From Panorpa germanica (Eukaryota; Arthropoda; Insecta; Mecoptera; Panorpidae), in contig OY783223.1 in the NCBI GenBank assembly GCA_963678705.1, positions 9,580,721-9,644,720 of the forward strand: DNA of 64,000 nucleotides, in the 5' to 3' direction. The first letter of the stretch is position 1; each line of letters starts with the position of its first letter. The position numbers and the translations under genes were made by a program. Shown piece by piece: positions 1-64,000 of this stretch. The notes under the pieces are model-generated. The model saw nothing but the letters and a program-made list of their open reading frames with translations, had not been told where the DNA came from and ran no database searches.

Positions 1-3000
1 CTCAATTAAAAACTTTGAAACAAGTACGATAAAGTCAACGTCCCAACCCATTCCCAATGATATGCACCATAAATAGTTACTCAGTAGCACCGCTCTCGTC
101 GTTGGGTGGCTTCTAATAATAACTTTTGTACCCCCTTAAGTTTATTTGAATGTGAATTAGATTTCCAGTTGCTGCTGCTGGAGTCTGTAACTCCCCCAAG
201 AGACGTTATAGTTACGGAATGTTTTTTCAATCCTCCCCCTCCATTCGCTCCCATCGTGTTCTTTCTTTCAGTAGTTTCTGTTTCTGGTCTGTGTCAAAAT
301 AGAACCCCTCTTTTCCTCCGTCGAATGTGGTTAGAGACAACGATATCCTTGCTATTAGGTGTTTGGTATTAATTACATTCGAAATGATATTCAAATATTG
401 TGAAATGATCAATCCAATTTACAATTGACAGAGACGGGTTAAGTTTCGGGCGGAACTACCATTTATTTTCCCCGCTACACCCGCTAAACACGTTAATTTA
501 TCATAATGATAACAGATAAATTTCGACATACATTTATGTAATATAAGTTAAATATATTAGCTAAAATATAAAACGTTTTTTGCATTTATATAACGACCCA
601 TTTCTAAAATCAGCTCAACTTCAATACCGTCCCAGAACTCGCATTGTTTCTCTACTCATCTTCTTTAATATTGTGATATAGTTGGCTTTGACAATTTTAC
701 AATTTCATGATAAAAATCACAGCAAATTAAAAATGAATATATAGAGAAACAATGAACATACACTCTTTTAAATAATTAAATCACACACAAAATATGTCAA
801 TATTAAATATTACATATTTTATAAAATTGATAAATAAAATGAAATGAAATAGTGAATTAAACTGCGTTGTTTAAACACGTCAAATTGTAGGCCATGTATT
901 GAATTTATATTTCTAGTGTGTGTGTTGGATACTCGTGTATAAGTGTAGTAATTGTTTGCCGCACACATGCCTGTTTAGCTAGGGGTGCACTTATTTTATG
1001 TATATGTTACACAGTATTATAGATTTAGTGCAAATGCTAGTAGAATATTTTATAAATATGTTACATTGTTCAACATATAAATTTACAAATTTTAATATAA
1101 AATATTGAAAGAGGACCAATCAGTTGCTTTCTTCTAGATAGCTCACCTTCTGGTAATTTATGAGAAACAATTTCAGATAAATAGCTTTAACCTAATTTAA
1201 TGCAGTACATTTTCGTTTGTTCCTGGCTCTATTTCACGAATATCCGTAGATATTTTCCTTAATTGTTTATGGATCTTCAGGAAATTGGAGAAAGGTATAA
1301 TACTTCCACATAGAGAATTATCGAACACATACTTCAAAAACATACCCACAGATGATGCACCCTACATATTAAGTAACATTACACCCTATACAACACTTTG
1401 TGACCTATTTTATACCGTATCCATTTAAACAATTTATTTTTGCACCCCTATTTTGTAGTTTTTTAAGCGCGGTCGTTAACACTACGCGATTTTTCAAGGG
1501 TAAACTTAAATTTCTTAATTTTTCAGTAATGGATTTAAGTAATTACGAAACATGATTAGATTTCTTAGATAAATGTTGTACTAATTGGAAGAATTCATTA
1601 CTAATGAATAGTTTCTTGATTGCCTCTTTTTACAGCGCTGGGTTAACTAATAGATATTTGTAACTAGATACAATTAAGTTCGGGGAAGGCAATTGTGTGT
1701 GTATGAAATATACTTTGTTTAGGGCCCGATAGAGACTTAATCATGCGCTCTTGAATGTGCAGATCAATCTGAAGTTACACCAGAAGAGAGTGACATAAAT
1801 TTTTCTAAAATAAATTGTCTAGCTTAATATTACAGCAATTCCGTATTTAATTTATAACAGTAGTGACATCTATGAATAACATTTACTGAAAACGGTAATT
1901 AACTAATATCAATTATTATGACAATTAAATATTGCAAATAATTTTCATCATTATTAATTTCAATTGAAAAACTTTATTTTACTCTCCGATATAATAATTT
2001 TCAATTGCATTTGAATCCTTGTCACTAGTTATTTTTCAACTCATGGTCGTTTTTCATTAATTTTCCACGTTGCATTGTCACGTCACCACTTTCCATTCTA
2101 TTTTCCCGTTTCTCTATTTTTCCTCTTGCACCATTTTAAAGCTTTTTTTTTGTTAGTTTTCAGCTTTTGCATATTTTTTTTTTTATATTTTTATTTTCAT
2201 TACATTTTTTACATTTGGTGTTTTTATGCATTTTAGATTGTTTGCTAATAGAACGAACGAAACACCGTGCCACTCTGTACGGCTGCTATATGTAATGTAC
2301 TGACTGTTTGTACAGTGTGGTAAACAATGTAGTATTTATTTTGTTACATGCATCTTTAAGTTTGATGATTGTTTTATGATTTTTTAAAGTTATATTTTAT
2401 GTTTTAACGTATTTCTTTCGGTTTGAATCTTATAGCAAGCTGACAAGCTTGAAAATTGCTCTGCAAGATAATGAAATACTATTATTACAAGATAATCAGG
2501 TACAAATCTGTCTTCATAATTCTTAGTGTTGTCTCCCTCTATCCAATAAAAGTACGTGTGAAATATCAATTGTAAAAGAAGGAAATTTGTGCACACCCTG
2601 TATAATCCTCATATAGTTCCTCGACTAAACGGTTCGTTGTATAATCCAAGCGTTCAGCCATTCGGTTAACAGTTCAAACGATCTCTGGACCAATATCCTT
2701 TTTTTTACATCGTAATAAAGTGCGGTTAAACATTAAAAGCCCTCTGGTTACAAATATATTAAACTAACATTTTTTCTGTTTAAATAAAATTGATGGTCAA
2801 TTAAAAACATATTGAAAAAGATATTTTCTTTTTTTAAATTAAACAAAAACAAGTTTTTAATCAGTTTATATATTCTAAGGGTAAAAATACATACACGTAG
2901 ATCATGCTATAAAAACATTTCGAAATAGATCGTGCTGGTATATTCTTATTTAGCATGGAACATATTCGACTCTGCATTAGATCTTCTAAACTGTCACATC
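1..3000. other. Non-coding left flank
   Basis: AT-rich, with short chance open frames only. TAGGGGTGCA near 980 and TGCACCCCTA near 1441-1450 form weak inverted ends of a possible 470-bp miniature element, not supported by a second copy. Confidence 0.5.
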
Positions 3001-3540
3001 ATTTTTTATTTTTTTATTTCTCCTATGGTTTCAGCAATCTGCCTAAGTAGGCAATAAGCTTCTTATATAATTAATTAATTAAGACATGTAAGAGAAACAT
3101 TCCAGTAAATGCCCTCTTGTTTTTATATACAATAAACTAGTATAATATATGATACGTTGAACACTATTCCTTAACGAGGACCTAAAGCTAAGTCTACTAG
3201 TTGATATCGCCTTAATCTGCGGGGTTCCCTATTGTCACACACGTTCAGTTGATTCGCCAACGCATTGGGATGGTTGATTAGTCTATCACTATATTTTGTA
3301 CTGGATAGATATATTTCATCTTTGATGGATGCTATCGGGATGTCTTTCTGGATGACTTCGTTAGTGACGTAGTATGGTGCATCTACAATGAGTCGTAGTA
3401 CTTTGTTTTGAAATCGCTGGCTTATGGCTATGTTGGAGTTGCATGCAGTACCCCAAAGCTGAATTCCGTAAGTCCAGATGGGTTTCAGAATGGTTTTATA
3501 TATATGTCTCATCATAATCTTCATTCTTTCCCGCGGTAAA
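3001..3540 (-). pseudogene. 3' fragment of a Jockey-like non-LTR retrotransposon
   Basis: On the minus strand 3171-3524 codes 117 residues with the C-terminal thumb pattern of Jockey reverse transcriptases: YKTILKPIWTYGIQLWGTA, then NKVLRLIVDAPYYVTNEV and PRRLRRYQLVDL before the stop. The frame extends only a few codons upstream (LPRER) before a stop, so the element is 5' truncated. A 3' UTR of about 150 bp ends in an A-rich tail (AAATAAAAAAATAAAAAA, seen as T-rich at 3001-3022). A dead copy. Confidence 0.85.
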
Positions 3541-3611
3541 ATATATAAATCTCATTTTCAATGCAGTTCTAACGCATTCCTGAACATCTGATTACTTTAT
3601 AAGGTACTACG

Positions 3612-3670
3612 CGGTTTTGGGAATCGAACCAGTGCTCATCATATCCGAGCATCAACTACTAGAAGGACCA
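3612..3670 (-). pseudogene. tRNA-like pseudogene or SINE head
   Basis: Minus strand reads TAGTAGTTGATGCTCGG (A-box-like), then a TGCTC/GAGCA stem, then GGTTCGATTCCCAA (T-arm, B-box). No clean acceptor stem pairs, so this is a decayed tRNA or tRNA-derived SINE head. It lies ~70 bp upstream of the retrotransposon fragment on the same strand. Confidence 0.55.
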
Positions 3671-3689
3671 AAACACCAATAAAACCCAG

Positions 3690-4410
3690 ACATGTTGTAG
3701 CTAGTGTAGACAGCTAGTTTGCACAAGACAGTATCAATAATATAAAGTTTCCTCCACAAGCTCCATTGGAAAGATAGTTACTGACAAACGAAGAAGCTAT
3801 ATAAGATGAAGGAAAACAAAAAGGAAAAGGAATAAGAACTAACACACCGCACCACACGTCGTATGTGTGAACTAGTTGTAACTTACAAGAACTCCGGGAA
3901 CCCCGTTTTTCTTCTCTGAAACCACAAAAACTTGAGAAATGTCTGAGTCTGAGAGATGAACGAAGATCTTGTGGTTAGTCAAAGTTGTTACTGTCACAAC
4001 GTAAAGTGCCTCAAGTAGGTCCCCCTTCTCCCATCCCTCATCCCGTATCCCAATCTTCCCACCCACACTGATGATAGATGAGTTCAGCTCAAGACTACTT
4101 CGCCAGATGGTACTTTATTGATTTTATACATTTACCATATAAGTTGTCCTGTAGATGTTAAAATGATCGACGATTAAATATTTATCGTGTGGTTTATTTA
4201 TGGTTGTGATCGAGTAGAAGGGGAATGAAGAGGAGCAGAAGGGGAGGAGGGGGAAGGAAGGTACTGGAATTTACTTACATTTTAAAGTGATTACTAATTT
4301 ACTTAAGTTGGTACTTTAGGATGACAGTTCACATGAAAAATCAATTTAAGGTCGTTGTCTATATATTTAGTAGTTGTCTGTAACCTTCATCGATTCATAA
4401 AGCATTTTTG
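3690..4410. other. Non-coding spacer
   Basis: No recognisable gene. Contains a purine-rich stretch (about 4210-4260). Confidence 0.45.
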
Positions 4411-4800
4411 CACACGGGTCGACTGATTGCAAACTAGCCTAACACAGAAATTTCCAACGAAAAACGAGCCATATCGAGCCGTGTATAGAATTTTAAACAA
4501 TAGCATAATAGGGGATTTTATTGTGTCAATTTCTGAGGTATTTGTAATGTATGTATGTATTTAAATACTTTTGAATAGTATTTGCGAACATCTCTGCTCA
4601 TGACGTCATCATCAAAAGCATACAACGTAATTGCCTTGTGACCAAGAAACACAGTCGTTCAAAACGTGCTCAAAACCAATCTCAAATCAGTTTAGTTTCG
4701 TTCGTGCCGTGTGTGTTCTCTCACTCGTATACGCGTGTGTTCTCTCACTAACAACACAGTTGCATTCTCATTCGGTTCGGGCAGGTCGGTTTGCAATTAG
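4411..4800 (+). repeat. Miniature inverted-repeat element, family 1 (copy a)
   Basis: Left end CACACGGGTCGACTGATTGC, shared core (ACAATAGCATAATAGGGGAT), right part TCTCACTAACAACACAGTTG and CATTCGGTTCGGGCAGGTC ending in GGTTTGCAAT. Other copies: 38778-39128, 54486-54745, and reversed partial copies at 55421-55540 and 60336-60470. Confidence 0.8.
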
Positions 4801-5690
4801 TATTATATTATTTACCATTAAATGTAGCTAACACAGTCAGCTAACAAGATATACACCAGCTAGTTCAGATAAGAAAATTTTCGGAGAGTAGTACACGTTG
4901 TACGAGTATGTATATTTATATATATATAACGGCCGGACCTTTAGAGCGGGAACAAATTATGTATCACAAATAGAGACAAAGCAGAACACAGAGCACAGGC
5001 CGTGTTGTAAATAATCATCAGGCCTAAGGCTCTAATCAGCCTAAACCGCGGTAAATCTAGAAGACGATAATGAGTCATCCCTGTGTTTGCATGCGTTCTA
5101 CATATTTATCAGGCGCTCCAGAGTAAACAGCATTAGTATTTCCTTTCATAAGGGTTAGTATTGTGAGTGGGGGATGTGGGTGGGTGACAGGGTTAAAACC
5201 ACGTGGTTAGAGGTATTGTGTGTTTAAACATGGGTGTGATATGAATGCCACGCGAGTGTCACCCCTTCACCCCGGCTTCTGCAATCAACCCCACGGATCT
5301 ACCGAGACCCCAGTGTGCAGGGGGCCTGATTTTAGGGGTCCTTTTCAACATTGTATATGTTTGGGGTAGGAATTACACCCTGATATCAACGGGAGATACA
5401 TTTATTTGAATAATTATTGTCACTAATCGCATCATGCGCAACGTTCTGGATGCGGGAACGAGTATTATTAATGTGTTTTTAATTTATAATGCGTTTTAAA
5501 TTATCTAATAGAGTTATTGCATGTTTGTTTTCAGTATTTTATTGTGAACTACAAAGCAGAAAATTTATATCCTTTAAATATTCATTGTTAACTAATATGT
5601 GATAGAAAAGAAAGTTGGAGGAATTAGAAACCATAAAGAAATATATTTAAAGGTCTGTGGAATTCAAGCTCTATTGAAAATTATTTAGTA

Positions 5691-5891
5691 TAGTTCAAAT
5701 TACGAGAGTTCGGCGGCGACTCATATTTAAAACAAGTTGTGGGGTATAAACTAAAAAGCACTGACTCACTTATTTTTCTATAATGGATATGAAAACGAAT
5801 AGGATAAAATTCATTATCGTATTATAGATTTATACCGCTCTTATAACCCCTTTAAGTATAAGTCGCCGCCGAACTCTCGCAATTTGAACTA
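5691..5891 (+). repeat. 201-bp miniature element, family 2 (copy a), TA target duplication
   Basis: Terminal inverted repeats of about 30-40 bp: TAGTTCAAATTACGAGAGTT and CGGCGGCGACT at the left, mirrored with few mismatches at the right (AGTCGCCGCCGAACTCTCGC...GAACTA). Flanked by TA on both sides, as with Tc1/mariner-derived elements. An inverted second copy is at 28063-28276. Confidence 0.9.
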
Positions 5892-6990
5892 TATATTCGA
5901 GTATTTTATAGAAGCAATACTTTCTTCAAGGAGATAAAGTCACAGATGAAAAATGTAGCACTTTAATTAGCTTGCAGTAAACTAGCTAATAGCATAAAGT
6001 TTTTGCTGTTATAAACGTGTTACAAAACTGACAGCGTTGGTACCGTTACATAAAAAGCACCCTGTATTAGATTTCAATATGCCACATCAGATAATAGAAG
6101 TAAATAGTATTATTTCAGTTAGATATATTACTTTCTTGACATACGTCGCTCAAATATATATAAGCTATATTGTGTTGTACTAATACACTTGAAAATGGCT
6201 ATAGTTTCCGAGATAAGACCGTTTTCTCTTGTAGTTCGTAAGCTGTTTGAATTCTGCCTCGAGCACGCGTCCCTGTTTCTCTGTATTTCGGTTTCCCATA
6301 AAAGGGATGAAGTTGAAAATATAAGGAAACGTACCTTATAGTGAGCTTGTATTATTTGTCATATATGTACATCACCACCACCTCCACCCTGTTTGTCTAC
6401 TTCGCGTACACACTGTTAAAAAATGTATATAAGATTCGAAGGAAACTAATTTAGATTTTAATAAATTTTCACCCACGATAAAAGTTAGAAATATTCTTGA
6501 ACCCTCTCAGTTACACTACTTAATTTCTATATTCAATCTAATCTTTTATTCCCAGTACTACAGGTGATTTGCCAATCTGTTTGCATATGTTCTTATTTTA
6601 AAGCAAACAAAATTTTTTGGAGTGTGTTCAATGTTTGGATTTAAGATAATCCTTTCCTCTCCTTTCTGGAAAGGAAGAACCCCAAACTTCATAAGATGAG
6701 TAGAGGACTAAGTAGGGATAATATCAAATATAACTGGATGTTTCAGTCAGTGTTGAATTAACGCTTTTACAGTGATAACATGTTGAAATAAATGAACCTA
6801 GTGGAAATATCTACACTGTTCTGAATAACCATCAGTCCCTCTACACAGGAAATGAAGCTGCGATAATATCTTGATGGAATATGAAAATTTAATCAACGTA
6901 CGAGTTTATTTCTATCGCAGTTTTAATAAAAATTTAATTATTCATAATATAAAATCATCGTTTTTCATTTTTCTATAATAAAATTAACTA
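5892..6990. other. Non-coding spacer before the Polinton
   Basis: No gene recognised. The last bases (AACTATACATA) preserve the pre-insertion target. Confidence 0.5.
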
Positions 6991-6996
6991 TACATA
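6991..6996. repeat. Left target-site duplication TACATA
   Basis: TACATA directly before the left terminus, repeated at 21969-21974. Six bases is the normal Polinton integration footprint. Confidence 0.92.
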
Positions 6997-7317
6997 AGTA
7001 GTATATAAAAGAGGGGACCTAACCCAAACTCAGATTTGATTGATTTGACACCTAAAATTTACCAAATTGTTATATATAACCAAATATTTTGAAAATATTA
7101 AATATTTATAAAAAATTGCAAAAATTGTTATATATAACCAAATATTTTAAAAATATTAAATATTTTTTAAAAATTACAATAATTAATAATATTTATCAAA
7201 ATATTGACATATATTTAGACTTCTAGAGAGTCTGCATTATAGTGCTCCAAAAGTGATAATATATCATGTTTTACCATATTCACAAAATACTGAATAATTT
7301 TTTTTCTATTAAATGGA
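6997..7317 (+). repeat. Left terminal inverted repeat, with promoter of the DNA polymerase gene
   Basis: Matches the reverse complement of 21648-21968 base for base as far as I can read, with no indel (position 7313 pairs with 21652). It should hold the protein-primed replication origin and, since it ends five bases inside the first gene (ATGGA), that gene's whole promoter and leader. It contains two 58-bp tandem copies (7064-7121, 7122-7179) built round TTATATATAACCAAATATTT. Near its inner end lies a degenerate hairpin-type stretch (7220-7252). Confidence 0.95.
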
Positions 7318-10300
7318 TTATATAAGAAACCAATTTCAAACTCAAACTATGATCCAATTAAAACAATATTGTAGAGATAATAAAATTCGAGGAGTATCTC
7401 AGTTAAGAAAAGCACAATTAATTAATACAATAATGAGATATATTAATAATACTAGAACAGAAGAGTATATACCACCATTCCAAAATGTTGATATCCCATT
7501 TACAATAGAAAAACCATATTTACCCCCATTTCGAAGTATCAAAGAGGATGATGAAGATATATTTCCCAAACCAACAGATTTTGAAAAGAATTTAGAAAGG
7601 AAGAGATTGATTAAAGAATTAGAATTAAAACCAAATAGAGCGTTTAATGGAATAATAAGTGATAAATATTTTATTTCAAAAAATAATGAAGATATTAATA
7701 TACATTTTGAAGAAATTAGAAAACCATTAACGAATTATATAAAATTTCAAATTGAAAAATATAAATATTTAAAGTTTAAACTTTCTACTTTTATTGAGTA
7801 TGTAGAATTAAATCAAGATGGAGAAGAAGTAAATACACATACAAATAAATTTAGTACTGACATTATAGAAATTTCAAGTTATGTAAAAGATATTCATAAA
7901 TTAATTAAAGTTATTGAAGATATAATTGACAATAAATTTGATCAATGGACTGAAAAGAACTCTAAATATAGATTTAAACAAGTAAAATATTCTGTTTTAT
8001 ATAGAGATAAATTTCAACCAATAAAAGGTGGATCATATATTGATTTACCACAATATATTAAAAATAAAAAATGTTGTATAAATGTAAAAAATATTAGAAC
8101 TAGACAATTTAAGTGCAAGGAAATGGAAGATAATAGATGTTTTGAGTATGCTTTAGAAAGTATACTAAATCCAGTAGATAGACATAATGATAGACCATCA
8201 AAATATAATATAACAAGATATGAGGAATTAGAAATGGAATATCCCCTTGCTTTATCTCAAGACATTATTGAAAAATATGAACAATTTTTAAATATTTCAA
8301 TTAATTTATATGAATTAATAAAAATGGGAATAGAAAAAGAAGAACAAATAATATTAGGCTATAGAAGTAAGAATATTTCTAATGATAAAACACATGTTAA
8401 TTTATTAGTCCTTAGTGAATTGATTAATGATGATGGTGATTTAACTTATCATTTTGTTGGTATAAAAAATTTAAGTAGTTTAATAAAAGGTAAAATTCAT
8501 CATTGTAATATTCGTTTTTATATTTGTAATAAATGTAGTAAGAGATTTAAAACTGTTATACAATATAATACTCATACAAAAATTTGTGGAATCTCAACTA
8601 GCAATATAATTATGCCAGCTGAAAAAACCTACAAATTATTTTATAAATCTAATGGAGCAGAAATATATCACCCTTATTTTACAACATTAGATTTTGAATG
8701 TACATTATCTAAAGATTTTCCCTCAGATAAAATAAATAATAAAAAAATTATTTCTAAACACATTCCAAATAGTTATTGTTTTACTACAAATGAAAAAACT
8801 ATTTTGAGAAGAGAAAAAGACTCTAATATATTAATGAAAACATTTAATAACGATTTAACAGATTTGGCAAAAAATTATTACAAAATAAAGAAAATAAATG
8901 AACCTATGAAATGGAATGAAGAAGATATAAAATTATTTGAATCACAAACAAATTGTCATATTTGTGGTAAAGATTTTGAAGGTCTTCCTTCTAATAAAGT
9001 TTGGGATCATGATCACATAACTGGTAAATTTAGAGGTGCCGCACATAAATCTTGTAATTTAAATTTAAAATTACCCAATTTTGTACCCATTGGAATACAT
9101 AATATAAAATATGATTCAAAAATATTTATTGAATGGATTTTAAAATTGAGCAAAGAAGCTGAAAATATTAAAATACTTGCTGATACAACTGAAAATTATA
9201 AATATTTATCAAAACGAGTTTTGGTAAATGAATATGAAACAAAACAAGATTCAATATATTGCTCAAATTGTAAAATATCAAGAAAAGGTGAAAACCTATT
9301 TGAAAAATGTACTAAATGTGAAGGTATAACAAAACTTGAAGTGTGTGGAGAAAATAAAATAAAATGTTTAAAATGTCTAAATATCTATAAAACTGCTAAG
9401 CAACTCTGCGAATCAGAAACAGAATCTCTTATAGATCTCTCCGAAGGAGAATCTCTTATAAAACTCTTTGAAGGAAAATCTCTTACAGAGCTCTTTGAAG
9501 AAGAATCTCCTATAGAATGTAAAAATGATAGTTGCACATATAAATGGGAAAAACTTAGAATAACACCAAAAGGAACAATAATACAAAGTTTTATGGAAAT
9601 AAGATTTATTGATACATTAGCATTTATGGGTGTTTCATTAGATAAAGCAATTAAAAATTTATTAAATATTAACTCTGGATATTGTTATAAATGTAAGAAA
9701 CAACGAGAATTAAAAAATCCTATACTGCTTTGCAAGACTCCAGAGGCTCCAGAGACTCCAGAGACCCCAAATGCTTCAAAAAGCAATATAATAGCATATG
9801 ATGATTGTGAATATTGTAATACTAAAATTGAAAAAATATGTGATTATAGTTCTTTTAAATATTTTAATGAAAGATATAAAAATTATTCATTAGAAGGAAA
9901 AGCTTTCTTATTACAAAAAGGAGTTTATCCATATGAATGGGTTGATGATTATAAAAAGTTCGATGCATTAAATTTACCAGATATTAAAGAATTTTATTCC
10001 AATTTAAATTGTAAAACAATAACTGATAAACAATATAAATTTGCCAAAGACTTTTGGAAACATTTTAATATTGATACTTTTGGTGAATATCATGATAGAT
10101 ATTTAAGATTAGATAGTATATTATTATATGATGTATTTAATAATTTTAGAGATATGTGTTATAAGGAATATCAATTAGATCCAGTTTATTTTATGAGTGC
10201 TCCACATTTAGCTAACTCAGCTTCATTAAAATATACCAAACAAACATTAGAATTATATCAAGATCAAGAAATGTATGAATTTACTGAAAAAGGTATTCGC

Positions 10301-11773
10301 GGTGGAATTAGTATGATATCAAATAATTATGCTTTATCAAATAATTGTTATTTCTATGATGAAAAGTATGAGAAAGTTATCAAATTATCAAAAGAAAAAG
10401 CTGAAGAAAAGGGTATATATAATTCAAAAAAAAATTTAAGTTATATAATGTATTTAGATGCTAATAATTTATATGGTTGGGCAATGTCTCAAAAACTACC
10501 AGTATCTAATCATGAATGGCTGTCAAACGAAGAAATTCAAGATTTAAAAAAAAATAAAAATATAATGAGTATCTCCTTCGGAGCGTTGCAAAGCAACATC
10601 AATGATGAGGGGGACATAGGATATATATTAGATGTTAATTTAGGAATTCCAAAAGAATTACATGATAAATTTGATGATTATGCATTAGCTCCAGAACACT
10701 ATTCTCCAAAATATGATGAATTATCAGAATATCAAAAACAAATGATTGATATTGGATTAGGATCAAAACCATCAAAAGAGAATAAAAAATTAATGTGCAC
10801 ATTATACAATAAAAAAAATTATATTATAGATTATAGAATATTAAAAGAATATATAAGACAAGGTGCTAAATTATTTAATATTAATAAAGGTATTAAATAT
10901 ATACAAAAAGCTTGGTTAAAACCATATATTGATAAAAATACTAAATTACGACAAAATGCTAAAAATGATTTTGAAAAAGATTTCTTTAAATTAATGAATA
11001 ATAGTGTATATGGAAAACAAATGGAAAACGTTAGAAATAGATTAAATGTAAAATTAATTAAATCTGAAGAAGCTATGCAAAAAATGATAAATTCAAATCA
11101 TTATCAAGATAGAAGTATATTAAATGAAGATACTGTCCTCATGTATGGAAAAAAAGTTTATGTTAAATTAAATAAACCTATATTTGGTGGATTTACTATA
11201 CTTGAACTATCAAAATTATTAATGTATAAATTTTATTATAACTATTTAAAACCTAAATATGGTGATAAAGTTAAACTATTAAGCACTGACACAGATTCCT
11301 TTATCATACATGTAGAAACAGACGATTTTTATGAAGATATAAAAAATAATATTGAATATTTTGATACAAGTGATTATCCAGATGAACATCCTAATAATAT
11401 ACCTCAAAAAAATAAAAAAATTCCAGGATTATTTAAAGATGAATATAATGGTATTCCAATTAGAGAATATTGTGGATTACGATCAAAAATGTATGCGTTT
11501 AGAACTGATAATCATGAGAAGAAAATATGTAAAGGAATTAAAAAAGTTAATATTATGAAAATGACATTTGATAAATATAAAGATTGTCTATTTGAACAAA
11601 AAAGGACAATTGAATCTAGTTATAGTATAAGATCATTTAAGCTACAATTATATACTATTCAAGAAGAAAAAATTGGATTAAGTCCTTATGATGATAAAAA
11701 ATATTTAATTGATAAATTTAATAGACTATCATATGGTCATAAAAATATTGATGAATTTTTCTATAATAAATGA
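7313..11773 (+). CDS. polB: Protein-primed family B DNA polymerase (Polinton PolB)
   Basis: Replicates the element from its termini. 1486 residues. In order: SAP-like DNA-binding stretch (about 14-45, LRKAQLI core); N-terminal extension; C2H2-like zinc finger (about 402-423); exonuclease motif I LDFEC (about 459); an endonuclease VII/HNH-like module (CHICG, about 545, then WDHDHITG near 562 and a final CN); ExoII-region HNIKYDSK and RFIDTLAF...SLD; ExoIII YLRLD (about 932); palm motif A YLDANNLYGWAMSQ (about 1046), motif B NNSVYG (about 1228), motif C DTDS (about 1325). All catalytic motifs are present. A cysteine-rich insert with three tandem 10-residue repeats (9422-9512) and a hairpin unit at 10571-10600 are unusual additions. 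The start is the ATG in TTCTATTAAATGG at the inner edge of the terminal repeat. The stop overlaps the next ATG (ATGA). Confidence 0.96.
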   Translation: MDYIRNQFQTQTMIQLKQYCRDNKIRGVSQLRKAQLINTIMRYINNTRTEEYIPPFQNVDIPFTIEKPYLPPFRSIKEDDEDIFPKPTDFEKNLERKRLIKELELKPNRAFNGIISDKYFISKNNEDINIHFEEIRKPLTNYIKFQIEKYKYLKFKLSTFIEYVELNQDGEEVNTHTNKFSTDIIEISSYVKDIHKLIKVIEDIIDNKFDQWTEKNSKYRFKQVKYSVLYRDKFQPIKGGSYIDLPQYIKNKKCCINVKNIRTRQFKCKEMEDNRCFEYALESILNPVDRHNDRPSKYNITRYEELEMEYPLALSQDIIEKYEQFLNISINLYELIKMGIEKEEQIILGYRSKNISNDKTHVNLLVLSELINDDGDLTYHFVGIKNLSSLIKGKIHHCNIRFYICNKCSKRFKTVIQYNTHTKICGISTSNIIMPAEKTYKLFYKSNGAEIYHPYFTTLDFECTLSKDFPSDKINNKKIISKHIPNSYCFTTNEKTILRREKDSNILMKTFNNDLTDLAKNYYKIKKINEPMKWNEEDIKLFESQTNCHICGKDFEGLPSNKVWDHDHITGKFRGAAHKSCNLNLKLPNFVPIGIHNIKYDSKIFIEWILKLSKEAENIKILADTTENYKYLSKRVLVNEYETKQDSIYCSNCKISRKGENLFEKCTKCEGITKLEVCGENKIKCLKCLNIYKTAKQLCESETESLIDLSEGESLIKLFEGKSLTELFEEESPIECKNDSCTYKWEKLRITPKGTIIQSFMEIRFIDTLAFMGVSLDKAIKNLLNINSGYCYKCKKQRELKNPILLCKTPEAPETPETPNASKSNIIAYDDCEYCNTKIEKICDYSSFKYFNERYKNYSLEGKAFLLQKGVYPYEWVDDYKKFDALNLPDIKEFYSNLNCKTITDKQYKFAKDFWKHFNIDTFGEYHDRYLRLDSILLYDVFNNFRDMCYKEYQLDPVYFMSAPHLANSASLKYTKQTLELYQDQEMYEFTEKGIRGGISMISNNYALSNNCYFYDEKYEKVIKLSKEKAEEKGIYNSKKNLSYIMYLDANNLYGWAMSQKLPVSNHEWLSNEEIQDLKKNKNIMSISFGALQSNINDEGDIGYILDVNLGIPKELHDKFDDYALAPEHYSPKYDELSEYQKQMIDIGLGSKPSKENKKLMCTLYNKKNYIIDYRILKEYIRQGAKLFNINKGIKYIQKAWLKPYIDKNTKLRQNAKNDFEKDFFKLMNNSVYGKQMENVRNRLNVKLIKSEEAMQKMINSNHYQDRSILNEDTVLMYGKKVYVKLNKPIFGGFTILELSKLLMYKFYYNYLKPKYGDKVKLLSTDTDSFIIHVETDDFYEDIKNNIEYFDTSDYPDEHPNNIPQKNKKIPGLFKDEYNGIPIREYCGLRSKMYAFRTDNHEKKICKGIKKVNIMKMTFDKYKDCLFEQKRTIESSYSIRSFKLQLYTIQEEKIGLSPYDDKKYLIDKFNRLSYGHKNIDEFFYNK
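9422..9512 (+). repeat. Three tandem ~30-bp hairpin-family units inside polB
   Basis: GAATCTCTTAYAGA..CTC-type units repeat three times in frame, giving the decapeptide pattern ESLIDLSEGE / SLIKLFEGK / SLTELFEEE. The first contains CTCCGAAGGAG (9439-9449), a 4-bp stem with a GAA loop. They lie in a linker between zinc-ribbon-like cysteine pairs of the polymerase. Confidence 0.85.
10571..10600 (+). repeat. Hairpin unit inside polB palm region
   Basis: CTCCTTCGGAG (10573-10583) followed at once by GTTGCAAAGCAAC (10585-10597), two perfect small hairpins in a row, coding FGALQSN just after polymerase motif A. It is in frame. Confidence 0.8.
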
Positions 11774-12249
11774 ACGTCTCTCTTTCAAAGCTCTCCAAAA
11801 TAGATACATATTCGTCCGAAGGAGATACTCTTTTAGAGCGCTGCAATGCAGATATTGTTTCACAACGCTCCGAAGGAGATATTTTTTCAGAGCTTTGTAA
11901 AACAGAATCCCTTTTAAAGCTCTCCAAAATAGAATCTCTTTCAAAGCTCTCCAGAGAAGAATTAATAAACAAATTGAATAACATTAATAATCTTTATAAT
12001 AATTTCATAAATTTGTTAGAGTTAGAATTAAATATACCATATCTCATTATGAATGCAAAAATGATAACATCAAAATATGGAGATAGAATAATTTTAACTC
12101 TTGAAAATAAGAAGAAATTAAGTTTACCAGAAAAATATAATAAAATAATTGATAATCCAGATGATTTAAAATTATTGAAAATAATATACAAAGGTAAAAC
12201 TACTATGAATGATAAATACGAAAAACATAACATTACTTTTAGTCAATAA
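11770..12249 (+). CDS. Small conserved Polinton-type protein with repeat-built N-terminus
   Basis: 159 residues; function unknown. The start ATG sits in TATAATAAATGA and overlaps the polB stop by four bases. The first ~63 residues come almost wholly from hairpin-family repeats (peptides SEGDTLLERC, SQRSEGDIFSEL, LLKLSKIESLSKLS). The natural protein is therefore probably only the C-terminal ~95 residues: a coiled segment, then a beta-rich stretch with YGDRIILTLENKKKLSLP and a final LLKIIYKGK. That pattern reminds me of a small OB-fold-like protein common beside Polinton polymerases, so a single-stranded DNA-binding role is possible, but this is inference from memory of the pattern only. Confidence 0.75.
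   Translation: MNVSLSKLSKIDTYSSEGDTLLERCNADIVSQRSEGDIFSELCKTESLLKLSKIESLSKLSREELINKLNNINNLYNNFINLLELELNIPYLIMNAKMITSKYGDRIILTLENKKKLSLPEKYNKIIDNPDDLKLLKIIYKGKTTMNDKYEKHNITFSQ
11774..11958 (+). repeat. Cluster of hairpin-family repeats at the start of the 159-residue gene
   Basis: About 185 bp of linked units, including CTGCAATGCAG (11841-11851) and CTCCGAAGGAG (11868-11878) plus decayed forms. It follows the start codon immediately and keeps the frame open, also giving long open shadows on the other strand because the repeats are near-palindromic. Confidence 0.88.
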
Positions 12250-12258
12250 AAAAAAATA

Positions 12259-12274
12259 TTTTTTATAATAAATG
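12259..12274 (+). promoter_or_regulatory. T-rich TAATAAATG start motif (type example)
   Basis: TTTTTTATAATAAATG overlaps the start codon. The same arrangement precedes genes starting at 7313 and 21652 (TATTAAATG), 11770, 12805, 14799, 15497, 17047 and 17923 (AATAAATG), 19160 (TATAAATG), and in altered form 13838 (ATAAATAAATAATG). It could be a late-type promoter of TAAATG kind or an AATAAA polyadenylation signal for the preceding gene. Confidence 0.7.
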
Positions 12275-12724
12275 AATCTCTTTCAGATCTCTCCAAAGGA
12301 GATTATCTCCTCCAAAACATATATTGAAAAACGAATGTATGTATATAGAAAAAGTTATAATTATTATCAAAAAATTGATATTGGTTTAACAATTAGTAAA
12401 GTATTATTTAGTGCATCTGGATTCTCCTTCGGAGCACTACCAAGTGGATTACCAGATTTAATTTTAATACCATTAGCAGCATTAGGTTTAGGTGGAGTAA
12501 TAATTGAAATTTTAGATAAAAAAATTCAAATTAAGGAAAAAATGTCTGAGTATAAAGTGGCCTATAAATTTTATAATCAAATGTTAACACAAATAAAAGC
12601 AAATATAATAAATGAAAATGATGTTTATATTAAAGAAGCAGAATTTATTGAAAATCTTAAATTTTTTCCATTGGATAAATATTTAAAGAAAGCAAATATA
12701 AATGGAATACCATCTTCAAAATAG
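12272..12724 (+). CDS. Small hydrophobic (membrane) protein, Polinton-associated
   Basis: 150 residues, function unknown. Basic, tyrosine-rich N-terminal helix (17-35), then a Gly/Leu/Ile-rich hydrophobic region (about 37-80, with PLAALGLGGVIIEI) able to form one or two membrane helices, then a charged helical tail with KEKMSEYKVAYKFYNQ. This layout of short helix, hydrophobic hairpin and long helix recalls a family often found in Polintons and SLATT-like membrane proteins; I cannot confirm which. The start ATG is in TATAATAAATGA, 22 bases after the preceding stop. Two hairpin units interrupt it: at the N-terminus (12274-12312) and within the hydrophobic segment (12424-12434, coding SFGAL). 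Confidence 0.78.
   Translation: MNLFQISPKEIISSKTYIEKRMYVYRKSYNYYQKIDIGLTISKVLFSASGFSFGALPSGLPDLILIPLAALGLGGVIIEILDKKIQIKEKMSEYKVAYKFYNQMLTQIKANIINENDVYIKEAEFIENLKFFPLDKYLKKANINGIPSSK
12274..12312 (+). repeat. Hairpin-family unit at start of hydrophobic-protein gene
   Basis: AATCTCTTTCAGATCT followed by CTCCAAAGGAG (12291-12301), in frame directly after the ATG. Confidence 0.78.
12424..12434 (+). repeat. Mini-hairpin CTCCTTCGGAG inside the hydrophobic-protein gene
   Basis: Perfect 4-bp stem with TTC loop, in frame, coding part of SFGAL within the hydrophobic region. Confidence 0.75.
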
Positions 12725-12786
12725 AATCTCTTTCAGAGAGAATCTGCTTCGCAGCGCTTTTTCAGAAAGAATCTCCTTCGGAGAGC
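12724..12786 (+). repeat. Intergenic triple hairpin array
   Basis: Three consecutive 11-nt hairpins with three different but self-complementary stems: CTCTTTCAGAG (12728-12738), CTGCTTCGCAG (12744-12754), CTCCTTCGGAG (12773-12783). It fills most of the gap before the zinc-ribbon gene. Confidence 0.88.
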
Positions 12787-12804
12787 ATTTATTTATTGTA
12801 ATAA

Positions 12805-12999
12805 ATGGATATCTCAGAACGAGTATATTGTGTAAAATGCAAAAAAAAAACAGATAATATTGATATTAAAACAATTAAAACAGAAAATAATAAATACAGA
12901 TTATCAGCAAAATGTAAAATTTGTAATAGTAATAAAAGTCAATTTATTAAGAATCTCCTTCAGAGCCCTACAAAAAAAAAAACTCTGAAGTTCTTTTAA
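12805..12999 (+). CDS. Zinc-ribbon protein, out of frame with the integrase
   Basis: 64 residues. YCVKC near residue 8 and KCKIC near residue 36 form a four-cysteine zinc ribbon, followed by NKSQFIKN, the pattern of a short zinc-ribbon family found as separate or fused proteins in Polintons and related viruses. Start ATG in TTGTAATAAATGG. The zinc ribbon is complete by about residue 50. The remaining residues read through a hairpin unit (12951-12970) and a run of eleven A (12972-12982), then stop in what appears to be the wrong frame. The integrase frame lies at -1 and has no ATG of its own before 13101, so this is likely the 5' part of the integrase gene. Alternatively it is an independent small protein. 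Confidence 0.8.
   Translation: MDISERVYCVKCKKKTDNIDIKTIKTENNKYRLSAKCKICNSNKSQFIKNLLQSPTKKKTLKFF
12951..12970 (+). repeat. Decayed hairpin unit next to the integrase frame break
   Basis: GAATCTCCTTCAGAGCCCTA, a damaged form of the CTCCTTCGGAG unit, directly before the A11 run where the reading frame changes. Confidence 0.7.
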
Positions 13000-13802
13000 A
13001 AGAAGCAATTGAATTACATAAACCAGTTATTAAAAAATTTAGACGAAGAAAAGTTATAACACTTGGAATAGATGATTTATGGGCTGCAGATTTAGTTATA
13101 ATGAGAAAATATGCTGATGATAATAATGGTTATAAATATATATTAAATGTTATTGATACTTTTTCAAAATTTGTTTGGTCTAAACCATTAAAATATAAAA
13201 CAGGAAAATCAGTTGCTAAAGCTTTTGAATCATTATTACATAATAGAAAACCAAAATTATTACATGTTGATAAAGGCTTAGAATTTGTTAATAAAGATTT
13301 TATAAAAATTTTGGATAAATATAATATAAAAATGTATCACACTGAAAATGAAGAAAAATCTACAATTATTGAAAGATTTAATGGTACTTTGAATCGTAAG
13401 ATGAAACCCTATTTTACAGCAAATAATAATTTTAAATGGATAAATATATTAGATACTTTAATAAAAGAGTATAATTATAAAGATTATCATCGAACTATCA
13501 AAATGAAACCCTTTGAAGTTAATAAAGATAATGAAAAATATATTTTGAATACTGTATACTCTCCCAATAGGGATAGATTTTATGAAAATATCTCAAAATT
13601 CAAAATTGGTGATAAAGTTAGAATAACAAAGTTCAAATCAACATTTTCAAATAAATATGAAACTAATTGGACAAATGAAATATTTAAAATTCATAAAATT
13701 TTATATACCAATCCAATAACATATAAAATAAAAGATTTAAATGGTGAAGAAGTCATTGGTGGATTTTATAATAAAGAACTTCAAAAATGTAAGATTTGCT
13801 AA
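12951..13802 (+). CDS. int: Retroviral-type (DDE) integrase, 5' frame break
   Basis: Joins element ends to host DNA. The recognisable protein starts near 13002 (KEAIELHKP, then a basic FRRRK stretch and GIDDLWAADL, which carries the first catalytic Asp). It continues through VIDTFSKF, the second Asp in HVDKGLEF and the Glu in IIERFNGT (33 residues between), and ends with an SH3/chromo-like DNA-binding region (IGDKVRI...GGFYNKELQ). The only ATG in this frame (13101) lies after the first catalytic Asp, so starting there would give a dead enzyme. The open frame begins after a stop at 12948-12950, without ATG. Expression needs a -1 shift from the zinc-ribbon frame, perhaps on the A11 run, or the copy is broken or misread at that homopolymer. 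The given start is the first codon of the open frame, not a proven start. Confidence 0.88.
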   Translation, partial: ESPSEPYKKKNSEVLLKEAIELHKPVIKKFRRRKVITLGIDDLWAADLVIMRKYADDNNGYKYILNVIDTFSKFVWSKPLKYKTGKSVAKAFESLLHNRKPKLLHVDKGLEFVNKDFIKILDKYNIKMYHTENEEKSTIIERFNGTLNRKMKPYFTANNNFKWINILDTLIKEYNYKDYHRTIKMKPFEVNKDNEKYILNTVYSPNRDRFYENISKFKIGDKVRITKFKSTFSNKYETNWTNEIFKIHKILYTNPITYKIKDLNGEEVIGGFYNKELQKCKIC

Positions 13803-13837
13803 AGACTGCGAAGGCTTTCTTTTTTTATAAATAAATA

Positions 13838-14806
13838 ATGGGGAAATTTATTAAAATTATTGGAAACAAATTGAGATTTGAAAATCCAATTAATCTTGAT
13901 CCACAGAAAAGATATAAAATTGGAGTATCTGGTTTTAAATATGATTTAATTGATATAAATAATTTTACAAAGTTCAAATTTCCAAAATTTAGTATAGATA
14001 TTATTTGGGAAACTACATATGGATATTATTCATTAACATGTAATATAAATGCAAATATATATTCTATTAATGATTTAGAAACAAAAATTATACAATATTT
14101 AACTCGTATGAGTTTTATAATAAAAACTAAAGAATTTAAAATTAAAAATAATCAACATGTATTTGATTTTTCTAATAAAAATGCTGATGATTTTTTAAAT
14201 TATATAACTTTTATACCAGAAGGAGAAATACCAAAAGAAAAAAGTTTTCATAGTACTCAAACATTTTTTGATCATGGTTCATTTGTAATGGATGTTATTA
14301 ATCAAAATAAAGTGAAAATTAATAGTCCAGTTAAATTAATATTTTCAAAGGAAATTAATAATATAATAGGATTTGGAAATAATAATATAATTGGAGTTGG
14401 AATTATTCCACAAAATAAAATTATAGAAGGTCCTCTTATATTACCTAAAGAAAAAAGAATTATTAATAATAAATTATATGAAATACATTGTAATATTGTA
14501 GAATCAAGTCATTCAAATCATGATAATCATCCACATTCACATAAAGATGATAATTTACTTTATGTATTTAAATTAGATACTCTTTTAGAGCGCACCAAGG
14601 GTGATACTACTAAAAGTAGCGCTCCGAATGGAGATACCCATTCAACATTTATAAATCCTAATGAAATTATTTATATTGATATATCAGATCGAATTGATAA
14701 ATTTCAAGAAATTATTTTAAACATTTATGACTTAGAAGGAAATGAGTGTCAAATATTTAGTAAAATTATAACATATTTACATTTTTGTTGTTTAATAAAT
14801 GACTAA
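13838..14806 (+). CDS. Penton-like minor capsid protein (single jelly-roll)
   Basis: 322 residues, placed directly before the packaging ATPase. The N-terminal FENPINLDPQKRYKIGVSGF, a midsection of short beta strands with INSPVKLIF and FGNNNIIGVG, and the C-terminal pattern IDKFQEIILNIYDLEGNE...ITYLH fit the vertex (penton) protein of Polintons as I know it. Assignment rests on pattern and position, not alignment. A His/Ser/Asn-rich stretch (about 224-243) precedes a repeat insertion coding LDTLLERTKGD and SSAPNGD (14576-14640); both probably sit in an exposed loop. The start has an altered motif (ATAAATAAATAATG). It overlaps the next gene by 8 bases. Confidence 0.72.
   Translation: MGKFIKIIGNKLRFENPINLDPQKRYKIGVSGFKYDLIDINNFTKFKFPKFSIDIIWETTYGYYSLTCNINANIYSINDLETKIIQYLTRMSFIIKTKEFKIKNNQHVFDFSNKNADDFLNYITFIPEGEIPKEKSFHSTQTFFDHGSFVMDVINQNKVKINSPVKLIFSKEINNIIGFGNNNIIGVGIIPQNKIIEGPLILPKEKRIINNKLYEIHCNIVESSHSNHDNHPHSHKDDNLLYVFKLDTLLERTKGDTTKSSAPNGDTHSTFINPNEIIYIDISDRIDKFQEIILNIYDLEGNECQIFSKIITYLHFCCLIND
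14576..14640 (+). repeat. Hairpin-family insertion in the minor capsid gene
   Basis: GATACTCTTTTAGAGCGC is identical to 11824-11841 in another gene. Later CTCCGAATGGAG is a 12-nt variant hairpin. In frame; codes a Ser/Thr/Gly-rich loop. Confidence 0.85.
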
Positions 14807-15467
14807 CGTATTCCAAATAAAAGATTATATATTTGAAGAACAGAAAAACACAAAAAGAATATTTCCAAAACCATTAAGATGTTTATTATGTGGTCCATCA
14901 AATTGTGGTAAAACATGGTTATTATTTAATTTTCTTACACAACCTTTTATAGAATTTAAAGGTCTATATATTTATACAACAACATTAAATCAAAAAATAT
15001 ATAAAGCATTAGAAAGAATTTTTAGTGAGATAGATACAGTGGATTCGCATTTTAATAATTGTGAAAATATTATTCCTGTTGAAGATTGTATAACTGATAG
15101 TGTTGTTGTGTTTGATGATTGTTTAGTAGAAGATCAAGATATGTTTAAAAAATATTTTTATAGTGGAAGACATAAAAAATTATCTTGTTTTTATCTTAGT
15201 CAAAGTTTTCTTGAAACAAATAAGAATTTGATTAGAAATAATTGTAATTTACTTATATTGTTTAAACAGGATTTATATAGTATTCAAGAGATTCATAAAA
15301 CAATTGTCGGTGCTGATATGGATTTAAATAAATTTAAAGAGTTATGTAATAAATGTTGGAAAATAAAATATGGTTTCTTATGTATCAATCGTGAAAAAGA
15401 TAATATTAATGAACGTTATATGTTTAAAGACGTTGATGGATATATTAAGAGTGTCGATGCTCTTTGA
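14799..15467 (+). CDS. Genome-packaging ATPase (A32/FtsK-HerA type)
   Basis: 222 residues. Drives DNA into the capsid. Walker A is GPSNCGKTWLL (about 31-41), Walker B is SVVVFDDC (about 101-108), followed by the FtsK/HerA-type sensor region with LSCFYLSQSF and RNNCNLLILF. Length matches Polinton ATPases. Start ATG in TTTAATAAATGA, overlapping the minor capsid stop by 8 bases. No hairpin repeat is visible in this gene, one of the few without one. Confidence 0.93.
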   Translation: MTNVFQIKDYIFEEQKNTKRIFPKPLRCLLCGPSNCGKTWLLFNFLTQPFIEFKGLYIYTTTLNQKIYKALERIFSEIDTVDSHFNNCENIIPVEDCITDSVVVFDDCLVEDQDMFKKYFYSGRHKKLSCFYLSQSFLETNKNLIRNNCNLLILFKQDLYSIQEIHKTIVGADMDLNKFKELCNKCWKIKYGFLCINREKDNINERYMFKDVDGYIKSVDAL

Positions 15468-15496
15468 AAAGGAACGATGCATTATTTTATTAATAA

Positions 15497-17017
15497 ATGG
15501 AAGGAGACATCTTAACCGTTTCCGAAGCTAAAAAAATAGATAAAATGCGAGATAAATTAATTAAAACATATAAAAAAGGATCTATACAAATCTCTGAGGA
15601 AAAAAAGAAAACGCTGTCACGATCGAAATCACCTTCAGTGCGCTGTAAAACAGAATCAGATAAATTATTAGAAGCAGAAAAAGCAGATGAGATTAGAAAT
15701 AAATTATATGAGAAATATAAAAAAATTGAATTACAAAATTTAAAATATAAGACCACTAAAGAAAAAGAATATGCTCCATTATTATCAGCGCTTGGAAAAA
15801 TAGATGAAGATATTATTAAAAGATCTGAAGGAGAAACTAAACAATTACAACCATATTTTACTATATCAGAACCTGTTACACCAAGTAAAAAAGAATTAAC
15901 AGAACCTGTTACTCCAAGAAAGTTTGATTTTTCAAAAATAAAAATATATGGAACAAACGCATCAACATATTTGCAACTTAGTATGGATAAAGATTACAAG
16001 TTTGATAAAATATTTGGACCAAAATCTGTTAATAACGAATTAAAAATAGGTAGTAGTAAAATGGAACTTGATAAAGATGATGGAATTACTATTGATGGTA
16101 AAAAAACCTATAATGGAACTGTTGGATTATGGTATTTACTAACTTATGGTGGTAAACCTGATCCACAATTTTTTACAAAAGATGACTATATAGCTTATAG
16201 AGATATTATAATAAATTCTAATGCTTTAAAAAACAAAATTAATAAACCTCTTTCATCACCAACAATTAAATGGACTACAATGATAAAATATATACATGAT
16301 TATATTAAAACAGGTATGAAACAAGATTTATATTATGATACTCTTTCAGAGCGCTCCGAAGGAGATAGTAATTTTAAAGAAGAGAAAGAAGGTTCTGGTG
16401 TCTCTCAATGGAAAGAATCTCCTTCGGAGCCTTCAGAGCGCTTTCAATGGAGAGAATACAATGATAATAAAATAGAAGTTCAATATATTTCAAATTTGAA
16501 TCAATTAATAAATCGTTTACAATTTATTAATGCACAAGAAAATGCAGGTAATAATAATTTTCATAATGAAAAATTAGGAGTGTTAAAATTTTTTAATAAT
16601 GAAATTGAAAAAATATTAGATACTCCAAAAGGGTGTGAATATTTAATAAAAATTGCAACATCATTACCAAAGAAAATTATAAGAGGATCAGGTATACTAA
16701 ATACAATTATAAATACACTCCCATTTGAAATGCATCTTCCTGGATATAATTATTGTGGTCCCGGTACTAAATTACATGATAGATTAGCAAGAGGTGATAA
16801 AGGAATTAATGGTTTAGACGAAGCTTGTAAAGAACATGATATTGCTTATAGTGAAAATAAAGACTTGGAAAAGAGACATGAAGCTGATAAAGTTTTAGAA
16901 CAGAAAGCTTGGAATAGAGTTAAGAGTTCTGATAGTGGTATTGGTGAAAAAACAAATGCATGGCTTGTTACAACAGGAATGAAATTAAAACATAAAATTG
17001 GTTTTGGATTAGCATAA
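15497..17017 (+). CDS. DUF8207-like plus phospholipase A2-like minor virion protein
   Basis: 506 residues. N-terminal ~110 residues are charged and helical. About 150-280 holds a globular region (YGTNASTYLQLS...NGTVGLWYLLTYGG...YRDIIINSNAL) matching the DUF8207 pattern of arthropod Polintons. The C-terminal ~412-475 is a parvovirus-type phospholipase A2 domain: calcium loop YCGPGT and catalytic helix CKEHDIAY with the His-Asp pair. In parvoviruses this domain breaches endosomal membranes during entry; a similar role here is inferred. Repeat-derived insertions code DTLSERSEGD (about 281-290) and SPSEPSERF (about 309-317), plus a decayed one at 15628-15657. Start ATG in ATTAATAAATGG, 29 bases after the ATPase stop. 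Confidence 0.88.
   Translation: MEGDILTVSEAKKIDKMRDKLIKTYKKGSIQISEEKKKTLSRSKSPSVRCKTESDKLLEAEKADEIRNKLYEKYKKIELQNLKYKTTKEKEYAPLLSALGKIDEDIIKRSEGETKQLQPYFTISEPVTPSKKELTEPVTPRKFDFSKIKIYGTNASTYLQLSMDKDYKFDKIFGPKSVNNELKIGSSKMELDKDDGITIDGKKTYNGTVGLWYLLTYGGKPDPQFFTKDDYIAYRDIIINSNALKNKINKPLSSPTIKWTTMIKYIHDYIKTGMKQDLYYDTLSERSEGDSNFKEEKEGSGVSQWKESPSEPSERFQWREYNDNKIEVQYISNLNQLINRLQFINAQENAGNNNFHNEKLGVLKFFNNEIEKILDTPKGCEYLIKIATSLPKKIIRGSGILNTIINTLPFEMHLPGYNYCGPGTKLHDRLARGDKGINGLDEACKEHDIAYSENKDLEKRHEADKVLEQKAWNRVKSSDSGIGEKTNAWLVTTGMKLKHKIGFGLA
15628..15657 (+). repeat. Decayed hairpin-family unit in the phospholipase-protein gene
   Basis: ATCACCTTCAGTGCGCTG followed by TAAAACAGAATC, a damaged reverse-orientation unit; the tail TGTAAAACAGAATC also occurs at 11896-11909. 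Confidence 0.65.
16337..16366 (+). repeat. 30-bp double hairpin unit (copy shared with the metalloproteinase gene)
   Basis: CTCTTTCAGAG (16341-16351) and CTCCGAAGGAG (16354-16364), joined by CG. The 29 bases from 16337 are identical to 19745-19773 and in the same reading frame. Confidence 0.92.
16402..16455 (+). repeat. Reverse-orientation hairpin units in the phospholipase-protein gene
   Basis: GAATCTCCTTCGGAGCCTTC with CTCCTTCGGAG at 16419-16429, followed by CAGAGCGCTTTCAATGGAGA-like remnants. In frame. Confidence 0.8.
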
Positions 17018-17046
17018 AAAGGAGAGATACTTTATTTTAGTAATAA

Positions 17047-17460
17047 ATGGAAACATTCCAAACAAATTTAACAAAACATCAAACTAGTAATATTAATAAA
17101 GCCTATAAGGATAAAAAAGATATTTTAATTCACTTAAAATATGATCAATTAATTAGTGGTGGTGAAAATAAAATATTATTAACAAAAAGATTATCAAATA
17201 GAATTAAGAAGGCAATAAAAGAGAAAACAGGTTGTAGAATAAAAATCTCCTTCGAGGCTCTGAAAAAAAATCATGAGGGTGGATTTCTTCCATTAGTATT
17301 TGCTGGATTAGCAGCTTTAGGATCATTAATTGGTGGAGCATCTGCAATTACTAATTCAGTTATAAATAAATCAGCTAAAGATAAAGAACTAGAAGAACAA
17401 AAAAGACATGATTTAGCAATGGAGAAAAAAGGAAGTGGTTTAAAAAAAAAAAAGATTTAG
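17047..17460 (+). CDS. pX/pVI-like membrane-active minor capsid or core protein
   Basis: 137 residues. A polar N-terminal half (with RLSNRIKKAIKEKTG), then the signature GGFLPLVFAGLAALGSLIGG (78-97), an amphipathic helix (KELEEQKRHDLAMEKKG) and a final run of lysines. Small proteins with a GGFLPLL-type hydrophobic stretch before the protease/capsid genes are usual in Polintons and adintoviruses and are compared with adenovirus pX/pVI. A role in capsid interior or membrane disruption is inferred. A hairpin unit (17244-17262) codes KISFEAL just before the hydrophobic stretch. Start ATG in TTAGTAATAAATGG. Confidence 0.78.
   Translation: METFQTNLTKHQTSNINKAYKDKKDILIHLKYDQLISGGENKILLTKRLSNRIKKAIKEKTGCRIKISFEALKKNHEGGFLPLVFAGLAALGSLIGGASAITNSVINKSAKDKELEEQKRHDLAMEKKGSGLKKKKI
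17244..17262 (+). repeat. Decayed hairpin unit in the pX-like gene
   Basis: AATCTCCTTCGAGGCTCTG, close to the CTCCTTCGGAGCGCTCTG form with one base lost. Confidence 0.65.
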
Positions 17461-17475
17461 CGCTCCAAAGGAGTT
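17459..17475 (+). repeat. Hairpin unit between the pX-like and protease genes
   Basis: AGCGCTCCAAAGGAGTT with hairpin CTCCAAAGGAG (17463-17473). It overlaps the stop codon of the gene before and lies where the start motif of the protease would be expected. Confidence 0.82.
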
Positions 17476-17482
17476 ACAGCCA

Positions 17483-17959
17483 TTGTCGAACATAGATATT
17501 GAAAATTTAGTTGAAAAATTAAAAATTAAAAATTTTAGAGGTGTGTTTATGAAAGATGAATTGCCTGATAAACCAAATAATATTGAATGTGGAATTATAA
17601 ATTTACAAAATTCATATCAGATTGGAAGTCATTGGACTGCTTATTATAAAAAGAATAATAAAATATATTATTTTGATTCTTATGGTAACGCTAAACCACC
17701 TAAAGAATTAGTAAAGTATTTCTCACAACCTTCGGAGATATTTTATAATGATACACGAATTCAACAATATAATGATCCACCAATTTGTGGACATCTCTGT
17801 TTATTTTACTTAAAGAACTTTCGGAGCCTTCAGAGCTCTCCAAAGCATAATCTCTTTCAGAGCTCTCCGATGGAGAATCTCCTTCGGAGCGATGCAAAGC
17901 ATAATCTTTTTTATTCTAATAAATGGTCGAAGTTTTTGATAAATATAACAAATATTTAA
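17483..17959 (+). CDS. pro: Adenovirus-type cysteine protease (maturation protease), no ATG, repeat-built tail
   Basis: Cleaves capsid precursors during maturation. Family pattern is clear: FRGVFMKDELP (18-28), ECGIINL, catalytic His50 in SHWTAYY, Asp65 in YYFDSYGN, IQQ at 93-95, Cys102 in PPICGHLC. The first ~20 conserved residues read from a TTG (17483); the first in-frame ATG (17549) falls after FRGVF and would truncate the enzyme. No TAATAAATG motif is present; a hairpin unit (17459-17475) occupies its place. After YLKNF (about residue 113) the C-terminal tail is entirely repeat-derived (17818-17905), and the frame then runs 37 bases into the capsid gene. Either start and tail were damaged by repeat insertion or a non-ATG start is used. 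Residue numbers count from 17483. Confidence 0.85.
   Translation: MSNIDIENLVEKLKIKNFRGVFMKDELPDKPNNIECGIINLQNSYQIGSHWTAYYKKNNKIYYFDSYGNAKPPKELVKYFSQPSEIFYNDTRIQQYNDPPICGHLCLFYLKNFRSLQSSPKHNLFQSSPMENLLRSDAKHNLFYSNKWSKFLINITNI
17818..17905 (+). repeat. Hairpin array in the protease C-terminus, before the major capsid gene
   Basis: Three intact units: CTCTTTCAGAG (17852-17862), CTCCGATGGAG (17865-17875), CTCCTTCGGAG (17879-17889), flanked by repeated GCAAAGCATAATCT-type pieces. It ends just before the TTCTAATAAATGG start of the capsid gene. Confidence 0.9.
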
Positions 17960-19134
17960 TTCGTAATGAATACAAGAAATTTTATCCAAAATTTGATAGA
18001 CGAGATATAAATAAAGAAAATGCAGCAATATCTTTTAAACTTGATTATAATAATAACTGCTTTCTAAATTTAAAAAATATTCATATTTATATTGAGGGAG
18101 AATATAAACAAACAGATGAAAAAAATTATGGTAATGAAACTGTAGTTAAATTAATAAATAATTTTGTAGCACATAAATTTAAAACCATTGAATATAAAAA
18201 ACATAATTACAAAATTGATCTAATTGAAAATGTTGGAGTTGCAAGTACAATGAAGGGAGTAATTACAAAAACAAAAACTGATACAAATAATTTAAATACT
18301 GGATTTATTTCAAATTTTGAACATGGTGGTATTTTTACAGCATTAGTACCTTTATCTGATTTAGGATTAGGAATATGTGATACTGATAATATAATTTGGG
18401 GTAGTGCTGATGAATTTATATTTACAATGAATCATGATAATGATGCAATTTATAGAGCGAATGATGTTGCTGAGGGTAAAATTATAATTACTGATATTTA
18501 TTTATATACTCCATTGCTTGAATATGATACTATTGGTTGTACAATGTTACTTGATGAATTAAAAACTCTAAGTGAAGAAGGAAATTATATTTTGAATTAT
18601 TATAGATGGCAATGTATTAAAATATTGAATGAGAGTATGTCTGGAAAATCATTGAAACTTGATATTACTACAGATTACAGAAGCCACAAACAACCGTTAT
18701 TTGGAATATTCGCTTTCCAAGTAAATAAATCTAATAATCAATTGAAAGATATGAGTGAGTTTAATCATAAATATGTTAAAAATTATTATTTCACTATTAA
18801 TGGAAATAGATATCCAGAAGAAAGTCAAAATTTAGATTTTGATAAAGATAAATATAATATTGCATATATGACATATCAGTCTTATAAAAAAATATTTTCT
18901 ATAACAGATAAAAATATGTTCTATGATATAAAAAGTTATAAAGAACTTGGACCTGTTTATTTAGTTGATTTAACTTGTCAACCAACAGATACAGAAATTT
19001 CAAATAAAACAATATTTTTACATGTTGATCTTGATAAGAAAGTTGAAAATGATACTTGTTGTTATATTATGTTGTTATCTCATATTAAAAATAAATTTGA
19101 TATGGTTTTAAATAAATTTGAGGAGACTATTTAA
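17923..19134 (+). CDS. mcp: Major capsid protein (double jelly-roll)
   Basis: 403 residues. Forms the icosahedral shell. Matches the Polinton capsid pattern: an early beta region (NIHIYIEGEY), VGVASTMKGVI (about 105-115), FTALVPLSDLGLG (mid-protein), a LFGIFAFQV strand (about 260), then NYYFTINGNRYPEE...LDF and YLVDLTCQPTD before a beta-rich end. The order of these conserved strands, the length and the place after the protease support the call; the fold itself is inferred. No hairpin unit interrupts it, which suggests selection against insertions here. Start ATG in ATTCTAATAAATGG, overlapping the protease frame by 37 bases. Confidence 0.85.
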   Translation: MVEVFDKYNKYLIRNEYKKFYPKFDRRDINKENAAISFKLDYNNNCFLNLKNIHIYIEGEYKQTDEKNYGNETVVKLINNFVAHKFKTIEYKKHNYKIDLIENVGVASTMKGVITKTKTDTNNLNTGFISNFEHGGIFTALVPLSDLGLGICDTDNIIWGSADEFIFTMNHDNDAIYRANDVAEGKIIITDIYLYTPLLEYDTIGCTMLLDELKTLSEEGNYILNYYRWQCIKILNESMSGKSLKLDITTDYRSHKQPLFGIFAFQVNKSNNQLKDMSEFNHKYVKNYYFTINGNRYPEESQNLDFDKDKYNIAYMTYQSYKKIFSITDKNMFYDIKSYKELGPVYLVDLTCQPTDTEISNKTIFLHVDLDKKVENDTCCYIMLLSHIKNKFDMVLNKFEETI

Positions 19135-19159
19135 CAATAGAAAATAATATTATATATAA

Positions 19160-20680
19160 ATGAAATATATTTTTTACTTTTTATTTCTTTTACCAATATT
19201 TTCAACAAACGAAGACTCCGATAAAAACATTGAAAAATATTTAAATCATTTTGGTTTCTCAACTTCTAATAGTAGCGCTCCGGAGAGTACTAAAGACTCT
19301 GAAGGCTCTTTAATACTTTTTCAAGAATATTATAATTTACCTATTGATAAAGCATTAAAGTTAATTAAAACACCAAGATGTGGAAATGAAGATAATCCTT
19401 TACAATATAGAATTCATACAACGAAATGGGATAGAAAAACATTGTATTGGCATTTTGCTTTAGCTCAATCAATACACAAAGAAATTACTCAAAAAGCTTT
19501 TAATGTTTGGTCGATAGTAAGTGGTCTTACTTTTTATAATAATATTTATAAGCCTGATATATTAATTTCGTTTGCAAGCGATATACATAAACATAAAAAT
19601 AATGCTCGATGTACAAAAGGTTTTTGTAATTGGGATTTTGATGGCGAAGGAACAGTATTAGCACATGCAACGTATCCTAATACAAATAATAGTTGTTTAG
19701 AAATTCATTTAGATAGGTCTGAAGATTGGGATTTGTATGATAATGATACTCTTTCAGAGCGCTCCGAAGGAGACACTGAGAAAACTAGTTTGTATTCTGT
19801 ATTAATACATGAAATTGGACATACGTTAGGTATTGAACATTCTGCACATAAAGAAGCAATAATGTTTCCTTATTATAGAAGAAAGAATAATCTCAGTCAA
19901 GATGATATTTATGCAGTTCAGAGGTTATATGGTCCTCCAATAACTCCAATAATTCCAACTACTATTCCAACTAGTATTCCAACAACTATTTCAAACGCTC
20001 CAACCAATAAACCTATTCTTTGTAATGTATATAAAAATATAGATACGTTTTTAATTGTGAATCATAATCTCTATATTTTCTATAACAAGTATGTGTGGAG
20101 AATAAAAATTGGTGATAAGATATATCAGGAACCGGAACTGATAACAGATTATTTAAAATTTTTACCTAAAGATATAGAAAAAATATCTCATATATATCAA
20201 AGACCTTCAGGTGAAATATTAATAATTGTTGATGAGTTATTTTACATAATGAGTTATCCTAGTTTTGAAGTAAATAATAATTACAATGGAGTTCCTTTAC
20301 AAAGATTAGGCATTCCGCAAAATAAAATGATTACAAGTATTTTTAACTCATATACTGGTCAAACATATGTTTTTTATGATAACCTTTATATAGAACTAAA
20401 TGAGTGTTCGTTATCTCCAAAACGTCATGGTCTCTTATCAGACTTATTTCCGGGGATACCATTGAACGTTTCTAATGTATTTAGATATATAAATGGACTA
20501 TTATATTTTTTTCATAATAATAATTTTTATGAGTATAGTGAGTTTTCAAATTCATTAATTAGATCAGGTAAAAAAGACTTATCAATGTTTGATATACCCT
20601 GTCCAAATATGACAATTTTAGAACAGCTAAAAATTTTATTAAAGAAACTCGTACTACAAAATAGTTTTGAACTTAATTAA
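19160..20680 (+). CDS. Secreted matrix metalloproteinase with prodomain and hemopexin domain
   Basis: 506 residues. Signal peptide (about 1-17), prodomain ending in cysteine switch TPRCGNED (71-78, Cys74 normally blocks the zinc), catalytic domain with zinc site HEIGHTLGIEH (217-227) and Met-turn AIMFPY (Met235), Pro/Thr-rich hinge (259-285), hemopexin domain (Cys288 to the Cys near 487, for the closing disulfide). The complete architecture is that of animal MMPs (matrixins), which cut extracellular-matrix proteins; it is not part of the Polinton core set. Probably captured from a host and used for tissue or basement-membrane passage (inference). Hairpin insertions code SSAPESTKDSEGS in the prodomain (38-50) and DTLSERSEGD (196-205) in a loop before the zinc helix; neither disrupts a motif. 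Start ATG in ATTATATATAAATGA, 25 bases after the capsid gene. No introns. Confidence 0.93.
   Translation: MKYIFYFLFLLPIFSTNEDSDKNIEKYLNHFGFSTSNSSAPESTKDSEGSLILFQEYYNLPIDKALKLIKTPRCGNEDNPLQYRIHTTKWDRKTLYWHFALAQSIHKEITQKAFNVWSIVSGLTFYNNIYKPDILISFASDIHKHKNNARCTKGFCNWDFDGEGTVLAHATYPNTNNSCLEIHLDRSEDWDLYDNDTLSERSEGDTEKTSLYSVLIHEIGHTLGIEHSAHKEAIMFPYYRRKNNLSQDDIYAVQRLYGPPITPIIPTTIPTSIPTTISNAPTNKPILCNVYKNIDTFLIVNHNLYIFYNKYVWRIKIGDKIYQEPELITDYLKFLPKDIEKISHIYQRPSGEILIIVDELFYIMSYPSFEVNNNYNGVPLQRLGIPQNKMITSIFNSYTGQTYVFYDNLYIELNECSLSPKRHGLLSDLFPGIPLNVSNVFRYINGLLYFFHNNNFYEYSEFSNSLIRSGKKDLSMFDIPCPNMTILEQLKILLKKLVLQNSFELN
19271..19310 (+). repeat. Hairpin-family insertion in the metalloproteinase prodomain
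   Basis: AGTAGCGCTCCGGAGAGTAC then GACTCTGAAGGCTC: a shortened CTCC/GGAG palindrome with no loop, related to AGTAGCGCTCCGAATGGAG at 14616-14634. Confidence 0.75.
19745..19773 (+). repeat. 29-bp double hairpin unit in the metalloproteinase catalytic domain
   Basis: CTCTTTCAGAG (19749-19759) and CTCCGAAGGAG (19762-19772). Identical to 16337-16365, coding the same peptide. Confidence 0.92.
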
Positions 20681-20685
20681 TATGT

Positions 20686-20728
20686 TGAGCATGCGTTCGA
20701 ATCCCACATGTGACAAATCTTTTTTTTT
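20686..20728 (+). pseudogene. tRNA 3'-half-like fragment followed by T9
   Basis: GCGTTCGAATCCCAC...TGACA resembles the T-arm and acceptor end of a eukaryotic tRNA-Leu, with a B-box core GTTCGAATC, and is followed by nine T (20720-20728), a possible RNA polymerase III stop. No A-box or matching 5' acceptor strand is visible upstream, where the metalloproteinase gene ends, and the T-stem pairs poorly. Hence a remnant, or a chance match. Confidence 0.4.
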
Positions 20729-21058
20729 ATTTCTCTTTCAGAGTTTTGCATATAATAATTAATAATAGATGGTGACACTAATTAACGAAATCTCATTTGT
20801 ATGGAATGATTCACGTCTTAGCTCTCAGTAGTATTGTACACTGTAATTGTGGACTATATATACAAGTTTTAATTTTTCATATGTTGGGATAACTATGATA
20901 TTATGGTTTTGAGCATGCGTTTTATAAGAGGTGCACATCTTATATTAGTGCAGATCAAAGTCAGTATCATTGGTAGACTGGTCGTATTAAATCTCAAAAG
21001 TATCTTATGATATTGATTTCTTCTCTTATTATTTATATGTAAAAATCTGATTTGTTGT

Positions 21059-21120
21059 GTTCTGAAGGAGATGATTCATTGTATCTGCTTAGCAGTGCTC
21101 CAAAGGAGTATTACAAAGCC
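21059..21120 (+). repeat. Hairpin-family cluster in the convergent intergenic region
   Basis: CTGCTTAGCAG (21085-21095) and CTCCAAAGGAG (21098-21108), preceded by GTTCTGAAGGAGATG. Same paired-stem design as the genic units. Confidence 0.82.
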
Positions 21121-21325
21121 GAATTAAAGACTCGACGTCTGTAAAAAGATGTAAATGTCGTGATGGCGTAAACTCAATAGAACGAATTCTAATAAACTGG
21201 ATAGTATGTTCGTGAAAGAGTTTGAGTAAATACATTGAATCTCCTTCGTAATACTGTGAAGACAGATTTGTGTATAAATAATTGATTAGTAAAGTAACAT
21301 AAGATACTTTTGCTCTTTTTTTAAA

Positions 21326-21652
21326 TTAATTTTTAACACATTCTTTACAAGTATAAGAATATCCTAATGCATCACTTTGATTTTTATTAAATTCTTCATA
21401 TGGTTTTTCAATTTGACAAGAAGAACATTTTCTAGCTTTATTAAGTCTTAATCGATGATAATTTGTCTTTAAATGTTTTTTATGAAAATATTTTGAAATT
21501 ATTTTACCACATTCACAAAAAATAGTTTGTTTTTTATAATTTAAATCACAATTTTTACATATATTACTTAAATTATCTTTTTTACTTTTATTTGAATAAA
21601 AATTATCCAAAGATAAGGTTTGTTTACATGTTGAGCATTTTCTATTTTCCAT
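21326..21652 (-). CDS. Small cysteine-rich (CxxC) zinc-binding protein, first gene from the right end
   Basis: 108 residues with repeated cysteine pairs: KCSTCKQ (about 5-11), ICKNCD, FCECGK, KCSSCQ and a final CKECVKN. The pattern KCSTCK...LDNFYSNKSKKDNLSNICKNC resembles short zinc-binding modules found near HNH nucleases and in viral regulators. The central HKKHLKTNYHRLRL could add a His-based finger. Function unknown; DNA or RNA binding is likely. Start ATG at 21652 lies inside the right terminal repeat, so it shares its promoter DNA with polB and is probably expressed at the same early time (inference). It is the only leftward gene. Confidence 0.8.
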   Translation of the reverse strand: MENRKCSTCKQTLSLDNFYSNKSKKDNLSNICKNCDLNYKKQTIFCECGKIISKYFHKKHLKTNYHRLRLNKARKCSSCQIEKPYEEFNKNQSDALGYSYTCKECVKN

Positions 21653-21968
21653 TTAATAGAAAAAAAATTATTCAGTATTTTGTGAATATGGTAAAACATG
21701 ATATATTATCACTTTTGGAGCACTATAATGCAGACTCTCTAGAAGTCTAAATATATGTCAATATTTTGATAAATATTATTAATTATTGTAATTTTTAAAA
21801 AATATTTAATATTTTTAAAATATTTGGTTATATATAACAATTTTTGCAATTTTTTATAAATATTTAATATTTTCAAAATATTTGGTTATATATAACAATT
21901 TGGTAAATTTTAGGTGTCAAATCAATCAAATCTGAGTTTGGGTTAGGTCCCCTCTTTTATATACTACT
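21648..21968 (-). repeat. Right terminal inverted repeat, with promoter of the leftward CxxC gene
   Basis: Inverted copy of 6997-7317. Its inner boundary falls inside the first codons of the leftward gene whose ATG is at 21652, so the two outermost genes share the same upstream DNA and first bases (ATGGA). The internal 58-bp tandem pair is mirrored at 21786-21901. Confidence 0.95.
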
Positions 21969-21971
21969 TAC

Positions 21972-21974
<3 letters not shown>
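21969..21974. repeat. Right target-site duplication TACATA
   Basis: TACATA directly after the right terminus, matching 6991-6996. It merges into the (AT)n tract that follows. Confidence 0.92.

Positions 21975-22052
<78 letters not shown>
21971..22052. repeat. (AT)n microsatellite at the Polinton insertion site
   Basis: About 80 bp of nearly pure TA dinucleotide directly after the right target duplication. None is present left of the element, so the insertion hit the tract's left edge. Confidence 0.9.
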
Positions 22053-22055
<3 letters not shown>

Positions 22056-25000
22056 AAACTACAATGTTTTTACTAATTAATTGATAAGAGTATTGCAAAA
22101 GATTTTAATATTTTAAATTGTATACATTTAAAGAAATAAATCATAGCATTGAATGGTTCCAAAGCAAAATTATCCTTTGTCTCCACTAAATATAAACAAA
22201 TGCAGCTGCGTTTTAAAAAACAAATGAAGACCAACCGAAACTTAACGAAATATTTACGAATAATTACGAGTTAGAGAATAGATCATTTAGTAGTGCAAAA
22301 ATCTTCGAGTGCATAGCAGGTGTCTGTAAGGGGAAATGTTTTAATTAAATTTTCCTAATTAAAAATAAAAGTTGGAACTAAAATTATAATCTAAATTGTG
22401 TGTGTGATATACTAAAACGTTTTAAGTAATATATCTTTTTGTTTTGAAGAGATTATTTGCCAAAAACTTATTATTTATCATGCATAAAATAAATGAAAAT
22501 AATTTTTTTTGCTGACATGACATGGCGGGTGTTTTGGTTTAGTAGGTGTGTGTGTTTCCGATGGTAACCGCGCTACCATAGTATTTGCAAAGGCTAGTGA
22601 ATATATATTTTTTAACGTTGGCAACACTGACAGAATTTAAATATATTTTTTGACAAGTGTCACGACATCAGCTTTTACTTTTATAAAATTATACTTTTTA
22701 AATATATTTAAACTATAAAAAGTACTGCGTAATACTTTATTAATAATTAATGAAACTGTAGAAAACAATACGCTGTATGTCATACTTTAAGTGTATTTGT
22801 GATTTGTGCAGTGCAAGTATTTGTGATATCATTTTTAAGTTTTTGTATAAATTCCTTTATAATTTCACTTATGTATCGTGTATAATTTTAACTTTTATAG
22901 TTATTCGTGTGTGTAGTGTTATTTTCTTTTGATATCTAACATTTTGTGATCAGACATTTTACAATCAAGACCATAACCTGAAAATGAATACAATAGAGAC
23001 AAATAAGGTTAGTAGAAATTCTTCTACATATTTCGTTGTATATTTTAGATTACTGATGAACAGTATTTAAACTGTTATATCGATTATTGATTTGTATTGA
23101 ACAGTTTATCTTCTATATAATTTTCTTCACCATACCATAGTAAAATATGTTATTAATTGTATAAAACTTTTTATATTGTATTCCTTCTTAAGATGTTATC
23201 TCGAATCGCAACTACTGTTCTCCGGTATTGAGTTCAATTATTGACATATTATTATAGTTTTTTCTTTATGAAGTTTTGTTTTTCGTAATTAGAGTTTGGT
23301 ATTGCCGTGTGTAACTTGATTATATGATCTTGTCGTTGCACAAAGATCTTCAAACCGTGGAGTGTGAGTCTCATGCCGTGTTGTAGTTGGAACAGATGGT
23401 TTTGTTAAATCGTTCTTGCTAGTACGAAATATTTTTGGATATGTATGTTTAGATTCAGGTTCAGACGAACGGGATAATATATCTGACAGGTAAACAGACT
23501 CGCCAGTGCGAGCGTAGGCTCTTCTGAACGTCTGCTTTAATGTATATGTAGAATTGTTTAAGTTTAAACTTGATACGAGTCGTACATAGTTCTAGTCGAG
23601 ACTGCAAGTTTAGATGCTAGTGTAAAAGCTAGTCCGATGTTTAAAATTATGTTGAATGTTGGGTTAGTAAGCACGCTCCCAAAATGTATAAATAATATTG
23701 TAGTACATCAATAATTCTATTTTCTGGTTTTCATAACATCTCTACTTTTCTATTAATAACAATTTGCAAATTAGGTCGTCTATATATTTTATGTATTTCG
23801 TATATTCTATTTTATATACATATACATATAAATTATATATGTAGTCGTACATATATATTAAAATCGACCCAAATTTTGGCAGCCACTTAGGCGCCGCGCA
23901 GTTTGAATGTAGCGTGGCGTGTTCTCCGTGTATGACTTCCTGGACTGGGATCGTCTACGTCCCCTGCGCGTTAGCGGTGGCTCTAGCGTCATAGAGCCCG
24001 CGTAATGGAAGTTAGTTTTAGGTTTTGGTTTAGTACACAATCCGTAGAATGCGACCGTCAGGGGTCACGTCGGTTAATTAGTAAAAAGACTAATTGCTGG
24101 CCATGAATAATGCATCGACCATTGTTTAATTAAGTTAAAACTAGAATGAATTATGGGAACTGTTTCTGGCAAACGCAATACGACGAAAATAATATGTGGT
24201 AGAGGGGGGAAGCGTGAGGAGAGGAGGATAGTATCGTATAATTATATGTACAGTGGTCATCACTCGAAGTGACCAAGTATTGACAATCGTTATTTTGTAA
24301 AGAAACTTTTTTGGAAAAACTTAATTCCAGTGGAAGTGGTAATTGGGATGAATAAATTGTTCACAGCAAGGCGGGAGACAAATTCAATGCATACCTTACA
24401 TATTAAAGCAGTAGGTTTATTAAAATTTGACCATAGGCCTTCCTTACACTCTGGAAAGTTGGCAACCCTTCTCATAAGCTCTATAATCTACATGTGCTAA
24501 AAATATTCAAACATGAATAACATTATATCTTTTAAAAACATTTTATTTAATTAGTAATTAAACTTGAAGCTGTTAAAGCACTTTATTGTTCCACTAATAC
24601 TAATCTTTTAATTATCGATATAACACGTATACATATTATATAAGTACACCCCCTCTCACACTCCCTTGTTTAAAACTACCCCTTTACAGAAGTGAGCAAC
24701 TTTTTCTTTGCAATTTCATAACTTTTATATCATATTGAAACAAACTAAAATTAAAAGTTTTTATAGATTTTAATTATTATATACGAAACTGTTAAAACAA
24801 GAAAGATAAAAATTAATGAAATACTTTGCTCCTCTCATAACGGGAGACTAGGAGGTTGCTTTAATAATATTACCACCGTGTAAACTCTTCTGAAACATAT
24901 ATAAATGCAGGGAAGGAGAAACTTTTATAAGTTTATTCAACTTTAAAAAAATGTCAAATATGTAGATTTGTTTTTTAGTGGAATTGACTAAATTTACTAT

Positions 25001-28000
25001 CAAAAATTTATTTAAATAAAAGTTCTAAAACATTATTCATTCTTTTAAACTTTATGTAATGAGTTTATATTCTATACTGGATTTAAGAAGTATGAGCAAA
25101 ATTATAAGCATCCGCTGTCAAAAATCATCAGCATTCTTTAATACTCAAGGTACTCGGCGCATAGACAAGATTGCAATATACCTGGCGAATATAGGCTGAT
25201 ATTTGAATGCAGGGAAAATCTGAAAAATCTTATTGATTTTATAAATAAAATCTCTTTATTTTGAATATGTTTATAAGTTGTAAATTATTTATTGTAAATG
25301 TTTATAAATTTATTTATTGTTTCAAGTGTTAATAACTTATAAAAGTTACTCAAATAAATATCTTCAGGTTTCATTCATTTTAAACTTGATTCTTTATCTA
25401 CAAATAATATATATATGCAATGCGAGAAATTACTGTATTTCAAGGTCTTATAATGTCATATTGCTAGGCCCTTGTTTATATTCAGATGAGACGGTCCCAA
25501 ATAGACCACAAGCTCTATCTTGACGACACAAGGTTGTACTTGGTAGTCTTGGACAATCCAAGAAAGTGAGCTAACAAAGTGGAACCATTTCTTTATATTT
25601 ATTATTACGCGATCAAAACCTTGATCATCCCTGATGTTTATGTATATATACATATGCATAGAGATTCCACAACTACAATAAACAGAATAATTATAAGTTC
25701 TCTAGTTAGTATAATGTCTGCGAAAAGAAGAGAACAGAAAACATAACTAGCTACTGAAGCATACAACTCGAAAGTAACTAATTAACTACTTAAATGAATA
25801 AGTTTTACATTTTAGCTCATTGCTGGTTTTATTGAATTCATTAGCTAAAGTTGTAATGATCTAAGAAATGAGATGTCATGTAACACTCGTACGAGATGGG
25901 GGCATTGCCCCTTAAAAACTGATGGTATATTTTCTTGTTTCAATTTTATGTAAGGTACAAAGTAATGCTCATAATATATACTTCGACTGGTGAAGGACAG
26001 TGTTGATTAATTAATTTTAGACAGTACAAAATTACTTTAAATACATGTGTAGGGAAGGGTAGGGGATGGGGGATGAGAGGAAAGGTGCGTCAATAGAAAT
26101 ATGTTCATTTCTTTTTGTTCATTTTACGATAGCTTAATTCAATTTACTTTACCCCAGTGCATTAATTCGACGAATCGACCTTCCCCCTCACCTCCTACTC
26201 ATATATTTTACAAGACTACAATATTATCCCCCCTTCGACAGTACCCATTCCCCTCATCGTCTCTCTTCTTTTTATATATATATATATATATATAATAATA
26301 ACATAAAGCAAAAAAAATATTTCATTTTTTATGTCCCACAGATTTTACGGCCTTATAACATTAAGTAAATTCCGTTTGGCTCTACTGGAGCGAATAGAAA
26401 TTATGTTTTCTGGAGAGGAATCGTCGAAATATTAACCTTGCGTTACGTTGGACTGATAGATACATCAAACTCAGTAACCCGGTAGGAAGACTTGTTAAGC
26501 GGCTTCAAAATCATTTTTAAACTTTGTTATAGATCTTCTGGTAACAATGGCAATTTTAGTAGCCTTAGGTTCTTTCTTCTTCAAAGAAATATAGCTTTGT
26601 TATGTTATTATTTTTCGTACTATATTTAATTAAGAATACAAACTTAGAAAGAGTTTGTCAATCAAGTTCTAATTTATGAAAAAAGATAAAGATCAAAAAG
26701 ACAATATTTATATAAAATTATGCGACTGAATTAAATTAATACAGTTCAGAAGTCAAAGAAATTGTTATAACAAATAAGCAATTAATTTCACAAGTGAATA
26801 AACAATTGATGAATGATCAATTGATCGGAAAAATTTGTCATTCGAAGAAGTACCAATGAACAAATTTTCTTAGCATTACAAAATGACATTCACAATTTGA
26901 CTCATTACGAAATTGATAAGATAAAACAGGTCTCGCTCATGAAACAAAGTCACAGGTAAATTGACCATGTCACAAAGTTTATCATGACAAAGTTGATAAC
27001 GTAAATTTAAAAATTTGTATAATTTATGAAGTTAAAGTTATCAAAGTAAACTTTTTATTTGATAAAGAGAATTAAATCTTGGTATAGCTATAGATAAAAA
27101 CAATGATAACAACTCTTACTTAATCGCAATTGATAAGAAAATGATTTAATTGATAATGTTATTCAATTTATAAATAGATATTAAATTTGCCGCTATACTT
27201 GGAAATAATTGTCGTTAATAAAATACAAGACCATGAGAATTCTTCTTTGGTTCAGAAGAGTCCAAAAACCGATGTAACATTTCATAAAATAGTATGTTTA
27301 AAAATCATAATCATAATCCAATTTTGCATCAAGTCCTTGTTGATAGTACGCCACTGGATAAAATTTCTCTTCAGTACATAGATTTTTTTTTCTACTATTT
27401 TAAAATTAAAACATTTAGAGCTATGATGAAAAGAGAATTTAATTGATTCCGACTAGGAGAATGCTATCTAACTTCAAATCGATCAAATATTTTTAGTGGG
27501 TGACTTGACGGGCTGTAAATGTCCCTTTTAATCAATTACATTCTAATAAAACTCTTATTTTATGTAGCAATATTAAAATCAATTTGATATTAAAAGAATA
27601 AGGTCGTAGATGTCATAAAACAAAGAGAAATAAAACAATTTAGATGTGGAAAAGATCCTTTAAGAGAGAGAGAGAGAGATACTCTACTCCATTGCTAGAT
27701 TCAATTCCATTTCCCGCTGTTGCCATTCTTTTGGCGTTGGCGTCGCCAGCTCTTTTGTCCGCACTTACTCAATTATGAGTAGCTGACTCTAAAACCATAT
27801 TTTATTAAATAATAACTTCGAGAGAATTACTTCCAACAAAAGAATAAGGCAACAGAATGCGTACTCTGTAAGGATCGGCACAGCACAGCAAAGGAAAACC
27901 GTTCGTTGAAAGAAAACTTGAAAAGTTAGAGAAGAAAAATTATATATCTTCATTATAAATGAAAACTTGGAATCTTTATTGCATTTATATAAAAGTAACT

Positions 28001-28062
28001 ATGATGATGGTAGACGGGTGGCAGGGGGGAGACTATTGGAAATAAATTGTAAGATTTATATA
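22053..28062. other. Non-coding right flank, part 1
   Basis: No gene recognised. Points of note: a possible first coding exon at 22984-23008 (ATG, eight codons, then GTTAGT donor-like); a locally GC-rich patch at 23880-24060 with a 60-codon open frame of unknown meaning; short (AT)n at 26273-26293 and (GA)n at 27666-27680. Confidence 0.4.
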
Positions 28063-28276
28063 TAGTCCAAATCACGATAGTTCGGCGGCGACTTATACTT
28101 AAAAGAGGTTATAACAGCGGTATAAATCTATAATACGATAATGAATTTTATTTTTTTCGTTTCTGCATTTATTATAGAAAAATAAGTGAGTCAGTGCTTT
28201 TTAGTTATATCGGCAGTTTATACTCCACAACTTGTTTTAAGTATGAGTCACCGCCGAACTCTCGTAAATTGAACTA
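28063..28276 (-). repeat. 214-bp miniature element, family 2 (copy b)
   Basis: Inverted relative to 5691-5891. Ends TAGTCCAAATCACGATAGTT and ...TCTCGTAAATTGAACTA, flanked by TA. The internal sequence shares AAAATAAGTGAGTCAGTGCT in reverse complement with copy a. Confidence 0.88.
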
Positions 28277-30249
28277 TAGTTCAATAGATACTGTATAAAT
28301 ATGAATTTCTTTAACTGGACAAATTTGTAATGATCCTCAATGTCGTTTTGTTCTCTGCTCGCAATCTAAAATTTATTTAAAAATGGAAAATTGTCGCTAA
28401 TTAAGTTAATGAATAATAACACTGACACAAAATAAAATCCTTAATCTTACTGTCAAAAAAACGAGCTAAATTTTTCTGTCCAAAGTGTAGAAGGACCATA
28501 TTTATCATTACTATCTTGTATCTTAAAAACTAGATCTTATAAATCAAATCTGTAGCCTAAGGAAATTTAATTTTAACCGCGTGACTTAAAAATTTTGATT
28601 GGATGTACAAATCTGACGTCATAATGCGTTGATTAACCAACAGCAAGCAATTCTGATATTATCCTTTTCTCACGTAACAGACTATTTAACATAGTTCAAC
28701 TCAGGGCCCCTTTTTACAGATAAATTTAGTGAAATTTTAATCGTAAAGAAAGGAAATTTATCATTTGATAAGCTTCATAAAAATAAATGAAAAAGTGTGC
28801 CTGTTTTCTTGCTTTGATTTAGATAGCTCAGATGTTATGCTTTGCATTGTAAAAGCAAGTAATATACATAAATAAGAATAGCATGTTTTTATTTTATTTT
28901 CAAAGAAATAACTTTCAGAAGAATATGCAGGTTTAATAAAATTATAAACACATAAAACTACAAGTGTTATTAAAACATAAATTGTTTAATATAATAAAAA
29001 ATAATAAACTAATAACATTTTTTATATGGATTATTAAATTATTTCCTTTCAATATAATATCTTGAATGCATGTAACCGGCTGCCCTATGCGCCCCACGCC
29101 CTCCGCCCTACACCCTATATACTCTATAGGAACAACCATGTCTCGAATAAAACAAATTTCAGCGCCCTTATACAACAATATTTTTATAAATTACCATAAC
29201 AGTATACGGGGTTAGTATGAATAAAATAAAGGGTGAACGGAGTGTATTGAGAGGGGGTGTAGGGGTGAAAGGGGATGTATCCATTTCATCGTTATCCCTT
29301 ACGTTTAAAATTAAAAACATTGAGAAACGAAAAACTTGACTTTGCTGAGACGTGTTATGGCATTATTACACTGATGTATTTTGATTATTTTCTTCATACG
29401 TCAGTGCATAAGTTTAAATATAATAGAATAGATACATCGATATTTCTACACATCTAGCTACCAGCATGGTATTGTTATTTAGCATTACTTCTAAACTCTC
29501 TTCTCTTTCACGTTGAATACGATAAATCCAATACGTTTGATGCGAAATGTGGACGCTCACCTTTAAAATATAAACCCTAACTAGTTAAAAAGTATTTGCA
29601 CTGCTGAGGTCCTGATTATCAATTTAAGTAAAATAAAATACAATTTTTCTATCACTATAGAAATCCTCTTTTTGTACCTCGTTTATTTTCATTATGTAAT
29701 TTTACATTCGTGTGATATCACCTTACGTAACTCACACATTACTTCCGGTATATAAAATAAGACAAGACGAAAATGAGTGGTGTGAAAAGAGTCAGAAGTC
29801 AGGATCCAGGTTCCAGGAGGCTGTAAAGGACCAAAGCAATCCGTAAAGGACTAATTACCTTTTTATACATAAGCAAAACCCGCACTCATATATTTTTCGT
29901 TGAAATCTGATATCCTGCTACTAAAACACTATCAATAAAGACTATTCATTTGAAAGGGTGCTTTGTGTTTTAATGAATTGGGGAAGGGATGCAAGGGGTT
30001 GGGGTTTGTTTATAATTACTTCAATTGTCCTGTAGGCCTTTGTTCTATGGAGTCACTGCCACTGCCATTGCCACACAACGATCACGCAGGTTTTGTCAAG
30101 CGACTTGTTACGAGTTGATTTTTAAGGGATCAAATATCTGGACGTTTTATTAACCAGTATCGAATTTCTTTAACCCTATTTTATTTTTAGACTTTGTTTA
30201 TTCTGAGACTGAATCTGTTTTTGTATTAAGGCATAAAAAAGAAGCATAT
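28277..30249. other. Non-coding spacer
   Basis: No recognisable gene or repeat pair. Confidence 0.4.
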
Positions 30250-30825
30250 TTTCGATAATGTTTTTTGACGACACAGTTAATATATAATTATTTCTATAAT
30301 TACTACATGATAAAATAACATTTAAAGAATACTTTGTGAAATTTTCCTAAATAAATGTCAAAAAATGAGGCATTGACAGCGAATCTCCGTAAACGTCACT
30401 TGATTTTCTGAAATCGAAAAATCAATATGATTTTATTAGTTGATAAGTTTCTGTAGGTAACCTTGTCGAGTTTTTTTTTTTTATTGATTGTTCAATTTTT
30501 TACAGCACTTAGAAGTCAAAATACCGATTTTTCATGACAAAAATCAGAAACTTTGTTACTTTAAAATACGTTCAAATTAAAAAATTAAAAAAAACTCGAT
30601 AGCGTTACCTTGGCATTTATGTAAAGAAAGAGTGTGCAAAATTTCAAAAGGATCGGTGCAGTAGATTTTGAGCTAGAGAAGACACCGACTCTGAAAATGC
30701 TATGTGTGAGAAAACGCATTTAAAAGCAGATCAGAGAGGTGAAGACTTAAAACTCTATATCTCCGACAGTTTTACTCCAATTGACTTCAAATTTTTAGAC
30801 AATAAACTTAATATGTTGTACAATA
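30250..30825 (+). repeat. Dispersed repeat family 3 (copy a)
   Basis: Matches 39882-40395 with many substitutions; shared blocks include TTTCGATAATGTTTTTTG at the left and CTCCGACAGTTTTACTCCAA at the right. This copy has about 90 extra bases (about 30400-30490), including AGGTAACCTTGTCGAGTTTT, which is an inverted near-copy of AAAACTCGATAGCGTTACCT further on, making a large potential hairpin. Confidence 0.8.
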
Positions 30826-33800
30826 AGTTTTTTATTTTTTAAATGACCAAACTAGATACTGTACAATATAGCGACTTACTTAAAACTAATTGAATAATTC
30901 AGATTTTGATAGTCAATTTTATCAATATATAGTTATCAATATTATATTAATAATGTTTTTTGTTTGTTTCAGGTATGTGTGTAATCTTCCTTGCATCACT
31001 TCTCATATAAGGTTAACCTATCCATCGACTAATATCGATGATCTCCGTCTTCAGATTTATTGCTTACTTGAATGGCGTCATACGGATGATGTTTGGTGAG
31101 TAGACTCCATTAAAGTATACAGCGGTACACTCACTTACAAAACAATCAACCTAATAAGGTTGTTTATTAAGTCATTCTTTTCCATTTCCGGTCATTAGAA
31201 TCTTTGCATTACGTCACTGAATTTTAATTAATAAAATCGAGTAACTAGTCAATATATTTGAGTGTGTTCTGGGTCTCTTAGATAACGAAAACCATTAATT
31301 TTCCAACGACTCAAATGTAAATAACGAACGTCATATCCGAATATGTTTATTGCGATGATCTCACTTAAAAAACATCTCATAGTTTATGTGCTGCGATGAT
31401 TTAATCCATTGTGCAATTACTTAGAATAAGGTAATTATTAAAATCAGTGCCAAGGACACACACACACATACATAAACAAATAATGATGACTGTACCTTCG
31501 TACGTATTTCAACACGTACACTTCAATTATTCTAGAAATGACTTTTACTTTTAACATCTTTGAATACACAGTACACTTACAACAGTTATCCATGTTGATT
31601 CATGTTTATTTTTGTGAATACCTTGCTTAGTTCTTGGTATATGTGTTTGATAATTGCTACAAAAGAATGTATGCTTCATTTATTAGTCACTCGTATATTG
31701 TTATATTAGACTTTCCATTCATATTTGAGCCCGCTAGTGTATTGCAAGAGTTAGAAGTCTGAATCATGATAAGTAAATGCAACCGTTTCGAGTTATCGGT
31801 ATTTCCAGGTAGAAAATTCCTTGTAATTAGCTTGTAGGAAGCTACCAACTGTACACTTTGCAGTACAAGATGAATTTCAAGTAAGTGACAATTACAGAGT
31901 TTGAGATAATTAGCGCAAACGATAGAAGATGTGCTAAACTATTTAGTGGCACAGAGATATAAGCGGGAACTTGAATAGATTTTACTATATAACGGGAATT
32001 CTGAAACATACTGAACGAATTATTTTATTTTTGTCACTTACTACCACTTGCATCTGATGATTATAAAATGAATCTGAAATTAGCTTTTGGCAAGTTAGCA
32101 ACACAATTTTTCAAATAATACTTCACTATTTTTCTATTTTGATTTGTGTTTAATATTATACTTAGTAAAATGGATGCAATATAACGAATGCAATACACTG
32201 ACGTGCTTGACGTATTGACAAATATGTGGTGACAATCTTCGCTGAAAGAAATTAATAGATTTATCGATCCTTTGCTACGTTTAGAAACTGTGTTATTTCT
32301 CCTAGGTGGCACCAAACATTGCATACCCTGTTTTAGTTGGTTTCAACATGCGCTAGCATCTAAATAGAGAAAACAAATTAAGTTCTCAAGCGTTGGTATT
32401 ATATCCATCGTCCAAGTGCTGCTACTATATGTTGTTTAAAAAAGACTTCTTGTTTTTCCATTCACTATGGTGCATTTTCCAATATTGTAGGTACGCTGTA
32501 AGGGGTTGCTTAAAGATTTATATACGTATTTGCACCCCACCTTCTTAAGATATCAAACCATTTCAACTGTAATACATCGCATGTAATATTTGCATAAAAA
32601 TATCTATAAGAACTTTTCATTTTTTACTGTTTTCTGTTTTTTATCTTTTAAAAAAATTGTCTCAATTTATTATTCAGCATTAGCTAATCCTGCAAAACCA
32701 TTCCGGTTGGGAGCTACAGCGTTCAGTTCGTTTACGTTATACTTTTTAACATTCGCGACGTCTATGCCGATGCCGACGCCGACGTCGCGTCGTGGTTGTA
32801 CCAACAAAACCACGTACCTCGTCACAAGATTCAAGCAGTTTAGTTAACCGTTGGTTTTTCTTATTTCTAACTTTTGAGTTTGACAGTTCTACTATTATTC
32901 ATTTTATTAATAATATTTTTCTATTTTATTTTGTAGAACAACTTTTATAAATTAATATTTGGTTTTCTATAATTATCAGTGGCTTTTCTTTTCTAAACAT
33001 ACTAAGTAAGAAAGCATTTTTTTAATAAATTTCACTAGTTTTTCCAAAGATTAATGTATCACTTTATTTAGAGAGAAAGTTCTCGATGAATTTTTAAAAC
33101 AATGTTCTCGTTAATATCCCTTTCAATTAGCCGAATGATAACCGACAATTCTTCGACAAACATCGTTTATGAGTTAATTCTAAAACCCGGATGGACTACA
33201 GCGCCATGGCACCCAGACCATAACGTGAGACGTGAGGAACTAAATTCTTTATTAATGTGTTTTTCGGCAATTCGCAGTTTATTTCTCTCTGTTAATATAT
33301 ACCTACATATATAGCATTTTTTGAGTACATTTCCCGTAGTACATTAGCAAGAAGGTCACGTTCGAAGTAGAGAAAGGGGCAGGGGGACCAGCAGGAGGGC
33401 GGACCACCCGTTTCGTCCACTTCCGAGCTCAGATCTTTCCTCGAATTGAGCAGGGTGTTTCTTCCCCTCTTGGAATACATTTATTCAACATTTTTGTCTT
33501 TGTAATTCAAACTATTCCCCTATTTTGGGTTTTAGAGATGAAACCATTAGGCGTCTTTTTATAGTACGCTTAATTTTCTTTTTAGACTGAACCTAATAAG
33601 TGTTTTATAGTAACGTCATCGTTTTTGAGGTTCGATTCCCGCACCAGCGCTTCCTTAATCCAGATAATATCATATGTTTTCTTTTTACAAATTGATCTGT
33701 CAATCTTACATATACATATAATTTAATTTGGTTTTAATATCACCCATTTTCTATGATGGTACATTTAACATATAAATTGAAGAGTTTGCACCATCTTGTG

Positions 33801-36800
33801 TGCTTTGCTTCTTATTGTATTCAACTCAACGAGTAGAGCAGTCTTTTTTCTGCGTTATGTGACATTCTTTCGGTATAAAACGTTTTCGCGTTATAAATAA
33901 TTCATAGATATGTGCAAAATATTTCCATGTCTTTATTATAAATAGATACAGATGGCTAAATCTGTCAGACGAATATTCGTTATATTTTATGTTGGGTTCG
34001 TGTGTGTCTTTAGTAATGGCTGCTTATTCGAATCGGGTCGTGTCGGGTCGAATCGGTGCTAAGCTAAGACTTGTAGGTCATAGTGAAACATTACCCTAAA
34101 ATTGTTATTTGTTTTTTATAGTATTATTTACTTCACGAGTTACCAAAGATTTGTCAGGACTTGCATGAACACCAATTCTTTACAAATCGAAATTACCTTC
34201 TTGTCAACTTTATAACAGGAGTCTCCAGGACGTCATTGCAACCCTGTACCCCTATTTTATTGTAAATTGTATTAAACAATACAAACAAAATAATTTTTTG
34301 CATTAAATATGTAACGTACATGGTTTTGCACTATTACTGCATTGCAAAAACAGAACAAATGGGCAATAACGTCACCCCTAACTGCAATATTTGTTGTAGG
34401 GGTGTAGGGGTGGTTTAGCAACTGGGGATGTTCCTTGTTGCCATGCTTATTGTTCGGACCAACGGACCGCGTTACTGTGCGTGCAGCGCGTTCAGCGAGG
34501 GAGCGTACAACTGGCTCAGCAAGCATGTGATTTGAATATATTTATATGCATCTGTAATCGAATGCAATACACTCAACGACGGTTGTTTGAAATGTTTCAA
34601 GCCTCATATAGAGATGGTGCTATTATATTTAGAAAAAATTGTTATAGTTATAGATTAAGGGGGTTTTCCCGTGTGACGGTCTGTTGTCTAAGCATTTTTT
34701 GAGAAGCTTTTTTGAAGCCCAATGAAAAGATAGAACTTTGAGATTTTTATTAGTTATTTACTACTATTTCAAAAGTATGTGAAACAAATTTCATGTCAAA
34801 ATTTTTATTAGAACGTATGCTGTACCACTCTGAAGACACCTGCCTCAAAAAAAGGGCGCTGACTCTCTCCACGAGTTTGGCTGATTGGCTTATCAGAAAG
34901 AAATAAAAGAACGGCGTTTTTATCTATAGACCAAAATGCATGGAATGAACTAGAATCATTTGAAAATATTGAAAATTGGGTTTTTTTTTCACTTTTTCGT
35001 TTCGAAATAATTAGAAATACTCTGAAGTTTTGGAAGGTTTCCGTGAGTCTACATGTACTGAGTCTATCCTATAAATTTTAAGCGAATCGGTCAAACCGTC
35101 CTCGAGATATGATAGAGGAAACTTTGAAAAACACAGTTTTCAGAAAAACCACTCAAGTACTCTTCTTATAACGCGCTTATAACGCGTCTTTATAACGACT
35201 TCGAATATTAAAAAATCACTTTACCAGCTTATTCTACAAATGTTAAGGAATAAATGTATGCAAAAAAAAGTTCGATTTTTTGAACTCATCACACGTGAGA
35301 ACCTCCTTAATACAACAGTGTTATTTGAACTGGTTATACACTATGGCCGATAGGTACTTATCTTTGAGTAGCACGCCTTAGCAGTGATAAAGAATTCAAG
35401 AGAGTTCACAGGATTAAGTTTATATCAGATTACAAACATGATAATAATTTTCACTATTTAGAAATTCGCTCTTATTGTAATATTATGTGAGTCGGTCTTT
35501 TGTTTTCGCTTCACTTTGCGGTTTTCTGTATTTCGCAACTCCACAAACAGCTAGCCACTCAACCTGACTGCAACCATACGGTATTGATACCGGTATGCAA
35601 TCAGACAACAACGACTACGACAACCATAGAGTAGTGCATTCCAATGGACAGTCGTTTAGAGATTCTTTAAAACAGTGATGGCAAAGATATCATATTCGTT
35701 TCATTTTTCGTAAATAAAAACCAATGGAATCTGTAATAGCCCCAAGGTTTGGCCAGCACTGTTCAACGAGTATACCCCCCACTATGACCAACACAACAAG
35801 GAGAAGAGTGCGGTCTGTTATGCAATGTGATAAGGACAAAACGAGTAAAGTACTAACAGACCAGGTAAACAGGTAGACCGATACATGGATGGCATTTAGC
35901 ACATTGTACCGTATACGATAGTACCTTCCTCTCCTTGCCCCACTACACCCTTCTTCTATGGTGCTGTATCTGAATGGGGATTATGTAGATTATGATTCGA
36001 TTATATGCTTTAACATTATGTAAAAAGTTTAAGAACTGACCTGTTTTATGATACCAGCAGAATCGGTTAATATTGTTAACCGTATAGAATAAATTTGTCT
36101 GTTAATATTAAAAATACAATATAATTTGCAATGTATTGTTAGAATGATCGCAGCAATTCGATCCGATCGACACAGTTCTCAATGGATGGCGGAGATAGAG
36201 AAAAGGAACGAGGAAAGAGAACGAATGGCAGAGTTGAAACAGGAGGAAGGACTGTATATTATTTCAGATCCGTATTCGTCAGTAGATGACATCAAATAAA
36301 AATTTATACATTTCCTTATATACGAATGCATTTCCTTACAAACCTGTGCCTATAATAATTAACAGTTACTTCGCTCAGCGCTTGATGAACCTGCAAGAGC
36401 GCGTATTAGCCCCTTATATTGCAACAACATTTTTGAATGTCCATTCAATACATTACTCCAAATACAAACAAAATTCAATAAGTGTGAAAGAGACAGCCGA
36501 TTAATCTTCATCTCAGTGTTACAACACCGACCTATTCTTACTAATAAATATGAATATTATCTTCCTCTCAAAATATACGACTGTCCATCAAAATGCTGTA
36601 AGTTAATACATTACCAGAGAACATTTAGCACTTTTATTCACCATTTCGTTGGTTTAGACTTTATTACCACCCCTTTTTTGTTCATGACGTTCTAAAATGT
36701 GATGGAATTAAGGTCTTGATGCCGTTAAAAGAATATTGATAACATTATATCACCCTCTCCTACGCAAAAGCTGCATTACGAGCACCCAGGAGGTCATAAA

Positions 36801-38777
36801 AACAAGATAAACCAAAAGAAACTACACGTTAAAGTAATATGCAAGGGTACACTGGGTTGGGAGTACAGTGCGAGGATGCTGGTACACATAGTAATCCAAT
36901 CCAACTGTGAGATTTATACTTTCGGTGAAAATTGTACTAAAACATGTAAAGGGTGAGATACAGGGTGTGTTACAATTATCAACCCTTAGCGAATTGTCAC
37001 CAGCACCTCACGATGTGAAGGACGAATTTATTAACTTTAATAAAATGTTTAAATAATATAGATAACATAATAATAAAGGTATTGAGTCTAATCTATATTG
37101 TTCACAACACCAAATCCCAAACCCAAACCAATCCTTAACAAATTTATCCTATACTATCATACCTGAAATTTAAAGAAACGAAATTTAAAGTTTATTATTT
37201 AACATAAATTGTCAATTCCTTTTTATCTAATTTTATTATAACCTCACAATATGCACTTGACTAACTAACTAAGCGTGAGTTCTGTTCACTCCAAATATTA
37301 ACTTTGTTGGTCGTTATTCATACAGCGACATCTATGGCGTTCATGAGCATATGTTTTCACTTTCTAAGACGAGCTTTCGAATTTCTTTACAAATATTTTT
37401 CCCTTTTTGTTACACACATCTTAAAATATCTTAAATTGGTCGTACGGAAGTCGTACGTTTTTTTACCGACAGTTGTCACATTGTAATTTTCATATTATAT
37501 AAAATTAATTAAGATTAAGATATTTATAATACAAAGCTTCACAGAGTTTTCCAGAGCACCCTGTTAAAGAAAGAGGAAGTGTAGAAATATGAAAATGAGA
37601 AAATGTAAAATGATTACATACATTTATTTAGTTTATTATTGTTGTGTATGTTTTTGTTTAATTTCCATTGTTGTTATTTTCTGTTTTGTTACGTAACTCG
37701 TACGTAATGTTTTTGTTCTGTTGTTTTTATTGGAGATGTTTTTATCATTCGTATATTTTGACAGTTTCGCGTAAATATTGAATTAAACTTATAAATAACA
37801 CGAGACGATTATTTCGTGAGGCTTGGCATTAAATAAACTATACATCGGTTAAACATTTTTTGTATGTACTACAATAGAAAGCTAGAATCAGAGTTGCCAA
37901 CTAACTAAAAAGAAAAACCCTTGATACAATGGAACTTAGACTGCTTCAAAGCGATCTTTATTGAAATTTTCTATTTGTATTCGAATTTCCAAATCTCCGT
38001 TATGTTCAGAAACGTGTAATTATGATTAAAACATATTAATTAAAATTTTAAAATCGACATGTTGAGTTCGTTTCAGTTCGGTTTCGTTCGGCTCGGTTTG
38101 TTCGTTATCTTTTAACCTATAATTTAAATTCAGGGGATTAAATCGGGTTACCAAAGAATTAATTATTTATTTAAGTATATAATCAAGAACTTAACATCAA
38201 TTTAAATCTCTTATCTCCAGTGAATCTTATTTATTCCTTTCTATAGAATTTAAAATATCTGAGATGTAAGACGCGATACAATACGGCGCCCTCGCGACGG
38301 GGCGGACTACTTTTGTTTAGTGAAGATATATATAAATAAATGTTAATTTCCGCGAACAAATAGACGAAAGATCTTGTTCTCGAACATTACACAAGGTTTT
38401 AAGTTCTCCCTTTGAACTTTACTTGTTTTGTGTTATTATTTCCTGTATTTTGGAAATGTGTGTGTGTGTATGTATGTGTACACAAATATACCATCCCCTC
38501 ACATGACTTTGTGTTGGCAATAATTGTTTTGTTCGCTGCTTTGAGCTCTAGGATGTTGTAAGCCCCGAGGATGTCAACTCCTTGTGTATTTATATACCAA
38601 ATACACAACCTTTAAGATCCTTTGGCAAATAATATATCATAGTGAAAGCATCATATTTAAATCCACGCTGATTTTAAATCATGAAGACATACTATATTTT
38701 GTTATTTGTTTGCTTGAAGAATGGAGGTGACCAATGTGTCACCGTGAAGTAGTTATTAATGTTTTTAGATTTTATTA
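30826..38777. other. Non-coding right flank, part 2
   Basis: No gene recognised. A tRNA-like T-arm GAGGTTCGATTCCCGCACC lies at 33627-33645. Phrases such as AATCGGTCAAACCGTCCTCG near 35084-35103 look like repeat sequence but have no second copy in the window. Confidence 0.4.
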
Positions 38778-39128
38778 GCGGAGCAAACTAGCCGAGCAAC
38801 GAAGTTTCCAACGAAAACGAAAAACGAGTGGTGTTTCGTGACTCTATAGAATTTTTAACAATAGCATAATAGGGGATTTTATTTAATTACTTTTGTGTAA
38901 TAGTATTTGTGCATATCTCTGCTTATGATCATCAAAAGCATGCCCTGCAACATAGAAACACAGTCGCCCAAAACGTGCTCAAAACCAGTTTGAAATTTCT
39001 TTAATTCATGCCGTGTGTTTTCATTCACTCGTGTACACGTTCGTTCTCTTACTAACAACACAGTTGCATTCTCATTCGGTTCGGGCAGATTCGGGGCTAA
39101 GGTTTGCAACCATCCGACTCGTATGCGG
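38778..39128 (+). repeat. Miniature element, family 1 (copy b, with intact right end)
   Basis: Shares AACGAAGTTTCCAACGAAAA, the ATAGCATAATAGGGGATTTT core and CATTCTCATTCGGTTCGGGC with copy a. Its right end, GGTTTGCAACCATCCGACTC then GTATGCGGAAGACC, is the inverted complement of the left end of copy c at 54486, which defines the family's terminal inverted repeat. Confidence 0.82.
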
Positions 39129-39881
39129 AAGACCTTAGTCTGTCACGTTTTTGAATCATGAATCATAAAATAAAAATAGTTATCATTAATTGACAGAAAA
39201 CTCAATTTTCTACAACTTGTCATAGTTTATAAATACATCACATATCATTTAAAAGGATTTTTATCGTTTTACAATTTTCATTTAATTATATTCTTGATAA
39301 AATAAAATGTCTTAAGACAATATTGCACCAGTTTGCAGCCTCCAAGTGCAAATCTATCTCCTAGTACGTATACATGGACTAGTTGCCAGTTTTAATAGTT
39401 ACAGAAATTCTAACAACTATATTGCTAATATATATCCATCTCTTTCATTTTCTATTTCCATTTCATTTTAATAAACTTCTTGAGGATCACGTTGAGCGAA
39501 AAATAAAACCATCTTAACAATTTTTATGCTTAAAAGTTTAGTCTAGTACATTTTATGTTTATATTGTACGACTATGAAAATGATATAAGCTAAGACCTGG
39601 TATAAGTTTTTTTGTAAGATTTATCCCCTCTCCTCGTTCCACCCGTTACGTATACCCTTACGGAGGATATCGCCTCATAATATTCCCTACAGCATTCATA
39701 TTGCATTGTTCATATTACATTTTATTAAATTTTTCATTGTACAGGTTAATAAGAGTTTGTTATTTGCAGTCTTTTCATTAGTGATGTGAAAACTAATATA
39801 TATAATTGATATCGATATAAATTACTTGCTATTTTATCAGAGGGGCAGGTTGTAAAATCAAATCGATACAAAAAAGGATAG

Positions 39882-40395
39882 TTTCGATAATGTTTTTTGG
39901 TGACACGGTTAATAAATAATTATTTCTATAATTACTACATGATCAAATAATATTTAAATAATACTTTGTGAAATTTTCATAAATAAATATCAAGAAATGA
40001 GTTAATGGCAACGAATCTCCGCAGACGTCACAAAAAGAATTCTCATTGCTTTTTTACAGCACTTAACAGTCAAAATACCGATTTTTCATGAAAAAAATCA
40101 GAAACTTTGTTATTTTAAAATACGTTAAAATTAAAAGCAAAAATAAACTCGACAGCGTTACCTCGGCATTTATGTAAAGAAAGAGTGTGCAAAGTTTCAA
40201 AAGGATTGGTGCAGTAGATTTTGAGCTAGAGAGGACATCGACTCTGAAAAAACTAAGTGTAAGAAACCGCATTTAAAAGTTTCAAAGTAACACGAAAGCA
40301 GACCAGAGAGGTGGAGACATAAAACTCTATATCTCCGACAGTTTTACTCCAATCGACTTCAAATTTTCACACAATAATCCTAATATGTTACACAT
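39882..40395 (+). repeat. Dispersed repeat family 3 (copy b)
   Basis: Shorter relative of 30250-30825 in the same orientation; it lacks the internal ~90-bp block. Shared: TTTATGTAAAGAAAGAGTGT and GTAGATTTTGAGCTAGAGA. Confidence 0.8.
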
Positions 40396-43300
40396 TAATA
40401 TAAATGAATTATAAAAAAATTGAAACCTTACTTACCGCCCCCCACCCTTAACACCTGCTTCTTTGTATTGTTATATCAATAATAACACGATTTCGTAATA
40501 ACTTCTTTATCATGTATATTCTCAGCCCTATTTTGCTGCAGCTACTTGCTTCACTTTTATTATTTTAGCAACTATGGTTTTCTTCATACTCTCTTACATG
40601 TATTAAAAAGCTTATTATTAAGAAGCCGGCAGCTGCATCCGATGCCTGCACTGCCTGCGATGCTTATAGAAATGTTTTATACGAAATCTCAACATCTCAA
40701 ATATTTAAACAACGTGCATTTCGGAATAATAATAACAATGCACATCTAACAACGTTATGTACTCCACGTTTCTTGTTGGTTTAGCAGTTTCATAGTTTTT
40801 TAATTTTGTTTTGTAAAATATGAAATTATTTCATTCCTGTAAGAAAGCAATTTAATTTAAACTCAGTCATGTTACGTACGACTTTAGATACAAAACTAAC
40901 GTTAAGTTTAATTTCTTTTTGTTGGTAGTAAAGTATTTTTTTTACAATAGAACACAAGAGTAACTGCACTGTTTCGAATAGAAACCAACATTTTGGTTAC
41001 CCTTCTTGTTGTATACCTATTTTCTTAGCAATCTAAATTACTGTCTAGTTTTCCATCTGTGGCTCAGACGTATCCTGATGGAAAGCTGTCCAAGCATTTT
41101 AGACATTGTCTAGCCTAGACCATTACCTCTCTTGATAGCCAATAGACAAGTATCAGGAACAGATGTTCCAACGTAAAAAAAACTGTTATATAAAAGTCTA
41201 CATGCAGTGAAATGCACCCATCTCTCTTGTATCCCTCTCCCCCAATCTTTTAGCGTCACCCACAAACCCTTGACTTATTTTTTCACCTGTGTATGGTTGA
41301 AAGGGGATGCGGAAGGGGGCGTATGTTTCCTTTGAACCGTAGCGAAGTTCTTCAAGATTTAGTCTCATGAAGCGAAGGGGATAAGTCTTGACAGTAAATA
41401 CTTGTATAGTAGAAAACAAGAAGAAGAGATAGAGGCAATCTTAACGAGATTGTTGTTCGGGAAAACCTCTCGATACTTATCGGAATTATTTATTGCTATT
41501 ATTTTGGGTTTGTTTTAATGTTATTATTGTACATTAAATGAAAATGCCATATAAAAAACGTTTTTACGTATTTTTTTGACTCATTTGACTATTAAAGAAA
41601 GTTTGTTTCATCGTCACATTGGAAGCACCACCCCGGGAGACTAGAACATGAGCCCATTTTGCTAGTAAACTATAGTACTGGTTTCCTTATTGATTTATAA
41701 TTATCCTAAGTTGGATCTTCATTGGAAATAGCGCTGTTTTTTTGTATTCCTGTTAGTAAATTTACTTCATAGTAAAGTGTTCACACTTCTGATATGACAC
41801 CTTAACGTTTTAGACTAATAAGTGTAGTCTAAAGGTGCACCAACAAATTTTTACTACACAAGAGATTTCGATTTAGATCTCTTAAGCTTAGTATGTACAT
41901 ATTATAAAAAAAACGCTTTGTGAAATATTTGAATCGAATGAATATTTGAAGCGTATGAATCCATAAATAATCGTGCGGTGTACTCTCTTAAATAAAGCAG
42001 CAATCATTTAAAAATATTCAACGGTGTAGTTTTGATAGCAGTTTGAAAAAGAACGAACAAATGGCCCACCGTATATGATATACCCTTTAAAAATTTAAAG
42101 TCTTACATATTTGCAATCGTTTTAAAAACGTACTGTTTAGTATTTTCAAATAACTACACGAATGCATTGGTACCGTATCCCGTTAGCCGAGTTGCAGTCG
42201 ATGCACTTTGCGTGCATATGCACTGGCCGGGAATGTAATGCATAGGGCCAGAGGAGTGCGGGCAGGAGGGAGATGGCCATTCATATGTACTAGCAGACAA
42301 GTAGGAAATGAAACATGAACAAGGAGCAGAATAGAGTACAAATATTGCATAGTCTAGTAACTGGTACCTCTCTCTACCTATAAGCTATAAGCTACAAACT
42401 ACAGGCTACAGTGGATATAGATCTAGCGGTTTAATGAACGAGTTCTTGCATGAGTACGAAGTCAGCAGCAGAGGAGTATTGCAATACAAATGTAGTGGAA
42501 TAGTACTCGCAAATTCGTACTATTAGACCGGTACGTAGTGTTGAATGAACAGGGTTCTGGAACATACAGTACGCGGGATATAAGTCAGCACTCATAAGTA
42601 TTTGCTTTAAAACATATCTCAGTATACAATCAAACAAATTTAATAATATATTTTATTATTTATATAATAATAATTTATTTATAATAATAATATTTATATA
42701 ATATATTTATATATTAATAATAAATTTTATTATGAATTGTAAATTTTTAATCAAACTTATGTTAAATTTCCACGCGGCAAGTGCTTATACAGGTATTTTA
42801 AGTACGTAACAATTATAACAATTTCATTTTTAATTTAATTTAATTTTTTCCACCAATAATATTAAATAGCTTACTTAATTTCAAACAAGTAGAAAGCCAT
42901 TACATACTTTGCTAAACAATGCTTGTCTAAAACCAAACTACACAAGTATCACAAAGCTTTTAGTTCTTTTTTTTCATGTTGGCAGTTCCGCAATTATTTT
43001 ACTCTTGTTCTACACCCGATAATACGTTATCTATTTATCTTTTCTCTATTTGTCATGTGTCTTTGAGAGTGGTGGTAGGTGGAGTGAGTGCGGGGTGGTG
43101 GGGGTATGTTTTCATTAGTTCTGGCACACATTCTACTGATACCGAACTCGTATTATAAATCCCATTGGGCCGACTATAACTCTTGCGATGACTTGGAACA
43201 CCTACCACCCACCCTCATTCTCTACCGACCATAGAATCAACCCTCGCGGTATTGGGGTGGTAAAAGAAAATGTTGCCAACTATCTCGATGACCTCGTATC

Positions 43301-46300
43301 TATAAAACTGTGAAAATCTGATACTATGTGTGAAACTATGAAATAATAATATTGATTTCTAAATTATATCGTTTCTAAAATGTCCGACAAATTAGCGTCT
43401 TTACTATTAGTGTCTTTTTCTCTTAAGTATTGTGGTATCTCTCTCTTTCCTAAATCCTGTTCTATTTTTGGTTATTATTGTTCTTCTCAATTTTTTCCAT
43501 TCTTTCCTGTTGTTGTATCTCCCTGTCTCTTCTCCTTAGCTCCTCTTCATCATTTGTGCCATCTTCTCTCTGCCTCCTCTGTCTCCATTTCATTCCTTTC
43601 ATGATACTCCTTTTTTTCGGGCCTCCTCCCCCACTCTCCTTTCTACTCTCTTCCCAAATTTTTTATTTTAAGGTAATATAATTAACCTCAATTTTAAGAA
43701 TCTCACTATTGCATAATGCATAATTCCTTCTTCAAACATAATTTTTATTACCGTTTCTAAGACATCAAAGTAGGGTGAAAGCTCCAGGACTCCAGTTCGA
43801 GTTCAAGTCTTTGGGGATGATGTTTTATACATTTGTGATTTTACGCGAAACTTCACCCTGTTCTGTATATGTTGGGGGGTACTTTTTCTTCCCCAAATCT
43901 TTGTAACTACTCGTACCCATTCTCTCAACACACAAAGGGATATTAGACACGTTAGAAAGAGACAGACTATATATATGCGTGCTCGTCTATGCGTGATATG
44001 CGAAATACCACACCATACTACTATTATAAATCAGGATTAGATTTCGTGAAGAATTATCTGACACACTGTATACTTTAGGTATCTAGGTACAGTGTGGTTG
44101 TGTAGTTGTATAATGTATGTGCTCGGATCTCCGCTAAGCTTAACGAATCTGATATTCCCTTAGACATGCGGTTATCCACAGATGAATTGCAGGGTGGGTT
44201 AAAAGTCGCACGTTTTATGTTTAATAGTACGATGGGATATAGATCACACTGCTTCTAAATTACGTCACATTTGTACGGTATTCTAGTTTTATATAAACGC
44301 TAAAAAGGCTAAAAAAATAACTTTCAATAAAATATTGTCTAGATAACACTAGACAAGACTGTAGACATTTTCTTATTTGATATTTCAATGATCTATATAT
44401 AGAACATTAAGTACCGTTTCCTTTACAATACGTTGAGAAAATAGGGCACCCCCATAAGACTGCTATACTTCAAATTTAACGACAATACAAAACAAATACC
44501 TTTGCCCTAGCAAACTACATTGTCTGTTGTCTGAGCTGAACTTTCTTATTTCCTCCGTTTTAGACAGGAAGACGTTCCACCAGATGACAGACGCAGGGAC
44601 ATGAGTTACGGACAGCGCTTGTAATCTCTTTTGACGTGAATCTATTTTTTACGAGGTCTCATAAAATTCAAGTATGACCCCAAGTCCAGAGGATCGTACT
44701 TAAATCCAGTTGAAAACATTCGATATTTTACATTCCCAGTTATGTTGATCCTGCTCCTGCTCTCCTTCCTGCTCCTGGTTATCCCGTAGGGTCATTTTAT
44801 GTGCCACATGCTTGATGTTACCAGGAAGTTTTATAAAATGTTGCTGGTGTTTTACAAATACTCTCAATCTTTAAAAAAATTGCTTTTGAAAGTTGCGTAA
44901 ATTAACAAGCTGGCGATTGTGAATTTGTGTTACTGTCAAGCATAAGCGTACTATTTCATTCTATCATTTTATTTCAAGAACTATTATATCGAAATGACTT
45001 ATTTTTGCGTTCTTGTCATTTAAAACATTGACAGACCTAAGTTTGTCACATACAGGTGTAATTGTTTATCCCTGTCTGCAGCCCACACATTCAAGGCTAC
45101 TACTTGTTATTGGTGACAGTTTTAGAAACACTTGTAAGAGCTCACATGCACTATTTCTTGAAAATCGGTATATATCGTGAAAAGCTATACTTCTCCTATG
45201 TGCAATGCTTGACCCATCTCCAGGTTTTTCATGTTATGGCAATATTATGTCCATACTAACTTTACTGGTATCAATAACAGCCCTCTGCCCTTTTCGTTAC
45301 AACTCTGACACCTCCCTGTTTCACCCCCCCGTCTCTTCTTAACGTTCCAAACTGTTTTTATAGTTATTGGTACCATCACAAGCATGGCCGGGGTCCATAT
45401 CTCATGTACTGTGCAAAGAGTACGAAGAACGTAGCACCAGGAGCTGGGGTCTTACGATGCCATACCAACCTTTGGCCCTCTCTGGAAATAAAACGGTACT
45501 TTTGTGGACCTTCAAATGGGCTGAGAAATTTTTATTAATAAAATATTGTTGATTACACATTTTTAACCCCTAGTCACTTTTTACGCAATATTTTGGAAGA
45601 TTATATATGTCCGAGTATGTTATGTTTTACTCACACTCATTGCAATAGCATGATACTGAGTGAAACAAAAAATGTTTCGCTACATTAACCATTGGATTAA
45701 AAGGTACCAATACATGATCGAACCATACGTGGGTAATATATGGCGAGCAACAAGCTAATGGCGAAATATCAATAGTTATACAACCTAAAGAGTACTTAAT
45801 TTTATACTAGATGAGTTTGAGGAAGAAGGGGCAAGAGGTGCCTGTTATTTTTAGTCCACTGTCCACATACATATCCCAGTAAACATTTGATGAAATAGAA
45901 TGGCTAGGTGAAGTTCTAGTCACTCGTACATTTCAATTCTAACGTTTTACAAGTTGGAGCAACACACAGAAAATCAATTTTAGTTCAAATTGATTCCCTA
46001 CCTGTCCCAGGAGTCGCTTTTATTCAACAATCCGTCTGTAGCCCATAGAAAACAAACGCGTTCATGACAAAAACCTCATGAAAAGTAATAGAAATGAAAT
46101 AGAATTTACTCCAAAATGTTTACTGGATTGTAAATGCACAGCCGGTAATTTTTAACTTAATAATTCTTTACTTATTTTATTTACAATTATTTATTTTAGT
46201 ATGCCTTTGTCTTCAATATTTCTATCTCGTTATTTTTCTTTTGTATTCCAAACATGTATAAAAATAAATTAGTAGTTTGTAATCGTACATTAAAAATATC

Positions 46301-46932
46301 ACAGGAAGAGAGTGTTCCATAAGTTGACGATTCTATACAAAAGATAACATGTTATTTTCAATAGCTAACTGTATCAGAAGTTTCACACCTGAGATATCAA
46401 CAACGCAGAAATTATTTATTTATTTGAGCACACCCTATCTTTTAACAATTTTGTTTATATAATACGAAGTATGTTGCTTGTCTTACAAAAAAAATAAACA
46501 TTATAGAATTACAAATTAATAAATAATAAACAAATGATTGTATTGGAATGCGTCAACAATGATAAATCGCATTAAGAAGTCGCTGTCAGGTGTCTGTCCG
46601 TCTGTTTGTTGATTTGGTATCAGCAGAGAACACGAGATGCTTTAATCCCTATCCAGGTAACACTTATATCCAGCTCCAGATGCATTTATCCAGGCGTACT
46701 GTGAATCCGCGACGTGCTGGACAACTGGACAGCGGCATTCTTGATGGGGATTAAAACTGTCTTCAAATCAGAGCTGCACAATTTTATTTACAGAGCTGCA
46801 AACGGATTTTATTGATATTTTCTGCATTCCTCTATTCATTCATTGGAATAGATTCTTGCACTAGATGTTGTTCCATGAAAGAAATTACTATTGGATTGTA
46901 TTTTTTGGATTTATTTGTCTTACTGTTAAGTA
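40396..46932. other. Non-coding right flank, part 3
   Basis: No gene recognised. Contains an AT-only stretch around 42630-42740 and a pyrimidine-rich stretch 43380-43660 that gives chance open frames. Confidence 0.4.
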
Positions 46933-47423
46933 TCATTCCCACTCACTACTTTAATTTAGTTATGTATTTAATTTAAATTGTTTAGCACATGGCAATACGC
47001 GTACTCTTTCACAGTACTATTTTTAATTTAATTTATTTCTTAAGTTTTCTTAGTTTTTTTAGAACCTTACAAGGTCCAATGTCTTAAATTATATTATATA
47101 TATTAATATATACTACTATTATTATATTATAACCTCCAAAATGTGACAATCTGTCAAAATGCAGTAGGATTGACTTTTAAAAGAAGTTTAATGCCAGTTT
47201 TTGAAAAATATAGAAGTGAAAACAATTTCTATTACTAATTGTTATTAAAAATGTCGTACTGTCAAAATTTATATTACTAACGATGCATAGGCACCAACTA
47301 AATTAACTAAACTTAAATTAAAACACAAATGTGAAAAGGAATACTTAAACGATAACCTGAAATCTAGATTACAATAGTAAATAAAAACAGTCAATTAAAT
47401 ATCAAAACAGTGAGTGGGAATGA
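46933..47423 (+). repeat. ~490-bp miniature element, family 4 (copy a)
   Basis: Short inverted ends TCATTCCCACTCACT and AGTGAGTGGGAATGA. The interior is shared with 62889-63390 (CATGGCAATACGCGTA, TTTTAGAACCTTACAAG, GAAATCTAGATTACAATA). No coding capacity. Target duplication not clear. Confidence 0.82.
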
Positions 47424-48815
47424 GGCTTTAGCGCTTACATTTCTTTATACTTACTAATATGCCAAACTAAAATAGAAACCAAAACTCTTGCAGATATTCT
47501 TGCCTATTCGTTATTGTCCTTTGCTATGTTTTATTCTCCTTCTCTCTCTGTCTTCCGCTTGATTTTATTATTCATCTTCTTCTTTTTCTTCTTCGTTTTA
47601 CACTTCTCTCCTCCTTGTCCACAATCTTCACATCCTCTATCTTCTGTATTATTTCCTGCTGCTGCACTATTTTCCTTCGCTCATTATTCCCTAAATAATT
47701 ATTACATATATAGAGGTAAATTAATGACCAAAAATCATGGGCTAAAATGACGATGGTTATATTTTAAATAATTACCATCTATTACTTTCATAATGAATAC
47801 AACAACTCTGAAATATTTTCTTTGTTATATGTTTTATTAAAGAATCCACGACCCGCAGTTTGTCCTTCTCTGTTGCAGACGGACTAGGACTGTATAGTAG
47901 ACGTTGAGTAATTACACTCAGTCGGTATTTAACCTGTTTATCTCAAATATAAAAACGTTATTGCATAAAGTGATTATAAACAGCTAATTTAATACTTTAT
48001 TAGTGCAGTGCTAATGCACTTAATGCAATTAATTATAATTTGTAGACTACAGCATTAGGCTATTCATGAAAATGTAGCTCAAATTTAGAAATAGAATATG
48101 GTAATACATTAAGAATGTTGTCGTATGACTCAATATGACTCAAAAGTAGTGTGTTTCAGTCGAGTCGTTATACATACAAAGCCTAAAGATTAATTGTGTT
48201 ATATTTTTGATTCGAAAATTCTACGTTTTCAAAGTAATAAAACGTATATAGGCATGTTACATACCTGCCTGTAGCGTACCTGCAATTTCAAAAAAAATAT
48301 AAGATGTGTTATAGCTTTAGATATACAAAAGTTCCGGCAATAAAAACAGTGGGGTGGCACAACGCACAAAGAAGGGTTTGATAGGACAAGTAACAAAAAT
48401 ATATGTGATCTAACTTACATAACAAAACGGGGGTGGGAAAATGTATATGTAATGCACAACATGAGGTGAGCAACACGACCCTATTTTCCTAGTAAAATGG
48501 GGGTTGATATGGGGATGTCATCAAATAGACTAGCATCCCTTGCAGCACGTGGCAAAGGCGTGAAAACCTTGCTACATAAAAATACATTAACCCATGTGTT
48601 TCGAGAACACTGGATCTCTGTATAGGGTGAGCGGGGGTTGAAAGGGTAAAAGGAGGGTGAGGGAGGTGAAACTATAAACATTACAAGCCTATGAATGAAT
48701 TAGAGAGATAGCTTAAGAGTACGTTTAAATGCTATATAAATCCAATGTTTGGTAATTGATCTCTGTCGTTATTTAGTACGGTGTATAAAGGGGTTGGTTT
48801 AGTTAAGTGGGGAAG
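47424..48815. other. Non-coding spacer
   Basis: Pyrimidine-rich 47510-47670; nothing recognisable. Confidence 0.4.
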
Positions 48816-48988
48816 GGGAGGTCTTGAATTGGAGCAACAAGGCATAGTGTACAAATCAGGACGAATCTTTGAATATATATATATATATATATATACATAG
48901 TTAACTTTATTAATTAACGTAGGCATTATTATTGTTCAGAATATTTATTAGTTAAATATTGGAAATACAATTATTCTCTTATAGCTAA
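48816..48988 (+). repeat. Direct repeat A, first copy
   Basis: 173 bp from GGGAGGTCTTGAATTGGAGC to CTCTTATAGCTAA, with an internal (AT)n; repeated at 49456-49630 with a slightly longer (AT)n and a few substitutions. Confidence 0.93.
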
Positions 48989-49455
48989 GCTGGTGTATGT
49001 TGGTTGACAGTGGAGAAGAACCTTTTAGAATTTACATATAACTGAAACTTTTCAAACGACTCTCATAGAGAGAGAGATACACTTTTTTTATATTTACTAG
49101 GCAAATAAATATTTAACATTGATATTTATTTAGTGTAATTAAAATTGTAGCATTAAACATTGACGCAGTAAAATTTTAATATTAACTGTGCGAGTACACT
49201 GTAAATTATTTTCTAAACTAAGTGAATACACTGTTATTTTACAACGCTTTACACGCGTATTACAAAATAGCGTTTACTGTAAACATGAATAAAACCATTC
49301 GTAATATTTTTGTCGCGTTCTATGAATTCGCACTGGTGGAGCCCGCGTTATAGGGGGCTCTACTATAATTTATTTCTTTATAATAGGAAACTATTACAAC
49401 TGCAATTTCCTTCATAATTTGCAGAGTACAATCAAAAACATATTACGAACAGAAC
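48988..49455 (+). repeat. Repeat B, copy 1 (between the two A repeats)
   Basis: About 467 bp, from AGCTGGTGTATGTTGGTTGA to ATTACGAACAGAAC; a second copy at 53287-53752 is not flanked by A. No terminal inverted repeats and no coding capacity seen. Confidence 0.92.
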
Positions 49456-49630
49456 GGGAGGTCTTGAATTGGAGCAACAAGGCATAGTGTACAAATCAGG
49501 ACGAATCTTTGAATATATATATATATATATATATATACATAGTTAACTTTATTAATTAACGTAGGTATTATTATTGTTCAGAATATTTATTAGTTAAATA
49601 TTGAAAATACAATTATTCTCTTATAGCTAA
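49456..49630 (+). repeat. Direct repeat A, second copy
   Basis: 175 bp, nearly identical to 48816-48988. Confidence 0.93.
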
Positions 49631-52600
49631 ATTTATTTTTATTTGTTTAGAAATACACCACTAGCTTATATATTCTAAGCGTGGTTGTTTATAATGTGTT
49701 AGTGTTGTGAAGAAACTAAGTACGTTAGACTTCAGAGAGGTCAAGGACCTTAGTGATTGAGTCCTAAATCTAAATCTGAAGTATTCTTTACTTGTTTAGC
49801 CTATACCAACCTTTTATAAAGAGGGTTGCAACTTATGAAATAATAAATATTATCTCTGGTCACTTTGCCACTGTTGTTGGGGTACCTGAAGCCTAAGTAT
49901 TGCCAGGTAGTTTGTCTGATTAACAATATACATCTATAATTATGTCATTTTGTTGACTAAATTATTTAAATATACCTTAACGATTATTCTATGGTATGAT
50001 TATGTAATTTTATTTTACCCGTGGAATACATTAATAAAGCCAAGATCATAAACAAAGCAAACTATGCAATTTAAATTTGAACAACAAACAACCATGACAA
50101 TAACTTTATAAATATAAATGACAACTTGTTTGTTTCTTTTTAATCGTGAAGTCAGACAACTCAGACAACTAAACGACTAATTAATAATTGATTTTAAATA
50201 GAAAACAAGAGGAGGGTAGCGAAGAGGTTTAAATTTTAAACATGCTCGACTTTATTTTATAACTTCTAGTCTAAATTAAGGCGAAATATTGCTTTATTTA
50301 AACCTCTGTTCGGAATGCAATATTACTAATAGATTTATTAAGATTATGTGCAGTCTTATATCACGAAAGGGGGGGGGGGCTCTGTTTATATGTATATATT
50401 CCAACAACAGTCATATAAAATTTGTTATTTACTTTATTTTTATTTCTTCTCTTGATTTTAATAAAGTTCTTCACTAGACTCGCTCTGCCATCTATCCCCA
50501 ACAGCAAAAGCAAAGTAAACGAACCGTGCTTTTTCGTATATTATGTTCAAATTCTATTTTCATGAAATATAAATATTATACTCTTTCTATTCTTCGTATA
50601 CAACGTCAACATAGGAATCTTCTTATGCTTGAAGCAATCTGCTTACGGTTCATCTCTGATCTACTAGACTTGATATTTTCTTTATATGTACGTATATATA
50701 TAGGCGAGTGTATGTACTAGTATAAGAAACAATCGCATATACATATATATTCTAAACAACAGATAAATATACTTTGTAGTACAAACAGTAGAAGAAATTT
50801 CAATATTTTAAGAAAGCTCAGCCTTGTACGGCGAGCTTTTTTATTAGTTTCTGTCCGCCATTTGTCCATTTCTTTTTAATAATGTTTACGTTTAAACTTA
50901 AGCTTACGATAGATGAAACATTCGATCATATACCTACCGACCGTTTATTCTTATTTATTATCCAACAATTTTTTTATAAAAATAAACTTAATTTAAAATA
51001 ACTTTTGTGATCTTCACCACGTCCACAAAATGACTTCCACTTTCATCATTTAACCACTTGACAAGGATACGACAGATAGCGCTAACATGGTTTCATCAAC
51101 TCAACAACATTTATGAGCATAACTTGGTAAACTGATAACTGATCAAAATTCAATACATAGTTGTAGAGCAGTGGTGCACAAGACGCGAAACATGTGGACT
51201 GATTCATTTAGAAGATATCCTTGACTGTTAGGGATCAAACTGAAACTGAAAATGTGTAGAAATCTGCCGATTAAATTTTACTTCGCAAGGTGTCTTGGAA
51301 GTATATAAGAGATGTAGCCCTTCCTCGCAAAACTCTGTCTTTCCCTGTTCTAGATGTGTGCTATATTTTTCACAAGATATTAAATATTTTATTTACTTTA
51401 TCGAAGTTTAACTTTTAAAAACTTTACAATATAAAAAGTAAAGGTACAATAAATAAATATTAAAATTAAGCTATAAATATTTCAAAACATTCCTCTCCCT
51501 CATTTTTACACTCTCCTCTTTCTACGTGACTGATGACGTCAGAGGTGTTTGGAGTATAATATTTTATCTTTAAATATTTCCAAGAGTATAGTATATTCAT
51601 ACACTTGGACACCTTCAAGGGCTGTATGGTAAACCCCCGGGCTCTGACGCCCTACCCCTATTCTTAGCATAACCACTGATGTATACAACGTTGTAGGACA
51701 GACATAAATATATTACTATTGTAATAAGGGATAGTCTTTTCTACCCTCTATTCTGTTTATCAGTGACGTGCATGGAAAGTGGGGCTATAACTTATGTGGT
51801 ATTGATAAATGTAAAATACGTCTTTATCTTTTTGTGTATTCTAGACTACATACTTTTGGCGGTACAGTCGAGGTTTTATTTCTGCTGAATCTTAAAGCAA
51901 AATACTTTCTTAAAATAATATAGACCCGTAGCCGATACGCGAACGAACCATTGTCTTACATATACACGTATGTTGGCGCTCGGCTCGTGTTCGAGTGATC
52001 AAACCAAACTTACTAACCCAATATATTCGACTGTACATGGGGCCTTTAAAAACGAATGTAAACTTATTCTGACGTCATCAATGGCACTTTAAATAGTAGT
52101 GTAGGAGTACAGTTCTTGCCTGAACCATACGACACAATAGCGCGGCGTTCTGCACAAAGTGGCACAAATATTATGTATGCTAGTTTTGTAACAGTTCTTT
52201 AAAAATCTAATTTAAATAAATTTAAATGCACCTCACGGTATTTAAATGCAATTGTCCTGTTTAAAGTCAGTACGATTAAAAAATGAGCAAAATAATAGGG
52301 ATGGAAACTTAAAGCAACGTACCCATAGCATAGTTTTTATTGTTTCCGTAATAGCCATAAGAAAATTTGTACTTTGTAGATACAAATTCATAATTTACAA
52401 ATTTTATGATATACTCACATTATTTTAAATAAATTCGTTCTCTGTTTCTTTTTTTTCAACTCCCGGTCCTTGTTTGGAATAATTCCTTGAAAAGTGTCAC
52501 TATGGATTTAAGCTGTCTCCTGAGTTAATATATTAGAAAATGTTTATTTCATGACACCATATTTAATTTTCCATTTTCTTTTTTGTGTTTTATGTTTTTC

Positions 52601-53286
52601 CTTTTTTGACAATTGTAAATGGATACACATTAAAATTATTATGCCTTTCTTTATATTTTGTTTTGAAATAAGGTGTCAAGTAAAATGTTAAACTTTTTGA
52701 AAATATTCAATTTATTTTTCTTATATACCTTTATTTATATAAATATGTTACAATTTTTCCTTGAGTTATATTTGCCGAGTACTTATACCTTATTGATCAA
52801 GTCCTCCTGAATTTGTAGCCTTTTTGCATCGCGCCGCAATTTTATCGAAGCTTACGTAGCCGAAAATAGCTGAAAATGAAAGACACAAAGTTGTTTCACT
52901 AATGAACTAGTTAATGTGATATTTATCTCTCATTGGTTACAAATATTCTCTTCAATTTGATGTTCAGTAAATACAGAATTTAATTTGATGACAGTAACAT
53001 AACAAAATATTTATGAACAAAAAGATAATGTTTATTTTACATGAGATATGTTAGTTTATACAAACGGGGTTACATTACCTCCCTTCTACCCCGATTTCAA
53101 CCCCCTGCCTATGGACTGAACAAACAGGACAAGAATATAATAACATAGAAAGAGACAACACTTAACTGAATATGTATATATTTGTCTCACTCTTTTGACA
53201 TTCGCATAAATGTATTATATTATTCATCAGCAATTTATAAATATAAATATTTAAAGTAAATATATTTTTTATGTCCAACGTATAAA
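49631..53286. other. Non-coding spacer
   Basis: No gene recognised. A G10 run lies near 50369-50378. Confidence 0.4.
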
Positions 53287-53752
53287 AGCTGGTGTATGTT
53301 GGTTGACAGTGGAGAAGAACCTTTTAGATATTTACATATAACGACTCTCATAGAGAGAAAGATAGAGAGAGAAAAACATTCTTTTTATATTTACTAGGCA
53401 AATAAATATTTAACATTGATATTTATTCAGTGTAATTAAAATTGTAGCATTAAACATTGACGCAGTAAAATTTTAATATTAAGTGTGCGAGTACACTGTA
53501 AATTATTTTCTAAACTAAGTGAATACACTGTTATTTTACAACGCGTTACACGCGTATCACAAAATAGCGTTTACTGTAAATGTGAATAAAACCATTCGTA
53601 ATATTTTTGTCGCGTTCTATGAATTCGCACTGATGGAGCCCGCGTTATAGGGGGCTCTACTATAATTTATTTCTTCATAATGGGAAACTATTACAACTGC
53701 AATTTCCTTCATAATTTGCAGAGTACAATCAAAAACATATTACGAACAGAAC
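53287..53752 (+). repeat. Repeat B, copy 2
   Basis: Same as 48988-49455 with few differences: a short deletion and a GA-rich expansion near 53356-53375. Confidence 0.92.
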
Positions 53753-53881
53753 AGTGAACTAATTAATTGAAAATATCACAGTAAACATTTTCTGTCAAAT
53801 CAAACTGTTTTATTATTTCATTAGCGTTAAATGAATACGCAAAGTTTAAAAGTTAATTAAACAATTGTAACGGGCAACGAA

Positions 53882-53920
53882 TGTAACGAACGGTACGGTA
53901 CGGTACGGCGCGGCGCGACG
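53882..53920. repeat. CGGTA-type short tandem repeat
   Basis: AACGGTACGGTACGGTACGG followed by CGCGGCGCGACG: a small GC-rich tandem in an AT-rich setting. Confidence 0.7.
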
Positions 53921-54137
53921 TTAACACAAATATTCTTCATTTAATGAAATCAACATTCCTATATAACACCATTTCCGTTTCCGTCACTCCATTTGACGTC
54001 CCTGAACCTTGGAATGTCCAGAGGAAGGGAGGGTACAAATACCTCCCTTCTTTCATCTCATTTTCTATTTATTTCATTGCGGCAAAATGGCGGTGCTTTA
54101 CAGGATCAGTTACCGATATAGTTACAGTTCTGCATCC

Positions 54138-54259
<122 letters not shown>

Positions 54260-54485
54260 TACTCTAGTTTTTCCTTATTCTAAGGGTTAATATGAAATTC
54301 CGTGGGGACGTTTTTACTTAACCCTTGTTTGCATTTTCTATTCGGTACACTATTTACATACATATGAGGGTTTATGAAGTTGTAAGTTATTTTTTATAAG
54401 CAGCATACGTACGTACGTTCTTGAAAACTCTGAAATGTTTAGAAATAAAACTGATAATGAATTGAATAATGAATAACTATTACTT

Positions 54486-54745
54486 AGGCCATCCGCACAC
54501 GAGTCGACTGATTGCAAACTAGTCCCGCAACGAAGTTTCCAACGAATTACGAGCCGTGTTTCGTGACTCTATAGAATTTTTAACAATAGCATAATAGTGG
54601 AGTTTATTGTGTAGTATTATGAGGTATTTGTATGTATGTATACAATACTTTTGAAAAGTATTTGTGCACATCTCTGCTCATGATGTTCACTATCAAAAGC
54701 ATGCAACGTAATTGCCCTGCGACCTAGAAACATAGTCGTTTGAAT
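54486..54745 (+). repeat. Miniature element, family 1 (copy c, left half with intact left end)
   Basis: Left end GGCCATCCGCACACGAGTCG then ACTGATTGCAAACTAG; continues through the ATAGCATAATAG core and stops near ACATAGTCGTTTGAA. The right half is missing. Confidence 0.8.
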
Positions 54746-57700
54746 CCAATTTTAGCGGAACACCATATATCTTCGCCGTTTTAAATATTTTTTTTATATA
54801 AATATATTCACAAATATACAAATGTAATATACTTAAAAAGTATATCTTCTTTTTATACCAGCTTTCCAAGCGTCAGTGTGGGTTAACCCCTTAATGGAAC
54901 ATAAATGTAATATCATTAATTGAACCAGCAGAATTCAACAACATCCTGTAAAAGAATATTTAACAATTAAATGAAGACTACTAGCAAATACCCCTCATCC
55001 AAGGGAGAATGTCTGATACCAGCAGCCTATGTCTACCACCACGGCCACGCTGAATTAACCGCAGCCCTTTTTGGAACGCGGGTACATAAAGACAAGAAAT
55101 AAATGTTAAGTGGAGAATCGCTTTGTTAAGTTAAAAATACCTTATCCTTATCGTTTAACGCGACGCTGTAACGACGCTTGTGCGAACCATATGGTAAACC
55201 TTCATCCTAGTTGGGGAGATACTGCATTGCGTTTTAAATTTTCATCAATTGAAAGGGAAGCATTTATTTATTAAGTAAATATGTTGATTTGGAGCTAACC
55301 CGTCAGATATATTGTCCTAAGACTGTTTTCTCTGGACATAGTGCACACTACAGACAAGTCTATTTTAAGATTATTTAGTTTTTTTCAAACTAACAATCAA
55401 AATTTTGTTTAAACTGTTAGGGCGTCCGCACACAAGGCGACTGGTTGCAAACCTTAGCCTCAAATTTGCCCGAACCGAATGTGATTGCAACTGTGCTGTT
55501 AGTGAGAGAACAAAACGTGTATACGAGTGAGAGAGACAGTCGTGTCTTCCGTTGGTAATTGAATTTGTTTGTAGTAATAAAAACCTAAAGGAAATAAAAT
55601 ATCATATTTACTTATGCAATAATATTATTTATAGTATAATAATGAAATATATAGTTAAGTATATAGTATACTATACATCACCGTAGGTCTACGCTTGTTG
55701 TCAGCAATCCGCTACGTCTACACAAGGATCTCTACGACGAGCAATATGTTTTGGGGACTTCATTTTCACATTATATGTTGGCAGTCGTGTTAAAGTCTTC
55801 ACTAATTAATAGTGAGCAGCGTAAGTGCCACCCAAGTTGCTCAAGACACAGAGGGTCGTGTTAAACAGAGAATAAACAGAGACAAAATAAGATATAGAGT
55901 GAATAAGAATGAGAATGGGATGCTTCAAACAACAAAACATTACGTTTTCCGCCGCCAATACTCATTTAGAGGGAAAACTAGAGGGGGTGGAGTGTTTTAC
56001 CCACCAGCAATTTGATATGTAAATAAGAAATAATTAATTAACACGTTAATTAGAAAAGTATTGCGTTCTGAGGCTGATATTATATGAATATATAACGTAA
56101 ATTTACAGAATAATACTAATTGGTTGTTTGTAGATGAGTTTACAAGACCATGTCTTAATTTATATAATAATTATTAAAGAAAAAGATCCATCGTATAATA
56201 GAGTGTTACTACTGTAGAAGATTAACAGTGATATGCCTCTTTTTTTTGGCTTCAATTAAAGAATAAGGGTGAAAAACACCTAAAATTAGGTCGAAACTAA
56301 TTGCAATAAATCGCTTCATTATTCATACTAATTTATGTTCATTAAGACAGATTGATCTAATCAATACCTTTTGAATGGTATGTTGGTTATGGAAAGTTTT
56401 GATATTATAAAAGTAACGAACAAGAATAAATAAAATCAATTTCTTATTATTCTACAGACTTTAACAGCAATTGAATGTCGTAAAAAGTATGGTTACAAAT
56501 TATGCTGTAAAACAACAATTTAGATTTTTATAGTTACACCAATCGTCTAGTTCATTAGTAAGGCATCTCCGATATGTAAAGTTGTATTCTCCAAAATCAA
56601 ACAAAATTATAATGCAGATAACCGCTTGAGAATATTATTTTGGGCGTTATTTCAAAATTCAATATTCATAGATGTCTCACTAAAGAATTGGATGATGAAT
56701 ACCTGCGTCAACTTTTGGATATTCAAAAAAAAATGAAAACACGATAGACAAATATTAGCATAAATTTCCATTTCCATTATACCTTTCATTTTAAAATTTG
56801 ACTGACGTCACAAAGCTACCACGTGTCTCCCTCCCTCACACCCTTACCCTCCCTCACCGTTTAGATATTCAAATAGCTGATTTGCGCATTAGAATCTCTG
56901 CATCATCGCTAAACCCTTTTTTACTTTTGTCGAATGTGGCAAAAACCATGAAGAAAAATGTAATTACCTTTACCTTTGTCTGGCGTGTACTAGATTTGAT
57001 TTAGATTCCAGAATAAACTGAAAACGATGTAACAGAACACGTAAAAACAAAAACCAATCTTTAACTCACCTCACTCCTCTTCCTTTACTCAATTTTAATT
57101 CCCCCTTTTTAGAAGTCTGCTTAACATTTCTTTGCTTTGTCTCAGCCAATTTCAATTTAAATATATATTACATGAAAAAAAGAAAACATCAAGAAATCTT
57201 TTAAAGAAGGAGAGAACATAAGGAAAACAACAGGGAATAAAAAAATATATTTCTCTTTCATCATAAGGTGGGAAAATGTCAGTCAAATGGAAATTACCTT
57301 ACAGTAGTTCCAAAACATGAAAAATAATAATAATCTCCTTTTATAGAACGTAAACATGAAAATGGGAAAATATGTTAAAGATAAGTGAAAATAACAAAGA
57401 CCAAACAACTTAAATAAATGCCGGAAAATTGTTAAAACATACAGGAAGTTATTGGTTTCAACTACTATAATCTTTCTTTAACAAATAGATGTGCCTTTAC
57501 GTATAATTTATCGTCAGGTTTTAACACAATTAGACCTTTAAATTCAAGCTAGACAATTCATGATACACATCCTAAGACCACAGAAGAAAATAATGTTCCC
57601 TGGACATGAACCAAGGTCTAAACAATCCAAAAAAAAAACTCCATCCCACTTCTGAATTATAGTATTCTACAGACACAGAACAGACAAAAGGGTTGATGAC

Positions 57701-60335
57701 CTTACCCTGGTAGGTTCCGTTGGCAGAATTCCACATAAAAGAAAAACCACGGCTCATCCATGGTTAAGGTGAAAGAGTGGGGATGAGGAGGGCCATTTGG
57801 GCTCTGGGATTCGCGGGCCGTGGCCAACTTGGTATACGACTTCCACTGCAAAGGCAGTCGTAGTCTACAGAGTTCTACCTCCAGAGAACCATACAATACA
57901 TTACCATTTCACAATGGTAGCTCTCCAATGGGAGTTATGTTCACTCGAATGACTTTTTGGGGTAACGTGTGCAATAAACTACAGGGTGGTTGCACATTTT
58001 ATGAACTTTTGGATTCATTTTCATTTACCTAAGTAACTAATAATGTATTTAGAAGTTTTGTCTTCTTTATTGTTTATCTACACTTGATATAAAGGGGGTA
58101 AACCTCCACTGCAAAAGGAAAACCAACTGCGCTCCATTTTAGATATATACTAGACTAGATTATCATTTATAGGTTACCAGATATAGGTTTCTTAAGAAAG
58201 ATTCTCTCTGTACAACGAATCAATATTAATTTAAGTCGCCTTAAATTAAATTTAATGTCTTCATGTTATTGACTTGCTCATTGTTTATACTTGAGTAAAT
58301 AAGTACTTGATACAGCGCAAGTTTGCTTTACTAAAAATTATATTAGAAATCGCTGGTCTGTTCATTTATGTCTTCTGAAAAAAGCGAGATCTAAACCTCT
58401 TTATTTACTCTACATATAATTTCCTTTTTGCTACCTTTTAACAATTTTACTACCAACGTATTTCAGAAATTTATATTTTATTTTTATTTTTCTACTTTTC
58501 TATTTCACAAAGTAACATTCCTTAGATGAACTTTACTTGTTGCAGAATGGCTGTTTAAGAGCTTGTTCTAAAAGCATTCCTTGTCATATATGACACAAAG
58601 TACACATGCAATCCCTTCTCACGTCTCAACCCTCTTCCCTTCCTTCAACACTCTAACTCCTACCCCAACGTTAATAGACACGTCTGAAATTTTAACTCAA
58701 CTGCAGAGATTTTATATACTGAAGTTGTTATGGTGGTATTAGACAATGTTGCAGGTGCATAATTTTATTTTATATTTTAATTAGAAGATAAGATATATAA
58801 TAAACATTAATTACATTTTATTAAGTAGATCAGGGACGGGGGTGGTGTATTCACTTATCTTATGTGTTTTCACGATATATATAATAGTTTTTTTTATATA
58901 TTGCTAATAATATACTCTATCTGGATATATACACTTAAGAAGGCATCAAAATAAGAAGCGTATATAACTTAGCAGTGACATTGTCACCGGGAAGTGTTTG
59001 CTGACAGAGCGATCCCGGTCCCGGTCTCATTCCCTTGTCCCGGTTATCCAGAGTATCCCAGCAATCCCGTTGCCCAATAGGCCACTGTGTCACTGCTTAC
59101 AGTTTCAAGAGTTGGCTTGTGATATCCTCAGAATCACTCCAATGTTCTAGTTCTAGTTCTAGTAGCAGTAGATGCCGGAACTCGATGTTTAAAACATGAG
59201 CAGAATCTCCAAGCCACTCGCAGCCTCTGCACCAAAGCAAAAAACAAACAAATAACTTAAATACACTTAAAGGAAAGCAGCGATATGTTAAAGGAGAGAG
59301 AGAGAACGGGTTTGAGAAAGATTGAAAAATGTTTCTATGTTTTCAGCAGCTGGAAAATATATTTATTCATTCATTTATTTATTAATTGTTTACCTTCCGG
59401 TTTTATAATCTTTTACTTAATTTACAAATATTAACTAAGAAATATTAGCTCGAAAAATTGCTTCTCTTTCCCAAGTAGAAATTTTGCGATCAGTCGTTGT
59501 CAAGGCATGTCTGACGCGGTACTAATGGAGTTATTTTAGAAAATGCCATACAAGGCCCCGATCATATAGTCCCACGATTAGCCTGACTACAGTGAGTATT
59601 GACGCATGCGCGTAGAGAACAAATAGGAACATATACCTTTCTCTCTCGCACACTTTCAGGTCCAGTATTCTCTCTCCACAGTACAGTTTCTTTACAAAGT
59701 AGAAAGTTAAATGAATTTGCTCTGCATAGTTTTGGAGAGGAAGTTTAGAATCAGTTTATGCTTGACTATATAAATAGCTCTCCCTAACGGGCCTATTACA
59801 CAACTTATACTAAATATTAATATCTCAAAGATGCTCTTAAAGTACTTGTTTATTTGTTTCGCCGTCTTTTGGAACTTCCCTATAGCTCTCTATATATTTC
59901 CTCTTCATAACACAGTTTCCATATGTTTGTTCATTTGTTTGTTTCATCTCAAATAACGTACTATGGTCTATGACGTTTCTTCTGTTCTCTATGCGTACAA
60001 TTTGACTTGACGAAGCCACAAGATTTTCCTGAACATACACACACACTCACTAATACCAATACAGCTCAACAGACTTTGATATATTTGGCTCGCAGGCTTT
60101 AGAAACTACGAAGTATGACATGACGAATGCTCGGGTATTGTCTATGTTGACTGATGACGGATCGCGATGTTTTGTTGATGTAGTCGCGAGTATATGGGGG
60201 GAGAGGAGGGGGAGTGTAGTATGAATTATTGTTATATACAAGTGTGTCAGATGTCAAAAACCTATTTTGATGGCCAATACATTTGGGAAAAGAGAATCTA
60301 TTCTGTTTTTCTTCCGGTTTTTATATTTTACTTAG
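54746..60335. other. Non-coding right flank, part 4
   Basis: Contains a reversed family-1 fragment at 55421-55540 (GGGCGTCCGCACACAAGGCG ... GTGAGAGAGAC). A locally GC-richer patch at 57690-57990 has open frames on both strands that I do not recognise. No gene called. Confidence 0.4.
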
Positions 60336-60470
60336 CGTTTAGCCCCGAATCTGCCCGAACCGATGGTGTTGTTAGTGAGAGATCGCACGTGCATACGAGT
60401 GAGAGAACCCACACGGCACTAACGAAACTAAACTGAGTTCAAATTGGTTTTGACCACGTTTTCGATTAAT
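60336..60470 (-). repeat. Miniature element, family 1 (reversed partial copy)
   Basis: CCGAATCTGCCCGAACCGATG, GTTAGTGAGAGA and GAGTGAGAGAACCCACACGG are the reverse complement of the right half of copies a and b. Confidence 0.75.
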
Positions 60471-62888
60471 TTTCGAAGTAATTATTTCAAGAAAAAAATC
60501 TTTTGATGTTTTCTTTTAATAATACAGCAGTAATTGAAGAAAGTATATCCTATGGATTAAATTATAAAGGTTTGAAACCACTGATACTCATTCTCGGTAT
60601 AGAGGAATCCCATATTTCCCTAGTGCCGCTATTCGACCAAAGAGACCTCATCTTCTATTCTCCTTGTTCGCCTTAGGCTGTGTTATATACCATAAATATA
60701 TCTTGACTTACATATACATATATCTATGTATGCATGTATATAATTATATCAGACATGTCAATGCCGGGCCAGTCATATTTGATTAGGGACTGAGATTGTT
60801 TCTTATTACTTTATACGTAGTCAGAAAACAATGAAGGCACAATCACTGCTCTCACTCCCTTTTGGAACAGTTCTATTGGATCATATTTCTTGGGGTGAAG
60901 CGGGAGGAAGAGGAGGGCAGCGATCTACTTTAGTAATCCTTCTAGATTCCAAAGATCATTAGAAATATTACATACAATGTAGTACCAGTAGGAGAAGCTG
61001 AATTAGTTAAAGATTGGATACTTCGAATTCAGTTAGCTTAAAACAGTACAACTATAGTACGTATAATATACCTAAAATAAATCTTACTAAACATTACTAA
61101 TGCTACAACTGAAACTAAACGCAAACAAACTAATTAGAAATAAAGTTACAAAGTCTAATATAAACGTAATACCTGATAAATGACGTATATAAATTGTAAT
61201 TAAAGTTAAAGAGCCCTTAAGTTTGTAGCAAAGTAGCGAGAACGAGCGACTGCATTTTGAATTCATTCGATTTGATTCGTTTAACGGAATCTGTTAAAAC
61301 ACACAGCCAGTAATTAATGCAAAGCTCGTATGACTAACACATGTATACGTATTTATTACATATGTATTAGTTAAGCTGTAGTATGGTCCGCCACGTCCCG
61401 GATACGGTTTGTGTGTGCTTAAAGGTTTTTGGTGTAGTCACATGAAATATTTCTGGATAAATTTTGACCATTTTATGTTCACCACATATTCGTGTTAAAA
61501 CTTAGTGTAAGGTAGTGATAACACTGTAATCTTTACAGGTCTCCTGGCTAAAGTTAACCCTGCGTGTGTACACTGGGTCTTTTAAGGAACAGTTGAAATT
61601 TCAAACTCCTATTTCTCTCTTATGATTATACAGCGCCTAAAACATCTAGGTAGTGGTAGGGAATTAAGGTTCCAGCAGCGTCCGGATCTGGCAGTTTACC
61701 GGCAAAGACGGGCCAGTAAAAATTGCCTCTGTTCCCAAAAAAAAAACAGTGTATTCTTGTGTGTCGACATTTTTGTCCCAGTTGCGCACCGTAATTCTCT
61801 TTTTGACACTGACACTGAAATTTTGCATTTTCATCAATAAAAACTTATTTTGTGCCGAATAATCACCGTTCCGTTTATCATTACTTGCGTGAATCCGTAA
61901 AGTATTCCCCACTTTCAGGTGCACAAATAAATCAACTTTTTAGAGCCCCCGCCAAAGACACTACATTCTTTAGAAAGCTTATAATCTAAGATAAAAAAGT
62001 CTACAACCGTTTTTTTAAATATTTGTTTGTTATAAAGTTACAAATTTTTTAACAATATTCCGTTTTTTCCGCGTTTTTTATTATTTGTGAATTTGTGAAC
62101 TTCTGGACCATGTAGTAGACACTTCAAGAAGTAATCCAGAATTGTTTGAAAACTTAGAAAACTCTAAAAACTCAACTGTTCCCTCAAAGACCCACGGAGT
62201 TCACAAGGAGGGTTAAACTTGAAACGAAATCAGTATAGAACTATGAGTTCAACCTATGCTACCCAATCAACAAATTGATGAAATGGTTAGGCTTTGTAGA
62301 GTGAATGAAACTAGAAATCGAATAAGAATGCATAACATAGATACAGTGTGTAGCCATGCAATAGCGCAATAATTTCTCATTCAACTACAAGCCGATGAAG
62401 ACAGGGATACTGTTGTCCTATGGGAATCCAGGCTTATAATCAATTTGTCGCGGTCCGACGACAACAAGATTATACAGCTGGGGCCTTTATCCTGTCCCCT
62501 CTTCATAACCAAAGTGCGCCACCATCTATGTTGGCAGTCCATGGTACTATCATGGGGTTCTAGTATAACTATATGGTATATTGCCAAGCCCGTAGTATAC
62601 GTAATCTAATGCCATGCTTTAGTAAGGTGCTGAACATTTAACAGTAGCATTAATTCCCTATTGTTAGATAAACAATGAAGAGATTTCACCATAGCAAAAC
62701 TTTCAAATAATCGAGTTACCTATATGTGCTGATAATTCAATATCTTAGCGCATTGAATTATGTTATAGACTTCAAATAAGATGAGGATAAGATTGTAAAG
62801 TAACTGGAGAGATAATAAGTGCATAACAACGCCATGCCGATCTATCGACGGCTATCTTTGAACGTAACCAAAATTTAACTTTTTTAGA
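60471..62888. other. Non-coding right flank, part 5
   Basis: No gene or repeat recognised with confidence. Confidence 0.4.
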
Positions 62889-63390
62889 CGACTTCCACTC
62901 ACTGCTTTAATTTAATTTTGTATTTAATTTAAATTGTTTAGTATATGGCAATACGCGTAGTCTTTCACAGTACCATTTTTAATTAAATTTATTTTTTAAG
63001 TTTTCTTAGTTTTTTTAGAACCTTACAAGTTCCAATGTTTTAAATTAAGAAAAACTATATTATATTATAACCTCCAAACTGTGACAATTTGTCAAAATGC
63101 AGTAGGATTTACTTTTAAAAGAAGTTTAGTGTTAGTTTTTGAAAAATATAGAAGAGAAAACAATTTCTATTACTAAGTGTTATTAAAAATAGCAATTTTA
63201 ATTATTTCAGATACAATTTTGTTGAACTCTCAAAATTTATATTACTAACGATGCATACACACCACTAAATAAACTAAATTTAAATTAAAACACGAATGTG
63301 ACTAGGAATGCTTAAACGAAAACCTGAAATCTAGATTACAATATTAAATAAAAACAGTAAATTAAATATCAAAACAGTGAGTAGGAATGA
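62889..63390 (+). repeat. ~500-bp miniature element, family 4 (copy b)
   Basis: Same orientation as 46933-47423. Left end decayed (CTTCCACTCACTGC), right end AGTGAGTAGGAATGA. It lies immediately beyond the 3' tail of the adjacent retrotransposon. Confidence 0.8.
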
Positions 63391-63399
63391 GGACATAAC

Positions 63400-64000
63400 C
63401 AATTTATTTTTTTTTTATTTTCTTCTTTGCCTTGACTTTCTTTAGTCATAGCCACCATCAAATAATTTTTTAACATCTTTTATAATTTATAATTCAATTT
63501 TACACATTTCTAAATATTTCAATAATTCACTAATTAATTTTGAATCACTTAACAAAAATTTAGTATTAACAGGAAAAGTTTTAATCACATCTAATATACC
63601 ACTATTCAATTTTGATCTTTCTAAACTATAATTTATGCATTCAAATATAATATGATCCAAAGTTCCTTCTTCACCACATTGACATCTATCGTCAGATTTA
63701 ATATTAATTTTGTACAGATGAGCTGGAGTTTTGCAATGATTACTTTTGATTCTGATTATAGTTGATATAATTTTGCGGGACTCATTTCTAAACCATCTCT
63801 TCTTACTTAAATTTGGATGCAACATATAATAATCTCTTCCTTTTAACTGACTTTTGTTAATGAAATCTGTGTTTCTTAAATTGAAGTTAAATTTTTTGAT
63901 TATATTAAAAATTTCATATGAAGGTAATTTCACTCTCATCTCAATTTCCAAATTTATTGATTCCTTTGCCAATTTATCCGCAATTTCGTTTCCTCTTATT
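63400..64000 (-). CDS. 3' end of a non-LTR retrotransposon ORF2 (RNase H / zinc-knuckle region), runs off the window
   Basis: Minus strand, coding 63487 to beyond 64000 (at least 171 codons, open at the window edge). The first visible residues include RGNEIADKLAKES, the C-terminal signature of the retroelement RNase H domain. After it come ~80 residues and a CQCGEEGTLDHIIFEC zinc-knuckle-like motif (Cys-x-Cys...His...Cys), typical of the tail of Jockey/I/R1-group elements. It ends in a short 3' UTR with an A-rich tail (about 63405-63425, T-rich on the plus strand). The visible part has no stop, so this could be a fairly intact copy; codons upstream are outside the window. Confidence 0.85.

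Follow-up and report, generated by a model that had tools for sequence, protein, structure and literature searches.

A family of double mini-hairpins inserted within and between the genes of a Polinton in Panorpa germanica

The window, by which we mean the whole 64,000-nt stretch of Panorpa germanica contig OY783223.1 that was analysed (assembly GCA_963678705.1, positions 9,580,721 to 9,644,720 of the forward strand), contains a Polinton that extends from 6989 to 21976 and is bounded by terminal inverted repeats of 337 nt each (Table 1). Its gene set comprises polB, an integrase (rve), a packaging ATPase, a protein with a PLA2 domain, a C5-type protease, a double-jelly-roll (DJR) capsid and a metalloproteinase. 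Assignment to the Polintons is based on polB, the rve integrase, the DJR capsid, the packaging ATPase, the C5-type protease and the terminal inverted repeats, some of these matches being weak: the ATPase matched Pox_A32 at an E value of 0.006, which is below the cut-off, and a PHROG terminase at 4e-4, and the C5 match of the protease fell just under the cut-off. The polB gene was assigned from homologues and not from a Pfam polymerase match. Its protein (7313-11773) contains an endonuclease VII domain (PF02945), as do the proteins of the polB homologues. No homologue of the 159-aa protein was found at an E value of 0.001, and the name "minor-capsid-like" for the 322-aa gene is taken from a preliminary description of this sequence.

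Likeness to endonuclease VII is seen twice in the element, once within polB and once in a frame on the opposite strand that adjoins the right terminal repeat; in Pfam this 108-aa frame (21326-21652) matches Stc1 just above the cut-off and a His-Me finger below it. The metalloproteinase gene (19160-20680) is of the matrixin type and has a hemopexin match; it looks like an animal-type gene that has been captured by the Polinton.

The host genome (464 Mb in 249 contigs) holds many Polinton copies. Among 105 match rows to the capsid, fragments counted, 89 are 72–100% identical to that of the window and are here called family 1, and 16 are only 27–29% identical and represent a second Polinton family. 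Many capsid genes of family 1 are open and 99–100% identical between contigs; to judge from these sequences, family 1 has probably been active recently.

Perfect hairpins composed of two 4-nt arms and a 3-nt loop occur in the Polinton far more often than in shuffled controls, the comparison that the preliminary description had proposed for its hairpin family. With at least two G/C per arm there are 34, compared to a mean of 7.4 and a maximum of 14 in 100 dinucleotide shuffles of the Polinton; with at least three G/C per arm there are 18, compared to a mean of 0.48 and a maximum of 2. Loops of 2, 4 and 5 nt are unenriched at the strict cut-off of at least three G/C (0, 2 and 1 seen), whereas loops of 5 nt are enriched at the loose cut-off of at least two (17, mean 7.3, maximum 14), and the specificity for loops of 3 nt is thus limited to GC-rich arms. 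The 49 kb of flanking DNA is mildly enriched (14 GC-rich hairpins, compared to 7.6, sd 2.3, in 40 shuffles), with no hairpin of the CTNN..NNAG type among the 14.

The 20 hairpins reported previously, 13 with the stem CTCC/GGAG, four with CTCT/AGAG and three with CTGC/GCAG, are all perfect. Beyond these there are CTCT hairpins at 9480, 11828, 14580 and 20733, and the further stems TTGC/GCAA (10586), ATGC/GCAT (17892), CTGT/ACAG (15643) and CACC/GGTG (14593). Hairpins had been described as absent from the ATPase and major capsid genes, which their positions bear out; nor is there any in the integrase gene. For pX, one of the genes said to carry hairpins, a correction applies: the unit at 17463 comes directly after the stop codon of this gene, and the copy that does lie within it (17244) is decayed.

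Table 1. Features of the Polinton and of its hairpin units, in window coordinates. A copy is empty if it lacks the unit at the orthologous site.
Feature	Position	Strand	Remarks
Left terminal inverted repeat	6989..7325	.	337 nt, 99% complementary to 21640-21976
27-nt-period array in polB, coding 9-residue repeats	9426..9505	+	absent from 12/12 aligned homologues
27-nt unit in polB: CTCC-TTC-GGAG 10573-10583, TTGC-AAA-GCAA 10586-10596	10574..10600	+	13/18 fetched copies empty
Array of 27-nt units in 159-aa gene	11815..11960	+	hairpins 11828, 11841, 11868
27-nt unit directly after start codon of hydrophobic 150-aa gene	12275..12301	+	1/11 copies empty (L022)
Unit in hydrophobic gene	12424..12441	+	found in all 10 copies read
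Intergenic cluster CTCT 12728, CTGC 12744, CTCC 12773	12728..12783	+	length variable (8 copies)
Two units in 322-aa gene: stems CTCT, CACC, CTACT (5 bp), CTCC	14580..14633	+	4/14 places empty
27-nt unit in PLA2-domain gene: CACC-TTC-AGTG (one mismatch), CTGT-AAA-ACAG	15632..15658	+	AATCA at both ends
27-nt unit in PLA2-domain gene (CTCT, CTCC)	16341..16367	+	GATA at both ends; 2/21 copies empty
CTCC-TTC-GGAG hairpin in length-variable stretch of PLA2-domain gene	16419..16429	+	
Unit past pX stop codon	17463..17473	+	extra units in some copies
Array at 3' end of protease gene	17820..17905	+	hairpins 17852, 17865, 17879, 17892
27-nt unit in metalloproteinase gene	19749..19775	+	7/24 copies empty; GATACT at both ends (L025 vs L057/L060)
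Lone CTCT hairpin in non-coding DNA	20733..20743	+	from the perfect-hairpin count
Non-coding unit CTGC-TTA-GCAG TG CTCC-AAA-GGAG	21085..21108	+	
108-aa frame, partly endonuclease VII-like	21326..21652	-	PHROG endonuclease VII match over a small section of the profile, E 1.3e-14
Right terminal inverted repeat	21640..21976	.	99% complementary to left repeat

The direct-repeat families of the Polinton have a step of 27 nt, and the unit is not the single 11-nt hairpin originally described: it is a double hairpin of 27 or 30 nt, in which a 2-nt linker joins hairpin 1 to hairpin 2 and a spacer (ATA or AAT) follows, and it is usually bounded by GATA or AATC. Units of 30 nt include some at 14580, with a 5-bp stem. 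The left terminal inverted repeat contains a decayed double-hairpin unit near 7225-7256 in which no perfect hairpin remains. To describe the family we used 132 distinct 24-mers, read on the gene strand and taken from family-1 sequence by a profile scan that is blind to pairing. The linker is CG in 54 of the 132 and CT in 47; the loop of hairpin 1 is TTC or TTT in 111 (TTC alone in 91), and that of hairpin 2 is AAA, GAA or CAA in 97 (AAA or GAA in 83). With these two sets of loops the unit and its reverse complement are nearly the same sequence. The earlier observation of units in both orientations needs correction, since for the most part it reflects the two loops, TTC and GAA, that a single near-palindromic unit contains.

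The arms of the mini-hairpins covary. Paired cells make up 67.8% of the total, compared to 55.5% after shuffling (sd 1.0, maximum 58.6, 1000 shuffles; z 12.6). When the whole 24-nt core is treated as one long palindrome the figure is 52.9%, compared to 55.6% in the shuffled sets (z -2.6), and this arrangement, which shows no covariation, was rejected. The contrast between the two arrangements carries more weight than the z-score, because relatedness among units survives the covariation shuffle. At least one hairpin is perfect in 71 of the 132 units and both are perfect in 17, figures that are lowered by the fact that some units are off register. Ten stem types occur in perfect form: CTCC (41), CTCT (26), CTGC (10) and, one or two times each, CACC, CTGT, ATGC, CTCG, TTGC, TTGT and TTGG; alleles at 14580 add the stems CTACT/AGTAG and TTGCT/AGCAA. 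Among the mismatches between arms, G-T (81 cells) is not commoner than C-A (107 cells); there is accordingly no sign of RNA wobble, and pairing at the level of RNA is not favoured. The double-hairpin shape was predicted for all eight units that were folded. Three folded clearly better than their shuffles (z -2.5 to -4.0) and the others gave values of -0.6 to -1.5, the folding energy of a single unit being a weak test because units are so short.

Orthologous sites were compared on fetched pieces of family-1 copies. At six of them (10573, 12291, 14580, 15624, 16341 and 19749) empty and filled alleles exist side by side among Polinton copies of the same genome, the filled alleles exceeding the empty ones in length by 27 nt, 30 nt or several units. 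These comparisons show that units have been inserted; the mechanism is one that we infer, and is considered below. The preliminary description, which envisaged a mobile palindromic family inside genes with borders that could be defined by aligning sites with and without units, was right on both counts. Further length alleles occur at some sites. At 14580 the non-empty places carry 30, 57–60 or 87 extra nt. At 15624, in the gene of the PLA2-domain protein, eight of 29 copies are empty, ten have the allele of the window and 11 have other alleles, with further lengths of 15, 24, 26 and 42 nt above the empty one. The array in the 159-aa gene differs in length from that of the window in six of eight copies (-102 to +73).

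The borders of the insertions follow a pattern. At five of the six sites 4–6 nt are found at both ends of the unit: GATACT, GATA, GATA, TATC and AATCA. The ends at 14580 are GATA on both sides (L021 compared to L025); those at 10573 are TATC in L051 and L046, with 3 nt (ATC) in the polB unit of the window. At 12291, which is empty in a single copy, 2 nt are repeated. In all six targets one strand contains GATA or GATT; 11% of the Polinton is covered by this motif. The repeated ends are GATA/AATC-like, as are the unit's own ends, and the unit is near-palindromic; a MITE is defined by terminal inverted repeats together with an unrelated target duplication.

The direction of change can also be read. 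Twelve of the 120 polB homologues listed were aligned (P0001-P0007, P0009, P0015, P0020-P0022); at 10573 there is a nine-column gap in 11 and a longer gap in P0022, and none has the array at 9430. No unit peptides are present in 25 of the 120 homologues listed for the PLA2 protein, some of which are too short to cover every site. In both sets, homologues from other Polintons are without the peptides at these positions, in line with the preliminary description, which had regarded shared peptides as the mark of ordinary conserved loops. At 19749, four of the five copies with low capsid identity (73–83%) are empty, L058 (capsid 82%, DNA 94% identical) being filled. Because the 12 polB homologues lack the residues at 10573 and four of five diverged copies are empty at 19749, we take insertion to be the derived state. 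Filled alleles at 19749 have three different right flanks, which mirror those of three empty alleles. Since each flank is found in filled and in empty alleles, copies exchange sequence as well, and the mirrored flanks need either recombination or repeated insertion. The close copy L037, approximately 99% alike for the greater part of its length, is without the unit at 19749. Arms in the window are perfect in 12 of 14 cases at sites with empty alleles, compared to five of 16 at sites without, the sites being hand-picked, with arrays excluded and two identical units of the terminal repeats counted twice.

In the host genome the commonest unit has 175 matches with up to three mismatches, and the reversed control has 0. 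Of the 100 among these 175 matches that were listed, 95 have a family-1 capsid gene no more than 13 kb away and two fall inside the Polinton piece L022. The other three are situated 1.2 kb past L021 and belong to a duplicate Polinton piece extending off its end; all 100 are in family 1 or next to it. All 40 loci read around matches (L001-L040) are family-1 copies, and they are situated on many large contigs. One 7-kb piece of a second-family Polinton contains no GC-rich hairpin. The diverged copy L057 (80–86% identical) has 0 in 5.5 kb, compared to seven in the window, and among six 1.2-kb pieces of other diverged copies four have none, L061 has one (CTGC) and L064 has one (CTCC), from which it appears that a few units have reached diverged copies. 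The unit, as an exact or slightly degenerate pattern, is absent from viral_contigs and genome_contigs, the stretch 12272-12860 has no match among phages, and no related Polintons were found in viral_contigs by capsid or by polB profile. The preliminary description knew of no such family in Polintons, and we found no report of one in the open-licence literature searched.

Most insertions in genes preserve the reading frame. Of the 34 distinct length alleles found at nine gene sites, 30 are in frame, as are 89 of the 94 copies in which the length is not that of the window; for the two sites outside genes that vary in length (12728 and 21060) the corresponding figures are two of eight alleles and two of 13 copies. 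An off-frame entry at 12291 (-25, truly 27) and 6-nt offsets at 10573 are effects of anchor extension. The commonest unit is free of stop codons in every forward frame and its length is a multiple of three, which means that genes probably tolerate insertions at flexible positions, with frame-breaking ones weeded out. Units occupy all three reading frames and the peptides that they encode are unrelated (LSERSEGDT, SFGALQSNI and NLFQISPKE). A conserved peptide as the basis of the unit is ruled out by the three frames together with the homologues that have no such peptides.

What process could give rise to a family of this kind? Polintons replicate by means of a protein-primed, strand-displacing polymerase, and protein-primed polymerases have single-stranded replication intermediates. 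The reading we prefer, with a probability of roughly 0.6, is that the units are mobile double mini-hairpins of 27 or 30 nt which have been inserted at GAT(A/T) sites of one Polinton family by template switching during replication, via short matches of the target to the GATA/AATC ends of the unit itself. The displaced single strand of the protein-primed genome would fold, and mini-hairpins would stall the polymerase; the growing 3' end would then switch, through a GATA match, to a unit that has GATA at either end, copy one or several units and return at the next GATA. Copying inside the folded arms would renew their pairing, such that fresh units would be near perfect and old ones would decay. 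Unit-length steps, GATA-like ends that match the unit borders, array donors with GATA on both sides and the better arms at sites with empty alleles all fit template switching; against it stands the fact that end repeats of 4–6 nt are also expected from a transposase, or from a target-specific single-strand transposase, acting in trans. The covariation first noted in the preliminary description thus stands for the arms of each mini-hairpin, although the cause that we favor is no longer function at the site, but spread at the level of DNA with renewal of the palindrome.

Chimaeric hairpins are found in L028 at 14580 and in L025 at 17820, where the left arm looks like one unit type and the right arm like another, with the junction in the loop, which points to exchange within loops. 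As these mispaired hairpins persist, pairing is not strictly renewed.

Enzymes of the endonuclease VII family are branched-DNA nucleases, and the endonuclease VII-like domains of the Polinton could cut extruded hairpins. Such cutting is put forward as a possibility only, because the homologues also have the polB domain and those aligned carry no units at the polB sites. A bolder reading makes the units parasites of a virus-like transposon. On this view the 27-nt double hairpins would multiply as folded single-stranded DNA in Polintons, cut out or primed by the endonuclease VII-like activity of the Polinton, and would write new in-frame peptides into viral genes as they go. We hold this to be tentative and rather doubtful; were it true, no smaller mobile DNA element would have been described, and none before in the virus-like elements of animals.

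A transposase supplied in trans could move the units as single strands, with the hairpins as recognition ends and GATA as target. In REP/BIME and IS200/IS605 a tetranucleotide lies beside the hairpin, hairpins are paired and a Y1 transposase moves them. The likeness in form is close, extending to the tetranucleotide-like target, the hairpins near both ends, the near-symmetric double hairpin and the exact borders, but Y1 transposase matches number 0 in the 464-Mb host (controls were positive in five of 14 genomes) and the Pfam scan shows none of the Y1 type among the Polinton genes scanned, and we regard this explanation as unlikely.

Less probable still is the notion that the hairpins are functional signals (for packaging, replication or mRNA) that selection keeps at each site. 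The covarying arms and conserved loops speak for it; however, close copies differ in being filled or empty, as L037 does at 19749, GC-rich hairpins are missing from the pieces of the second family and of L057 described above, units at sites with no empty allele are the more decayed, and the balance of G-T and C-A mismatches is not that expected of pairing in mRNA. We attach an equally low probability to slippage or unequal exchange in old tandem arrays as the sole process, with no new sites. Arrays do change in 27-nt steps and copies have exchanged sequence at 19749, but lone units within genes occupy sites that are empty in other copies (10573, 16341 and 19749), and the unit at 10573 is missing from the polB homologues too. 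Selection at the level of protein for a linker of nine residues rich in Ser and Glu, the palindrome being a by-product, would explain why 27-nt arrays encode 9-residue repeats such as LSERSEGDT, but is contradicted by units that encode unrelated peptides in three frames or lie between genes, and by the absence of the repeats from aligned homologues, and is highly improbable.

The units work like both the double-hairpin elements (DHEs) of fungal mitochondria and the Rickettsia palindromic elements (RPEs), and belong to neither. In form the closest system is the DHE, in effect it is the RPE, which the preliminary description had named as the closest analogue. The passages of PMC10085805 on the DHEs of Allomyces and Schizosaccharomyces mtDNA describe two hairpins per element, presence or absence between relatives and spread within one genome, in all of which the units here are alike. 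Optional presence at orthologous sites and two adjacent hairpins are DHE features that are found here, albeit with both hairpins perfect in 17 of 132 units only. DHEs are mitochondrial, and in Schizosaccharomyces, according to the same passages, they are intergenic or within rRNA genes, whereas the units here are in a nuclear virus-like element and inside protein genes. Flanking duplications are reported absent for Allomyces DHEs in the relevant part of PMC2800124, in contrast to the short repeats found here at both ends. For the palindromic GC clusters of yeast mtDNA, an extract of PMC4478555 places the species differences of GC42 in loops; the commonest clusters are approximately 42 nt long, mostly intergenic and mitochondrial, unlike the units here.

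RPEs, as portrayed in a section of PMC10969869, are in-frame palindromic DNA in unrelated protein genes, as are the units here; they are approximately 150 bp long, bacterial and have a conserved coded peptide, compared to 27–30 nt and three frames in the Polinton. The microbial in-gene repeats treated in an excerpt of PMC2996958 are also DNA with dyad symmetry, but are 25-residue protein domains, whereas the units here encode 9–10 residues and occur outside genes as well. The coding palindromes of Nematomorpha mitochondria, as depicted in the corresponding part of PMC6649704, share with the units the presence of perfect inverted repeats in working protein genes; they differ in having long arms that code for conserved protein regions, with no inserted repeat family. 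How gene-invading short palindromic DNA of Rickettsia and organelles moves is still described as unsettled in portions of PMC2800124 and PMC4478555.

Against this background the Polinton offers a nuclear virus-like element with a many-copy family whose empty sites are clean, whose borders are defined and whose target has a motif, features which together make the rival mechanisms (template switching, single-strand transposition and RNA) testable by comparison of copies. Insertion of units is in addition a simple route by which viral proteins may acquire new 9-residue segments, and template-switch copying at GATA-like matches, which is likely, would place the units among the smallest known spreading DNA.

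Two further observations concern the region around the end of pX. In one copy (L019/L020/L040, C5:7818001-7827900) the array behind pX is 81 nt longer and includes a unit with the stem CTCG/CGAG; most of the close relatives read are without this extension. A repeat of approximately 36 nt (GAGAAGACAGG..CGAAGCC with CTCCTTTCTAAGGAG) is present at 17425 in the window and varies at the pX end in L012, L014, L017 and L028; it could form a hairpin and may be a second type of element.
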